NCBI GenBank assembly: GCA_037833965.1
Contig: AP031359.1
Location: 678,001-742,000 of the forward strand
Direction: 5' to 3'
Origin: Marchantia polymorpha subsp. ruderalis
Taxonomy: Eukaryota > Streptophyta > Marchantiopsida > Marchantiales > Marchantiaceae
Length of the DNA: 64,000 nucleotides
Of the stretch, positions 1 to 64,000 are shown piece by piece (the stretch's first letter is position 1; the number at the start of each line of letters is the position of its first letter). The position numbers and the translations under genes were made by a program. The notes under the pieces were generated by a model, which saw nothing but the letters and a program-made list of their open reading frames with translations, was not told where the DNA came from and ran no database searches.

Positions 1-1189
1 TTTATGAATATTCATATTCATATTTTTGGAAACTTATCCAATCCTTCAACTTGATTGCATACTTTAATTGATTGTTGCATCTATTGACATCAAATTGCTT
101 TGTGCCAAAATGAGCATGTCATTCACATTAAAGACTAGAAAAATGAAATTGAAGATTTTATTACTCACTTTCTTTATTTATACGTATGGATCAAATACAC
201 TTTGTGAAAATCTTTGTGCTTTCATGAACTCATCAAACCTTGCATTGCACTGCTTAGTAGCTTGCTTTAATCCAAATAATAATTTTAGCAACTTTAACAA
301 AAAAAGTTGTACAACTTTTCTTGATCTATATATTCAATGCCAACTAGTAATTTCATGTGGATTTTATTCTTAAAAAGAAAGGTGTATCAAATGCATTGAA
401 ATATTTTCAGATATAGCCCCAAATTCATATGATAAATCAAATTGACTCAACATACTATGCATTTTCTTCAATACAACTGTTTAATTGAACCTCTAAAAAC
501 TATGTTTTATTATGGATTGTAAACCTTGATGAGATAACAAATAATTTTGTTTTCTTTGCAACTTCAAAACTCCTTAGAAGTTTAACTTTCGACATCAACT
601 ATATGTAAAGATCTCATCTTGTGCCCAGTTTGAATGTCAACTTGGAACTTTGAACTTTTAAACTTGTAAAATTCTAAGATTTGTGTGTGAAAAAGTAAAT
701 TTACACAAATCTTGGATAATCTATCATAAAATAGATATCGTATAGAGAGTGAGGTTTTTGAAGAAAGTTACCATATGTTATTATGGCAAACCTTTGGTAT
801 TACAAATATGAGTTTTAATATCAAAGCCTAGAATGCCATACATGACATCTTAGCTCAAGATTTAGTAAAATTAATTTCATCATAAATGATAATGTTCTTT
901 AGCAAGTATAAATTTTTGTGCATGTATAATTCATCATAATTTTATCACGTAATTTCATCTCATTAACTTTTATCAAAATCTCTATATAAAACCTTTTGAA
1001 CCTAACAAATTTTTTTTCTCATGTCAAATATAAATTTGACTTAAATTAAGATATGTTGGAATACATCAAATATTTGAATTTTCATAGATTTATTATTTTG
1101 ATCTGACAAGGTTGCATAGGGCATAATTCTGGCATCATAAATCATCTTTGAGCAAATCATCATCCTTGGCATCAAACTCTTGAGCCACC
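1..1189. other. AT-rich stretch without recognisable gene
   Basis: Strongly AT-rich sequence. The only open frame of note (68-373, plus) has no recognisable domain and a composition expected by chance. I see no RNA gene, terminal repeat or domain here. It resembles the AT-rich background at 13.0-13.4, 13.9-14.8 and 42.9-43.8 kb. Confidence 0.5.
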
Positions 1190-1690
1190 TTGGCTTAAAA
1201 AGAATTAGCACCTTTGAGCTTCACAATCCTTCTTAATGCAGCCATTTTTACCACATTTCTAGCCAACCACTATCTCTCCTTCTAGATATTTATATCTAAA
1301 CTAGGATCTATTCTTAGATCCAACGCGTTTGTCTTCTTTGTCATTCTTTGAATATGATTTATCTCGAATCACATTAAATGCCGCATCAGAAGAAGAGGAT
1401 GATGAAGATGTAAACATTATCTTTTGTAGCAAATCATCAATCAACAAAGCACTTACAACTTCATGTCAAATGATTGTTTGTCAATCATAATGAAGCAACA
1501 CACATGACAAAGACAAATATGAAGCAATTAGCAAGCTTAAAACATGTAGGGCTTTTTCTCATCACTTATTTTATCATCAAGATTTAAAAAATCAATCATC
1601 AGATCATAAAATGCGTCAATATGATCTTGATCTATATCTTGATAAATACCTGCAGAATTTGCAAGATGATATTCATTTTTTGGCACAAAA
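1190..1690 (-). pseudogene. Decayed Ty1/copia-like gag fragment
   Basis: Read on the minus strand, a frame runs through VVSALLIDDLLQK, then a run of six serines, then a basic region ending KRVGSKNRS, and then KCGKNGCIKKDC. This order (helical end of gag, Ser-rich linker, basic region, CCHC-type zinc knuckle) is typical of Ty1/copia gag. The knuckle has Cys where the His should be, and two in-frame stops lie just before it. A related segment further upstream on the same strand (near 1600-1680, DHIDAFYDLMIDFLNLDD) may be the preceding part of gag. No protease, integrase, RT or LTR could be found nearby. The assignment rests on motif order only. Confidence 0.45.
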
Positions 1691-1829
1691 GCGGAATAAT
1701 AATAGCCAATGAAAATTTGCACCAGGCAGACCACCGTGAAATGAAGAGGAAAATATACTGCACCAGCGGCTGGGTGAGTATCAATCTCAAGCCACTTCAA
1801 AGATGTGCTTTGAGACAAACAAGTTCATT

Positions 1830-2974
1830 TCCTTCACACTGTTGTGTTGGAGGTCTAAAAAGTCAAGCCATGCGTTATTTGCAAAATCCTCACAAAATAG
1901 CTCAAAGTACTCACTTCCTCCGGTTTCAAACAAAATAACAAATTAAAAGTGTGAAGGGAAGAAATATGGGAGATGGTTGAATGTTTTGAAGGTCAACCAT
2001 TGGGACAAGAGAGCCAAGTGATCTGCTTGATGTGGCGGGTAATAATTCATGTGCCCTTGTAGTGTTAAGGATGTTTAAGACATCATTAAAAATCCTGAAA
2101 AAATATATTATTTTACGTTCATTTTAAGTCCATCATCCTGAAGGAAGCATACAATTTGTTTGATAGCTCTGTGCAGTGGAAATGTTGCTCAACAGCCTCA
2201 AACAAAATAATATAATTATTATGTACATCTAATTGTTTCAACATCAAAGATTATATATATGATATAATGATGTTCATGGCTTGCTATAAAGGTTTTTTTG
2301 ATCATTGTTGTTGTAATTGAAAGGTTTGGACCTTAAAGTTTTGCATAGATTCATAGCCTTCAACTATTTTCTCACTTCTTTTTCAAAGCAAATAATCATC
2401 ACATCCATTTTACTAGACTCTTATAATTTCCTCCATCAAACTTCTTTGCTGTCATTTTGTTCTTCCAAATAATTGAGGTTGTGTTTTGTAACATTGGAGC
2501 AAGTGTGTCTTCTTTTTCACTCATATGTCACTCTCAAAACTTCTCAATTGCTTTTGAGAAAGCTCTGGAATCTATTTTAGGTCTAAAACATGTGTCATAC
2601 TTAAAATGTTTTAAGTATAAATAGATCCTCATAAGACTACACCAAGGCTCTTGAATAGCCAAGAGTACAAGTTTTGAATATTGCAAGATGGCAGCTAGGG
2701 TTTTTTTGTTGCCTACGGTTACGGTTGATAGGATTTTGTTCCATTTCTTGCCACTGGCCATGAAGAATTGTTTTGGACAAAGACTGACATTTTTATTTTT
2801 CTTGAACTCTCACGGCCATTTAGGATTTTCTCAAAATGTAATCTGCTTAGGCAATTGGACTTTTTTCAAATCTTACCCTGTTAGGGTTAAAGCCTTTAGG
2901 GTGAAAAGTTGCTAACCGATGTGGAAGAAGCAACGATATGCCTAATGCTATCACTATCAACTCCAATCGGCTGA
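1830..2974. other. AT-rich stretch without recognisable gene
   Basis: AT-rich sequence with short open frames on both strands (for example 2688-2915 plus and 2534-2761 minus) that overlap each other and show no domain. Nothing further supported. Confidence 0.4.
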
Positions 2975-3479
2975 TCAAAAGTTGTGGTAAGACACAAATT
3001 TTGTGACCGATGACTTTGCTTTGCTCTTACAAACAGCGATGAACTCTGAGACGCATTTCAACTTGACGTTGACCAAATCAGCTGCAAGATTAACCACTAG
3101 ATGCATAACTATGGCGACTATATCAAGATATTGGAAGACTTGATCATTTTGATCATAGGTTTGTAGCAATGCATGTATGAAAGAGCTAAATCTTTTTTTT
3201 GATCCCTCCAATTTTATTTCCCAAGAAAATCGCTGTGAGGATTGTCAAATCCTCGTTGTGATTGGAGATTATGTCATCTATAATATGCATGGTTAAAAGT
3301 TTATAGCCATGGATCTTGAGAGCTTCAAGACAGTGAACAAAATGCATATGTTGGCAAACTACAAACATATTTTCCACATTGTTCATTCCTTCCGCTACAA
3401 TAGACATGAAAAATGTTTGATTGGCCACAACTTTTATGATCATGTGCTTTGTGTCATACATCATATACTTGTTTAGCAT
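2975..3479 (-). pseudogene. Unrecognised reading frame, possibly transposon-derived
   Basis: Two overlapping minus-strand frames (3479-3186 and 3211-2975) read as one stretch of about 165 residues if joined by a one-base shift near the lysine-rich point at 3195. The composition is protein-like: mixed hydrophobic and charged residues, including the segment HIIDDIISNHNEDLTIL. I do not recognise the family. The surroundings are repeat debris, so a decayed transposon protein is more likely than a host gene. Low confidence that it was ever coding. Confidence 0.25.
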
Positions 3480-4097
3480 TCTATCACTTCTTTGGTGCTC
3501 ATTGTGGTTTTTTGCTTATTTATCTTGAACAATTTGCTATGAGTAAATCATTTTTTCTTCTTCCTCTTGATTTTGCCCTCTTGATCTCTTGTGAGGTGGC
3601 TATTTGTCCCACTAGTGCTTGTTTTGAAACCAAATTACATGACTTTGATCTTCACTAAAGCTATTTTGATAGCTGGGACTAGATTCTTTACTTGCCTCTT
3701 TCTTTTCAGATAACAGACTAGAACAATGTTGTCTTTCATCTCCAATGCTTTCCCACTTCTTCTAGCTGTGTAGAGTCAAATGCTATCAAAAATTGAAGTT
3801 GCATCAATGTTGCTATCCACCTTAAGTTTATCCAAGATTCAAGACATTGTCTCCTGCGGAAAGAAATCAGACAACAGTCAATTAGAAGCCAATTTCATCA
3901 ATAGAAAAATTTTTTTGTTTGGAGAGATGAAAAACTCCAAGGATAGCCTTAGTCACCTTCAGCTGATAAATTGGTTTCCAAGAAAATTCCTTGGCATGCA
4001 AGTTTCATAACTCTCTTCCATCAGATCAACAAAAATTGCAATGGGCTATTTTAGATCCATTGTTCATCATATCCAGCCGATAAAACTTCATCATAGG
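3480..4097. other. AT-rich stretch without recognisable gene
   Basis: Short overlapping frames only. It borders the start of the element at 4098 and shows no similarity to the retrotransposon sequence that resumes at 6462, so the left flank of that element has probably been rearranged. Confidence 0.4.
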
Positions 4098-6461
4098 TGT
4101 GGTGCCTAGTTTTTCAATATTTGCATAAAGAACAAAAATTTAAACATATTCTTGGTAGAATGTATACATATAAGTTCTTAGTCATAGGAGTTAGAAGATT
4201 TAATGCAAATTAGTTAGCTAAGAGAAAAAAAATGAAATCCGCCTTCAGCCGAAGATCTTCGGACCATCGGCGTAGTCATTTTCGGCGATGCAATAGACGA
4301 AGACGACAGGTCACAATTTGCATTTGCCAATGGACGGACAAGAACCGCACGCATGGGAAGTGTCAATTCGCACGCGTGTGAAATCTGTTGGGACGTTGAG
4401 GGTAAGGGCACAAAGCGGGCATATTCGTGCCGACATTGTGTAAGAGAGAGGGAATTGCAATCGATGGATTTTGGCAGCAAAGAAGACACGATCATAGACA
4501 TGACGCAACCCACAAAAGCCGAAATTGGTCCCGCTCAAGATGCCCTATGCGGAGTTAAGAATGTATCGACGCGAGCTAGTCGCGCTGCAGCAGAAATTTC
4601 TGCTATGGGATTGGAATTGTGTATTGGCGACCATATGCAAGGAGATGATGGACAATAATTGGCATGATATTACAAATCTTCGCGGCAACCCGATGCTGTG
4701 AACGCTTGAGCACTAGACAAGGATCTTGGATCCATGGGCTGGGAAGGATGGTGACTTTATGTTCGAGAAGGAGAGTGTAAAGGTGACGAGCGCCGAAGAG
4801 TTCACATTTGTGCCACTCTTGAAGAACGCGCAATCGAGCACGAATGGATGGCGAACAGCGGAATACAAGGACTCAAAGAGGCGTGCAGTTGCGCTAGAGG
4901 TGATGCACATTCTATGACCGCAACGCACGACCTACGTCACAGCATGGCAGGTCGGATTCTTCGAATGCGCATTGAGAGGGGAAGCAATTCATTGGGCGAA
5001 GATCTTCCATGATCTAGTTTGGACCAATGTCAGTTGCAAATGGAAGGGAGGTCTGATTAATCACATAACGCCATATCTAGTGAATTTTTATCTAGGAATG
5101 AAGTTATTGATGAAGAGTGAGGAGAAGCGATTCTCTAAGGAGCGGGAGGTGTTGACAGTCGAATCGGGCAAAGACACGGAGGAGGAAGACAATGTCCAAG
5201 CCGAAGAGCCTCCCCGAAGAACAGCACGAGGGCCAGTTTAGGTGGACGTCGTCACAACCAGGGGATCAATCAGATAGGAGACTGACGAAGAGACGGAAAG
5301 TTGTTGACAATAGTGGTGAAGGCCGAAGACCAAAATGGCGAATGGCGAAGACACAGGTAACATAGCTCAAGATGCCAAAGCGAGGGGCTAGGCCGAAGAA
5401 GAAAGCGAATCATAAGATGGTTGTATCCGAGTCTTCGGAGAGTAGTGTTGCAATGTTGGAGGTAGCTGCCTCTACGATAGACGAAGATATGCGAGAGGAA
5501 CCGAATCTTTGGATAGAAGGGGCTGGACTTTCAGGAGTACAGCAGGAGGAACCGATGGAGAAAGAAGCGCAACCTTCGGAGGAGAGGACGGCGATGGTAA
5601 GTTCAAGTGTTCCACCCTCGGAGAGAACGAAACCTTTGGAAAGGTAAGAAGTGCCCGAGCCGAAGACGAGTGAAGAGCTGGTGAAGGAGCTCACACCGAG
5701 TGAAGAGAGCAGTAGCACTGGTTGGTAGGACGGTGGTGGACTCTCCTGAGATTCCCTGGCCCCCACCACATGAGGAAGTGGTAAGATTTGTGGTTGAGGA
5801 GAAGGCTGAGGAGGAAGAGCCGACGGAGTTAGTAGTTTCCTTCCCTAACTTCTTGCAGGATAGCGTTGTTCCCTTACTGAAGTATTTGGATGGGAAGAGA
5901 GGGAAGTACGCGATCGCGAAGGAGACAAGATTCTACGTGGAGATGATTAGAAAGAGTACTCAACTTAAGAGAGCCGTGGCGGTGAAGAGAGAGTGGAAGG
6001 CAGCAACTGCAATGGCAAAAGAAAGAGTTGCGAGCTTGTCGTCGGAGTGCGCGACCATGAAGGTGACTTTGCATGAACGAGAGGACCACCTTCGGGCGAA
6101 GGAAATGGAGTGTGAAGTCCTTCGGTTGAGCTTGGCTAAGGAGTGTGCGAAGAGGAACGCAGGACCGAAGACCTTTGATCCTAACCCTACCTACCAAGAT
6201 CTTGTTTATCCACTACTCCTACTTAGCGTCTACTCTAGAATCCACTATTTACTCTTCGTTTGGTTATTCCTATTCTAAAAGTTTAAAATTACTAGTCTTC
6301 TATCTCTCAAACTTCATCTTTTCAAAGAAAATGAACAACTATGTTCCCACAATACTTTTTAATCTACTCTAAAGTATTCTTATCCTTAAAAGTTTAAAAT
6401 TCCTATTCATCTACTCCTCAAACTTCTTCTTTTTGAAAAAATGAAAAACTACGTTATCACA
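4098..6461 (+). mobile_element. Coiled-coil-gene element, copy a
   Basis: Copy of a repeat family also found at 10399-12881, 47430-49310, 49610-51308 and 62898-64000. It starts TGTGGTGC and ends GTTATCACA, so it has TG...CA ends with a short imperfect inverted repeat. The first 130 bases match 49311-49450 closely, and the last bases match the 3' end of the copy at 10399-12881. The right flank (6462) is zinc-knuckle coding sequence of retrotransposon A. The left flank is unrelated and there is no matching target duplication, so one side was rearranged. Its last 190 bases contain an imperfect direct repeat of about 90 bases (two units ending in CACA). Confidence 0.65.
4540..6170 (+). pseudogene. 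Conserved coiled-coil protein of the repeat family (copy a, broken)
   Basis: The frame with MYRRELVALQQKF, LLWDWNCVLATICKE, DPWAGKDGDFMFEKESVKVT, then RTTYVTAWQVGF and HITPYLVNFYLGMKLL, aligns block by block with the copies at 12.5-12.0, 49.1-48.4 and 63.9-63.2 kb. That defines an N-terminal domain of about 200 residues. It is followed by a Glu/Pro-rich linker (5240-5830) and a C-terminal segment with PLLKYLDGKRGKYA and a Lys/Glu-rich coiled coil (5870-6155). In-frame stops (near 4700, 4720 and 4915) and frame changes in the linker show it is dead. I do not recognise the domain family; function unknown. Shared block order across copies that are otherwise full of substitutions suggests it was once under selection as the element's own gene. 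Confidence 0.55.
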
Positions 6462-6474
6462 AGCAACAAGGACC

Positions 6475-7606
6475 AGCATGTTGGACTTGTGGATGTAGTC
6501 ATATGAGGAAAGATTGTTCTCAAGAGGGCGGTGTACAAGTTCCATAGGTTAGACCTTAGCCGACATAGGTTCTGTGTGACCATTGTGGTTGAGCGTATCA
6601 TCCTCTAGAGCGATGTTTTGACCTTCATCCAGATTGAGATCTTGGGATAGAGGTCGTGGTAGAGATGCTCCACGAGGCCAAGGTGGTCGAGGTGTTAGAG
6701 CTGATGGGGCAGATATCACCGAACGACCTGTAGTAGAGGTTAATCCTACCACGTGGCTGCTCAGATTGAGTAGTTGAAGCAGAGGCTTGCTGCTACGGCT
6801 AGTTCTAGAGTAGGGATTTCCATTTCTCATGAAGGAAAAGATTTCTCCTATTTGGCAAGTGCAGCCCAAGTTGAGGCATCGGTTGCATTGACCAGAGGTG
6901 CTACACATGCTTAAGAATCACACAATGCGACCGTGGAGTTGGATCTTTAGAGGGGTGAGGGTGGAAGGCAAGCTAAACTTTTCCAATCATTTTTGTTGTC
7001 AGAGGTGGGCAAGACTTCATCCATGGTTCATACACCACCGAGTGATACTATAGTGAGGATTGAAGCATCTACATCACATGTTATGAACACGTAAACATCA
7101 TCTACTGTAGTGATGCGGATGACTACTTTGATGATGAGATTTCCAATGTTTTTAGCCACGGAGCTTATGGCCTTTGGGGTTGAATTTGCTTGTGTATTTT
7201 GTGTAGCAGCCACGTTGTGTGAACGTGGAAGTGTCATTGCTACAAGTGCCGAGATATGCGAGAGTTTTGTTGGGAAGCAACCATCAACGTCTACAATGAG
7301 ATATGAGGCGACTTAGCATGTGGCAGCGGCAAGGATGGAGTTATTACCAATCCGGCTAGCCATTGATCGTGAGAGTATTGTCCCTAGTGTGTGTATGATG
7401 GACAATCGGAGTGGTTTGTTTCGCTTGGTGAATTCTACAAGACAAGTGTATGTCCCAGCCAGAGTTTTGCTTGACTCTGGTGCACAATCCTTGATGTTGG
7501 GCAAGGCAAACTGCATTAGTTTGAAAGTTTGGAGATCTGAATTGAAGCCTTGTCCATTCAAGATTCAGACATCACTTGGCGGTGCAAGTGATAGATCTTA
7601 CTTGGA
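6475..7606 (+). pseudogene. gag C-terminal part and aspartic protease of element A
   Basis: Starts within gag at a zinc knuckle (CWTCG...HMRKDC near 6479-6520) and passes a second, damaged knuckle. It runs through the region matching gag residues 400-560 of the intact relative, then enters protease with VLLDSGAQSLMLGK near 7466-7507, where DSGA is the catalytic motif. This copy keeps a Gln after DSGA where the 57-kb copy has a stop. The protease core breaks off after SDRSYL at about 7602. Several TAG/TGA codons occur upstream. Inactive, but unmistakable by alignment with the minus-strand copy. Confidence 0.85.
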
Positions 7607-7960
7607 TTGTGAGTCTCGATTTCGTTGAACAACGGTGTTTTTGCATTGATTAGATAGTTTCTACACCAGTGGTTAGCTCATTGCCTACCGAAATGATAGA
7701 ATCAATGACTGGAGGCAGCAAGCAAAATATTTGTCATCCTTAGAGTTCTTGGGACGTGAGAGGGCCTGCTAGAGTTGCAGCCTAGACAGTTGGGAGAGTT
7801 TCTCACGTGGAGATTGATCCAAAGGAGGGTACAAAAAGCAATATCAATTCTTTGGAGGATGTTGCAAAGCAACTAGTGAGAGAGTCGTCTCCCCCTAGTG
7901 TGCCTATAGAGAAGGATTGGGAGCTATTTTTTGATCCCTAGATCATAGGAGGAGAGAGAC
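7590..7960 (+). pseudogene. Deletion scar: protease fused to the last part of the methyltransferase
   Basis: Immediately after protease SDRSYL the sequence continues as TGGATTGTGAGTCT..., which matches the end of the methyltransferase in the intact relative (TWIVSLGLAEQ, minus strand about 55415). The spacer SSLPT...WDV...ARVAA then follows, leading into RT. The middle and end of protease and about 310 codons of methyltransferase are therefore missing, and the break is clean. The junction lies within about five bases of 7603 and shares a short CTT. This shows element A descends from a methyltransferase-bearing element. Coding potential here is lost (several stops). Confidence 0.75.
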
Positions 7961-9330
7961 GTCGGTTGACACAATTCCTACGTGCGTATAGGAATTGTTT
8001 TGCCTTCAAAATGAAGAAGTTAGGAGCTTTGATTGGACCAAGTATACGGATAGAGTTGGCTAGTGATACGCCAATCTTTTGTCATATCTATCAATATAGT
8101 GATATGAAAAGGGACTTGATTTGGAGTAGCACGTTGGATCTACTAGAGGCAGGATTAGTGGAGTTGTCGCATGGTGAGTTTGCCTAAGACAGTGTCATGC
8201 CGGTGAAGAAGCATGTACATGGCAACTACACGTATATGCAAATGTGTAGAGACTATTGTGCTATCAATCGAGAGACAAAGTTCAAAAAGTATGCCATGCC
8301 TACACTTGAGGAGATCTTTGATGTGATGGAATATGCGAGGATTTTCAGTACTTTGAATCTTCGAGCAAGATATCATCAGTTGTCGATTCGAGAGGAGCAC
8401 AAGACTAAGACATCATTTTGGGGCGTCAACTTTCACGGCAAAGATTGTTTGTATCAATGGCAATTCTTACCCTTTGGGTTGAAGAATGCACCTGCCAAGT
8501 TTTAGAGAGTTATGAACAAGATCCTAGCGGGGTTGGATTATGTCAAGTGTTACATTGATGATATCTTGGTGTTTAGCAACACGATTGAGCAACATCATAT
8601 ACATTTGCAGATTGTGTTTGAGCGGTTGAAGTCTCATGGTCTGCGGTTACATCCGGGAAAGTGTTAGTTCTTCCAAGAGAAAGTTGAGTACTTGGGTCAT
8701 GTGATCTACCCAAGTGGTTTGGGAGTTCAGAAAGCAAAGGTAGAGGCTATTGCACTCATCCTTCGTCCGACAAAAGTGAGTAAAATTTGTGCATTCATGG
8801 GTTTGGCAAACTACTATTGGAGATATGTGAAGGGATTTAGTTCTATAGTCAAACCTTTGAACAAATTGTTGAAGTCAGATCAGGAGTGGCAATGGAGAGA
8901 TGAGCATGAGACAGCTTTTGTTGAACTCAAGTCCAGATTGGTGGCCGCTTCCATCTTGAGAAGATCCATCAGAGTTCTTCCATACCAGTTGCACACTAAT
9001 TGGAGTATGTTGGGACTTAGAGCGATGTTGACGCAATGTGATGATGAGGGCAAGGAGTTTGTGGTTGCTTATGCTAGCTGTTTAAACAATGCAGCGGAAT
9101 TGCAATATAGTTCAAGGACGAGTGTTTGGCAGCAGTATGGGCTATGTCACACTTCAGATGTTACTTATTTGGCACGCAGTTTATCCTTGTCACATATCAC
9201 CAGCAGCTGAAGTGGTTTATGGAGTCCGACAAGCTCATAGAGAAGCTTGCATGACGGGCTCTCATCTTACAATAGTATGACTTTCAGGTGATGCATAGAC
9301 GTAGAGTTGTGAACCTTGATGCTAATGGTT
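7960..9330 (+). pseudogene. Reverse transcriptase and RNase H of element A
   Basis: RT reads through LTQFLRAYRNCFAF, PVKKHVHGNYTYMQMCRDY, LRARYHQL and LPFGLKNAPAKF, then the catalytic CYIDDILVFSN near 8550-8580, and MGLANYYWRYVKGF. RNase H begins near 8995 (LGLRAMLTQCDDEGKEFVVAYAS). TAG codons replace residues at 8503 (expected Gln) and 8666 (expected Lys), and a frameshift near 9115 splits RNase H. The VTDHQ motif is changed to VTYHQ. Order and spacing are those of Ty3/gypsy pol. Confidence 0.9.
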
Positions 9331-9399
9331 TGAATTGAAACCCATGCACTAGCCAGGAGGATGACACTAGAGCTAGATGACATGATGAGGTGGATGAGG

Positions 9400-10398
9400 A
9401 GATGATGTCTAGTTGGCATGCATCAACCTTTTTGTGTTTGTTGCGTGAAGACTCTAGTAGGGAGGATCACTTGACATCTTACTATAGTCAAGGATTGAAT
9501 GATTAATCTCCATATCTTGAGATTGAGGATGGTCCTATGGATCAGCGTGATATTCACGATGATGCCTTAGTATTGGAATTACTACAAACCAGTAGGATGT
9601 CAGGCACAGTGAGTGCTAAGAAGCGAGATCGTGTTCACCAACGCATGAGGAGGTATCAATTAGAGAGAGCATATATTCTTCGAGTGTTGGAGGACGGTAG
9701 GATACGAGTAGTACTGCATCCAGCTCAGAGAGCACGCATCGTGCGGCATGCTTATGAGGAGTTATGACATTTTGAAGTGAAGCGTACATATAGCTTACTC
9801 CTTAGTCAGTGTTGATGGTGGGGTATGTATACTCAAGTACAGTAGTTGGTATCACGTTGCATAGTTTGTGATCAAGTGAAAGCATCGTTCAATGCTCCAA
9901 CACCAGAGTTACATCCATTGCCTATCATGAGGTTGGATTACGGTTGGAGTATGAACTTCGCTAGACCATTACCTTTGATTGTGCAACATCATCGAGACGT
10001 ATTGATGATGGTGGAGCATTTCTCCAAGTGGATTGAGTTGGTGGCATTGCCAGACAAGGCGAGTGAGGGAGCAGCGTATGCTTTCCTTGACTGGATGCTT
10101 AGTCACTTTGGTGCACCAACTGAGGTGTTGACCAATCAAGGTACTGAGTTTCAGGATGAGTTTTAGGTCTTGTGTGACAACACGCTGATTGATCATCAAA
10201 CCACGTCTCAAGATCATCCAAAGACGGATTGTTTGGCTGAACGTGTTGTACAGACAGTGAAGAAGGCGTTGGGCAAATATGGCAAACAGAAGAGGCATCT
10301 TGGAGAGTGGAATATTTAGTTATCATGATTGGTCATGGAATATTATTTCAATTGTCAAGCATCCTCTACTTACTTCTCATCATATTTTCTATTGTACG
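9400..10398 (+). pseudogene. Integrase of element A, 5' part
   Basis: Contains the segment matching QRDVHDDALVLE of the relative and the HHCC zinc-binding region (HAYEEL, then SRCIVCDQVKA near 9850-9890). The core begins at MNFARPLPLI (9950) and continues with HFSKWIELVALPDKASEG and VLTNQGTEF. Asn replaces the second catalytic Asp, and the first (normally SLDFA) is also Asn. Stops at about 9763, 9812, 9841 and 10164 correspond to Gly, Tyr/Trp or Gln codons in the relative. The frame is cut by the insertion at 10399 just after YFLLY. Catalytically dead. Confidence 0.9.
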
Positions 10399-12881
10399 TG
10401 TGATAACAAACAAATATCAGAATGAAGCATAATGATACAGATTCGTTTCCACAAGAACACAAACAACACCGAAGATTCAAGAATTGTCACTAATTAGCAT
10501 TCTATTGAGGAGTTTTATTTTCCAAGCACATGTCACTCCCAAAAGACATTGCTCGATTACGGCCGAAGGCCCATAGAGCAGAGTATAAACACCCACAACC
10601 TGAATTAAGTCCAATAAGTGCCTGTAGGAATTGCACCCGACCCTGCACTCAGTATTCAGGGGGAAACTTTTCAGAATTGCACCCTCAGCCGACTGCTCCA
10701 AATACCCAAATTTGAACTTGCTTAAATTACAAATGACTTCAGGCACACTCAGAACATTCAAATTGCACACCCGCGACTTGCGCTGCGGTATCTTCGACAA
10801 ACTGAAGCGCACCATGCACGGTGATAACCACACACAATCTCACAAACGCGCACAATAGACACAAATTGAAAGCTGAGACAAGTCAATTGACTGAAAAGCC
10901 CCTCCTCAAGATTTGAGCCTTGGACCTCTTTATTCACAATGAACATCTTGACGATTCATCCGCCTGAGGTGAGCCACCATCATGTGTGAAATCAATCAAC
11001 GTAGCGGTTACTACGTCCGCTGAGCTTTTGTCTTCTCCTAGCCTACACAAAACGCCTAAAATCTCTAACTCTAAGTTCTCCCTCGCCTCTTCCAATCCGG
11101 AAGAGAAAGAATTCACTAATCTAACTAACTGCAGGTGCCCAACGGTTTTGCTTGCCTTGGATTCCCTCAATCGCTGCTCCTGCATGTCCAATTATGTCCA
11201 CTTCAGCGTTTGGACTTCCCACTCGACGAAACCGCGTAGACATCTCTCAACCCGCAAACGCAAACCTTCGATCGTCTACTCCTTCAACTGTCAAACCGTC
11301 AATTTCGCCGCTTCCGCTCTGATCCGCGACGTCGCTAACTGCTACTCAACCGTCTTCAGCTGGGTTTGCAGCCGATCGCAATTTGCATCCAATTTTACTC
11401 TACATTTGACCTCCGAAGACTTGGCAGCCTCGCATTCAATCAATCTCTTTGTCCAACTAGCCAATTCGGCCTCGTGCTTCTGTGTCTGCTCCGCCAAATT
11501 TGCTGTAAACTCATTCACACGTTGCAACTCCACATTGTGCGCTTCTCCTCGTGCCTCGATCCTTCCCCAAGATCCATGGTCTTCGTCTTCATCATCGCAA
11601 TCTCTCGCCAAAAACCTTCAGTTCTCAGTTCTTCCTCCTCCTGAAACTCCTTCTTGGCCAGTTCCAAACAAAGAACTTTGCACTCCATTTCCTTTGCTTG
11701 AAGTTGCTCCTCACACATCTTCAAACTTGCAGTCACTGCCGCACACTCTCCTGCCACTCTCTCAACATCTTTGACGATCTTCATCGAAGGTGCTATCTTA
11801 CTCTAGGATCTTCCTTTCCTTAGGGAATCTTTGCTCCTCGATCTTCATCAACAAGTCCATCCCGCGGCAGAGATTAACCAAGAAAGGCCTCATGTAATTT
11901 ACCGTGGCTCCGTCCCACTTGTCTCCGACGTTGGTCCGAACCAAGTTCTAGAAGATCTTCGCCTAGTGAATCGTCTTCCCTCGTACTACGCGCTCTATAA
12001 ACCGGACTTGCCATGCAGTCACATATGTCGTTCGCTGCGGCCGCAAGATGTGCATCAAAGCTATAGATACCGCGCATCTCTTCGGATCACAGTACTCGTT
12101 AATTCTGTAGCCGTTCGTGCTCGATCGAGGCTTTGTAAACAGCTTCGCAAACGTCGCTTCTTCGGCCCGCGTCACTCTAACGCTCTCATTCTCAAAGATA
12201 AAATCCCTTTTCTTGCCCGCCCATGGCCCTAAGGCGCGCGTCCAATGCTCGATCGTCCACAGCAACGGATTTCCGCGAAGGTCGATCCCACATTCTTGTT
12301 CTTTTCCAGCCATTCCTTACATATCGTCGCTGATACGCAATTCCAATCCAAGAGTAAGAAATTCCGTCGTAATGCGATCAATTCCTTCCGATACTTCCGT
12401 AATTCCACATCTAGCACATTTGATGAGATCAATTTTGATATCCACGCTTTCCTAGTGTGCGCCATGTCTCCTGCCGAATAGTCTTTGATCTCTCCAATTC
12501 CAATTCTCACTCACGCAAAATGTCGGCGCGCAGTTCCCACTTAGTGGGAACTTACCCTTGACGCCCTAACGGTCCTCGCACGCGTGCAAATTTGCACCTG
12601 CATGGCTAGTATTTCATGTCTGACCTCTGGAAAATTTGAATTGTGACAAGTCGTCTTCCCCAAAGATCCGTCTACTACATGGTCGAAGATATTTGCGCCG
12701 AAGTGCGAAGATCTTCGGCCAAAGGCTCCGAAGTCAAATTTCATCCAGCCTTACTACTGGTTACCCAATTTTCTCTATACCTTCTAACTCCAACAATTAT
12801 GAACCTGTATGTACATGTTCTTCATCCAATACACTTCTAATTTATTCTTTTATCCAAAATTTGAAAGAACTGTACACCATA
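10399..12881 (-). mobile_element. Coiled-coil-gene element, copy b, nested in element A
   Basis: Inserted in the integrase C-terminal region of element A. Flanking bases are gtacg (10394-10398) and gtatg (12882-12886), a 5-bp target duplication with one change; the uninterrupted site is visible in the relative near 52605. On the minus strand it starts TATGGTG and ends TTATCACA, so ends are TG...CA-like with a short imperfect inverted repeat. No internal LTR pair is visible. The ends and the 5-bp duplication point to integrase-type insertion; it could be a solo LTR-like unit or a non-autonomous retroelement carrying a gene. The 3' 500 bases match 49610-50220, including the shared purine run near 10657. 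Confidence 0.75.
10934..12510 (-). pseudogene. Conserved coiled-coil protein of the repeat family (copy b, broken)
   Basis: The N-terminal domain is read from 12480 (ELRKYRKELIALRRNF, LLLDWNCVSATICKEW) through RGNPLLWTIEHWTRALGPWAG, DFIFENESVRVTRAEE, SSTNGYRINEYCDPKRC and RTTYVTAWQVRFIERVVRG to about 11945. The long linker of copy a is largely missing. A coiled-coil region follows in pieces (11784-11515 with CEEQLQAKEMECKVL, 11611-11342 with NEFTANLAEQTQKHEAEL, 11191-10934). Frameshifts separate the pieces. This is the best-preserved N-terminal domain of the family in the window. Family unknown; a structural or gag-like role is only a guess. Confidence 0.55.
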
Positions 12882-13040
12882 GTATGGCCAAGATCCAAAC
12901 TTGCCGACATCGATTCGTGTGAGTCTAACGAGATGGTAAACCTTGATGACCCGGACATGTGAGTGAGAGTGTGTTCTCAACGTGCAGAGCTCTTTTGGAT
13001 ATTTACATTTGCAGCGTTTGAGAATCTTGTGATTCTCTTG
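12882..13040 (+). pseudogene. Right-hand remnant of element A (integrase C-terminal)
   Basis: Reads WPRSKLADID, then MVNLDDPDM and VRVCSQRAELF, matching the minus-strand relative at 52590-52500. The Trp codon after DPDM is TGA here (TGG in the relative). Similarity is lost after AFENLVI near 13035, where short duplications of AATCTTGT occur. The PHD finger present in the relative is not present here. Confidence 0.8.
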
Positions 13041-13389
13041 AGAATCTTGTCATTAAATATGTTTGAAATCAAACTAAACACAATAAATTTTTTTAAAGCT
13101 TTGAAAAATATTTCAAGCATATTATAATACTTTAACTTTGCACTACAAAATATATATCACCGCAAAATAATGTTGCAGGATGGCTAAATTTAACATTATT
13201 GGAGCAAACAAGAAGTATGTTGAATTACTCAAATTTATCACAAAAATCCTCATATCAGATGGAGAAGATTACATCATATTTTGTTGCAAATCATCAGTTT
13301 ATAAAGCATTTATAACTTTGTTGTATAAATTCTTGATATCGTATTAACGCAATATATATTATAATGATTGATAAAAAGTAATGATTTAA
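13041..13389. other. AT-rich stretch without recognisable gene
   Basis: AT-rich. A piece near 13275-13345 resembles 1430-1500 (GCAAATCATCA followed by AAAGCA), suggesting shared old repeat material. No gene seen. Confidence 0.4.
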
Positions 13390-13828
13390 GGGAGCCGCTA
13401 GTCACCACTCACTTTTTGCTATTCATCACTCACCCCCAATTTTAAAGAACATGAAGCATGACAGCGACCCAAAGCAGCGCTCACACACGCGCGGACGACG
13501 TCATTGCTGCTTCCGTTGGCATTGCTCGGCTTTCCCTTGCAGAACAATGCTGCTCTAACTCTCACTCTCACTCTAATATCGGCAAATGGTCGCTTTCGAG
13601 CCACTCTGCCTCCTCTGCGGTTCGAACTCCGATCTTTGGATTAGGGACACGAGACACGGCCCCTTGTCTCCGTCGCGGTCTGAAGTCACGACTGGCCGTC
13701 AGACCCTAGCCAAGTGCAACAAGCGGAGACCCTAAATCCACTCGGAGCGTGAGAAAAGTGCGCAGGGATTCTTTAAAATTGAGGGTGAGTGGTGAATAGC
13801 GAAAAGTGAGTGGTGACTAGCGGCTCCC
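13390..13828. mobile_element. PIF/Harbinger-like MITE with 60-bp inverted repeats
   Basis: A 439-bp unit whose ends are inverted copies of each other over about 60 bases: GGGAGCCGCTAGTCACCACT at the left and its reverse complement at the right, continuing through the A/T-rich arm near 13435-13447. Both ends are flanked by TAA (13387-13389 and 13829-13831), a 3-bp target duplication typical of PIF/Harbinger elements, as is the GG start. The interior is GC-rich compared with the surroundings and has no transposase. Non-autonomous. Confidence 0.8.
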
Positions 13829-13831
13829 TAA

Positions 13832-16007
13832 TTTAAGTAATGAAGAGTTTTATTTCATCATTAATTCTTAATTTAAAATTTTGAAGATCAATTGTTTGAT
13901 CATCAAGAGTATTAGTGTAATATTCAATATTTCTCTTAAAACTTTTCATTTATATAATTCATGAGCTTCAAGAAGTAATGCCACTATTTAACAAAAAAAA
14001 TTTCAAAAAATGCTCTTACAAGCTTCAAAAAACGCAATATAATTGTCATACTTAATCAAATGTTTCAAGATTAAAAGTTTTAAATGTAACATAATAATTA
14101 TTACAATTTGTTTTTGGAGAATGTATTCATCATTGTCATTGACATATCTCAACATCTTGACCATATTTGTAGCTTTAACCTTGACTCTGATTTGATTTTC
14201 TTAATATAAATAGTAATCATGTACATTTTATTTGATTTTATCAAATTATACTTACTCCACCCTTCATGAATGTCATTTTAATTTTATTGAATATCCAAAA
14301 TTGATTTTGTGTTATTTGTTCAAATAAACTAACCCTAATTTCATCTCCGTCATCTATTTCATTGTTAACTAATCAATAATATGTATTTATAAGTACACCG
14401 TTTGTTAAAAATGTTGTTTTCAATTAATACATTCAATTTTTTGTTATAGAGATTTTTTATTCTAAAATTCTAGATTATCTATTAATCATGTTTATCTTTT
14501 ATTTTGAATAAACTTTACTTTAATTTTAACCAATTTTGAATGATTATATTCATAAAAAAAGATCAACAGTCTTGCAAGATATTCAAATTTGTGTTTATAA
14601 TTCTCAAACCAATTTAATGTTATGATATAACACAAAATATCTACTCAGCACTCTTAAAATAAAAAAATATCTTACTGTCGTTGTCATTGAATTTAGTAAA
14701 ACAAATATTAATGTTAATCATCTCTTGTGAAAATTCTATTTTAGAAAATAAAATGAATACCTCTTAGATTTAAAGTTTAGTTTAAGTAATCCTAAATATA
14801 TAAGGGATTAACGGCAAAGTAAAAAAGCAATGACAAGAATACTGTCAAGCCAATCTCAGGTAAAGTTTGATCGAAGTATCAAAGCAAACTAAGCACAATG
14901 GAATCAAAGGCTTGCAAAATCTCATTAGCATTGTCCTTAAAATAAAAAAATGAACATGCTACGGAAAGACTTTCTGAGAATTACAGGGATAACCGTTGCG
15001 AAGAAGTTGTGAAGATTGATGGACGAGCCCGTGCGTTAGACGTAAGTGAGGATGCTCAAATTCCGCGCATTGCCATTCTGAAGAATTAAATATTGGAAAG
15101 TGTTAGTTTCAAATTTCAAAAATTTCAACCAAACTGCTTCCCCGGCATGATGGTAGACTGTCACCACATACGTATGAGTTGGTGGATACTGTAAACGACA
15201 CCAAACCCCTCTCCGGCTTGTCTGTACAAGTATGTGGAGAACAATGGAGAAGATCGAAAGTTCGGTGATACCCACTGAAATCTTGTATGCATGAAACAAA
15301 ATATCATGGACCTAGTTCTTGATAGCATCACACCAAAAAGGAAAACATAAACTACTCCTCCTAAGATAGTTTCCAGCTTTGTATGGAGACTATGCGTGCA
15401 TAGTCACCATACAAACAGAATTCATACTGCGGAAAGCTTACAAAAAGAAATTCGTGTCAATCGTGCAGGGGACATGGGATTTTGAGATTTGTCGAATTCA
15501 CAAAACATCTACATTGATCTTCCCAACTTGATAAATCAACACCGATAATATGTTAAATATTGTACAAGTGTTCGTGGCGATATGCCCAAAGAAGCATACC
15601 AGACCTCCTAATCTTTACCTATACAAAGCCTTGCATATCGGCGGATAGTACTAAATTTGTGACCCAGAAATACCCATCATACTTACCTCTGCTGAGTATT
15701 CTATTGTCAGACTAGGACCATTTCACTATGTGTCCGTGAACTGTCAGAAGTATCTGTCTTCCCCCTCAAGGTCAAATCGACAAGGGGGAAGACTGAAGGG
15801 TCACATGAAGGGTTGTCATGTGATTCCACCAGGAAAATATAACAGCCAAACGGATCAATGTCCCGGTGCCGTAGGGTGCACAATGCAAAATTGTGATTTC
15901 CCGTCAACGCTGAAACTTGGCCGTGTGACTGACGGAACAGTGGCAATGCTGTGTCGACGATCAATGGCATGTGAGGCAAGACCCTCATTTTTCAGGAACG
16001 CATTTAC
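13832..16007. other. No recognisable gene; phototropin LOV2 not found
   Basis: From 13832 to about 14800 the sequence is very AT-rich; from about 14800 it takes the composition of the phototropin introns. Searching the minus strand by eye for LOV2 (a second NCRFLQG block) or kinase motifs gave nothing. It is either intron downstream of phototropin exon 5 or the point where the gene is broken. An open frame at 15299-15036 (minus) shows no domain. Confidence 0.4.
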
Positions 16008-16413
16008 CGCACCTACAGGGTACTCAGCACTCCTACGTCCGTAGCTCACGACTTTTCTTCCAATGCCATGTTCACTTGAGCCAGGCCTTGAGTGATCGCC
16101 ACTAAAGCGTTCCTGTCTCAATGGGATTTCACAATCCATCCTTCCCGCACAATCGCGCCTTTCTTCCGAAAATTGTCTTGACTGCCTATTAGTTTTCCCA
16201 ACCCGCATAAATTCAGAAGTTTGGTCAAGTTCTTGTTTTCCAACAAGACTTTCTGTGCTGGAATAAAAGCTGCTGCGACGCTGCTTGCCCTCAAAGTCAT
16301 CCACATCTTCGTCGTCAGGATCCGACACAACATCATTATGATCCTCTACAGCAATCGGATCCTCATGACTGTAGTCTCGTGAACCACGCTTTGAAAAGCG
16401 CCCATTCAACTTC
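16008..16413 (-). CDS. PHOT: Phototropin exon 5 (linker), 3' end uncertain
   Basis: Joins exon 4 as KMFKKLNGRFSKRGSR, a basic patch similar in position to the RKSS...MGFK motif before LOV2 in other phototropins, then an acidic run (EDHNDVVSDPDDEDVDDFEG). The frame stays open to a stop at 15857. A GCG|GTAAAT donor at 16008/16007 would end it in phase 0; if that is not used, the exon extends further, with no better donor seen. No following exon was found. Confidence 0.65.
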
Positions 16414-19400
16414 CTGCAATTAGCAAACATTAGCAATACGACCTGCCTGTGCTTAAAACCTGAGTTTCGGGTTCAGGAGAATGAGATATATATCAGAAAT
16501 TCAAGCTTTACAATCCAAACATAGAATGTGCTCAAAAATTTCTCTCGAAGAACGACGGAAAGACAAAAAGGACAGTAATACAAATACCTAGTACAGAAAC
16601 GATCTCCAGGACGAGGCACCGAAAGCAACGGGTGCTAGCGAACATGACAAATCATGAAGACTGGAATAAAGAGAAGAAAAACTAAAGCGACTATAAAGTA
16701 GAACATATATCTATAGGTAAACTATCTCTTTTATCCTATTTGGTTTCTATTTCTGATTAGTTGGGTTAAGAACCAAAGTAAGTAAATGAGGAGAATTACG
16801 TTTGTAAGTGTTCTATCGTCTTTGCACTCTTTCTTTGATATGTACATATTTCTCTTCAATCGCTTTGAGCTCATTGCTCACATCAAATACAACTGCAGTC
16901 AGGCCGATTGCAAGGGTCCAGGATATGGGTCTAGAAGGTTGCCACTGGTACCAGACGAAGACCTGAACAGCTCCCAACTACGAGGTGGGTAAATCCCTCC
17001 ACCAAGATATTTGTCGGAGAAGTACACAAAGGTTGAGAAACATACGCAACGAGGAACCCAGAAACCTTCGACAACACGACGGACTATTAAAAGATTGGAG
17101 GGTAACACAGATGCTTAACTGCAGAATACCTGCATAGTGAGGCGTTGTAAAAGTACCAACCCGTAGGTAAAGAATGAGACGTTGGCTAAGAATAATGAAC
17201 ATTATGGGTGTACATTATGCACTCATAGGTTCCCAAAGTCATAACTGTAAATCAACTGGCAACACGTGACCTATCAATCAGAAATTATCAGCATTATTAT
17301 GTCTGTAGCTGTGACAAAGTGCTCACAGATAAATAGACAGTCGGAATTTACTCGTGACGAAATTATACTGCAAAGAAATAAAATCTAAAGCTAAGTGATG
17401 TGTTAGTAAGTACTACAGTCTTTGAACCAGATTGGAAAGGAAAAGGATCCCAACGAGAAGGGCTGTGCGAGTTTTAGATCCTGGAAGTCAATGTCAGTGG
17501 GCACAGTTGTAAATTGATAGTTTGCTAAAATAGATAAATCATGAAAAGACATAGTCGCGAAGAAAATGAAAAGAGAAGCAGAATCTAAACAAGAGCATGC
17601 AGTGAAGACAAGAACGAGTTGACGTGACATGAAGAACTGACGATGTATGAGAAATACAACTAGACAATAAACTGAACAGGAAATAAAAATAGAAACTTGG
17701 GTACAGCTTAAGATTAACAGGGTAACAAAAGAAGGAAAAACCATGGACAACCCATATTTGAGGTTTGTGGCAGCGTAACTAAAACAACCGAATGTAGGCT
17801 TATCAGAAGTAGGCGAAGTGAAGGGAAAATCTTCTTGCAAAAATGTATGCAATGGGGATACGGTTAGAAATGCCGAAATGTCATACGTGACAACAGTGTA
17901 TGAAAACAGGAGTCAGCGTACTGAACACACTGTAGTCATACGTACCTTTCAAAGCCTAACACCAAAGATTCCGCGCAGTGGCTGACCCGTACTAATTTGA
18001 AGTATATGGCACTCAAAGAAGATGTAACGCTATAAGGAACCCGACAAGAAAGACTACTTTAGAAAGGCTTAAAAAATAACCTGCAAAAAATAACCTCTAT
18101 GATTTTGTACTTTAATTGAATCAGTGATAGAGATGTAAACAAGTCAATCTCGGAATAGGCAACTTATCTTTAGAAACACAATGGACATACATACTCCGTC
18201 TCGGATTACGGGCATTCTGCAAATCACAAGGTTTTAAACTAGCGGATTTGATGAAAGATGATAGCGAAGTGCCAACCGAAGCGTCGCCATGCAACAAACA
18301 GCGAGTGACCCCTGCGCAGATGAGGTTCTTCCGGAGGTTTTCAATGTCTATCAGAAGCCATTCACTAACTAATCCACCTCTAGATATTACTTAACAAAGG
18401 CTTTTCAAACATTGTACGATCAAATCCCGAATTTTCTTCTATTCCTCCAGCAGCGGGAGGTTGTGGTGTGCTAGCGCTTGAATTCAAAATTATCATCCAT
18501 GTTTTCTTGGATATTTTCAAGAATGATCTTGTGATCATATCAATATAAAACATTGTGTAGAGGCAGATGAAGATGTTGTGCTGTATGTCAAGCAAATTGA
18601 GAATGTGACGGTAATAATTATGTAATATCGTCACAGAGGTGTAATTTTTTTATAAACGTAAACAAGTATCTTAGTTTCCAAAATTTACGATAAAGAGGTG
18701 TTTGATTGACAAAGACACCATGATAACGTACAGAGAACACTGAGAATGTTGCCTAAAACCAACGAGTTCGAAGTACCGTGGACTGGGAGAGGTAAGACAG
18801 GATAGCTATGCCAGCAACATACACAGTTTGTTAACCTGGGCTCAGTACCAGATTGAGAGGAAAGCATTGTGTTTTCCTCCCATCTCCTACTGTCAACAGC
18901 CGTATTGGCATCGTGATACTCGTAGAACTGTAGAGCCAAGGACCTCTTACAGATGGATATATATCATGTATATATAGTATATACTTGAAGCATCACCACA
19001 CAGACCCACTAGCTACAAGCCATGCCTCCTACATCGTAGACAAAGTTGCCCGTTTCAATACTTCTTCTCCACAGTGCTCAGATAGATTACAAGGATAAGT
19101 TACATTTCGAGCTATATTTAAAACTTATTCTCGAGTGTCTATATTTAAGCACGAAACAGTCATTTGACAAGTTCAGGTCCTAAAGAGTCCCTTCACAATA
19201 TGTAGATGATCGTTAAGTTATTAATGCATGAGCGGAAACGGGCGAAAGGACGAACCACTAGGAAAAGTGAGCACAGAGTAGCAAGTGCTTTCGAAAGTAG
19301 AAGCAACGAATAGTAGGGTGTCCAGTAGGAGTATAAACGGAAGAAGGTGCTGATATCAGAGAGGAAGAACCCAACAGTACAAAGACACGGGTAAGTAGTA

Positions 19401-22400
19401 ATTATAACAGGCAACTAGCGGTGAAACACAACTCGACTGCACACAACTTACTTGAACATCTTAAGAAGGCTTGATGTGCGTTTGGTATTCTTCGTATCAA
19501 CCATGCAGCTACTTTCACCTCTTAGTGCTTTTGGAACCTCCAGAAAACCGCCACTGTCCACAGCTTCTGCACTGAACGCAGCAACCTCTGTTCCCGTCTT
19601 TAACGGGGTGTGGACGTCTAGGGCCAGTGTAACGTTCGATGAGACTTCAAATGACTGGCGAGAACTTGACAAAGAGTACTGAGAACGAGAAGTTCGCTGA
19701 CAGTTGGACTCCTCAGAAATTTTTCTGTGCACACGAGTTTCCGAGGTCACGCCACCAGCAGTTCGGTTGTCTTTTGTCTTCTTTCGTCCTTCTACCACAG
19801 AAAAACACAAGAATCAAAGGAAGATTGATCCACTAGACGGAGGTAGACTCCGTTCAAATGTAAAACGTATCTACACGTAGTTTCATGGTCTACAGTGTAG
19901 CGACATTCGTAAAATAGAAGGGCTGCTCATAAAGAGAATTTGACCGTCGTGAAAGTTGGACAACTTTTTAAATACATGATATAGCTCATGGGGACCTAAC
20001 ATATTCAAGTCATGGTAAGTACCACCAACGGGTGGTACGTCCCATGACTAAGTGATATCCAACAGAAAGAGACATGCGCACAAAGACCAAGAAGGCGAAA
20101 ATTTTGGACAACTCCATTAGAAACAAAATAATTCAGCATAGATAAAATAGTCCATGATCAACCGCAGGGGCTAACATGCAAGGGGACCAAATCAACTCTA
20201 GCATAAACATCTCAAGCTAAGGTGGTTCGTTTCAACGGTGCTAATCAAATGACATGGACGGATGGACCAAAAAGCCGGAAAAAGCATGGAAACTAGATCG
20301 AATCGACAAAGGTAACTAAACTAATTCAGACGATGCAGAGATACAGACAAATGTTTTCGGCATGGAGCCCAGTTTGGTATCTATATACCAGACGGCCAGT
20401 AACATGGGCGTCATAGTTGGTGCGTACTGCAAAGTGTACGTTGGGACGCCCGGAGAAGATGCATCAGTAGTACTAATCTCGTTGGCCAGAAAGCGCCAGA
20501 TATACACATAAAACGTAATACTGGATTGTCAACTCGATCAGTTGGTACAATACAATAACTAATTACTACGATTTCGTTTATGCTATTAAAACTAGAGCGG
20601 TGGTAACATACATGTCGACGTGGTTGCCAGATTTCACAGATTCTAGGTATGGGATTAGACTCATGCATTGATTAGTTAGCATGATTTTTGTTTCTATTAT
20701 TTACACTAGAGAGGGTGGGCTAGACATGTGGACGTGGTTAGTAAATTTCAAAGATTCTAGGCAGGGGATCGAACTCCATCCCAAGAGTAGTATTTTGGAG
20801 TTATCGATTTAGGGTTATCTTTGTAACTTTATAATTGTGGCTAGAGAAAATGAAATAAATTCGAGTGTCTAATTGTGTGTTCAGACTAAATGAAATTATA
20901 TTCTACATCTTGCCCATCTTGACTAAAATCATTCCTTACTAATCACACCGTGAACTGCACCCGTGAACTGTTAGATTATAAAGAAGTGGTTGGAAATTGT
21001 TAGAAGGTGAAACTGTTACATTAAAATTCTGACCACAAGAGCATTAATTACCATCCACCTAAATGTCAAATAAAGGTGAGCTCTGTCAAGTGAAAAAAAG
21101 TCCACAAGATGGCGATCTGTTTGCACGGGATGTTGATGCATGTCTGTAATGTGGATGTACGAAAGAGGGAAAGTGCAAACATTGGCAGGAAACAGAAAGC
21201 ATACAAGAAAGAGCTTCAGGTGATACAGTTTCAGCTAGGGATAAATACTCAGAAATGAGGTTGCCTTAAGTGCAAGCGTATTTCCAAGCAACCAGTGGTC
21301 GCTTACGACTATACATAGCAGAAAGTGTAGGATGGTCCTCTGCAGTTGAGCGGGATAGAGTTTATTCGATAAAAAAATTTTATCTAGAATTGAGGAGGCA
21401 TAAAGACAAATGATTATTGGCTTCCGTTTATATAAAAGTAATCTCCCTCAGACTTCACAACAGAAGAAATAGCCTGCTACCAGCTGAAAGCCCGAGGATT
21501 ACAGGACCGGCTGGAAGAAATCTTTCCTGTAGGATCATCAGTGAAATTAAAAGGGAAAATGAGACCAAAAAGATTCAGAACTGATGTAGACACTCTGTAA
21601 GCTAGGCGCAGCAGTAAGACATGGTTAAATTTCAGATCTTAAATGGATGCAAGAGTTTCCTTCTTTTCTTTCCTGTTACGTTCCTTGCTTCTAAGCTCTT
21701 TACAAAGCTGAAAAAACTTATCTCTTGTAACTCCAATTTACGACCAGACAGATAGCTCCAAATAAGAGCTGCATCTTCTCAATCGGTGGGATATTCAGTT
21801 CAAGGATACCTGCTTCAAAGAGATTCTTAACGTCAGCAGGAACTCCATTTTGATCCAGAGCTTTCCCAATGGCGGCGCTCTCTGTCACTTCCGCCTGCAT
21901 TCTGCAACGAGAAAAGTAGGTTTCAACTATCTACAGCGACTGGCGCACAAATCAGAACAAACGAATTTGAAACAAAAAGGTCTGAGACTAGAAATCAAAT
22001 AACTACAAGACTCTTCTACTTCTCAGGAGAAAAGCGAACCGCACATGTCATGTGTGTAGATCAAACAAACCAGAACAATAGAACACTATCCCGTTCACGG
22101 AGAGGGAGAGGGAACGCTCCTCGTACTTGCAAATCTCTACCTAGATGAACATAAATCTACATGCAAATAATGCAAGATTTATCTGACAGTCATGAAACTC
22201 CGAGTACAAGTACTGCATTCATTAGTAAGTGCCTATCATTCCCTGAAGCCATAGAGCCCGCGATCTGGATGAGCTAACCTACTATAAGGAGACTGAATGC
22301 TTGGATAAGACGGCGAAGTAAGTAGGAGCAAAACCAGACAGCTCTAAGTAAAGTGAAGAACGTCTCTTGTTATGGATTTTTTCCTCGTATATGGGACAAG

Positions 22401-25400
22401 TTCCAGGTTTCCAGGTGTCCACCAGGTAACTGGGAATTAAGTTAGACCTCGCGATAGTGAAGCACCAATAAGTGAGCCTAAAAAGTACCGACTTCTCTGG
22501 GTTTTGCGAACAACAAAACAATTGAAAGCAGATTAGACCAGTATGTATGATACTGGGTAAACTTGGGACTAAACGTGGTCTCCAACTATCAACTTCACAG
22601 CGTCCTAGTTTAAGTTCAATAATCGTGCCAAATGCTTGCAAGCACGCCAGACCCGCAAAACTTCCACGGCGTCTCCCTCAGCATTCAACCGTATGTTGGT
22701 AACATGCCTAAAACAGAAATGAAGACACTAATTCATCACCGACGAGACTATGGTTGCACACCGAACCAGTAACCGGCATAAAACGGAGTACGTTGGAAGC
22801 GAAAAGCAACAGATTTATCTTGAACGTAATCTCTCAGATTGTCCAAGAGACCCAACATACAAGAACTAATAAACTTGAGATGATATGAAGCATATTTGCA
22901 GAGACATATGATCGGAGCTCAACTTTTAAGGTCCAGAAATCATCGATGTCACTTAAGTGGTGAACATCAAGATAACACAGCTCCCCAAATTACTTTCGAA
23001 TTGCAAATATTCCTTCCCTCACCTCAAGGATTCCGAATATGTCTACGCTACTGTTCTCATAAGATTACACTACAGTGCACTTGTCAGGTAACGATTACCC
23101 AATAGCGAGGGAAATGTGGACGCAAACAGTACTACTCTTCTAACTCTGAGGTGATAAAAGGGCCACGATATTGATAACGCTGAAGCGGCTGAATATAAGT
23201 AAGCGATTAACGACCATGCGAACATAATGAGCACAAATCAAGGCATAGGAAAGAGGTAAAAAGCAGACTGTGATAGTGACTATATTAAGCAAGAGTAAAC
23301 CCCAAGAAAAGCCTGCACATAGATTACATAATACACGAGCAGCCGCAAGGGCTTTCCAGGTAAATGACCGGAGCAATGAAGATCTAGGTGTTCCATCTCA
23401 AATGAGCCGACGAAACATACTACACAGCAAGACGGAAGAAGAAAATCATAACCGTGGGACGTAATATGCCTGGACTGAACGTGAAGTTGTAAGAAGATAT
23501 AAAAACCGAGGGATGAATAGGACGTAGTAACATGGAGGTGTACACGGAGGAGACCAACTGTAGAATTAAAAGTGAATGTAAGTGTTCGGAATAGATCCGG
23601 TCCGAATAAATACTGTCCTACAGTGACTATCAACAAGATATTGAAAAGGGAGCCACACACACCCGTCTTTTACACTCAGCTGCTTCATCTCTAGATTCCC
23701 AGGTGCACAGGTGTCTGGACGAGACGGCACGGAATCTGAGGTTAACTTGAATCCCAAGACCTAGATCAGATATTGCCTGGCACAAACAAGCTACAAGCCG
23801 AGCGGAGGAGCAAGCAGAGAGTAGTGAATGCCGTAAAGATTAGCACATGCCACATAATTGAAATACTGGCAGTTCGAGTGTAAACCATTCTGAAAACCAT
23901 CGTGAAGGGAGAAAAATGCAAATCGAGAGAACTCTGTGATTAATAACCAGGAAAACCAATAAGTCAATGAATGGATAACGTAGAGAAAGCGAGGAATCAC
24001 GGTATTACTTGTCTACAGAAATGTGCACCTGAAAGCCATCGTGAAGAGGAAAGTGAGGTAATGGACGAACTAAGGTAGAAGACAGGCTTGTCGACAAGCT
24101 CCCCGACATGTGTAGGTGGCCTGTCGTCCTAATTGACAAAGTCCCGTAGCGAAATCGCCTAGAAGGAGAATTTTCCGAGGTAAAACAGAAGCCAGGGCAC
24201 AGTGTATGAGACGCATATTGTAGTGGTGGGCGTCATCGTGGCTAATTGATATGGCTGGGGTCTGAAAAAGATGCTGTTAAGATGTACACGGGCGCCTTTC
24301 ACCTTAGTGACTCCTAATTCAGACTTGTAAAGAATCGTGGATAGAAACGTAGGAGAGCAATAAGCTGCACTTAGTTCAAATCCGGGTCTCGTCGATCGTC
24401 GTGGACCTGGATCTGAAGTTTCGGCGCAGATTGGGAAATGGTCAAAACCATAAAGCAAAAAGAGTTAGCGGAGAAGGTTTCATGGAACTCGCATGAAACC
24501 CTACGATACACAGCCCGTGCAATAGCGTGTAGAAAGATGTACATAAATTTGTGAACTCCGGGACATAAGGGGCAACGAAATCGTCTACGAACCGTCGAGC
24601 GCTGAGAGGCTAAGGAGTCTAGTGAAAGGTTCGAATGTCACAAAGGAAAAGTAAACTCGTGTGAGTCAAATTCATAGGAATTTAGCCAAAAAAACCAGCA
24701 CAGTTGGTTGCCGATGGAAAGCTCCCTCGAATGTTGAGTTCAGCTTATCCAGTCAGAAATGCAGCCAAGTAGTGAATAAATATTGAGAGGGGAAAACTCA
24801 CAAAGATGGTGGACAGTTGGAACCCTCTGAAGAGTGTCGAGCCCAACTAGACAGAGTGGTGAACTGGCCATGGTCAGCATAGAGTTTAAAGGTAAAGTAG
24901 CTCCTTGCATCAGTGTGAAGACACTGGGCAAAGAAAGGGTTATCTTATCCTTTGTTTTAGGTCGGTAAGTTTGATGTCAGTGTAAACGTTGGTAGAGTCT
25001 CAACATTAGAGGAGAAGTGGTGAGCAGTGGGCCTGCAATGGGTGATCAGGTTAAACTAATGGATAACGCTACAAATTCCTGTAAAAGTATGCACTATCCA
25101 TGAGGAGAACGGCTACAGCCCTTTCTGGTGCAGAAAAGCAGCCCATATTTCAAAAAATGTGGGAGAGAGCTCCCAGTAAGCCAAACCCAACTATGTAAAG
25201 ACTTGCGTGAGAGTGGTATCAGTAGCTGAGACTGTGAATCGTGCGGTTTTCGTGGAATCCTGTGTAACTTCCAAGGAACGACGGAGAAGGAGAGGTAAAA
25301 CAGAAGAAGCGTGAGTTATGTTGGTGATGAAAGAATGCTGAGAAGTAAACTGGGTGGCAGCAGAAGTAACTTCTAGCTGAGTGTTAGAGAGTGCTGTCTA

Positions 25401-27457
25401 GGGCGTAGAAGCAGCGTCTAGAAATCTAGACGCGCTGTTTGCAGATAGAACTACCGGCAGCGAAAGAAGCATTGCTGTAGGCTTTTGACCATGTAAGAAA
25501 TGACGAACGACAGCTGGAAACATCGTAGCCTAGAAAGATCTGTACGTTTCAGGTGGATGTAGAAACCTGCACTTGGAGTAGCAACGGAGTGTACTCGTGC
25601 ACAACAGGTAGTAGCCAGCTGCTGTTGTGATCAAAAGATGCCAGAGAGAGCATCAATAGAATAACATTCCGGTGGTACCTGCAAGCTAGTAGCGATATTT
25701 TGCGTCACAGAAAAAATGGACTGTAACCAACGAGAGATGCGAGCGTGCTTCAATCAGCTCGAACTATTTTTATCCCCTCGTCAGGTCGCTGAGGTTCTCT
25801 TGATTATGACATGGTACCAGGTATTGATCCCTGGTGCGGGCCTTGGGGACTGACCGACATTAGAGTAAAAAAGGCTGGTAGCACATTGAAAGCGTAATAG
25901 GAGCTGCAGTACGGGCCTTCGACTTTGTGACGGACATTCGACATTGACAAAGTTGTAGCACATTTACAGTGTAACAAAAGCTGCAGGTACCATGTCTAAG
26001 AATAAGATCCTAGGTGTATCACAATCTTGCAGAAAGTTAGAAGTTAAATGACAAGACGTGGCACGGAGGCAGTGGGAGCGTGAGTATAAAATAGGCAATA
26101 CCATACCTGCTAACGTAGATCGTACAAATGCTAATTAGAATCCACAGACTGCAATCAACAAAAAAGGTGAACGAGCAATAACCCGCTCCCTCTAATTTGA
26201 AGAACTCATCAGTCCACATAGGTCCTCTTATCCCATGTGACTGACATCAAGAGGGTAGCAGTACGTTGAAGACGTATTTATTCTGCAGGTCTCATAATAA
26301 ATAGAGTTAAGGCAAATCAAAGGCGAAAGATGAGAATTCAGGCGAATAAGCAAAGGCATCCAATCAAGTATAGGAGCCAAAGATGATCGAATTCTGCCAT
26401 GAAAGAAAGTGGAAGCATAATAAATTTAAAGAGCCCAAGTCAATGAATAGGTACCATCAACCGTTCGGAAATGTCAATCATGCAGGACACCTGACGTCGA
26501 GTGACTTAACATAGAAAGGAGGCAGTGGATTTGAAACGTAACCTCGATACTCAGAAAGGTACCGGGGGATGAAAGAGCTGACGTAAAACGTATCAACGCT
26601 GAATAAGAACCCAGACACCGTAATTAAAGTGATCATCAAATGTAATGAAGAGTGTGCATCAACCCGCTCCCGCTATTTTCAAGACCTCGTTAGGCCCTGA
26701 CCACCTCTTGTACATGAGCAAAAGTATAGAAAGCAGGTTTCAGCTGCAAGTCGTCGCATGGAAGCCGTCGTATCTTCGTTGAAACCAACACGGAATCTGA
26801 AGAGATAGATGCGTCTCCTCAGGTGCCCGTTTGACAGTAAACCCAGAAAGAACATCGCGTAGTCACTCGCCATATGTAAATTTAAATCCACATAGCGAAC
26901 AGAGTACATGTACTCAGTATAGGCCATTGGGTTGTGAATATGATTAAAAGGTTTGACGGTACACTCAAGCCGTATAGTGAGCTCTATATCTCACATTGCC
27001 AAAATAAATGCAAAAATCACACCAAGGACGTCACCCTAGATGAATGGAGCTTGAAACAAGATCCAACACAGTCCAATCCACTAGTGACAGCAAGAAGAGA
27101 TCCTGCATGACAAAAGGGGTTGAGCAATCCAGCGGTTAACTCAACTGACGGGTCGGAAGAGTAAAGCTGGAAGGTATCAAGAGAGTACTAAGAAGAAATT
27201 TGCTAGTGTAAAATCCTATCGAAGCGTAAAAGTGAGCGTGCTTCACTCAGCTCCCGTTATACAAGAACGCCTGAAAGAGCAATCACATGTCTAAGTCGAG
27301 ACACATCGCATCGTTATAAATAACATAAAACCTGATCAACCGCAGTGGCTTAAAATGAAAGGAGGGACCTTGCTTGATCTGAAAACGTCACTGACTAAAT
27401 TGGCCCAGGACTAACATGTCTATAAAACTGGTGAGTAAGATGCAAGAGAAGGAAGAA

Positions 27458-27515
<58 letters not shown>

Positions 27516-30500
27516 CTACGGGACGTACCCGATGTACTTTATGAGCCTCCCGCCATCATCCCTAATCGGAGAGATAGTGAGCAGATTCCAAAACGGACTT
27601 CCATCTTTCTTATAATTAAGAAGTTTTCCGGTGTAGATGTTTCCTTCCCTCAACGCACCTCGTATCATCGCGATATCATGGGCATCAGTATACTGTCCCT
27701 GCAAAAATCGACTGTGACAGTCTCAACAAGGTTAGTAAACTTTTGTCTCTGAACTGTCATTGTCCAGCTTAACGGCACGACCCTCTCATAATTGATTGTA
27801 CAAACTGTAGAAAAGTATACTAGGAAAAGGGAACGGGTTTAGAACAGGAGAAATCGCTTCCATTGCACTCAAGTAAATCATAGTTTCAAATGTTACTTCT
27901 TACATAGCTCATAATTTTGGTTCATGCATTCTCTAAACGGGGAAGCTAGAATCGAAAGATGAAATTCTAGGAGGAAAGGGCACTTGGTCTACGTATGCGG
28001 TGAAGATGCATCATAGAAGTGCGGTTGTCAAGTCTAAGCCTAAATACTACGCGTTGAGGTGAAAAATGGTACTTGAACTCCAATGTGTTGGTATTCGTCT
28101 AGAGTAGAAAATTATCAGAAGCCATTGACTATCAAGAAACGAACTCGCAGCGGTAACTAGACAATAACCACTTTAGATTGCTAATTCCTCAGCCAGTATG
28201 TGTAAAGTGCCCCACATTTTTCCAGGGACTGTTCACACACACGGGATATCTGCTTGGATAATTTTGCCACTCCATGATCGATGAAATGTTGATTTCATAG
28301 AATTTAACCGAAAAATCACTGAAACAAAAAAAATAAAGAGCAAAACCAAACAATGACCTTTTATGTTACGAATCAAATGAAACAGACATCTCAATGAATA
28401 AAAGTGTCTACAATTCTAAGGGCAACGAGGCAGGAAAACCTAGAAAATAGATACAAGACAAGAGCATTGAAATGTTCAAAAGATACCAGCGAGTTTGGAA
28501 AAAAGCATAAAACGCCAAACATGCGACAAGAGCAGACTAGGAATTCGAGGTACAGTACTTACAATCACATCAATGTGCGGTACATAACCCACGCAAGGTA
28601 GTAGACTACCTTGCGTGGGTTATGTACCGTATGCGTGGGTTGCGTGCGTGCAGCCTAAAATTCTCTTCCATTTTTAGGCGACATCAAACACCTGTGTAAC
28701 TAGATTACTACCCTGTAAATAAGGGTTTTTTTTCTTCAGAACCACGTGAAAGACGAAGTTTTCACAGAGCAGTATGAACCAGACCAACCTCGTACAATAC
28801 GCGACTGAGAAAATGAACGCTGCGTACACCACTGAGGAAAATCGTATACTGTGCTGACTAGCATGTGCTATAGAGCCCGCACTCTGCTTGGGCCCTCCTC
28901 ATAGAGAAAAACTCTGGCACTGAGAGTCACGAAATAATTAAAGAAACATGTAAATATATAGCAAGACCAAGTACAAGTACTCAGTTGAACACCTTGGGGC
29001 TGTAACTGACATTTGAAGGATGGTAGAACTTGACAGCGTAATTACAGCTGCAGGTAAAAATGAATGCAAACCGAGATAAGATTTGGAACTACACGCTCGT
29101 TCATTACAAAGAAATTGTCGCATAGACAATGGACATGCAAACTACTTGAATGGGGCCTAATACTCGGCCACACAACATTAGCAAATCGCCAGTTCAAAAC
29201 AGATGCCCAAATAACAGCAGACGCCAGAAAGATACAGAGAAAATCCAAGAAAGACGGAAGTCCAGCAGAAAAAAATGTGAAACTGGAAGATAAGTGTGTA
29301 AGTAGGTCACAAGAAGGTAGCCAAAAAGGGATGTTCATGCGAGCTTGGATTCTATCAAAATAGTATAAAATCCAGACTCTGTAGAATCCCGCGAAAATGA
29401 AATGATGCAAATGGGTGTCTCGAGAGAGCTACTTGGGAGCGAAGTGGGTCTCCTTTTGTATTGAAGTAATTGCCATAAATGGCTTCAGTTCGACATTTGC
29501 AGGCTGGAACCAAAACATAACTCTATTCTAGATCATCTAGCTAAAAATTACAAAGCCCCAACGGCTATGGGTCGAAAGAGAAGCGGGCGCTTGAACTTAA
29601 TTTCAAGGCTAGGGAATTCAGTGACAGATTGGACCCCACCAGTAGAGCTATACCTGGGATAAACTGCGTGTGATAAAATGCAAAAAGCAGTATGCAATGT
29701 GTGTTTGGTAAGGAGACAAGCGTCTTTATGATTAGTTTATGCTTATAACCAGAGCAGATTTTATAAGTCGTATCAAGATGATGTACCGTAAAACAATATG
29801 AAACCAACTGAATGCAGCTAAGCGCAGGGACAGGAGAAAGTAAAGAACATAACGGATGGAAACTGTGGTGTGCAGAACACACGAGTCGAGTATTTGCATT
29901 CAAATAAAGTTTGATATCGGCGCATGAGCGGGAAATGGTGGGGACAAAATACGAGGTATAGACAATTTAGGCAAAAAAAGAAAAGATACGCAGCAACATT
30001 CAAAGTATTATTCCAGACATTCCGCACCGTCAAGACTACGTTGATTTAACATACCAGCATTCACACTCATAGGAAAAAGGAACATACCAGTTTCTACCTA
30101 CCACCTCCTTGGCCGTATAACCAGTCATACTAAAGAAACCAGCGCTGGCATACAGGATAGGGTACTCAGCATTCAAAGCATCACAGACCACAAATGCCAA
30201 CTGGAAAGACGCCAAGGCCTCCTTCACGTTCTTCGACAGCCCTGGTATCATCGGGGAGAAACTGCTGCAAGCACTAGAACCCTCCGAAGTCGTCCTCGAG
30301 CTCTTTCCCAATGCAGAACTTGTGTCCGAACTCCCTGTAGTCCACGACAGTCTAGAAATCCCCTCGGTCTCAGCTGAACCCGATCCTCGATTATTTGAGG
30401 GCTTCAAAACAACTCCATAACCCCACTGAGCAGCTCTCTCAGAAAGAGCCTCATCGCTAATCTCGGAAAATCCCGATATCTTCTTCCCTCTCCTATGTTT

Positions 30501-31055
30501 TAAAACTTCGTCCCAATCCTGTTCCACCCTTGTCTTCGTTGGCTCGACAGGATAACCCGAAAGTGTTTTACTGGACGCCTCGAGATTTACGTCAGTATTA
30601 TCTCTGGTATCGCTAACAAACTCCAAGGGTCTCGATACAGAAGAAGGTAACTCTGACGTGTCTCCAGAAACTTCAGCATCTGTTAGCCATTTCGAAACAT
30701 CATCCTGTACACAACATCGGGGATACAGAGCGGCACTCGACACAACACTTGGGTGGTCACCACTACCTGAAATCAATGGCCGTTGAGACGACGGTGGTGA
30801 TGTTCCTGAGACCGACGGCACTACTTTGCCGGTGTCGTGCTCCTGAAGGTGGGACTCAGCGCATTGAAGAGCATCTTTCCATGCGGAACGCGTTCGCGAG
30901 AACAGAAGGGGAGAAGTCTGAGGGCCACCACCAAATATCTCCAGCGATCCGCGAGTATTACGAGAAAGCTCAACTTCACGAGAAAAAATGTTGGGTTGGT
31001 GAACACTGTAGGCCTTGCTGCTCGCCCCCGTGGGTGGCTTCTTCAAAAGCGGCAT
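16008..31055 (-). CDS. PHOT: Phototropin, 5' half (five exons, LOV1 complete)
   Basis: Blue-light receptor kinase of the phototropin family; normally LOV1, LOV2 and a C-terminal AGC-type Ser/Thr kinase acting at the plasma membrane. Exons that join in frame with GT-AG borders: 31055-30088, 27711-27529, 21901-21810, 19791-19452 and 16413 to about 16008. They give about 663 residues: an extended N-terminal region with NTRGSLEIF and ERAAQWGYGVVLK (both resemble conserved phototropin N-terminal blocks), LOV1 (about residues 288-390, with YASAGFFSMTGYTAKEVVGRN, CRFLQG, LLNYKKDGSPFWNLL and IGMQAEV), and the start of the LOV1-LOV2 linker, acidic and Ser-rich with a basic KKLNGRFSKRGSR patch. LOV2 and kinase are not visible; they lie beyond the window or are lost. 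The start Met is the first in the open frame and gives a plausible N-terminus. No stop or frameshift interrupts the joined exons. Exon 5's end is uncertain. Confidence 0.85.
16414..19451 (-). other. Phototropin intron 4
   Basis: About 3.0 kb, GTAAGT to AATTGCAG. Frames inside (for example 17852-17403, minus) are hydrophobic but show no domain and are probably chance. Confidence 0.7.
19452..19791 (-). CDS. PHOT: Phototropin exon 4 (linker between LOV domains)
   Basis: Joins in frame after exon 3 as EGRKKTKDNRTAGG, then a Ser/Arg-rich segment (NCQRTSRSQYSLSSSRQSF) and ends KRTSSLLKMF with two bases of a Lys codon. Acceptor GTGGTAG at 19798-19792, donor AA|GTAAGT at 19452/19451. Low complexity and phosphorylatable residues fit the linker of phototropins; the assignment rests mainly on frame, phase and order. 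Confidence 0.7.
19792..21809 (-). other. Phototropin intron 3
   Basis: About 2.0 kb, GTATCC to a TGGTAG acceptor. No recognisable gene or repeat. Two near-copies of a segment occur at 20590-20660 and 20690-20780 (CTAGAG...GGTGG...CATGT...GACGTGGTT...ATTTCA...GATTCTAGG), a local duplication. Confidence 0.7.
21810..21901 (-). CDS. PHOT: Phototropin exon 3 (end of LOV1)
   Basis: 92 bases. Joins exon 2 as IGMQAEVTESAAIGKALDQN and then GVPADVKNLFEA, matching the block IGMQVEV...KALRPNGLPESL that follows LOV1 in land-plant phototropins. Acceptor TTGCAG at 21907-21902; donor CAG|GTATCC at 21810/21809, leaving one base of a codon. Confidence 0.85.
21902..27528 (-). other. Phototropin intron 2
   Basis: About 5.6 kb between GTACGT (27528) and the CAG acceptor (21904-21902). 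No recognisable gene on either strand. Contains loosely repeated segments around 25640-27250 (CCCGCTCC followed by an A/T tract; GTAGCACATT followed by GCTGCAG) and the AG microsatellite. Confidence 0.75.
27461..27512. repeat. (AG)n microsatellite next to a splice donor
   Basis: 26 perfect AG units. On the transcribed (minus) strand it is a (CT)n tract starting 16 bases inside intron 2, directly after the exon 2 donor. Confidence 0.95.
27529..27711 (-). CDS. PHOT: Phototropin exon 2 (second half of LOV1)
   Basis: Begins TCGATTTTTGCAGGG after a CAG acceptor, completing the Cys codon and giving CRFLQGQYTDAHDIAMIRGAL, then TGKLLNYKKDGSPFWNLL and ISPIRDDGGRLIKYIG. The donor is GG|GTACGT at 27529/27528. 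The FMN-contact residues of LOV domains (C, R, Q of CRFLQ; N of LLNY; N of FWNL) are present. An ATG-like GGGACAG site nearby could mimic an acceptor (TTTGCAG|GG) but would remove CRFLQ. Confidence 0.88.
27712..30087 (-). other. Phototropin intron 1
   Basis: About 2.4 kb between donor 30087 (GTATGT) and acceptor CAG at 27714-27712. Open frames inside show no domain. Contains the perfect 25-bp inverted repeat at 28578-28629. Confidence 0.75.
28578..28629. repeat. Perfect 25-bp inverted repeat with 2-base loop
   Basis: Arm 28578-28602 (CGGTACATAACCCACGCAAG, continuing GTAGT) is exactly complementary to 28605-28629, separated by AG. It lies within phototropin intron 1 and would form a strong hairpin in the pre-mRNA. 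A second, partial copy of ATGCGTGGGTTG follows at once. Confidence 0.95.
30088..31055 (-). CDS. PHOT: Phototropin exon 1 (N-terminal region and first half of LOV1)
   Basis: Encodes residues 1-322 plus two bases of codon 323. The N-terminal region is long (about 285 residues) and Ser/Thr-rich, as expected for a phosphorylated regulatory segment. LOV1 begins near FVVCDALNAEYPILYASAGF and runs to VVGRN. The donor is CTG|GTATGT at 30088/30087, which splits the codon of the FMN-binding cysteine; reading through would give Trp and a stop about ten codons later. Confidence 0.88.
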
Positions 31056-31900
31056 TGTTTGGGAAGTCGCAGAGCCTGAAGCTGGTCAGAGAGACAGATC
31101 GAATAGCTCAAAACTTAGGCCCAAAAAGTTTAAGGAATCGCGAAATCATAGAATGCAACTGAATGAGCACAATTCAGCTTCGAAATAGAGTAAAAGACAA
31201 ATTATGAGTATTTTTTATATTTTTTATATATTTATATATATGTATATACATTCTCTCTCACTCCCTACGCCACGGTTTCGATTCGAGGATTTCGATACAA
31301 TGATCTCGATGTGGAGCTACTGACAAGCTTGGAATCGCGTCCGAAGCCGCTGGATCAGAGCACGCAGCCAACAAAAATGGAATGTATCCTCTTCAGCAGT
31401 AGATTGAGTAACATAGGAACTGCCATTGTAAATCTGATACGATCTCTTGGCGTGATCAAATGCTCTCAAGAGCAGCACGTACCTAACCTAGCAACTTCGG
31501 CTCCGTCCTGACATGAGTGCGGAGTACAATGGCGAGATAGCTTTTCCTGTTTGCCTGCCAAATGTTAGAGTACCAACGCACCACGGCCTATTCCCTGTCT
31601 TAGCAGGAGAAGGAAATCGACCGCGACTGAAACAATTGAGACATGCTACAGAGGCGGCGTCCACCGCACGACCGGATGATATCGTGCGCAACAAAGATGC
31701 ATGAAACTGTCGATATATATGAGTTGCGTAGCGGGAAATGGAGATGACGATATAGAGAGCGCGCTCACATACTGCTTCCCCAAACAGACACCGGCCGACT
31801 GTCAAACAGGCCGAGTTAGTAAATATAACAGCAAGAATATACTCCAACCATGGTAAGAAAAATAACACCGGTTAGACTTCATCCGTGTAAACCTTGATAG
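31056..31900 (-). promoter_or_regulatory. Probable phototropin leader and promoter region
   Basis: Sequence upstream of the start codon (reading minus). A run of TATATA-rich sequence lies at 31205-31247, about 150-190 bases before the ATG, and could hold the TATA element. Beyond it the composition matches the phototropin introns until about 31870, then turns AT-rich. The open frame 31868-31488 has no domain. The transcription start cannot be placed. Confidence 0.35.
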
Positions 31901-33570
31901 TGTTTTCCTATATAGCCTCCCTCTTAAGCATTATCTTTCCTACAAATTTAGGGATCACATATATTTAGTTTAACATGTCATGGATTGTAATGTGGCGTAA
32001 GATTTGAAGATAAGATTATTGCGTTTGAAGCTATTAAACAACTTTATAATATCATGAAAATTTTCATCGGCCTCTTCTCAAACTTCCAATCAGAGCAATT
32101 GATGCTCTATATCCACAAACCCGAATTTGAATCTTGAGAGAAAAGAATTTCATCATCATTACCATTGTACATTTTCTCTTCAATCATCTTCATAGTCTCC
32201 AAAACCTTTTCCATGTTTTCCAAAATTGCGAGAGCAAAACTTAATGGTGTAATCGTCGACATGAAAAAATTCTTTAATCTCTTCTTCCCAACCGAGAATA
32301 TTTAAAGTTGTGATAGCTTGTGCAAGTTTGGTCATTGAATACTCCATCCGGTATACTGCTTCACTATTGACTTGTAATGTTTTTATTTTTGCCTTCAAAA
32401 ATACATTGTCGATAAAGTTTGGGAACATTGAATTTCAAATTTTATTTATGTAACTATCAGCATTAAACAAATGAGTTAGAAATATATATGCCACTCAAGT
32501 AGCACCGCGTCGTAATCTCGGCCCTATTAAGGTTTCAATGGACATCTATTTCCGCTTGTTCCACGTCTTTTTGAAAGCTCTTTCACTAACATCGTACTCA
32601 CGCTCTAGAGCTGCTTTACATAGAGCATACGTATTCCTTAGGTTCTCTATGATACCACATCTCTGGGACTCATTGAGGCGTTTTCTGCTAGCTTTCTTTG
32701 ATATTGTAACAAAACCACACCATTAGGAAGTGATACTTTTAAAGTACACACCTTTCGGCTCAATACACACTATGCTTCCAGGTTCAAGGTGTGTTCTTAA
32801 CCGAGAGATTCCAGTACTTATTTTCATTCTTTTATGGATCATGAATGCTTCACTACCCATGTCAAAATTGAACTAGAGTTGATAATAATGTCGAGTATTT
32901 TTGAATGTTCAAGCATGATGAGCATTCATTCAAGAATTCTCTTCTTGCTATTCTTTCATTCATTTCATCTTGCCTTTGTGTACCAATATTCAGGATAAAC
33001 ACATACAAATCACAAAACACATTAATTCATAATTGGTGGATTCTTTCACTAAACATACACACAGAGTTTGTGTGTAATATTTTCAATAATCTTAAAAGAA
33101 CAACTTGTGTCAAATAAACATATATTTTTTGTTCCTTCTGCTATAACTAAATGTTGGCAGCACAAAATCCCAACGTCATGAATTAACTTATGCATTTCAA
33201 CAATATACATCTCCAATTTATACCTTCAACTTAAAATGTAACCCAATTTCAATCATAGATTTATTTTCATTGAAATCTTAATCATAGTGCAGTATACATC
33301 ATTTTTCTTAATAAATTATATGCAATTGCATCAAACACAAGATCAAGTAAGAAAAACCTTTGAGATATATGAGACCAATGGCGGAAAGCCAATTACCGTG
33401 GTAACCCGGATATGCGCGAATTGCATTAACTTTGCGAAAAGTGGTCCACATTTTATGAAAACGGGCTAGAAATGAAGAGCGCAACGAGTTCTATGTGCTA
33501 ATAGAAGGAAAGTGAATTCTGGGACAATGTTTTTTATTGCGTGACTGCGCGGCCTTATTGTTAGGTCTAT
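31901..33570. other. AT-rich stretch without recognisable gene
   Basis: A minus-strand frame at 32428-32180 (acidic, 82 residues, no known domain) may be a fragment of an old transposon protein. Otherwise nothing supported. Confidence 0.4.
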
Positions 33571-33574
33571 GACT

Positions 33575-34130
33575 CTATGGGCATTTGGAAAAGAATGTCA
33601 AAATTGAAGGCTGGTTAGACGTAGGTGCCTTCGCTTTCTTAGGTCGCCCGACAAGGCTCTCAACGCTTGGAGCGATATGATCCTTAGAAGATGCAACTCG
33701 CTTCTTATGACTTTGCATTTGAACGCTCTCAACTCGTATGGGGTCTTCATCCTTGTCACTATCAAGAGGTTCTCCTACCTTGTGATTTGCGACAATGAAC
33801 GCAGCTTCTTCACTGACAACTCACCAAGTACTTTGCGTGACAGATGTAACATATCGATCGATAAGTATAGTTCCGCTTGTCCCGCTTTTAACAGCGCTAC
33901 GCTCGAACACGCCAATACAAATCCCCGTACGAATATTACTTGCTTCTTCAAATCACCACTCTGAAACGCAAAATATATCTCCGAGACATTGTTTTTCAGA
34001 AAAACCAGTTCAATACTTCTAGTTTTGGACTTATAGTTCCCATTTGGATCTTCAATAGAATAAGAATCTTACTCCGCTTTTGTGATTTAACTTTTCAAAC
34101 TAAGTTACGGATGACTACTGGCTCTTATTC
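33575..34130 (-). pseudogene. Broken unrecognised gene with C-terminal PIP-box-like motif
   Basis: Minus-strand reading gives SNIRTGICIGVFERSAVKSG, then TILIDRYVTSVTQST, then after one stop SEEAAFIVANHKVGEPLDSD, a basic segment (SHKKRVASSKDH), RPKKAKAP and a C-terminus with QPSILTFFSK and a TAG at 33577-33575. The last motif fits the QxxIxxFF pattern that binds the PCNA clamp. Several stops upstream show decay. Family unknown; neighbours are repeat fragments (a copy of the 293-bp TG...CA repeat lies upstream at 34735-34945). Confidence 0.3.
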
Positions 34131-34734
34131 ACCACTAACGTGCACGTTTCTTCCATCCTTCTCCTAGAACCATTCAAGTGAATCTCGGAAATTGCTACGG
34201 ATTTGTGGAGCCTGCCTATCGGTGTGAATGGGAAACTTAGCTTGAATCTTCCTGTAAAGGCTTGTGGGCAACTATGCAAAAAACATCACTTCACTGCGAT
34301 GGACAGAAATCAAGCTCGTTCCGATGAAAGACAAGGGATGTCGACTTACGGGCGACATGTAATTCAACCCAAGAACGTAGAACCGTCTCCTTTCTGGCCT
34401 CGCTGACAGAATCTTAATTGTGTCAAAATTCAGTGGAAACCTTACTCATGTCACCTCATTTTCTCCAATCCTTTCATCACAAACCCCACAGATCCAAATT
34501 CAAATCCAGATCACCAAATCTTTCGATCGAGCACACACATGTATCTTGTCAAAATGTCCCAAATCAGTTTCACCATACGATTCCGAAAACCCTTATCTCC
34601 CAAGAGCCTTGACTCCTCGAGTGGAAACTTCTGAATTCCCACCAAAATTCACACACCATCTCACGACTACGAATAAATGCAAACTCAATTCAAATTTCAA
34701 CTAAACCCAAATGGGATTTCTTCAAGTGAAAATA
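34131..34734. other. No recognisable gene
   Basis: Leads from the broken gene to the repeat copy at 34735. Open frames on the plus strand (34418-34704) overlap in two frames and have biased composition only. It could be the 5' part of the decayed gene on the minus strand. Confidence 0.3.
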
Positions 34735-34945
34735 CGTGGTTTTTCCCACTTAAAAACCCGTCTGTTTCAATTACGCCACAGGCAAAAAACCGTCACAAAC
34801 ATAAGTCAAGCCCAACCCACTCCAAACAGACTTTAGGTCAATGCTTGCGGGCAGACGCACAGCTCCCAACGCTAACAGGCTCGACTCAAAAATCTGACGT
34901 TTTTTGAGCCGTCGTCGACCCTAAAACCATCAGAATTGAAACCCT
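34735..34945. repeat. Diverged partial copy of the 293-bp TG...CA repeat
   Basis: Shares AACCGTCACAAACAT, AGTCAAGCCCAACCCACTCC and the block GCTCCCAACG...AGGCTCGACTC...GAGCCGTC with the copies at 51427-51719 and 62605-62897. The ends are not preserved. Confidence 0.7.
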
Positions 34946-35199
34946 AGGCCAATTGCTATCTTTAATAATAGACAAAATCACATGACAAATTCTTTATAAC
35001 TTCCACATGACCTACAATGATTGTATCATGATTTTCTGATAAAATCATTGTGCGTAACTCTTGTTCTTGCAACATTCATATACGTTGTTTGTAGAACGCC
35101 AAACCTTTAGCCTTCTTTTCACTTCCAACTTGTAGTGCCCTCATGATCTCTTCATACTTCTTTGTGGCATGTGTCATCTTGTTCCATCAATCGGCTTGA

Positions 35200-37132
35200 A
35201 TCTTCACTTTTGCAACATGATTCAAACAAAGCATGCGTGTGAGAGCATCAGCAAGTTGCTTTTTGCTATTCAAATACACAATCTTCATCTTGAAGCGTTG
35301 ACGCCACTCTGCTCATCAAATTTTTTGTTTAGACAGATCCTTCTGAGTTTGTAAATAAACCAAGGTTTATGATCGGTCTCCACCACAAACTCCTTATCAC
35401 CCAAGTAATGCTTCTAGTGTTTGGTTGCAAACACAATGGCTAACTCTTCCCGTTTTGTCGTGTGATGATTTTGTTCTGCCGCCACCAACTTTCAAAAATA
35501 GAAAGCAATTATGTGTCATATATCCTTCCATTCTTGTTAAAGTATGCCACCTACCGTTATAACTGCTACATTAGTAGCCAAATTGATAGGACGGTTAAGA
35601 TCATACCATTTGAGGATAGGTGCGTGTAACAAAAAATCTTTCAATGCTTGAAAAGCTAAGTCTTGTGTTGTTTTCCATCTCCATTTTTTATCTTTGCCTA
35701 ACATGGAAGTCAAGGCCAGAGCTAGGCGAGCAAACCTTTCACAATCTACGATAGAATCCAGTGAGTCCTAGAAAGCTTTTCAACTGAGTTTGATCCTCAT
35801 GTGCTGTCCATTTCTTAATGGCATTTATCATCTCAATCATTACTTGGATACTTGCTGTTGTAACTCTATGACCCATGTAATCTACTTTTGATTTGTCAAA
35901 TTCACATTTTTAAGCTTTGGCATACAATTGATTGTTTATCAAAAGTTTGAATTACCTCTCGTAAAGGACGTCTATGATCACTTAAAGTTTTGCTATACAT
36001 CAATAGATCATCTAAAAAAACAATGATAGATTTATCTAGATAAAGGCAAAAAATATCGTTCATCAATTCCATGAATGTAGTTGATGCATTAGTGAGACCA
36101 AAAGGCATCACTAGATACTCACTAGTACAAAAATCAGTCTTGTGGACATCATCATCTGCAATTCAAATTTGATTGTAGCCGCTTCTAAAATCTAGCTTGG
36201 TGAAATACTTTGTTACTTGAAGTTGATTAAACAAATCATTCATACAAGGTAATGGATATTTTTTTTTCACCGTTTGCAGATTCAACCCCTAGTAGTAGAT
36301 ACATAGTTTCATGGATCAATACTTTTTCTTCAAAAAGAGCATTCATAAAGTGAATTACTTGGTTGGATGAATCCTTTGCTCAACATCTCCTCCACTTGAG
36401 CTTTGCATTTTTCCAATTCGTTTGGAGCCAAAATATATGAAGCTTTGCAAGTTGATAAACTTCCAAGTATCACCTCTAAATTGTGATCTACCCACCTTTT
36501 TGGTGGTAATGCTGTAGGTATATCATTTGGAAAAACATCTTTATATTCCATAAAAATGTCATTCAAGGATGTAAGATTTGTCCATAGATCCAATATCTCT
36601 TATAGGTCTAACAAAACATACATCATGTCTAGAATTAGATATTACATCCATCACAAAGAGGAGTAAAATTCTATCATGAGATCTAATTTTATCTCCATAG
36701 ATCTTCCAACCACTACTTGTAATCACTTTTCTTCTTCAATCTACCTCTAAATTATATTGCTCCATCCATGGCATTTTGAGTATGACATCATATCGAGCTA
36801 AACAAATTATTCTCCATTCAATGCTCTCCGTGTATCTACCTATGAATTGTACATTCTGTGGTAGTGTTTTGATCACTTTAGTTTGCCCGTTTGGCAATTC
36901 AACTTTTTTCACTCACGTCTTTCATCAAACCTAACTTCATAGCAACACTCCTTAATAGAAAATTGTTTGTTGCTTTTGAATCAATCAGAACTCTCACCTT
37001 GTGCTTTTCCAATATACCATCTGTGATAATGAGTTGAACTTGCTTCTTAGTGCTTTCATGAACTTCCAACCTTTGACTTCTTCCAACCTTGACTTTTCTT
37101 CGCTTTGTGGAACTAATAAGGCAGCGAGTCAA
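35200..37132 (-). pseudogene. Protease, RT and RNase H of element B
   Basis: Protease: VRVLIDSKATNNFLLRSVAMKLGL, where Lys replaces the Gly of DSGA. RT: ELEKCKAQVEEMLSKGFIQPS, then MPFGLTNASTTF and the catalytic segment SIIVFLDDLLMYSKT near 36030, the FLDD/YLDD form of plant Ty3 elements. RNase H: KEFVVETDHKP near 35380 and LADALTRM near 35235. Spacing is normal but multiple stops make it inactive. Integrase is missing. Confidence 0.85.
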
Positions 37133-37239
37133 GTTTACTGGTGATCTTTGTTTCTCAAAACTTTTTCCTCAACCTCTTTATATTTGATCTTCTTCATGTT
37201 ATTAAGCGGTCGTCGCTGTATGTATCGTCCTCCTTGTGG

Positions 37240-38284
37240 TGTTAGTTGAATTTGACAAAATTTGGCAATGTAATTCATTCGTCCACATGCATAGCATTGA
37301 CAATTTTCACAAACTTCCGCTCCTTCTCAAACCATTCCATTATTTGCATAATCTTCTTGCAAATTTGGACTGGTCGCTGAGTCTCAAATCCAAACATTGG
37401 GAGTGATACTCTTGCTGGTGCAAAATCTTCTCTACGTTGAAGGTTTTCTAACTTCATCGGTGTAAGACTAAATGGATCTTGAAAATTGCCTGTTGGTTCA
37501 CTTTGTGTGACACCATAAGCATCTAAAATTTGTTGAGCAATTGCGATTGCTTCGTTCAATATGAATTGCTTACATCACTTCCTTTTGAATTTGATCCTTC
37601 AAGCCTCGTTTGAACACGTCTAGGCTTTTGCTCCACTCATATCTATGATACTTGAAGATCACAAAATTCTTTAATGTACTCATGGATAATTCTTTTTTGC
37701 TTCAAATCCCACAATTTCATTTTTGCAGTTTGAAGAAAATCCATCGCTTGAAAATTTTGCAAAAGATCTTCCTATAATTCCCTCTACAAAATGATAACAT
37801 CTCGTTTTGAAATCATTCTCTCCCATGTTGTGTACCATGTGAGAACCTTATCCGTAAGATAAAATTTCATGAACAATCCTATAGTATAATCAGAAAAATG
37901 AAAATAAGATAAATGAGTATTCATCCTTATTATCCATCCCTTTAAAAATCTCATCGCTCTTCTTCCTTTGTAAGCTTCCATCTTACAAGATATTTCCATT
38001 CGAAATAACAGATTTGATTGATCCTCAATTTCTTAAAGACGTATCCTATTTGAATCGAATGCATCAATAAGAGTTGGTTCTAGTTGAACTTGGGAAACTT
38101 GAACTTCAGGTTCAATTTCCATCTCTCCAACGTTTTTTTTCTCTACTTTCTCACTCTCCAATGCAAAGATTTTATCTTCCATGGCTTGCTGCTTGATATG
38201 TCCATAAACTATCACTTTTTTCAACTCTTTCATCTCTGCCATGATTGCTTTGAGATCCTTATTCATATCGATTGATTTCCTCAT
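37240..38284 (-). pseudogene. gag of element B
   Basis: Begins MRKSIDMNKDLKAIMAEMKE with a short coiled-coil segment, continues with KMEAYKGRRAMRFLKGWIIR and a region with LTDKVLTWYTTWE, the pattern of gypsy gag capsid regions (helices with a W at the end). It ends near 37250 with CYACGRMNYIAKFC, a zinc knuckle in which the histidine is replaced by Tyr. Frames are broken at several places. Confidence 0.7.
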
Positions 38285-38886
38285 GTTTTCTCACACTCAC
38301 TCTAATACAAAGTAAGTATAATCACTATCTGACATCTCAACAAAGAAGTGACAAAAGCTATAGGTGATTCTATCACAGCTCTTTAGTCTTATTCTCCATA
38401 ATTCTTCATAAGAAAATCTCTCCACAATCTCTTCTGTCGATATATTGTTTTAATCTCTACATAAGTATTAAACCAAACCAGGGCAGATGATTTGCGATTC
38501 AAATCCATGAAACATTCAGAGTAGAATGTCTATGATAAAATCTAAAATTTCTCCATTACTAACTATTGGAATAATCAGTGGCACTCTCGACTCCATCATT
38601 TTAGTCATAAAATCCGCATCCTTACAAGCCACAAGATATATCCAAAAATGATGTTTTTCCATGCAACGAAGGTGAACATCAAATTGGTTAGAAATTGGCC
38701 AATGCAATACTGGATTTCAGTCAAGTTCATCCATATCCGCAAAACCACAATTTTTTCCTTTCCCCCTCTCTCTACATGCAGATCAATGACCTCTGCCAAC
38801 CTCTATACACTTTCAAAACTGCACTCCATCATCACTCACTTGCTATTTCATGAGGAGTAATCCACACTCAAGGAAAGAGCAAGATC

Positions 38887-38898
38887 GCTATGATACCA
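38887..38898 (-). promoter_or_regulatory. Primer binding site, initiator tRNA-Met type
   Basis: TGGTATCATAGC directly after the LTR. This differs by one base from TGGTATCAGAGC, the standard plant retrotransposon site complementary to the 3' end of initiator tRNA-Met. Confidence 0.8.
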
Positions 38899-39250
38899 TG
38901 ATAACACTAGGATTTAGAGAGAAACTCACTCAAAGATGAAAACGTAAACTCTAAAGATGAGAGATATCAACAATGGTTTTCTTCTCCTTTATATAGGTCT
39001 TTCCAACAAGTACAAGGAGATAAGATCTTATTCCACCATCCATCTCACTCTTAGTGGATGAATGATGTGGCGGATAATCCTAACAAGCACATGGATTGCT
39101 GACGTGACGATGTCAACTAACACATCTACTCTCTACCTACCAAGCACGCGGATTGTTGACGTGACAACTTTGACTAGTGCGCACTTAAGTAACTATATAA
39201 ACATTTTGAGTAACCTCTACTTTAGTTCTAACTTACTAAAGATGGTTACA
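38899..39250 (-). repeat. 5' LTR of element B
   Basis: Read on the minus strand it starts TGTAACCATC and ends GTGTTATCA, immediately before the primer site. It contains a TATA box (TATATAAAGG near 38990) and matches the solo LTR at 40819-41240 along its length. Confidence 0.85.
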
Positions 39251-39847
39251 TCTAGACAAGCATGTTAGTTGTTAGATCGTGTGATAAGAAGATTAGTCTT
39301 TGGGGATACAAGCACAATAATGTGTTCTTGCTAGAGGAAATTATTAGTTGTGATAAAGTTAGTTTTTCCAAATCTTGCGTTGAAATGTCTCATATATGGC
39401 AATCCATATATGAGACCATATGACTAGATCATATGAGTGATCAGTCCATGTTTTTTCTTTATGAAGAAAAGGTGTTACCAAGTTTGAGTACAATTGATTT
39501 TACAATGTATCATGAAAAAACAGCATAAGCAAGCTTTTGGCGTTGGAACTCATAGTTCAAAGGAGATATTAGAGTATGTACATAGTGACGTGTGAAGACC
39601 CTCTCCTATTGCCTCACTCTCTAGAAAATTGTACTAAGTCTATTTTATAAATGATTACTCCAGATATGTGTGGATTTATTTTCTTATCCACAAGTCTTAG
39701 GTATTTTCAATCTTCAAAAGTTGTTGCATACAAGTTGAGATTTAGACTAGACACAAGGTGAAATATCTATGATCAGAGAATGATGGCAAGTATACTTCTG
39801 AGAAATTTCAGAGGTTTTGTACAATTTTTTAACGACGCTCCTACATA
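39251..39847. other. No recognisable gene
   Basis: AT-rich flank between the LTR of element B and the DUF7869-like pseudogene. Nothing supported. Confidence 0.4.
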
Positions 39848-40600
39848 CTACGGGAATAGGTCCTTCATAACACCTCTGCGGATAAGCTCCACATTATTCG
39901 AATGCACCAGTGAAATGGTATCCGCTTTGTTGTCCGGGGTGATACACAAGTGGCGCATTGTGCAAACACCATGGTCAATCTTAAAGAAGTAATTCTTTGT
40001 GAACCATGGCGACATTTGTTTGAAATACTTTGACAACACCGCATCCCATCCCGTAAAGAATGGGCGTTGAGTATCATGGTGATCCACAAAGGTCGCCTTC
40101 ACAGACTTGATCGTGTTCCAAATTTCCATGATCTAAGGGGGAGTGTAGAGGTTGAGTCGGCGCATTGAATTTTGAAGATCGGCAACAACCCTGTTCGCCT
40201 AGTTATGAGAATGACCTGGAAGGAGATACCGACAAATGACCTTCTCCTAAAACAATATCAACAATAGCGCGTAAAATTGAAAGACCTAGTTGGACTTGTT
40301 CTAACCGACACAATTGTCCAACACAAGAAATTGGATTTCAGGACATGGATACTTCTGGGTGAGCTCCATATGGTGTTTCATACAGATGTTGGAAAAAGCA
40401 TCAGCATCTTTTCCTTGACCGAGTTCATCATACACGATTACATTATTGATTCCATTGGAAAGGTCGGCGATAATAAAGTTTTGCATCATTAAGTTGGATT
40501 GGAAGTAATCAACTGATGGTCGTACATAGCCAAAGTGTGGTAATGCAAAACTGCCGCCAAAGTCTTCGATCTGAATCTGAATGCTGACATTGTTTGAGAC

Positions 40601-42016
40601 TAAGCCTCGGCAAGGTAAAGTAAAAGGTTATCGGGTAAGGTATGGGCCTCTACGTTTACCCTACCTTTTAACTTACACGTAGCACTATGGTCTACCTTTA
40701 CCCTTTACCTCTACCTCATCGTAAATACCCGGTTACATGGTACAAATTTAAAAAGGTACCGTTACAAGAATTTACCGTATCATTCCGTCGCACCCAATTC
40801 TTGTCTTGCTCGATCAACTGTAACCAGCTTTAGTTAGTTAGAACTATAGTAGAGGTTACTCTAAATATTGATATAGATACTTTAGTGTGCACTAGTCATA
40901 GCTGCCACGTCAACGATCCACGCACTTGGTAGGTACAGAGTGGATGTGTTAGTTGATAGTGCCATGTCAAGAATCCGTGTGCATGTAGGTAAGGATTGAA
41001 TGTGTTAGTTAGTGTGTTAGTTGAAAGCGCCACGTCAGCGATCTGTGTGCTTGTTAGGGTTATTTGCCACGTCATCCATCCACTAGGAGTGGGATGGATG
41101 GTGGAGATAAGATTTTATCTCCTTGTACTTGTTGGTGAGAGCTATATAAGGGAGAGGAGAACCATTGTTGGTACTCTCATTTTCAAAGTTTACGTTTCTA
41201 TCTTCGAGTGAGCTTCTCTCTAAACTTTAGTATTACATCAGCACACTGGACGTGGGGGGCTGGACTTGTAGAGCCCGTTTTTGGTGATGTTTTCATGAGA
41301 ACCCAGTGAGTGGGGGAGGCACTGCCACTAGTGAGCTGCACCTTGGCCATGGAGTCAATCTGATTCATTCCCACAAACTATACTTTACGATGAAGTGTTG
41401 TATACATGATCATCGACGTGGAGCATGTAATGACAACTTTGTCTCATGGTTGTCCTGATAGACGACTGGTTCACACATTTCTTCCATCGAGCTACGGATT
41501 GTGAATCAATTGCTCGGACTACTCAATCAGTTGTGAGTCTCTGGAGCAACCAGTTGAAGCAACTAAACGTAAGTGTAAATTTTGAGCCCTTGCAGTTTAT
41601 CGAATTTCATATGCATTTTGCGGTATTCCTCGTTCTTTGTGCGACCTTAAGTAGGACTGTGATGACAATAATAATATACAAGAAATCCTCTATTGAAACC
41701 GACTTCATCACTCCTCGCCACGGTTTTAGAGACCGTGACCACATAGGACATGGCAACCTAGCAGAGTGAAGATGTGGATCGAGTCAATTCCACCTCGTAT
41801 GGCAGTACGCAAAGTCTCCTTTTCTGACTCGTTCTGAGCCTGCAATGGCGACCTTATAGTTTTTTTATTTCATGAGTTACCAGGTAATTACCGGGTAACC
41901 CGCGAGGCTCTACCTTTACCCTACCTTTACCTATAGCCAAACGTATTACCTTTACCCTTACCTTTTAAGCTTTTACCGGGTAACCCTAAAGGGTTACCTT
42001 ACCTTGCCGAGGCTTA
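40601..42016. mobile_element. hAT-type element, GGTAA-rich ends, long copy
   Basis: Ends TAAGCCTCGGCAAGGTAA and its exact reverse complement. Flanked by tttgagac and tttgaaag (6 of 8 identical), an 8-bp target duplication as in hAT elements. Both outer 150-200 bases are the shorter family members' sequences in inverse orientation. The middle holds a solo LTR (40819-41240) and about 600 bases without recognisable gene (the frame 41446-41769 has no domain). Inserted in the DUF7869-like gene. Confidence 0.75.
40819..41240 (+). repeat. Solo LTR of the element B family
   Basis: Starts TGTAACCAGC and ends TATTACATCA; matches the LTR at 38899-39250 but is longer (422 versus 352 bp), with repeated CCACGTCA...GATC...GTG units and a TATATAAGGG box near 41146. 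No primer site follows and no clear 5-bp duplication is seen. Confidence 0.8.
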
Positions 42017-42887
42017 TTTGAAAGTCGTCGCAATATTGTCAACATCAATTGGGTCAATTTTAGCCATAGATTCATCCTCAACATCATTTAGTACAGGCAA
42101 ATCAAGCATCTAAGGAATGATTTCCTTCGGCAAAGCCTAATCAGGAGCGTTGCACTGAATGTACTCCTTAAAGTATTTTGAGACAAATCTACGCTCTTCA
42201 ATGGCTGCAATAAAATGCATGTTCATTTTCAAATGCAGTCGTTTGCCAATGCCAAGAAAACTCCGCACCTGAATCTGACTGAATCCGAGCTTAATCAACA
42301 TCAAGATGATGCCATCTCATTGTGAATGTTTTCATTTGTTGGGCTCTAAACGACTCAAGAGCTCCTTTATACGGTCAAACTCTTCAATACCAAGTTTTTG
42401 CTTGATAGATTCTATTGCACTCTCCTTTCGACTCTTCTTAGCAACCTTGCGCGTTTGATAGGGCACTGTCTGAGCAGATCACCCAACATCACCAACTCGT
42501 TCGAGGAAGCAACGTTGGAGCAACAATGACAAAGGTGTGACGTTGCAAGTCAACTGCATCTTTGATAGCGGCTCCATTGTCACAAACATTGCCAAATTGT
42601 TTAGCTTGAATATTGGAGTCATCATTGTTGCTGCAAGCATTAGTGCCATCTTCCTCTTGAATATTAAAACAAGATCCATCCTTGCTTTTGCAAGCATCTA
42701 TTTTCTCAAGAATCTTCTCCTGCCAACGAGTTGCAATGAAGAACTCGGGAAATGAGTCCAAGAACTTACACAATAGTTCCATAGCCTTGTTGAGAATCAT
42801 ACCTTTGGCAGCATGCAAATCAGCATCTCCATAACTAATCATTATGTGCATCGTGTCATTAAGCTCCGGAACACATTTTTCTTCCAA

Positions 42888-43841
42888 TCGCTACGACATC
42901 ACTGAATGTGTATGACTTGGAAGCTGAAATCTTGTAGAAAATGACCTTAAACATCAAATTTTTCTTTGCATTATTTGTTGAGTGAAGATCTCATGAAAGT
43001 CTGCAAATGAAAAAAATATCTATTCATATTCTTTTATATACAACATTTGAGCTAAATGATGATACATATTGATCTTCACTAGTAATTATTCTTGATTAGT
43101 TTTTTTGATAGACTTGGCATTTGTATGAAAGTTTTAGTGTCAAGTATTTTTTTGAAATTTCCAAAACAAAACATCAATCAAGATTATTTCAATGTGGAAT
43201 TTTTTTGGTTAGATTTTTCCTCAACTAGTACGTAAAATCTCAATTTTTGTTAGATATTAGATGAAAATAAATTTCAAAGCTTTCATCATCAATTTCTTCT
43301 TTACATTTTATAATGGAAAAGCATAAGCTCAAAAACACGGTCAACATGATGATATCAATTTTTTGTCATAAATCCATGCTTTCTTTGATATAATACTTAT
43401 AATCTAATCAAGTTAGATTGTTTTTAAAGCTCCTACTTAAAATTTTATCGAAAGATTAGTGTGAATTGTAAAACTCATAGCTATGTATGTAAGTACCATG
43501 TTTAGTTTCTTACCACTTCATTTTGTGATGTACTAATTCTAAGTGTCACATTCATGACTATGATGGAAGCTTCAATAAAACCATAAGATTTGTGAAATAG
43601 TTATTTTGTGCCTCTATCATTCATAGATTTTTTCAAATACATATTTTTTTTAATATATGTATAGACTAATTAATAATATATTATCAAAAATATAATCTTT
43701 CAAGCCTTTAGATTTATTGGATATCTTGTCTTTGTGATGTCATGTGTCTACGTGTTATCTATAATAAGCATCAAATTAGGATTAACTCTAGTTGAGTAAA
43801 CATTAGATTAGGTCAATTTCTTCGAAGAGTATAGGCACGCG
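42888..43841. other. AT-rich stretch without recognisable gene
   Basis: Very AT-rich, frames short and on both strands. Nothing supported. Confidence 0.45.
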
Positions 43842-44426
43842 TAGACCTATAGGGTTACCTTACCTTGGCAAGGTAAGGTAAGGTAAGGTAAGGTAAGGTA
43901 AGGTAAAGGTAACCTTTTGGGGTTACCCGTTAAAAGGGTAAAAGGTAAGGGTAAAGGAAGAGGTTTGGTTATAGGGTAGGGTAAAGGTAAGGTAAAGGTA
44001 GAGCCATATGGGTTACTTGGTAATTACCGGGTAACTCTTGTAACTGCGAAAAACAAAAATGTGTACACTCTCAAAATTATTCAGAATGTAATTCTGCACA
44101 TTCTACTCAAACGATCCGGTAAACTGTACTAAACAAGTAAATTACCTTTACCTTTTACCCTTTAGGGTAGAGTTAATAGTGTAATTACCGGGTAACCTTG
44201 ACCTTTTAACCTTTAGGCTAGAGGTAATAGGGTAATTACCCAGTAATCTTGATGTAAAAGTAACTTTTAAACATTTAAGAATCCCTATCAGGTAGCCCGG
44301 TAATTACCCTTAGGTAGAAGTAAAGGGTAAAGGTAGACAATAGTGACACGAGTAAAGTAAAAGGTAGGGTAAAGGTAGAGCCCATGGCTTACCCGATTAC
44401 CTTTTACCTTACCTTGCCGATGCCTA
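43842..44426. mobile_element. hAT-type MITE, GGTAA-rich copy
   Basis: 585 bp starting TAGACCTATAGGGTTACC and ending TTGCCGATGCCTA. Flanks are ggcacgcg and ggcacgtg (7 of 8 identical). Near the left end AAGGT is repeated in tandem; the sequence is dominated by GGTAA, GGGTAA and TTACCC words. Aligns with 47804-48333 along the whole length. No coding capacity. Confidence 0.85.
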
Positions 44427-44434
44427 GGCACGTG

Positions 44435-45279
44435 TACTCAAAAAACTGTCTGTTCTTTGAGTTGAGCCTTGTAGCGTAAAAATAGCTTGCAGTAGGTTGG
44501 CTACGGTGTCTCACTAGCTTTGATATGTAGTTTGCTAGGTGTGAAGTGTGTTTGGCTCGATTTGATATGAATCTTAATGTTTGAAAGCAATAAGATTTGC
44601 ATGGATACTTTCACTTGAAGAACTCATGTTAAGTTTTCTTTCCAATGTTTGTATCTAGATCAGTGGGAAGGATTAGGATTCTGCATGTGTTAGTGAATGA
44701 CGGAGCAAGTAGAGAGAGAGGTTAAGAACAAAGGTTTCAAACAATAGTAACGATTTGATATTCCTTGCTGAAACAAGGGAATGCTTTAAATTGATGAATG
44801 TGTGTTCTCAAGTCTCGAATACCAAGAAGTTGTGCTTGAGCTCTGATTGAGATGAAGTGTCCAAAGAGGCAGAGTGAATTTTGAGCCTGACTATAGCAGT
44901 TGTGATCCATTTCAATTTTTCTCTCGAGAGATCGGCTTGAACACAAAATTGCAAATACAAAAAGCAATTGCATAAATTGCAAAGAGGAAGAGCTGCTGAT
45001 GTATTGGCTTCAAACAAAGGTTTGTGATTAAGGAACATCTTGTCATGTTGAATATTGTTGAAGGTGATGCAGAGAAGGACTATTGGAAGAAGCAACAAGA
45101 ATGAATTGAAAACATCTTCTTGACGACACGGCGATTGACATGAACGATAGATTCACAAAGCATATTTGCTTGATAATCATTTAAGAAAATTTGAAGTTGC
45201 TATAATGAACAAGCCAGTGGCGCATTTTGTTAAATAATGATGGCCTCGGTCGTGCGTGTTTGGTTGAATGATCTAAGGC
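44435..45279. other. No recognisable gene
   Basis: Precedes the leader of retrotransposon copy C. A frame at 45098-44808 (minus) has no domain. Nothing supported. Confidence 0.35.
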
Positions 45280-47429
45280 GCCGGATGTAAGATATTGAGG
45301 ATCATTTGAAAGATGTTCAATCTTTTCAAGACTGTTTGTCAGAAGAAATTCTTGGACGTGAGAAGTTTCTCCTTAGTCTTAGCAAAGATTGATAGCGAAT
45401 ACGTTTAGGGTTTAAAAAAGTGCTATTGAAGGGACCGAGAGTTTGCATCCGGTCCCACTCACTATAAGCTTGAGGTATTGAAAGCATTATATATATATGA
45501 CGTGGTCAAAAATATATTGAGCTTTAAGTGTTTAATGTGTTTGTTGAAGTGGAGTGTGATTCTAGCAAAAAAGAAAAAAAAAGAAAAAAAAAGAAACAAA
45601 GAGAAAAAAGAACATTTCTTTTGCAACTTGGTGGAAGGGATGGATGACATTGTAGGTGCTGAAGGTGATGGTGATAAGGAGCAATGGAGATCAAATTGGG
45701 GTCGCTATGCAATGCGATGTCCCGTGTGTCTTGTGTTGTTTTGTGCTGTGTTTTATTTTGATTAGAGAGTCATTGCTAGGTGTTTGCTTGTGTTTGGATA
45801 CTCTCTAGTCTTGTTTCTTGGTGCGCGCCCGTGTAGGAGTAGGCGCTAATTTCTGAAGTAGTTTTAATCCTGTGTGCAGTCAATAGTGCGGTTGGACTTG
45901 ATCACCAGCCAACCTATCTTTGTTTTTCTCACAATATGACTAGAGCAATGACCAATAGATCGTAAGAGTCTTCTTGCGATGATGGTAGGTTAGGTTGCCC
46001 ATACCCCATAGCTAGTAGGGCTAGAGTAGCTTTGTGTGGATACAACGTCAAGTGCGGATTTGACTACTTGGTGGGAGTTTGGCAGTGGTGCAAGTTAATG
46101 ATTTGGTCATCACGAACACGTTTGATGATCTTGTCGTGGACTGGGATGGATTTACACAAAGTGGGTTAAGGTATTGGCTACTTTTACCTATCCCAGTAGT
46201 TGATGCGGAAAATCATGATGCTACGGATCGTGAATCTTCTATGTTGATATCGTATAGTGTACCAACCCCGTTAATTTGGGACATGGACGGGGTGTAGGGA
46301 GCCATGAAGGATCCACAACGGTACTCTAGAGTAGTGGGCACCATTGAGCTCGACGACTTCATCCAGGAGTTTGATACGTGGTGTGATATGCAATATTTAC
46401 GTAATTTCACATTGTTCACAACCTTCTTTGCCTAAAAGGTATTGTTTAAGAATTTAGAGGGACCTTCCATGGATGACTATCATGAGTTTGGTAGAAACTA
46501 TGCTGTGGAGATTGACGCATGGAGGTGTCATTGGTCTCCAAACTATATGTTCATTACCCATGGTGGTGTTGGTACTAGCGGAGATGTATGTGGTGTTGTT
46601 GCTAGTGGAGCTGCGAGTAGCAGCACTAGTGAAGGTACCAAGAGTGGTAGTACCGGTGAAGTTGTTGGTAAAGTACTAAGAGCGGTTCTAGTGGAGCAGC
46701 TGGTGGAGGTATCATGAGCGGTACTAGCGGATGTACTGGTGGTGAGGCTAGTATTGACACTATTAGAGATACTAGTTACACCGCCATTGGCAACTTGGAT
46801 GGAGTTGCTACTAGCGTGACTACCTTTAGCCCGATTGCAGAGTTCTTCTAAAGGTTGAGGAAGAACTACCAAGGGCTGAAGACTGAGAAGTTGAAGAATC
46901 TTCATGACTTTGAAGAGAAGACTGATGAGAGTCTTTGAGAGACATACACTCGTATGCGACGTTTGATATCAATTACTCAAGGTGTGATTGAAGCGCAGAT
47001 TGTCTAGTATTGATATTGAATTTTGGACAGAGATTTGCTGAGGAGGGTACGTGATGCTACCCTCATGAGCGATGTGTCACCCACATTAGTCCATGTGTTT
47101 GCTTTGTTTGAGAAGATTGAGCTTAACATAGTGGAGGAGAGGGCGATGAAGTTTTCGTTTAATAAGGACACGTCCACTACTTCTTTTGTTTAGCAGAACA
47201 GCGCAAAGTCCCGTCCCACTAGTAGTGGTAGGGGTGGGAGTTGTGGAGTTCCGACACGACATCCGCCAGAGAGTCAACTGTGCGGGCACCATTGCCTTCG
47301 TTTTCTGGTCAGCAGTAGGGTACAACATGTTGGACATGTGGAGGTAGTCACATGAGGAAGTATTGTCCCCAAGAGGACGGAGTACGAGGTTCACAAGTTA
47401 GACCTTAGCCGACACAGGTTGTGTGTGAT
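45280..47429 (+). mobile_element. Ty3/gypsy retrotransposon C, leader and gag only
   Basis: Matches the 5' end of the methyltransferase retrotransposon (minus strand 60110-58020) over its whole length. It comprises a coding-like tail (DHLKDVQ...QDCLSEEIL), a TATATATATGACG box, the poly-A-rich tract near 45570-45612, the GTGCGCGCCCGTGTAGG block near 45823, a TTTGGCAGTGGTGCAAGTT block near 46078, then gag up to the second zinc knuckle. It is cut at 47429 by another element starting TGTAACAAC. Being cut there, it cannot show whether it once carried the methyltransferase. Confidence 0.85.
46079..47429 (+). pseudogene. gag of retrotransposon C
   Basis: Reads LRYWLLLPIPV, VPTPLIWDMDG, then RYSRVVGTIELDDFIQEFDTW and NLEGPSMDDYHEFGRNYAVE, matching the minus-strand gag at 59.2-58.8 kb. 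A Gly/Ser/Thr-rich spacer, the region KLKTEKLKNL-like and the first knuckle (CWTCG near 47332) follow. Stops and small frameshifts are frequent after 46680. The frame upstream of the Met used in the other copy is clearly coding-like, so gag in this family probably starts further upstream. Confidence 0.8.
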
Positions 47430-47803
47430 TGTAACAACAGATAAATACCAAAGTGGAGCATAATGGTAAAGATCCGATCCCACGAGTACAGAAACAATAT
47501 CGTCAAATATTGTCACGTTTAACATTCTATTGACGAGTTTTACCTCTCAGGCACATATCACTCATAGAAGGATCTACAAGTGTTAATTCAAAGGCCATAC
47601 ATCTTATGTTCCAGCATCTTGCACTCCCACTATAGTCTAATGATCCGAAGATAGTTGAGGCTGCGACGTAGCCTCGCTCAAGTCTGCGTTGTCCAGTACT
47701 TCCTTCCTTCTGCGTCGTGCCTTCATCTTACTGCAAATCCGCTACGTCAAAGAACATCTTCCAAATCCAAAAGCGTATGCAATCTCCTTCACCTCTTCAC
47801 AAG

Positions 47804-48333
47804 TAGACCTCGGCAAGGTAAGGTAACCTTTTAGAGTTACCCGGTAAAAGGGTAAAAGGTAAGGGTAAAAGTTAGAGGTTTGGCTATAGGGTAGGGTTAA
47901 GGCAAGGTAAAGGTAGAGCCAAATGGGTACCTGGTAATTACCGGGTAACCCTCGTATCCGCAAAAAACAAAAATGTGGACACTCTCAGAATTAATCAGAA
48001 TGCACATTCTACTAAAGGGATCCAGGTAAACTATACTATAAAGGTAAATTACCTCTACCTTTTACCCTTTAGGGTAGAGATAATAGGGTAATTACTGGGT
48101 AACCTTGATCATTCATCCTTTAGGGTAGAGGTAATAGGGTAATTACAAATTAACCATGATGTAAAAGTAACTTTTAAACCTTCAAGAATCTGTATCGGGT
48201 AACCCGGTAATTACCCTCAGGTGGAAGTAAAGGGTAAAAATAGGCAATAGTGACACGAGTAAGGTAAAAGGTAGGGTAAACGTAGAGGCCCATGGCTTAT
48301 CCGGTTACTGTTTACCTTGTTTGCCAAGGCCTA
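47804..48333. mobile_element. hAT-type MITE with perfect 8-bp target duplication
   Basis: 530 bp, ends TAGACCTCGGCAAGG and CCAAGGCCTA, flanked by ttcacaag on both sides (47796-47803 and 48334-48341). Same GGTAA-rich body as 43842-44426. This copy fixes the element ends and the 8-bp duplication for the family. Non-coding. Confidence 0.9.
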
Positions 48334-48443
48334 TTCACAAGTGGTTCCTCAACATCGTTGTCTGACATGTCAACTTTGGCCGAAGGCCGCGCATGTTTAA
48401 CGTGGTCATCTTCGTTGACAACTTTTGACGCTGACAACTTTGC

Positions 48444-49132
48444 TCACATCTTCTCTCCCATAGCTCCTTTGTCCTCTAATCCGATAATTTGCCTTTTGAG
48501 CAGAAATTTCCTATTCTTCTCCTCTGTTAGCAATTCCATACCTTGATAGAAATTGATAAAAAATGGATATAGATGAATTTGCTGTCCCTTGAACCTGTCA
48601 TTGACAATCCTGTTGTTGACGCTCCACAAGAACCGAGCCAAGTGAGTTGGCTTCCCCGTCACTACTCGCTTCATAAATCCTACTTGCCAAGACGTCATGT
48701 ACGTCGTCGTGAAGGCCTCAAAATCTGCATTAGTGCCACTTCCACATTGGATCGCAACAGGTCGTTGTAATCCGTCGTCCGCCACCCATTGATGATCAAT
48801 CAAGGTGACTTAAACAACACTGCGAATGTCTTCTCTTCTCGCTGAGTCACCTTCACGCTCTTGTGGTCGTAGAGCAAATCGCCTTCTTGACCATCACACG
48901 GATCCAAGACTTGAGCCCATTGCTCAATAATCCAACTCTCAAGGCGATCACAAATTCTAGTGCCCTTTGATGCGCGATCCTCATACCACTCCTTCACGAT
49001 CGCCGCACAAACCCAATTCCAACTCCTGAGTAAGAAATTGAACCTAACGGTTGTCAACTCATCGCGAGATGCTCTAAATCCAAATTTTGACACTCTCAAT
49101 GCCTTTAATTGTAGTCCCAAAACTTGCATCAT
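48444..49132 (-). pseudogene. Conserved N-terminal domain of the coiled-coil family (copy c1)
   Basis: Frame 1 (49132-48800): LTTVRFNFLLRSWNWVCAAI, then VLDPCDGQEGDLLYDHKSVKVTQ. Frame 2 (48803-48444): WVADDGLQRPVAIQ, TSWQVGFMKRVVTGKPTHLA and HLYPFFINFYQGMELLTEE. A one-base shift joins them. All blocks correspond to copies a and b in order. It ends at a stop soon after the domain, so the linker and coiled coil are absent. Function unknown. Confidence 0.5.
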
Positions 49133-49310
49133 TGTTGCGCTTTCAATTAGTCACTCGCGATCCTTGCAGAACTCTCAATTCGATAGTAAAATCTTCCAAA
49201 ATGTTCGTGCGGAACTCCATTACCCGCTGATGTCTCTCGACGCCCTAACCGTCTCGTGAAACTTGCGCGAACTATCCGTGCCAAGGCCGAACTGCCTTCT
49301 TGTCGACGCT

Positions 49311-49609
49311 TGTGGTGCTTAGTTTTTTTGTTTTTTGCATAAATTAAAAAAATCTAAACATATTCGTGTTAGAAAGTATGCACACAAGTTCTAAGTCAAA
49401 GAAGTTAAGAGAATTATGGGAATCTAACTAGTCAGGAGAGGAAAGTAGGATTTGCCTTCGGCCGAAGACCTTTGGATCTTTGGATCATCGGCGCAGTCAT
49501 TTTAGAGGATGCAATAGCCGGGTCTTCGGCAAAGACAACGGATTTCAATTTGAATTCGCAAAGGGCAGATCAATTTTTGCACGCGCTGAGGGTCTCAATT
49601 CGCAAGCGT
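49311..49609 (+). mobile_element. 5' fragment of a coiled-coil-gene element (copy c3)
   Basis: Starts TGTGGTGCTTAG and matches 4098-4390 closely (both contain CGGCG(C/T)AGTCATTTT and GATGCAATAG). It breaks off at 49609, where an oppositely oriented copy begins. Useful because it fixes the 5' end of the family. Confidence 0.7.
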
Positions 49610-51308
49610 TGTAATGACAAATAAATACCAAAATGGAGCATAATGGTAAAGATCTGATCCCACGAGGACAAACAACACAAAGAGTACCGATTGTCACGTA
49701 TATAACAGACTATTGAGGAGTTTGAATTCTCAGGCTACTGTCACTCTCAGAAATACTACAGGTGTTCGACTCGGAGGTCACTCGGAGGACACGCAATGCA
49801 GCGTAATACACACCAACACACACCTGAAACAAGTAAATGCAAAACTCAGAGGTCGATCATGACCTCAACTTAAGATTCAGGGGGGAAATTTTCCAAGTAC
49901 ACTGAGAGGACATGTAGCTAGCAGCCAATTACGAATTTGCTTAAATCTTGTCACTAGCCAGACGCTATTTCAAAACATTTGAATTGGAGCTCCTACTTCG
50001 GATGCGGTACCTTCGTCAAACCGAAGTCAGTGTTACGCGGTGAACAACACACTCAACTCACAAAACGCGCAGAGAATACATAAGTTCGAATTGAGAAAAC
50101 TAAATTGAGAAAAGACCTCTAAGGCCAACGCCTTGGACTACTTTATTCCTAACTACCAAAAACTGTCATCTGCTGCGGTGCGAGCACCGAACAGGTCCTA
50201 CGCCTTCGGGATCGGTAGGTGCCGCCCCCTGTTATCTCCGCTCTAAACCTAATCTTTGCAAAACGCCTACTAATTCTACCGCTAACTTTGCTACCGCGTC
50301 GCGTGATCTGATAAGATACGATTCTAACTTCTTACACAGCCGACGGTGCCTACGTCCGCTCTTTTTGATTAACTCGGCAGCACGATGTTCAATCTCGCGT
50401 AACCGAAGCCCTTTGTGAGATTTGATCTGCCACAGCGTGTATCCGCGCACACATCGCTCCACGCGCGCAGTTAAGGCTTCACTCGTTTCTCCCGATAACT
50501 GCCGAATCTTCCCCTCGGCCTCCGTCAATTTTGCCTCCACCTCGCATAACTGCTCTTTCGCTTGCGACCGTTGCGTCCTCAACTCTCCACACTGTGCCTG
50601 CAATTTCTCAATTAACTCCGGGTCCGCGATCCGCGCGGCTTCGTACTCGGATATCTTCTTCGTCTTTACCGCCAACTCGGCCTGATACTCTCGCTTTGCT
50701 TCCTCCACGGCGGCCTGCAATTCATCTACCTTTAAGGACTCCGCGTCGTATGCGATTCGGCAGGCTTCCAATCTCTTCAGAAGGTCTACGCTGGCGCACT
50801 TAGCCCTCTCCACGTCTTCACGAAGACTGTCACTAGTTTGCTTCGCCTTCCGTCACCTTTCAACTTCCTAAGTCTGCTTCCTTTGGAGTGCCTGGTACTT
50901 CGCTTCTGGGACTTCTCCACGTAGGACTCACCGGGATGCCTTCGACGTACTTCTCCCGCTTCCGGTCGAGGTATTGTAGCAACGTTAGCACCTGCACACT
51001 CAACACCTCAACGGCACCCAAGGCTACCGACTGTGCCTCTTTTGCTAAGAGTTCCGCACCCTTCTCCAATATGATGGTATCAGTGGAGGTCCGAGGTGAG
51101 ATCGCCTTCTGTGATTCACCCTCGGTTGCTGCCACGTCTTCCACGGCCTTTGCCGCTACTTCCTCTTACGCCACCGGGTCCTCCTCAGTATCCGAGGACA
51201 CCGGTAAGACCTCAGCGGCCTCTACCCGAGGTTCCTTCCCCTCAGGTACATCTTTCTTGCTTCAAGGGAACGTCCTCAATCAAAATGGCCTTCCTCTTAT
51301 CTCTCCTT
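49610..51308 (-). mobile_element. Coiled-coil-gene element, copy c2 (3' half)
   Basis: The plus-strand left end TGTAATGACAAATAAATACC matches 47430, and the next 600 bases match 10399-10930 (TTCAGGGGGGAAATTTTCC; GCGGTACCTTCGTCAAACCGAAG). It holds the linker and coiled-coil parts of the gene and is cut at 51308 by the repeat-flanked unit at 51309-51836. Confidence 0.7.
50232..50813 (-). CDS. Coiled-coil C-terminal part of the repeat-family protein (copy c2)
   Basis: An open frame of 193 residues rich in Glu, Lys, Arg, Ala and Leu with heptad-like spacing (LKVDELQAAVEEAKREYQAE, then EKLQAQCGELRTQRSQAKEQ), so very probably a long coiled coil. It ends with a basic segment and AVAKLAVELVGVLQRLG, similar to the end of copy b. 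A separate frame upstream (51144-50860) carries the linker and VLTLLQYLDRKREKYVEG, matching PLLKYLDGKRGKYA in copy a; a frameshift separates the two. It is a fragment of a larger gene, unlikely to be expressed alone. Confidence 0.45.
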   Translation of the reverse strand: MERAKCASVDLLKRLEACRIAYDAESLKVDELQAAVEEAKREYQAELAVKTKKISEYEAARIADPELIEKLQAQCGELRTQRSQAKEQLCEVEAKLTEAEGKIRQLSGETSEALTARVERCVRGYTLWQIKSHKGLRLREIEHRAAELIKKSGRRHRRLCKKLESYLIRSRDAVAKLAVELVGVLQRLGLERR

Positions 51309-51424
51309 TGTCGTGCAAATACATATCGCCATACACTCTACATCGCTGACATGCTACTCACATACACATACGCACACACATACACACATATAAGGCGCGA
51401 GAGAGTACACACTCAAATGTCACA
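51309..51424. repeat. 115-bp direct repeat, left copy
   Basis: Starts TGTCGTGCAAATACATATCG and ends AAATGTCACA; nearly identical to 51722-51836. Contains a CA-rich microsatellite-like core (ACACATACGCACACACATAC). Confidence 0.9.
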
Positions 51425-51426
51425 AC

Positions 51427-51719
51427 TGAAATGAACGGGAGATTCCCAACTGGAATTCCCGTCGATCAATTACCCTACTTGCAACAAACCGTCACCGTCA
51501 CAAACATGAGTCAAGCCCAGCCCACTCCACACTCGGAGAATCCAGGTCGACGCAAAGAGGAAAGTCACTCTACGCTCCCAACGCTTCCAGGCTCGACTCG
51601 AAGAACTAACGTTCTTCGAGCCGTCCTCGACTCTATACCCCTCGTGACCCGAACCCTATTTCCACGTCTAAATATATTAAGTGTCTAAACTGCGTGAGCC
51701 GACTCGTAGCTACATGACA
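51427..51719. repeat. 293-bp TG...CA repeat, copy 1
   Basis: Starts TGAAATGAACGGGAGATTCC and ends TACATGACA. About 95 percent identical by eye to 62605-62897, with a diverged copy at 34735-34945. TG...CA ends suggest an LTR or retroelement interior. No coding potential. Contains an internal inverted repeat (TCGAAGAACTAACGTTCTTCGA). Confidence 0.85.
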
Positions 51720-51721
51720 GC

Positions 51722-51836
51722 TGTCGTGCGAATACATATCGCCATACACTCTACATCGCTGACATGCTACTCACATACACATACGCACACACATACACAC
51801 ATATAAGGCGCGAGAGAGTACACACTCAAATGTCAC
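51722..51836. repeat. 115-bp direct repeat, right copy
   Basis: Second copy of the repeat at 51309-51424, TGTCGTGCGAAT to GTCACA. On the minus strand it starts TGTGACATTTGAG immediately after a purine-rich tract (AGGGGGGCGAG at 51839-51849), the arrangement expected at a polypurine tract followed by a 3' LTR. The two repeats with the 293-bp segment between could be a miniature LTR element of about 530 bp. Confidence 0.85.
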
Positions 51837-52008
51837 AACTCGCCCCCCTAGCTGGCGGTCAGGTCCCTCTGACTCCCGGGTAGCCCTATCTACAGCTACA
51901 TGCTATACACCTTCGTGGGTGCGCGAACCAGTAGGCCGGGTGCTATGTCGCCCCATCGTTAGTCACATATCTGCAATTCATAACATGTGAAGATCAAGTC
52001 ATCTACCC

Positions 52009-52590
52009 CTATGAAGTACATCGAGGACAAACCCATCGTCCAACCGGAATAACATCGATAGGCGGAGTTAGACACGACATGTGCCATCCCCTAGAGCACC
52101 TATCACACACCAACATACGGGCCGCCTGACCAGCTGACCCACATAGCATGCACCTCAAGCCAGCACGTACTATCGCTAAGCTTGGGTCCATAGTGCCATC
52201 TACGTTTGGGAGGTGGCATGGTGCACAATTGCGCACATGATCCTTCCAAACAACGCCGTCACGACCCTCCAACATGAGAACTCTAGAAGGTAACACCTTC
52301 CGCACTCGCAAGATTGTGCGTCCCGCCGTCACATCCAATGTCGTCGGTGCAGTCTGCTGTAGATAGACGTAGTCTCCCACATGGAATTTACGAATTGATG
52401 ATCGATAACCTCCTCCCCGAATGGTTGCATATCGCAACGTATCTCTATGTTGAGCAATCGCAAGATTCTCAAACGCTACAGGCATAACTCTCCGAAAGAG
52501 CTCTGCACGCTGAGAACATACTCTCACCCACATATTCGGGTCATCAAGGTTCACCACCTCGCTAGACGAATCGATGTTGGCAAGTCTGGA
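52009..52590 (-). CDS. Integrase C-terminal region with PHD finger
   Basis: An open frame (52671-52009; homology starts about 52590) reads EVVNLDDPNMWVRVCSQRAEL, FENLAIAQHRDTLRYATIR and FHVGDYVYLQQTAPTTLDV, the SH3-like/GPY-type DNA-binding region of Ty3 integrases. The last 47 residues form a PHD finger: C-x2-C (CMLC), C-x2-C (CDRC), H-x2-C (HMSC) and C-x2-C (CPRC), i.e. C4HC3, with the conserved Trp of GRWVCPRC. PHD fingers read histone H3 tails. It occupies the place of the chromodomain of chromoviruses and may steer integration. It is in a -1 frame relative to the integrase core. Confidence 0.88.
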   Translation of the reverse strand, partial: SRLANIDSSSEVVNLDDPNMWVRVCSQRAELFRRVMPVAFENLAIAQHRDTLRYATIRGGGYRSSIRKFHVGDYVYLQQTAPTTLDVTAGRTILRVRKVLPSRVLMLEGRDGVVWKDHVRNCAPCHLPNVDGTMDPSLAIVRAGLRCMLCGSAGQAARMLVCDRCSRGWHMSCLTPPIDVIPVGRWVCPRCTS

Positions 52591-52599
52591 TCTCGGCCG

Positions 52600-53520
52600 T
52601 ACAATAGAAAATATGGTGAGAAGGAAGCCAAGGATGCCTGCCGACTGAATCGATATCCCATGGCCAACCACGGTAACTGGATATCCTAGTCCCCAAGATG
52701 ACCTTTCTGCAGGCCATACTTGCGCAACGCCCTCTTCATCGTCTGTACAACACGTTCAGCTAAACCATCCGCCTCTGGATGATCTCGCGACGTGGTCCGA
52801 TGATCAATCAGTGCCTTGTTGTACAAGACCTGAAACTCACCCTGAAACTCCGTTCCCTGATCGGTCAACACCTCAGCTGGTGCACCATAGTGACTAAGCA
52901 CTCTGTCAAGGAAACCATACACTACTCCCTCACTTGCCTTGTCAGGTAATGCCACCAACTCAATCCACTTGGAGAAATGCTCCACCATCACCAACACATA
53001 CCGATGATGTCGTACAGTCAAAGGTAGTGGTTTAGCAAAGTCCAAACTCCAACGGTAACCCAACCCCATGATGGGTAATGGATGTAACACTGGTGTCGGG
53101 GCATTGAATGATGCCTTCACTCGATCACAAACCATGCAACGTGATACCAACTGCTGTACCTGAGTATGCATACCACGCCACCAATACTGACCAAGGAGTA
53201 AGCTGTATGTACGCTTCACTCCAAAATGTCCCAACTCCTCATGAGCATGTCTCACAATGCGTGCTCTCTGGGCTGGATGTGAAACTACTCGTACCCTACC
53301 GTCCTCCCACACTCGGAGAACATGTGATCCCTCCAATCGGTATCTCTTGGCCCGTTGGAGAACACGATCTCGCTCCTTGGCACCCATTGTGCCTGGCACC
53401 ATGCTCGTCCGTAGGAACTCCAACACCAATGCATCATCGTGAACATCACGCTGATCCACACCACCATCCTCAACCTCAGGATCTAAAGATCGACCATCTA
53501 CTCTCTGACTAGAGTAAGAT
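52600..53520 (-). pseudogene. Integrase, zinc-binding and catalytic core
   Basis: Zinc-binding region HAHEELGHFGVKRTYSLLLG...SRCMVCD (HHCC). Core: WSLDFAKPLPL (Asp), VEHFSKWIELVALPDKASEG, EVLTDQGTEF (Asp) and PEADGLAERVVQTMKRAL (Glu), so the DDE triad is complete. A TAG at 52688-52686 replaces Trp of element A. The frame continues with LPWLAMGYRFSRQASL and FSPYFLLYGRDPDLPTSI, then ends within ten codons; the downstream region is in another frame. Confidence 0.93.
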
Positions 53521-53649
53521 GTCAGATGATCCTCTCTGCTGGAGTTCCCACGTAACCAACACATGAAGGCAGATGCATGCCAACCAGGCACCATCTCCTC
53601 GTCAACCTCACCATGCCATCTAGCTCCAGTGTCATTCTCCTGACAAGTG

Positions 53650-53993
53650 CATGGGTTTCGATTCAAACCATCGGCATCTAGGTTCGCAACTCCAGGTCTA
53701 TGCACTACCTGAAAGTCGTACTCCTGTAAGATGAGAGCCCACCGTGCAAGCTTCCCTGTAAGCTTGTCGGACTCCATCAACCACTTGAGCGGTTGATGAT
53801 CAGTAACAAGGGTGAATTGCGTACTAAACAAGTAACACCTGAAGTGTGCCACAGCCCACACCGCTGCCAAGCACTCTCCCTCGTACGAACTATACCGCGA
53901 CTCCGTTGCATTGTTCAAACGACTAGCGTACGCAACCACAAACTCCTTGCCCTCATCATCACGCTGCGTCAACACCGCTCCAAATCCCAACAT
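53650..53993 (-). pseudogene. RNase H domain
   Basis: Continues in the RT frame. LGFGAVLTQRDDEGKEFVVA, then YEGECLAAVWAVAHF (catalytic Glu near residue 40 of this segment), LVTDHQPLKW (Asp about 65) and ANLDADGLNRNP (Asp about 106). This is the typical Ty3 RNase H without an archaeal-type insertion. Open throughout this stretch and continuous with integrase. Confidence 0.92.
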
Positions 53994-55130
53994 ACTTCAA
54001 TCAGTGTGCAATTGGTATGGACGACCTCTGATAGGTCTCCTCAAGATGGAAGCGGCCACCAACCTGGCCTTGAGCTCAACAAAAGCTCTCTCCTGCTCAT
54101 CTTCCCATTGCCACTCATGATCTGACTTCAGCAACTGGTTCAAAGGCTTGGCTATAACACTGAACCCCTTCACATACCTCTGGTAGTAGTTCGCTAAACC
54201 CATGAATGCACGAACTCTACTCACATCCGTGGGACGAGGGATGCGTGCAATAGCCTCCACCTTTGCTTGCTGAACTCCTAAACCACCTGGGTATATCACA
54301 TGACCCAAGTACTCAACCTTCTCCTGGAAGAACTTACACTTCCTAGGATGTAACCTCAAACCATGAGCCCTCAATCGCTCAAACACAATCTGCAAGTGTA
54401 TCTGGTGTTGCTCCACAGTGACTCTAAACACCAAGATATCATCAATGTAACATCTGACAAAATCCAGCCCTGCCAGGATTCTGTCCATAACCCTCTGAAA
54501 CTTGGCAGGTGCAATCTTCAACCCAAAGGGTAAGAATCGCCACTGATACAAACAATCCTTGCAGTGGGAGTTGACGCCCCAAAACGCTGTCTTGGTTTTG
54601 TCCTCCTCCCGAATTGGCAACTGATGGTATCTTGCCCGAAGATCCAAAGTACAAAAAATCCTTGCATGTCCCACCACATCAAAGATCTCCTAAGGTGTAG
54701 GCATGGCATACTTATCGGACTTCGTCTGCCGATTGATAGGACGGTAGTTTCCACACATGCGCCTATCCGTGTAGTTGCCATGAACATCCTTCTTCACCGG
54801 CATGACAGTGGCTCACACATACTCATCATGCGATAACTCCACTAGTCCAGCCTCTAGTAGATCCAACGTCCTACTCTGAATCAAATCTCTCTCCATCTCA
54901 CTATATCGATAAGGACGACGGAAGATTGGCGTATTACTAGCCAATTCTATCCGTATACCAGGTCCAATCAACGCACCCAACTCCTTCATACTGAAGGCAA
55001 AACAACTCCTATAGTCTCGTAGGAATTGTGTCAATCGTCGCATCTCTCCTCCTGTGATCTAGGAACCAATCAATGGCTCCCATTCCTCCTCCATAGGCAC
55101 ACTAGAGGGAGGCGACACTGTCAATGGTTG
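53994..55130 (-). pseudogene. Reverse transcriptase of the methyltransferase element
   Basis: In frame: MRRLTQFLRDYRSCFAFSMK, GIRIELASNTPIFRRPYRYS, VMPVKKDVHGNYTDRRMCG, LDLRARYHQLPIREEDKTKT, QWRFLPFGLKIAPAKFQRVM and the catalytic CYIDDILVF (YIDD at about 54449-54438). MGLANYYQRYVKGF and the RT-RNase H connection follow. Stops are at about 55060, 54815-54813 (TGA), about 54690 (TAG) and 53999-53997 (TGA, Trp in element A). All key RT motifs intact. Confidence 0.93.
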
Positions 55131-55186
55131 CTACGCTACACACTGCAAAGAAGGGTTCTCCGTACCCTCCTTCGTAGCCACCTCCA

Positions 55187-55232
55187 CATGAGAATCCTCT
55201 CCAACTGCATGCAGTTGGAGAGGATTCTCATG
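55187..55232. repeat. Perfect 46-bp palindrome between methyltransferase and RT
   Basis: 23-base arms with no loop (CATGAGAATCCTCTCCAACT...), centred on TGCATGCA. It lies in the linker and is read through by the minus-strand frame (AHENPLQLHAVGEDSHVE), which stays open across it. Confidence 0.97.
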
Positions 55233-55404
55233 GGCTGCAACTCTGGCAAGTCCTTTCGTCACGTCCCATAAACTCCAAGGATGACGAATATCTCGCCTGT
55301 TGCCCCTAGCCATTTCCACTACTGTCCCGGTAGGCAATGAGCTAATAAGTGGTGTAACAACCACCAAATATGCGCGCAAACGGCGTTGCTCGGCCAAACC
55401 CAAG

Positions 55405-56702
55405 CTCACAATCCACGTCAAGCAGTTCAGGTCCATAGCCTGACCCAAAACTTGACGACGCGACGCCTCTGAAACTGAAGAAGCCGCGGTCACACCAGTA
55501 AGAAACCCCATCGCACGCTCTCTCTCATCAGCGTTGGGCTCCACCAACTGATGTAGGGTACTGTCCCACAGTAGTCCAGGTCACTCATCACGATATGCAT
55601 GTGATGCCGAATAACTGACCAACGTAGGTAAAGCCATCCGAGGCTGACCTACGTTGTTCACCTTCGCTATAGGTGACTTGTCAGCAACTCTCACTACCTG
55701 AGAGTGTCGGAAAACATCTAAGATACTGTCAACGGTGAGTGTAGGATCACGCTACACAGAATCATAGGCATGACGCAATATCTCACGTGGCAAAAGGTTG
55801 GTCCATCATTAACGTGCACGATGAGCCCGTGATCCAACCCTCGCAGCATCCAACAGTACTGCTGATCCAATCCATGCTCGGACTTGATGGACACTCGCCA
55901 TCAACTGGGCCTGAGTGTCACCCAACAATGGTACGTTCTCCAAAATGTATGCTGGAGAACGCATCTGCTGCACTTGGAGATGACGTAACACTCGCATCAT
56001 CTCCCAAAACATCCGAGATCTGGGATCATGCAACCCTGTCCCATGTCCAGCGCGTGTGTGTCCTTGACATGGCCAGCCCGCGATCACCATATCAATATGG
56101 CCAACGCGGTCAAGGTCTAGCGCCCCCAGCAACGAAATGTCTGAAGGCAACGCCTTCTAGAATCCTCGGACAGCTGATCGCGGCAATAACGAAGGAAAAC
56201 GCCGCATCAACTGTGCAACATGTCGTGAAGAGACTCGACGTGCAGTCTCGTCCTTCTCCACATACAAGTATCTCCGTACGAGAATACCTGACTGCAACAC
56301 CGCAGCCAAACCTGTGCTGATCCCACCAAAAAGATCCAGCAAACAAACACCCTCTGAGGAATACTCCCATGCAATAGGTGTAGTAATCAATGGAGACAAT
56401 GCGCTAGAACCACTAACTAGCCGATCAGCTGAAGTCCTGTCTGGCTCTGTTGGTAAAGAGGCTTCACTCCAAGCCTTTTTCACCAACCTAACAGCCTCCA
56501 ACTGTAGTGCCTGGCACGAACTCCACAGTGGAACATCTAAGGGTGAAGTCACCGCCGCTGTGAAACTCACAACCTCCTCCACATCCTCGTAGACTGAGGT
56601 ATCGTCGGCAGACATGTTCCCCTCCAACAAGTCATCGGGCCAGGTAAGCACTCCGCTAAAACCCGCAACAGATGCCAAGACCGCTGATGAAGATCCAATA
56701 GG
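55405..56702 (-). pseudogene. DNMT3-like cytosine-5 DNA methyltransferase domain within pol
   Basis: Transfers a methyl group from S-adenosylmethionine to C5 of cytosine. In the same frame as gag and RT. After about 115 leader residues come motif I (CLLDLFGGISTGL, 56345-56310), RYLYVEKDETARRV, and motif IV IDMVIAGWPCQGHTRAG with the catalytic Cys codon at 56069-56067. Next are DPRSRMFWEMMRVL, motif VI YILENVP (55940), and motif VIII-like LLDAARVGSRAHRAR followed by WTN (55850-55797). The C-terminal block has NADERERAMGF and SEASRRQVLGQAMDLNCLTW (55530-55413), i.e. motifs IX-X. The GIxTGL, RY.Y.E and AHRAR..W.N pattern is DNMT3/DRM-like rather than DNMT1-like. Stops: TAG 56159, TAA 55811, TGA 55808, TAG about 55755, TGA about 55585. 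Catalytic residues intact. No target-recognition or reader domain of its own is seen upstream. Confidence 0.92.
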
Positions 56703-57062
56703 TCAATTCCAAGAAATAAATCTCACTGGTAGCTCGCTCAGACGTCCATCTCCGGACTGCCAACCAGGACGATATGCGGCAGTCTCCGTCCAGTAGTCCA
56801 TCCGAAAGCCCATAGGGTATAACACCACTCCACCAACAAGCACATCATATGACTCTGCCGATGTAACCACAGCACGAACTCCAAACTGCAAGCTATCATG
56901 AGGGTGATCATGCCTCAACTGCACCGCTATGCTCTCCCTGGTTATAAAGTAAGACCTATCGCTGGCGCCACCAAGGGATGTCTGGATCTGGAATGGGCAA
57001 GGTTCCAACTCTGACCTCCAAATGCCCAAACTAATGCATGCAGCCTTGCCCAACATCAAGGG
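56703..57062 (-). pseudogene. Aspartic protease, remainder
   Basis: Continues in frame after the TAG at 57065-57063: LMLGKAACISLGIW, then PFQIQTSLGGASDRS and SYDVLVGGVVLYPMGFRMDYW, where the DVLVG segment is the second conserved glycine loop of retropepsins. It ends at a TGA (56705-56703) after VRFISWN. Downstream the same frame stays open into the methyltransferase. Confidence 0.85.
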
Positions 57063-59250
57063 CTATGCACCAGAATCCAACAAAACTCTGGCTGGGACAT
57101 ACACCTGTCCAGTAGAACTCACTAACCGAAATAAACCACTTCGGTTGTCCACCATACATACACCTGGAACAATACTCTCGCGATCAATGGCTGGGCGAGT
57201 TGGTAAGGACTCCATCCTCGCCGCTGCGGCCTGCCAAGTCGTCTCCTCGAACAATGTAGACGTTGAGGATGGGTCCTCAACTGTATCCTCACTTATCTCG
57301 GCACTAGTAGCAGCGACTCTCCCACGCTCACACGACGTGGTTGCTACCCGAAATACTCGAGCCAAATCAATACCAGAGTCTATCAACTCCGTGGCTGAGA
57401 ACAATGGAGATCGCAAGACTGAAGTGGCCATCCGCATCACTGCACTAGATGGCACGTCTACGTCCACAACAGATGATGTAAGAACCTCAGTTCTCACTCT
57501 AGTGTCACTAGGCGGTGCAGGTCTCGTAGATAAACTGCTACCCACCTCTGACAACAAAAAGGACTGGGGAAGTCTAGACTGACGTCCACCCTCACCCCTC
57601 TGAGGGTCCAACTCCACAGTCGCACCACGTGGCTCTGAAGTGCGAGCACCACCTCTGGTCACTGCAACTGATGCCTCAACCTGTGCTGCACTAGCCAAAT
57701 AGGAAAAATCCTCTCCCTCGTAAGATGTGGAAGTGCTCGCCCCCAGACCAGCCATAGCAGCAAGCCTCTGCTCCAACTGCTCAATCCGAGCAGCCATAGC
57801 GCTCTTTGTGGCGGAAGTAGCACTCGCTGCGGTACGCTCAATGGCCCTGGTACCTCTACCACCTCTACCGCCTCTGCCACCTCGATCACCTCGGCCTCGC
57901 GAAGCATCACCTCCACGACCTCTACCTCCAGATCTCAACTTAGGATGAAGGTCAAAGCAACGCTCTCGAGGGTGACCCGGTCGATGACAATGATCACAAG
58001 TCACCTGTGCCGGCTGTGGCCTAGCATGTGGAGTTTGTCCCTCTTGCTCCTGGGAACAATCCTTCCTCATATGATTACCTCCGCATGTCCAACATGACGG
58101 TCCCTGTGGCTGGCCCGAAAATGAAGGCATTGGTGGCCGCGCACTAGGCTTTCTGTGACCTGAAGGATGTCGTGTATGACCTCCACAACTCCCACTTATG
58201 GGGCGAGACTGTACCGGGCTATGTGGAATACGCGAAGTAGTGGTCGTGTCCCTCGCAAATGTAGACGTCACCACCCTCTCCTCCACCATGTCAATCTCAA
58301 TCTTCTCAGAAAGAGCAAACACATGGGCTAATGTGGGTGATGAGTCGCTCATGAGAGTAGCATCACGCACTCTCCTCCGCAACTCTCTGTCCAAGATCCG
58401 ATACCAGTTCTGGACAGCCTGTGCCTCAGTTACACCGTGAGTAATTGAGATTAGCCGTCGCATACGAGTGTATGCCTCACGAAGACTCTCACCAGTCTTC
58501 CGCTCAAACTCCTGGAGGCTCCTCAACTTCTCCGTTTTCACCCCCTGATAATTCTTCCTCAATCTCTGGAAGAACTCGAGAATGGGGCTAAACGAAGGTA
58601 CGCCACTAGCATCTCCCCTCGTGCTGCCACCGGCAATGCTAACAGTACCGCTGCTGGAACTGGTACCAGTTGCGCCAACTGCTCCACTGGTAGCCTCGCT
58701 GATGCTACTACTCGCACCTCCACTGATGCCGATACTCGCACCTCCACTGGTACCCACACCACCCTGGGTAATGGATGAGTAGTTCGGAGACCAATGCCGT
58801 CTCCATGCATCAATCTCTGCAGCATACTCTCTCCCAAACTCATGATAATCGTCCATGGGAGGCCCCTCCAAATGCTGGAATAACCCCTTCCATGCAAAGA
58901 AGGGTGTAAACAACGTGGGGTTACGCAGAAACTGCATATCACACCACGTGTCAAACTCCTAAATTAAATCATCAAGCTCGATGGTGCTCACTGCACTAGA
59001 GTAACGTCAAGGGCCCTTCGCGGCCCCGTACATCCCGTTTATGTCCCAAATCAATGGGGTTGGAACACTAGACGATATCATCACCAAAGACTATGTGTCT
59101 GCAACACTCTGGTCCTGCTCCGCAACAACTGGCGAAATAGGTGAAGGTAGCCGATACCTCAACCCACTCCGCGTAAATCCACCGCGGTCCTCAACAGGAC
59201 CACTAGACTGCTCCGTGATGACGAGACCTCAACTGGCACCACTGCCAGAT
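57063..59250 (-). pseudogene. gag and protease start of the methyltransferase element
   Basis: The open part is 58937-57063 (624 residues); the same frame extends upstream to about 59250 with three stops, one of which (58968 region) replaces the Gln in element C's DDFIQEFD. Residues 1-120 are gag N-terminal and a Ser/Gly/Thr-rich spacer. KTGESLREAYTRMRRLI (148-163) to about 225 is a capsid-like helical region. Knuckles are C282/C285/H289/C294 (one residue shorter than standard) and C314/C317/H322/C327 (standard CX2CX4HX4C). They are followed by an RGG-rich basic region (336-365) and a short coiled coil (about 375-395). It ends at VLLDSGA (618-624), the protease active site, where a TAG replaces the Gln codon seen in element A. 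Confidence 0.9.
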
Positions 59251-59259
59251 CTCCACCCA

Positions 59260-59830
59260 ATAACCCAATCCGCCCCTGACGTTGTGCCGCACTGAGCTAC
59301 TCTAGCCCTACTAGCTAAGGGGTATGGGCAACCTAACCTGTCATCACAGCAAGAAGACTCTCACGGTCTACTGGTCATCACTCCAGTCTCACCGTGAGAG
59401 AAACATAGATAGGCCGGCCGGTGATCAAGTCCAGCCCCCTATCGCTAGCACACAGGAGTAAAACTACTCCGGAAATCAGCATCACCCCTACACGGGCGCG
59501 CGCTAGGAAGCAAGACTGGAGAAGATCCAAACACAAGCAAACAGCTAGCAACGACTCTCCAGTCTAAAGGAAACACATCACAAAACAAGACAACACACAC
59601 GGGACATCGCATTGCTTCGCGATCCCGATTCGATCTCCATCGCCCGCCATCAACTTGGGCCTCCAGCGCCTAAGATGCCCTCTTCCATCAAATTGCAAAC
59701 AAAATTTGTTTGAAAACTTTTTTTTTCTTTTTTTTTCGCTTTTTTTCTCCTTCACACTGAGGTCACACTCCCCCTCAACAAACACACTACACACTGAAAG
59801 CTCAATATATTGACTACGTCATATATATAT
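59260..59830 (-). repeat. Probable 5' LTR/leader of the methyltransferase element
   Basis: Non-coding, shared with element C (45.5-46.08 kb): a TATATATATGACGTAGTC box at about 59815, a GAGGGGGAGTGTGAC tract, A-rich run (59700-59750), GCGCGCCCGTGTAGGGGTGA (about 59490) and TGGCAGTGGTGCCAGTTGAG at about 59240, which could be the primer site because a standard tRNA-Met site is absent. Exact LTR ends not determined. Confidence 0.5.
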
Positions 59831-59914
59831 TTACAATGCTTTCAACACATCAAGTTTACAGGCAGTGAGACCGAGTGCAAACTCCCGATCCCTGCAGTAC
59901 CTCTTGTCTAAACG

Positions 59915-60298
59915 CTACAGGTAGTTGCTATCAATCCTTTGGAAGACTATCAAGAATTTCTCTAGTACAAGAATTTCTTCTGAAAGACAGTCTTGAACAT
60001 ACTGAACATCTCTCAAATGATCAGCAATATCCTTTGGAAGGTCGAGTAATTCATACTCACATATCATGTACTCTAGGCCGGATTCCTCTAGAAGTTTTTC
60101 TACGGCTAGTGCCTCGTCCCAATCCAACCCAGAATTTTTTTTTTCTATCACAACAGTGTTTACCGGATTGTCTTCTACTTGAGGCTGCACCGTCACTTCC
60201 TGCTCGCGTTCCTCGCTGCTGACGACCTCCACTGTCTGAATCTCTGGTAAACTGTCTCCCACTTTCTCACCAAGCGGCATTTTCTCTTCACAAGTCAA
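59915..60298 (-). CDS. Acidic hypothetical protein fragment upstream of the retrotransposon
   Basis: An open frame of 127 residues, very acidic: VEVVSSEEREQEVTVQPQVE, then LDWDEALAVEKLLEESGLEY and a probable helix LPKDIADHLRDVQYVQDCLS with LEKFL. Element C has the homologous tail at 45285-45400 (DHLKDVQ...QDCLSEEILGREKFL), equally followed by the same leader. The pair therefore shares sequence upstream of the presumed LTR. Either the ORF belongs to the retrotransposon family or the LTR starts further upstream. Function unknown. Confidence 0.4.
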   Translation of the reverse strand: MTCEEKMPLGEKVGDSLPEIQTVEVVSSEEREQEVTVQPQVEDNPVNTVVIEKKNSGLDWDEALAVEKLLEESGLEYMICEYELLDLPKDIADHLRDVQYVQDCLSEEILVLEKFLIVFQRIDSNYL

Positions 60299-61652
60299 AA
60301 CTCCAGTGTGTACAAGGATCGTTCATAGGATATCTGTAAACTAGACCATTAAATGGGAATTAGACACCAATTTAACTATAAAACTACTAGATAGTTTTAA
60401 TAGTTTTATATATCTTGTTTATGAACAAATTTTCTTCAACTACTGAATTCAAAACCTCACTAACTCCTTCTGGACTAGAATTCGAAAAATCCAGGAAAAT
60501 GCCTGCTGCAAACTACCTCTGAAAATCTAATATGATAAAACTGAAAGGCACTCAAAGACCTACACAGGCCAACTTCACCTCCTGATTTCTCCACCTGACG
60601 GAATTCTAATTCTCCATCATCGTCATTTACATAACTATTTCTTATGCCCTAGAAACACCCTCTTGCATGGAAAAACACATGCCTCTTCACAAGAAATAAA
60701 GCTATGCTTCCAATGATAGCTGGAAGACTAATGCAATAAACTCTAGCAAGCTGGCGGACTACTGAAGTTGCCTGTCTACTTTCTGTCCATAACCGTATCC
60801 AGTAGAAGAGCTTGTACAGTCTGAACCTGTAGGTTCAAATTTGGACTTTTTCTCCCGTCCAACTTGAGTAGTTAAACTATGAATTCCATCAACAAGCAAC
60901 TCTAATAAAGTCTTCCCGGGTACTGAAAAGTCTTGCACTTTTCTTTAACCTCAGAAAACGCAAAAAGAATAACCTTCTATTCAGTATATCCGTTCCGTCA
61001 ACACTTCTAACCTATTCACGGACCTCTATGGCTGCAGAATACGCTGCACATTCGAGATCTTGAAAATTATCTCAGAGGTTACAGCGATCAGGAACCTTCG
61101 TCCCTCTTCATCGTTCCTCTCTCTAAAAATTTCTTCACGTCCTCTAACAGTCCTTCTTTGTTTACTACCTCCCGACTCAAAGAGCTGGCTTGAGATAATA
61201 AAATATACTGAAGGAACTCTTGTGATGCCACGAAATGGAAAAAGTCGATAAGTCAATCACAGGAAGGGACAGTATGTACATATTATTGTACAAAAACGCA
61301 TCAGCGCTGTTGATTCTTGCATCCGCCCATGTAAGGCTTCAACTACTTCGCTACGTTTAAGAACCAAATCGGGTTCCATGTTCTTAAACAAAACTCCTAA
61401 ACGCTTTTGGGAGGGAACATGAAGCTTCGGTAACCGTCCAAACTGCTGGCCACCCTCATATCTTCACACCTAAGCTTTGACTCTGCAGTAGATAAGCACT
61501 AAATAACTTGGTGTCACGGAGTAGAACGATGGCGGTTCGGGCTCAGTGCACCCACCTACCTCTCCTTGTGACAGTTCTCCGGTTGCAATTTCGGTTGCAC
61601 TTTCTGTTCTCTCTGCTTTCCTCCCGCAAGCCCCACATTCCCAATGACTAGC
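60299..61652. other. Poorly defined region, no recognisable gene
   Basis: Mixed composition. A minus-strand frame at 61256-61026 (RGREEIFRERNDEEGRRFLI, then IFKISNVQRIL) looks protein-like and could be an exon, but no neighbour joins it convincingly. Nothing else supported. Confidence 0.3.
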
Positions 61653-62118
61653 TTATTTCTCTAATAACTCTCCAACTGCCAAGCCGTGGCGAAGTTGTGC
61701 ATGTTTCCCGTCACCACAGACATACTCACACTTTTTCAACAAGCCGATTTCTGTGTCTGCGCGGTCGATGTCCGGCAATTTCGCTGCACCATTCAGAAGA
61801 CATACATTCATTCTCGGCTCCCGCAGCTCTACTCTGACGTCCCTTGACCTAAGTTCTTGCACGACCTCCGACTACCGCGCAAAGAGCTACCTACTATAAG
61901 ATCAAAGAGGAAATCGCCAACAGGTACTGATGTCGGATGAAGGAGCTCGAGGGTGAAGGCACCGCGTCCTGGAACCTCTGAAGAGCCAATTAGAGCGTCG
62001 AAGCGCGGAATTGGACAAGCGAATTCGACGAGTGCCGGAGGTTCTGCGCACGGAGAAAGCTTGCAGAGACGAGATGAAACTCAAAGAAAGTAGCGCATTC
62101 CTCCACCAAATCGGGTAT
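61653..62118. pseudogene. Coiled-coil fragments, possibly of the repeat family
   Basis: Plus strand 61969-62118 reads LEPLKSQLERRSAELDKRIR, then EVLRTEKACRDEMKLKESSA, clearly coiled-coil. On the minus strand 61862-61653 reads NGAAKLPDIDRADTEIGLL and KKCEYVC, weakly like NEFTANLAEQTQKHEAEL of copy b. Two opposing fragments in 450 bases suggest rearranged pieces. Weak evidence. Confidence 0.3.
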
Positions 62119-62275
62119 TTCAAAATCCTACAGATTCTGACACAATCATCAGACCATTATCCATCAGAACAGACGAACGAATGATCGTCGAAACCCCATC
62201 GAGAATCCGGTCGAATCCAATTTCGCAGACGGGATTTGTGAGGAGTGGGCCATCCAGCCGTCCACTCCCGAGCTT

Positions 62276-62467
62276 TTATGCATCCGCGCCTCCTTGCAAA
62301 AACACCACCGGCCGGATCCCTCCTGTGATCAGATCTTGTCTGCTCCCGATGTCTGGCGGCTCGACAATCACATCGCACACAAACCCGGAGATGACCAAAA
62401 AGTACGAGACTAAAACCAAAGCAAACACTGCAGACGCCGACGACAATAACAACGGCGACGTCTTCAA
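62276..62467 (-). CDS. Short frame with N-terminal hydrophobic segment
   Basis: 63 residues starting MKTSPLLLSSASAVFALVLV and continuing hydrophobic to residue 32, then VEPPDIGSRQDLITGG. It resembles a signal anchor followed by the start of a mature domain, and could be the first exon of a host gene read toward lower coordinates. No second exon was identified and a competing frame (62492-62157) overlaps it. Speculative. Confidence 0.25.
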   Translation of the reverse strand: MKTSPLLLSSASAVFALVLVSYFLVISGFVCDVIVEPPDIGSRQDLITGGIRPVVFLQGGADA

Positions 62468-62604
62468 TCGTAAACTCGCACTCTGACTGCAAACCTTAAA
62501 ACTGTCACCAAACTACAGGTTCCAATGAACAAAATCTTTGAAAAAAAACCCTCATCAACTTCGTCGGCTTCGTGCGACCTCCAACGAGAAACGAGTTCTT
62601 CGAG

Positions 62605-62897
62605 TGAAATGAACGGGAGATTCCCCACTGGAATTCCCGTCGGTCAATTACCCTACTGGCAACAAACCGTCACCGTCACAAACATGAGTCAAGCCCAACC
62701 CACTCCACACTCGGAGAATCCAGGTCGACGCAAAGGGGAAAGTCACTCTACGCTCCCAACGCTTCCAGGCTCGACTTGAAGAACTAACGTTCTTCGAGCC
62801 GTCCCCGACTCTATACCCCTCGTGACCCGAACCCTATTTCCACGTCTAAATATAGTAAGTGTCTAAACTGCGTGAGCCGACTCGTAACTACATGACA
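62605..62897. repeat. 293-bp TG...CA repeat, copy 2
   Basis: TGAAATGAACGGGAGATTCC to CTACATGACA; nearly identical to 51427-51719. It abuts the coiled-coil-family gene d at 62898 and is not flanked by the 115-bp repeats. No target duplication seen (cgag left, cctt right). Confidence 0.85.
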
Positions 62898-64000
62898 CCT
62901 TGAAGCCCGAGACTTCTCGACAGAGGTCGACCGACCTTCCTCAGTACAGGACTTCTTCTTGATCAGCTCATCCTTACCATTTGCCGCTTTCTCCACCGAC
63001 CGTGCTTCTTGATTAGAACACTCCTTCCTCACTGTCCTTCTACTCTCAGGACTGCTATCGTTGTCTAGAATTAATCTCTGGCCTTCATCTTCGACCGCGC
63101 CCTAGAGTCAGATGCTTGCATCGCAAAGAGGGCGGTTCGCTGTACCCGCACCTCTTCAACTGTAGCCTCGTCAATTCGACGTTTCTTCCTTGGCTAGGAG
63201 TCCTGCCGAACTCGAGGTCGCTTCCTCCTCTGCTGGGGTGAACTCCGTGGTTCGCCTTCCAGGTCCGAATTGACCTCGTTGGCCAACACTACCTCCTCTC
63301 CTTCTTGTTCCACATTCCGCATTGGGAACGCTATGCTCTCTTCAGCTTTCAGCATGTTCATGCCCCGATAGAAATTGATCAAAAATGGGGATAAGTAACT
63401 AGGCAACCCTCTAGAGAGTAACCCAATGTGCTGTCGGGTGACAGCACATTCCGTTGCAAATGGATACGTTCTCCGCGTAGAGCCCTCTCGATAAACCCCA
63501 CCTGCCAAGTCATCACGTAGGTGGATCGCTGCAGCCGAAGGATTTGCATCAAAGCCATCTCGATACCACACTATGTGGTACCCGTTCTTCCCTGTGCGGG
63601 GATGCTTGAATAGGTCGATGTAAGCTCTCCCTTCTTCTCTCGTCACTCGTACACTCTCGGCATTGAATGTGAGATCGCCATCGTCGCCCGCGCTTCTTCC
63701 CAAGACCTTCTTCCAGTTCCAAATTTCCCTGGTGTCGGGGTGGCCTTTGTATCCCGGCGTTTTGGCAATCCATTGTTGTCCCATTCTTGTATGATTGCAT
63801 CGCTCGTCCAATTCCATCCCCACAATAAAAACTCCATCTTTATCAGAATCAAATCACGACGATAAGCCTGTAAGCCAACCTCGGGCACGCATAGGGCATT
63901 GAGTTTTATCGGCCGCGCCATCGCTAATCCTCGCTCTCCTCGTCCGCACGCCTCTGTCCCGCGTCGACGTCTATTTGTGAAATGCGTGCAACGAGCACCC
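62898..64000 (-). mobile_element. Coiled-coil-gene element, copy d, cut by the window edge
   Basis: Its gene matches copies a, b and c1. It runs off the right end of the window, so its 5' end is unseen, and is cut at 62898 by the 293-bp repeat before any coiled coil. Confidence 0.55.
63194..63921 (-). pseudogene. Conserved N-terminal domain of the coiled-coil family (copy d)
   Basis: The first frame (63921-63770) reads VPEVGLQAYRRDLILIKMEF, then LLWGWNWTSDAIIQEW. After a frameshift the second (63823-63194) reads GDDGDLTFNAESVRVTREEG, HPRTGKNGYHIVWYRDGFDA, CAVTRQHIGLLSRG and YLSPFLINFYRGMNMLKAEE, then a linker with a basic RRKRPRVR patch. The region (T)YVTAWQVGF is present only on the plus-strand complement in another frame near 63500, so a second shift lies there. 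About 209 residues of the second frame are open. Function unknown. Confidence 0.5.

Follow-up and report, generated by a model that had tools for sequence, protein, structure and literature searches.

The stretch of Marchantia polymorpha subsp. ruderalis DNA analyzed here (the window; 64,000 nucleotides) contains a Ty3/Gypsy retroelement with a real DNMT3-like cytosine methyltransferase (MTase), and comparison with related copies leads us to propose that it belongs to a Marchantia family in which this MTase forms the C-terminal part of the Gag-protease product. We assign this reading, together with the life cycle proposed below, a probability of roughly 0.55. The element covers 11,589 bases of the minus strand, from 62897 down to 51309, and contains, in order, gag with zinc knuckles, protease, MTase, reverse transcriptase (RT), RNase H, integrase, and a PHD finger. 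Its features, and a relative in the same window, are as follows.

51309..62897, minus strand: whole element, TGTC...GACA, with a sharp left end, a shared right end, and a flanking 4-bp duplication on either side
62898..62901: target site duplication AAGG, 5' side (partner 51305-51308)
51305..51308: target site duplication AAGG, 3' side (partner 62898-62901)
62605..62897, minus strand: split repeat A1, with 9 differences from A2 in 293 sites
near 62776-62786, minus strand: A1 counterpart of AGTTCTTCGAG, with one change
62594..62604, minus strand: presumed primer binding site CTCGAAGAACT, with its complement inside A
55131..59042 (start approximate), minus strand: ORF1 region, gag-CCHC-protease-MTase, with several stops here and an open counterpart in other copies
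57066..58958, minus strand: open piece with gag, zinc knuckles, and protease site LLDSGA, without a Pfam match
55405..56702, minus strand: MTase segment (linker plus DNMT3-like MTase), with five in-frame stops
55131..55133, minus strand: UAG between ORF1 and ORF2
55125..55130, minus strand: CAA-CCA after the UAG, fitting CAR-YYA
52009..55130, minus strand: ORF2 region, RT-RNase H-integrase-PHD, with a frameshift near 52690-52755 and stops
53997..54689, minus strand: RT, open part (Pfam RVT_1, E 2e-29)
52686..53996, minus strand: RNase H and integrase (H2C2 and core; Pfam)
52018..52152, minus strand: PHD finger at the ORF2 C-terminus (Pfam PHD, E 2e-11; PDB matches)
51841..51849, minus strand: purine tract AGGGGGGCG directly before B1
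51722..51840, minus strand: split repeat B1
51427..51719, minus strand: split repeat A2, with the joint to B1 reading GACA-GC-TGTC
51598..51608, minus strand: AGTTCTTCGAG in A2, complementary to the presumed primer site
51309..51426, minus strand: split repeat B2, right end
6462..10398, plus strand: second, degenerate relative, with the MTase and the C-terminal half of the protease deleted (between about 7603 and 7599-7662)

The original prediction, that a complete DNMT3-like MTase lies between protease and RT within a single Ty3/Gypsy gag-pol frame, was largely borne out. All MTase motifs that it named occur in one minus-strand frame (56702-55405), downstream of LLDSGA and upstream of RT; gag, MTase, RT, and the integrase core share one frame; and Pfam matched RT, RNase H, H2C2, and rve in that order, which, with LLDSGA (read, like the zinc knuckles, in translation) ahead of the MTase, upholds the Ty3/Gypsy assignment and the protease-MTase-RT order. 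Two elements of the prediction require revision: the MTase is complete in its motifs but interrupted by five in-frame stops, and the frame is not continuous, as a conserved UAG parts gag-protease-MTase from RT-integrase-PHD. This readthrough stop had been missed, as had the PHD finger and the split direct repeats. Because of the MTase stops and of a frameshift that splits ORF2 before the integrase C-terminus, the window copy is dead. Changes private to this copy are mostly C-to-T, in every context (CG, 20/468; CHG, 25/506; CHH, 38/1798; A/T transitions, 11/2490), while four open control copies showed C-to-T changes at 2-5/471 CG, 4-8/506 CHG, and 7-12/1797-1799 CHH sites and A/T transitions at 6-11/~2490; this decay fits methylation followed by deamination, a pattern that would look the same whichever agent did the methylating.

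With regard to its surroundings, the element seems to be nested in another repeat with two ORFs (one coiled-coil), and similar ORFs in the same order adjoin the degenerate relative; these features, at 63194-63853 and 50232-50852 on the minus strand and at about 5002-6275 on the plus strand, gave no Pfam match above a curated cut-off. In that relative, the deletion runs from within the protease to the final codons of the MTase, and a short stretch is shared at the joint. A third fragment (45291-47584), 76-78% identical to the element's gag and leader, lies in the opposite orientation, and two direct copies about 3.9 kb apart, with stretches 76-88% identical, occupy 43897-48290. A 349-aa open frame at 30039-31085 (minus strand) gave a weak PAS match, below cut-off; among eight other window ORFs searched with Pfam, the only match above the curated cut-off was RNase H, in the degenerate relative.

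Several lines of evidence identify the MTase. The window segment, with X at the stops, matched the Pfam DNA_methylase profile above the curated cut-off (E 6e-10), and the best solved structure was DNMT3A (E 2e-9), followed by DNMT3B (3e-7) and, more weakly, HaeIII (3e-4), a DRM (0.008), and HhaI (0.04), in agreement with the predicted DNMT3-like character. A structure model for the MTase of a natural open copy, built on a 36-sequence alignment, reached a mean pLDDT of 71 and a pTM of 0.78 and was poor at residues 1-51 and 333-374; each of the top 50 Foldseek matches listed was a DNMT3A or DNMT3B entry, at 17-22% identity. DNMT3 is the nearest solved relative in sequence and fold, and the modeled fold is that of a DNA-acting DNMT3. 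The catalytic W-P-C and further motif residues are invariant across the 36 aligned sequences. Between two subfamilies (21 and 10 copies, 210 pairs), dN/dS was 0.128 for the MTase core, 0.142 for the protease, 0.189 for the linker, and 0.565 for the post-MTase tail, as compared to 0.083 for ORF2 (90 pairs) and to 0.22 and 0.19 for the MTase core within subfamilies, in copies chosen for open frames, which favors low ratios. These substitution patterns show the MTase coding sequence to be under constraint; enzymatic action on DNA, and the purpose of the MTase, are predictions from sequence and fold.

A search of the genome (241 Mb, 9 contigs) with PF00145 gave 123 scored matches among 290 candidates, and the search for copies without stops that had been recommended found open frames of 1351-1365 aa in 24 of the 123; the number of retroelements is slightly below 123 because these matches include at least one host DNMT3-like gene (L001). 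Among the best 150 of 3165 candidate RT matches, 84 had a methylase match within 9 kb upstream, 77 of them at about 1.4 kb. Twelve of the 66 RT matches without a paired methylase were inspected: seven retain the MTase region in full, in some cases with stops or a frameshift, one holds only the last MTase codons, one only the joint, and three nothing; the existence of such copies without an MTase (four with none or the joint only, and the one with last codons) counts against our main explanation. Forty copies, chosen for long frames, were retrieved; 31 of them are free of stops between the beginning of the retrieved piece and one common stop, and in 21 of these ORF2 exceeds 1000 aa (1042 aa in 15, 1045 aa in 6) and carries the PHD pattern in each. 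Taken together, the copies show a family that, by sequence, is large and recently mobile, with young members. When 18 M. polymorpha proteins were compared to the fetched loci, Mp_4g09160 (881 aa) and AXG93_868s1290 (240 aa) matched at 100% and the others at 70-99%. The window contig (5.59 Mb) holds 14 of the 150 RT matches, i.e., 2.5 per Mb, as compared to 0.43-0.72 per Mb on the other eight contigs; this contig, on which the family is densest, may be the sex chromosome.

The stop between ORF1 and ORF2 was TAG, followed by CAA, in all 31 copies (the nine with an earlier stop were left out of this count), and the next codon was CCA in 29, CTA in one, and CAA in one, such that 30 of 31 fit UAG-CAR-YYA. 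This is the tobamovirus readthrough motif (PMC3542737, consulted in part), and its occurrence at an in-frame stop that is conserved and precedes an open frame matches, by sequence, a Type I (tobamovirus) readthrough context. Genome-wide, TAG was found at 89 of 91 sites with identical flanks, a conservation that may partly reflect youth. Stronger support for the readthrough context comes from a more distant relative, L111 (CADCWO010000201.1), a 9.3-kb contig filed under a cyanobacterial metagenome-assembled genome (MAG) that holds a whole retroelement of the Marchantia kind (identity: MTase, 48%; RT, 69%; integrase, 71%; PHD, 53%) and in which the joint reads TAG-CAA-TCA. L111 thus is a eukaryotic retroelement under a cyanobacterial label; because its ends overlap (1-51 = 9159-9209), it was assembled as a circle, through repeat collapse or from circular DNA. 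In addition, 13 metagenome proteins about 50% identical (P0257-P0269) end 88-133 residues after the MTase, without RT. The conserved UAG before RT, the L111 joint, and these proteins together place the MTase, as read from the coding sequences, on the Gag side of the stop, with ORF1 encoding gag-protease-MTase and ORF2 RT-RNase H-integrase-PHD.

The element is bounded by direct repeats that are split in the order A1...B1-A2-B2: the 5' end carries just A1, and the 3' end B1-A2-B2; a plain LTR element was therefore rejected, as identical full LTRs do not occur at both ends. The 3' end was scored at 40 places (771 candidates), with the whole 532-nt unit in 39 and 521 nt in one, at 95-100% identity; a 41st match was partial, at 80%. 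The 5' end carries A only: 39 scored places besides the window (519 candidates) begin at query positions 57-66, mostly at 63-64, which corresponds to TGTC at 62897. In all 11 copies read (the window and ten others, with the left end TGTCTTG of L064 determined by eye), a 4-bp duplication lies just outside TGTC and GACA, and such target duplications are of the type made by a DDE integrase. In the ten A1/A2 pairs computed, 0 to 11 of about 293 sites are different, one pair being identical, and repeat copies within an element diverge by 0-3.9%. The B1/A2 joint reads GACA-GC-TGTC in 10 of 11 copies, with AT in the remaining one, and the precision of the A2|B2 joint is the same in every copy read. 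Directly before B1 stands the purine tract AGGGGGGCG in the window copy and six of seven others, with AGGGAAGCG in the seventh.

Self-priming of reverse transcription is likely, judging from the region after A1. No conserved tRNA primer site was found there in the ten copies read, in which the leader diverges 11-13 nt past A1, while the 11 nt CTCGAAGAACT directly follow A1 in 11 of 11 copies and their complement lies inside A at about +111, exact in A2 in 10 of 11 and in A1 in 8 of 11. L111 shows the same order of purine tract, GACAGCTGTC, and primer site: GACAGCTGTC occurs once, 112 nt after its only AGGGGGG, and a single 13-nt inverted match has its second arm starting at a CA boundary 358 nt past the joint, with the arms spaced by 176 as compared to about 181 in Marchantia. 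Counting against self-priming are the first arm of L111, which lies 182 nt into A rather than about 111, shuffles of L111, which gave a 13-nt match in 7/500 (and an 11-nt match at 150-220 in 13/500), and the exact A1 complement in only 8 of 11 copies.

We thus propose the following life cycle. Most ribosomes would halt at the UAG, such that the MTase would be made and packed in Gag-like amounts, while a minority would read through to produce RT-integrase-PHD. RNA with its start inside A1 would serve as its own primer at the 11-nt site that follows A1, and plus-strand synthesis would begin at the purine tract before B1, so that reverse transcription would define B-A LTRs. The two-LTR DNA would close to a circle (or form a tandem), and integrase would open the palindromic B|A joint GACA-GC-TGTC. 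B-A LTRs and insertions that start with A and end with B could both hold if the two-LTR DNA were circular or tandem and opened at B|A, which would yield exactly A1...B1-A2-B2 (A-internal-B-A-B). We infer a circular intermediate from these ends, but simple end-joining of a circle would not predict an A2|B2 joint of equal precision in all copies. Such precision points to a joint that is templated or made by an enzyme, and a rival with a real, though lesser, chance of being correct is that the split repeats derive from PAT/DIRS-like bridging on the internal B1-A2 stretch rather than from end-joined two-LTR DNA, with integrase then using the completed ends; A1...B1-A2-B2 is the PAT-type order, and DIRS-like repeats have been described for KnitGypsy-Dnmt3 by de Mendoza et al. 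(PMC5890265, as far as available to us). By contrast, the purine tract before B1 and the primer-like site after A1 fit ordinary LTR reverse transcription, and the 4-bp duplications, which show integrase-type insertion, leave no place for the tyrosine recombinase of the PAT model.

As for what the MTase does, our preferred reading is that the enzyme in the particle would methylate new element DNA, giving it a host-like look or protection before insertion, as was proposed by de Mendoza et al. for SymbioDIRS elements (PMC5890265, in the part consulted). The PHD finger would steer integrase to chromatin, and the host would later methylate and silence copies, with the window copy decaying mostly by C-to-T. 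The nearest solved structures of this finger are the CHD4, PHF12, MLL3/KMT2D, DPF, and KDM5 fingers. Several of these fingers read unmodified H3K4, which offers a lead. It is unlikely that the MTase instead arrives with the integrase complex and methylates the insertion site or surrounding host chromatin to create a quiet niche; while the PHD finger on the integrase product does suggest chromatin contact, the MTase is encoded on the Gag side of the stop and is not fused to integrase here, and the architecture with the MTase between RNase H and integrase (see below) would fit such a role better. We consider it less likely still that the MTase restrains the element, acts on RNA, or serves as a structural or nucleic-acid-binding part without need for catalysis. 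Self-restraint and RNA targets were raised in the discussion by de Mendoza et al., in whose yeast test KnitGypsy-Dnmt3 did not methylate (a result that also counts against MTase activity in our preferred reading and that these authors call inconclusive; PMC5890265, parts available); on the other hand, the invariant motif residues and the predicted fold of a DNA-acting DNMT3 argue against these roles.

Relatives of the MTase were listed from Calypogeia, Riccia, Sphagnum, the chlorophyte Cymbomonas, and many metagenomes, and they occur in two architectures, protease-MTase-stop-RT-integrase-PHD and RT-RNase H-MTase-integrase-PHD. One related MTase (P0041) is filed under a Candidatus Obscuribacterales MAG and is probably contamination by an alga; a scan of contigs filed as viral yielded 28 loci at 25-41% identity. 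The recommended phylogeny with host DNMT3 was run: in MTase trees of 39 and 34 sequences, constructed without DNMT1, a bacterial outgroup, or the Klebsormidium sequence, a branch with support 100 parts the retroelement MTases from plant, animal, and phage DNMT3-like enzymes, including the host gene L001 and plant DNMT3 (P0121-P0124). Second-architecture MTases group at support 98 (with P0276), and an RT tree of nine, displayed without support values, separates the same two sets. This separation speaks for an old MTase lineage rather than a fresh capture from bryophyte DNMT3; recent capture of the host gene was rejected, as L001 falls among plant DNMT3 sequences, well apart from the retroelement MTases. 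More doubtful than the bridging model, if only slightly, is a broader reading in which a green-lineage Gypsy clade packages its MTase via stop-readthrough, uses a circle opened by a DDE integrase, and is guided by the PHD finger; the clade would be old, extending from a chlorophyte alga to liverworts and mosses, and the element would write and read chromatin marks while being absent from the methylation machinery described for a model land plant. That a host DNMT3 was inserted just once, into one copy of a retrotransposon, a scenario for which the original prediction had looked to relatives lacking the segment, can practically be dismissed: the one such relative in the window is a deletion, many copies hold the MTase at one place (84 of 150 RT matches, plus seven of the 12 unpaired), other liverworts, Sphagnum, and a green alga also have relatives, and the host DNMT3 is distant in the tree.

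A retrotransposon with its own cytosine MTase is, as the original prediction stated, a concept already published (PMC5890265, consulted in part), and methylase retrotransposons of streptophytes and dinoflagellates have been restated since (PMC12344493, in part); methylase transposons are said, in the part of PMC6338049 consulted, to be absent from land plants such as tracheophytes. PHD domains occur in Ginger transposases (PMC2836005, in part) and, according to a reference title, in CR1-like elements. The titles and abstracts shown by full-text searches held no bryophyte MTase retroelement, Gypsy-integrase PHD finger, or readthrough joint of this kind. As far as this literature goes, the land-plant hosts, the Gag-side MTase with its readthrough context, the PHD finger, the target duplications, the chlorophyte relative, and the MTase lineage far from host DNMT3 are new, which for the host lineage agrees with what the original prediction had suspected. 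Marchantia is a genetic model for land-plant epigenetics, and its genome has dozens of open MTase frames in mobile elements as compared to the five methyltransferases listed, without the word DNMT3 in the part available to us, by a methylome study (PMC5784723). The question, raised since 2018, of whether such elements methylate themselves or their host is now directly testable in a tractable plant, and the ends offer a specific case in which the apparent need of a DDE integrase for circular or tandem DNA can be tested.

Compared to known systems, the Marchantia element shares with Ty3/Gypsy elements gag, protease, RT-RNase H before a DDE integrase with H2C2, and a short target duplication, but lacks identical full LTRs at both ends. 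PAT/DIRS elements carry split direct repeats of the same A1...B1-A2-B2 order, whereas the Marchantia element combines these repeats with a DDE integrase and 4-bp duplications rather than a tyrosine recombinase without duplication. Tf1-type LTR elements self-prime through an RNA 5' end complementary to a site after the 5' repeat; here, about 11 nt of the presumed RNA 5' end are complementary to a site just after the 5' repeat, but the ends are split repeats and the RNA start is presumed. Host and plant DNMT3 show the same MTase fold and motif order in a separate lineage. Cymbomonas tetramitiformis CYMTET_32294 and the metagenome proteins P0271, P0272, and P0274 likewise carry RT, RNase H, integrase, PHD, and an MTase 34-40% identical, but there the MTase follows RNase H and precedes integrase within a single long frame. 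In Symbiodinium, SymbioDIRS-Dnmt3 and SymbioLINE-Dnmt also unite a retrotransposon and a cytosine MTase; CG sites are methylated in yeast by SymbioDIRS copies, and shuffled domain orders coexist, but these elements use tyrosine recombinase or LINE machinery rather than a DDE integrase (PMC5890265, in part). Finally, KnitGypsy-Dnmt3 of Klebsormidium nitens, compared by published description only, shares Gypsy-type domains, DIRS-like repeats, and a Dnmt3-like MTase, reported by de Mendoza et al. (2018) to be intronless, Dnmt3-related, in a "more divergent clade", and under purifying selection; the description, in the part available, makes no mention of a PHD finger, readthrough stop, target duplication, or self-priming, and the element differs from the Marchantia family in its algal host and in carrying the MTase in the Pol polyprotein ORF rather than before a UAG with gag-protease (PMC5890265).
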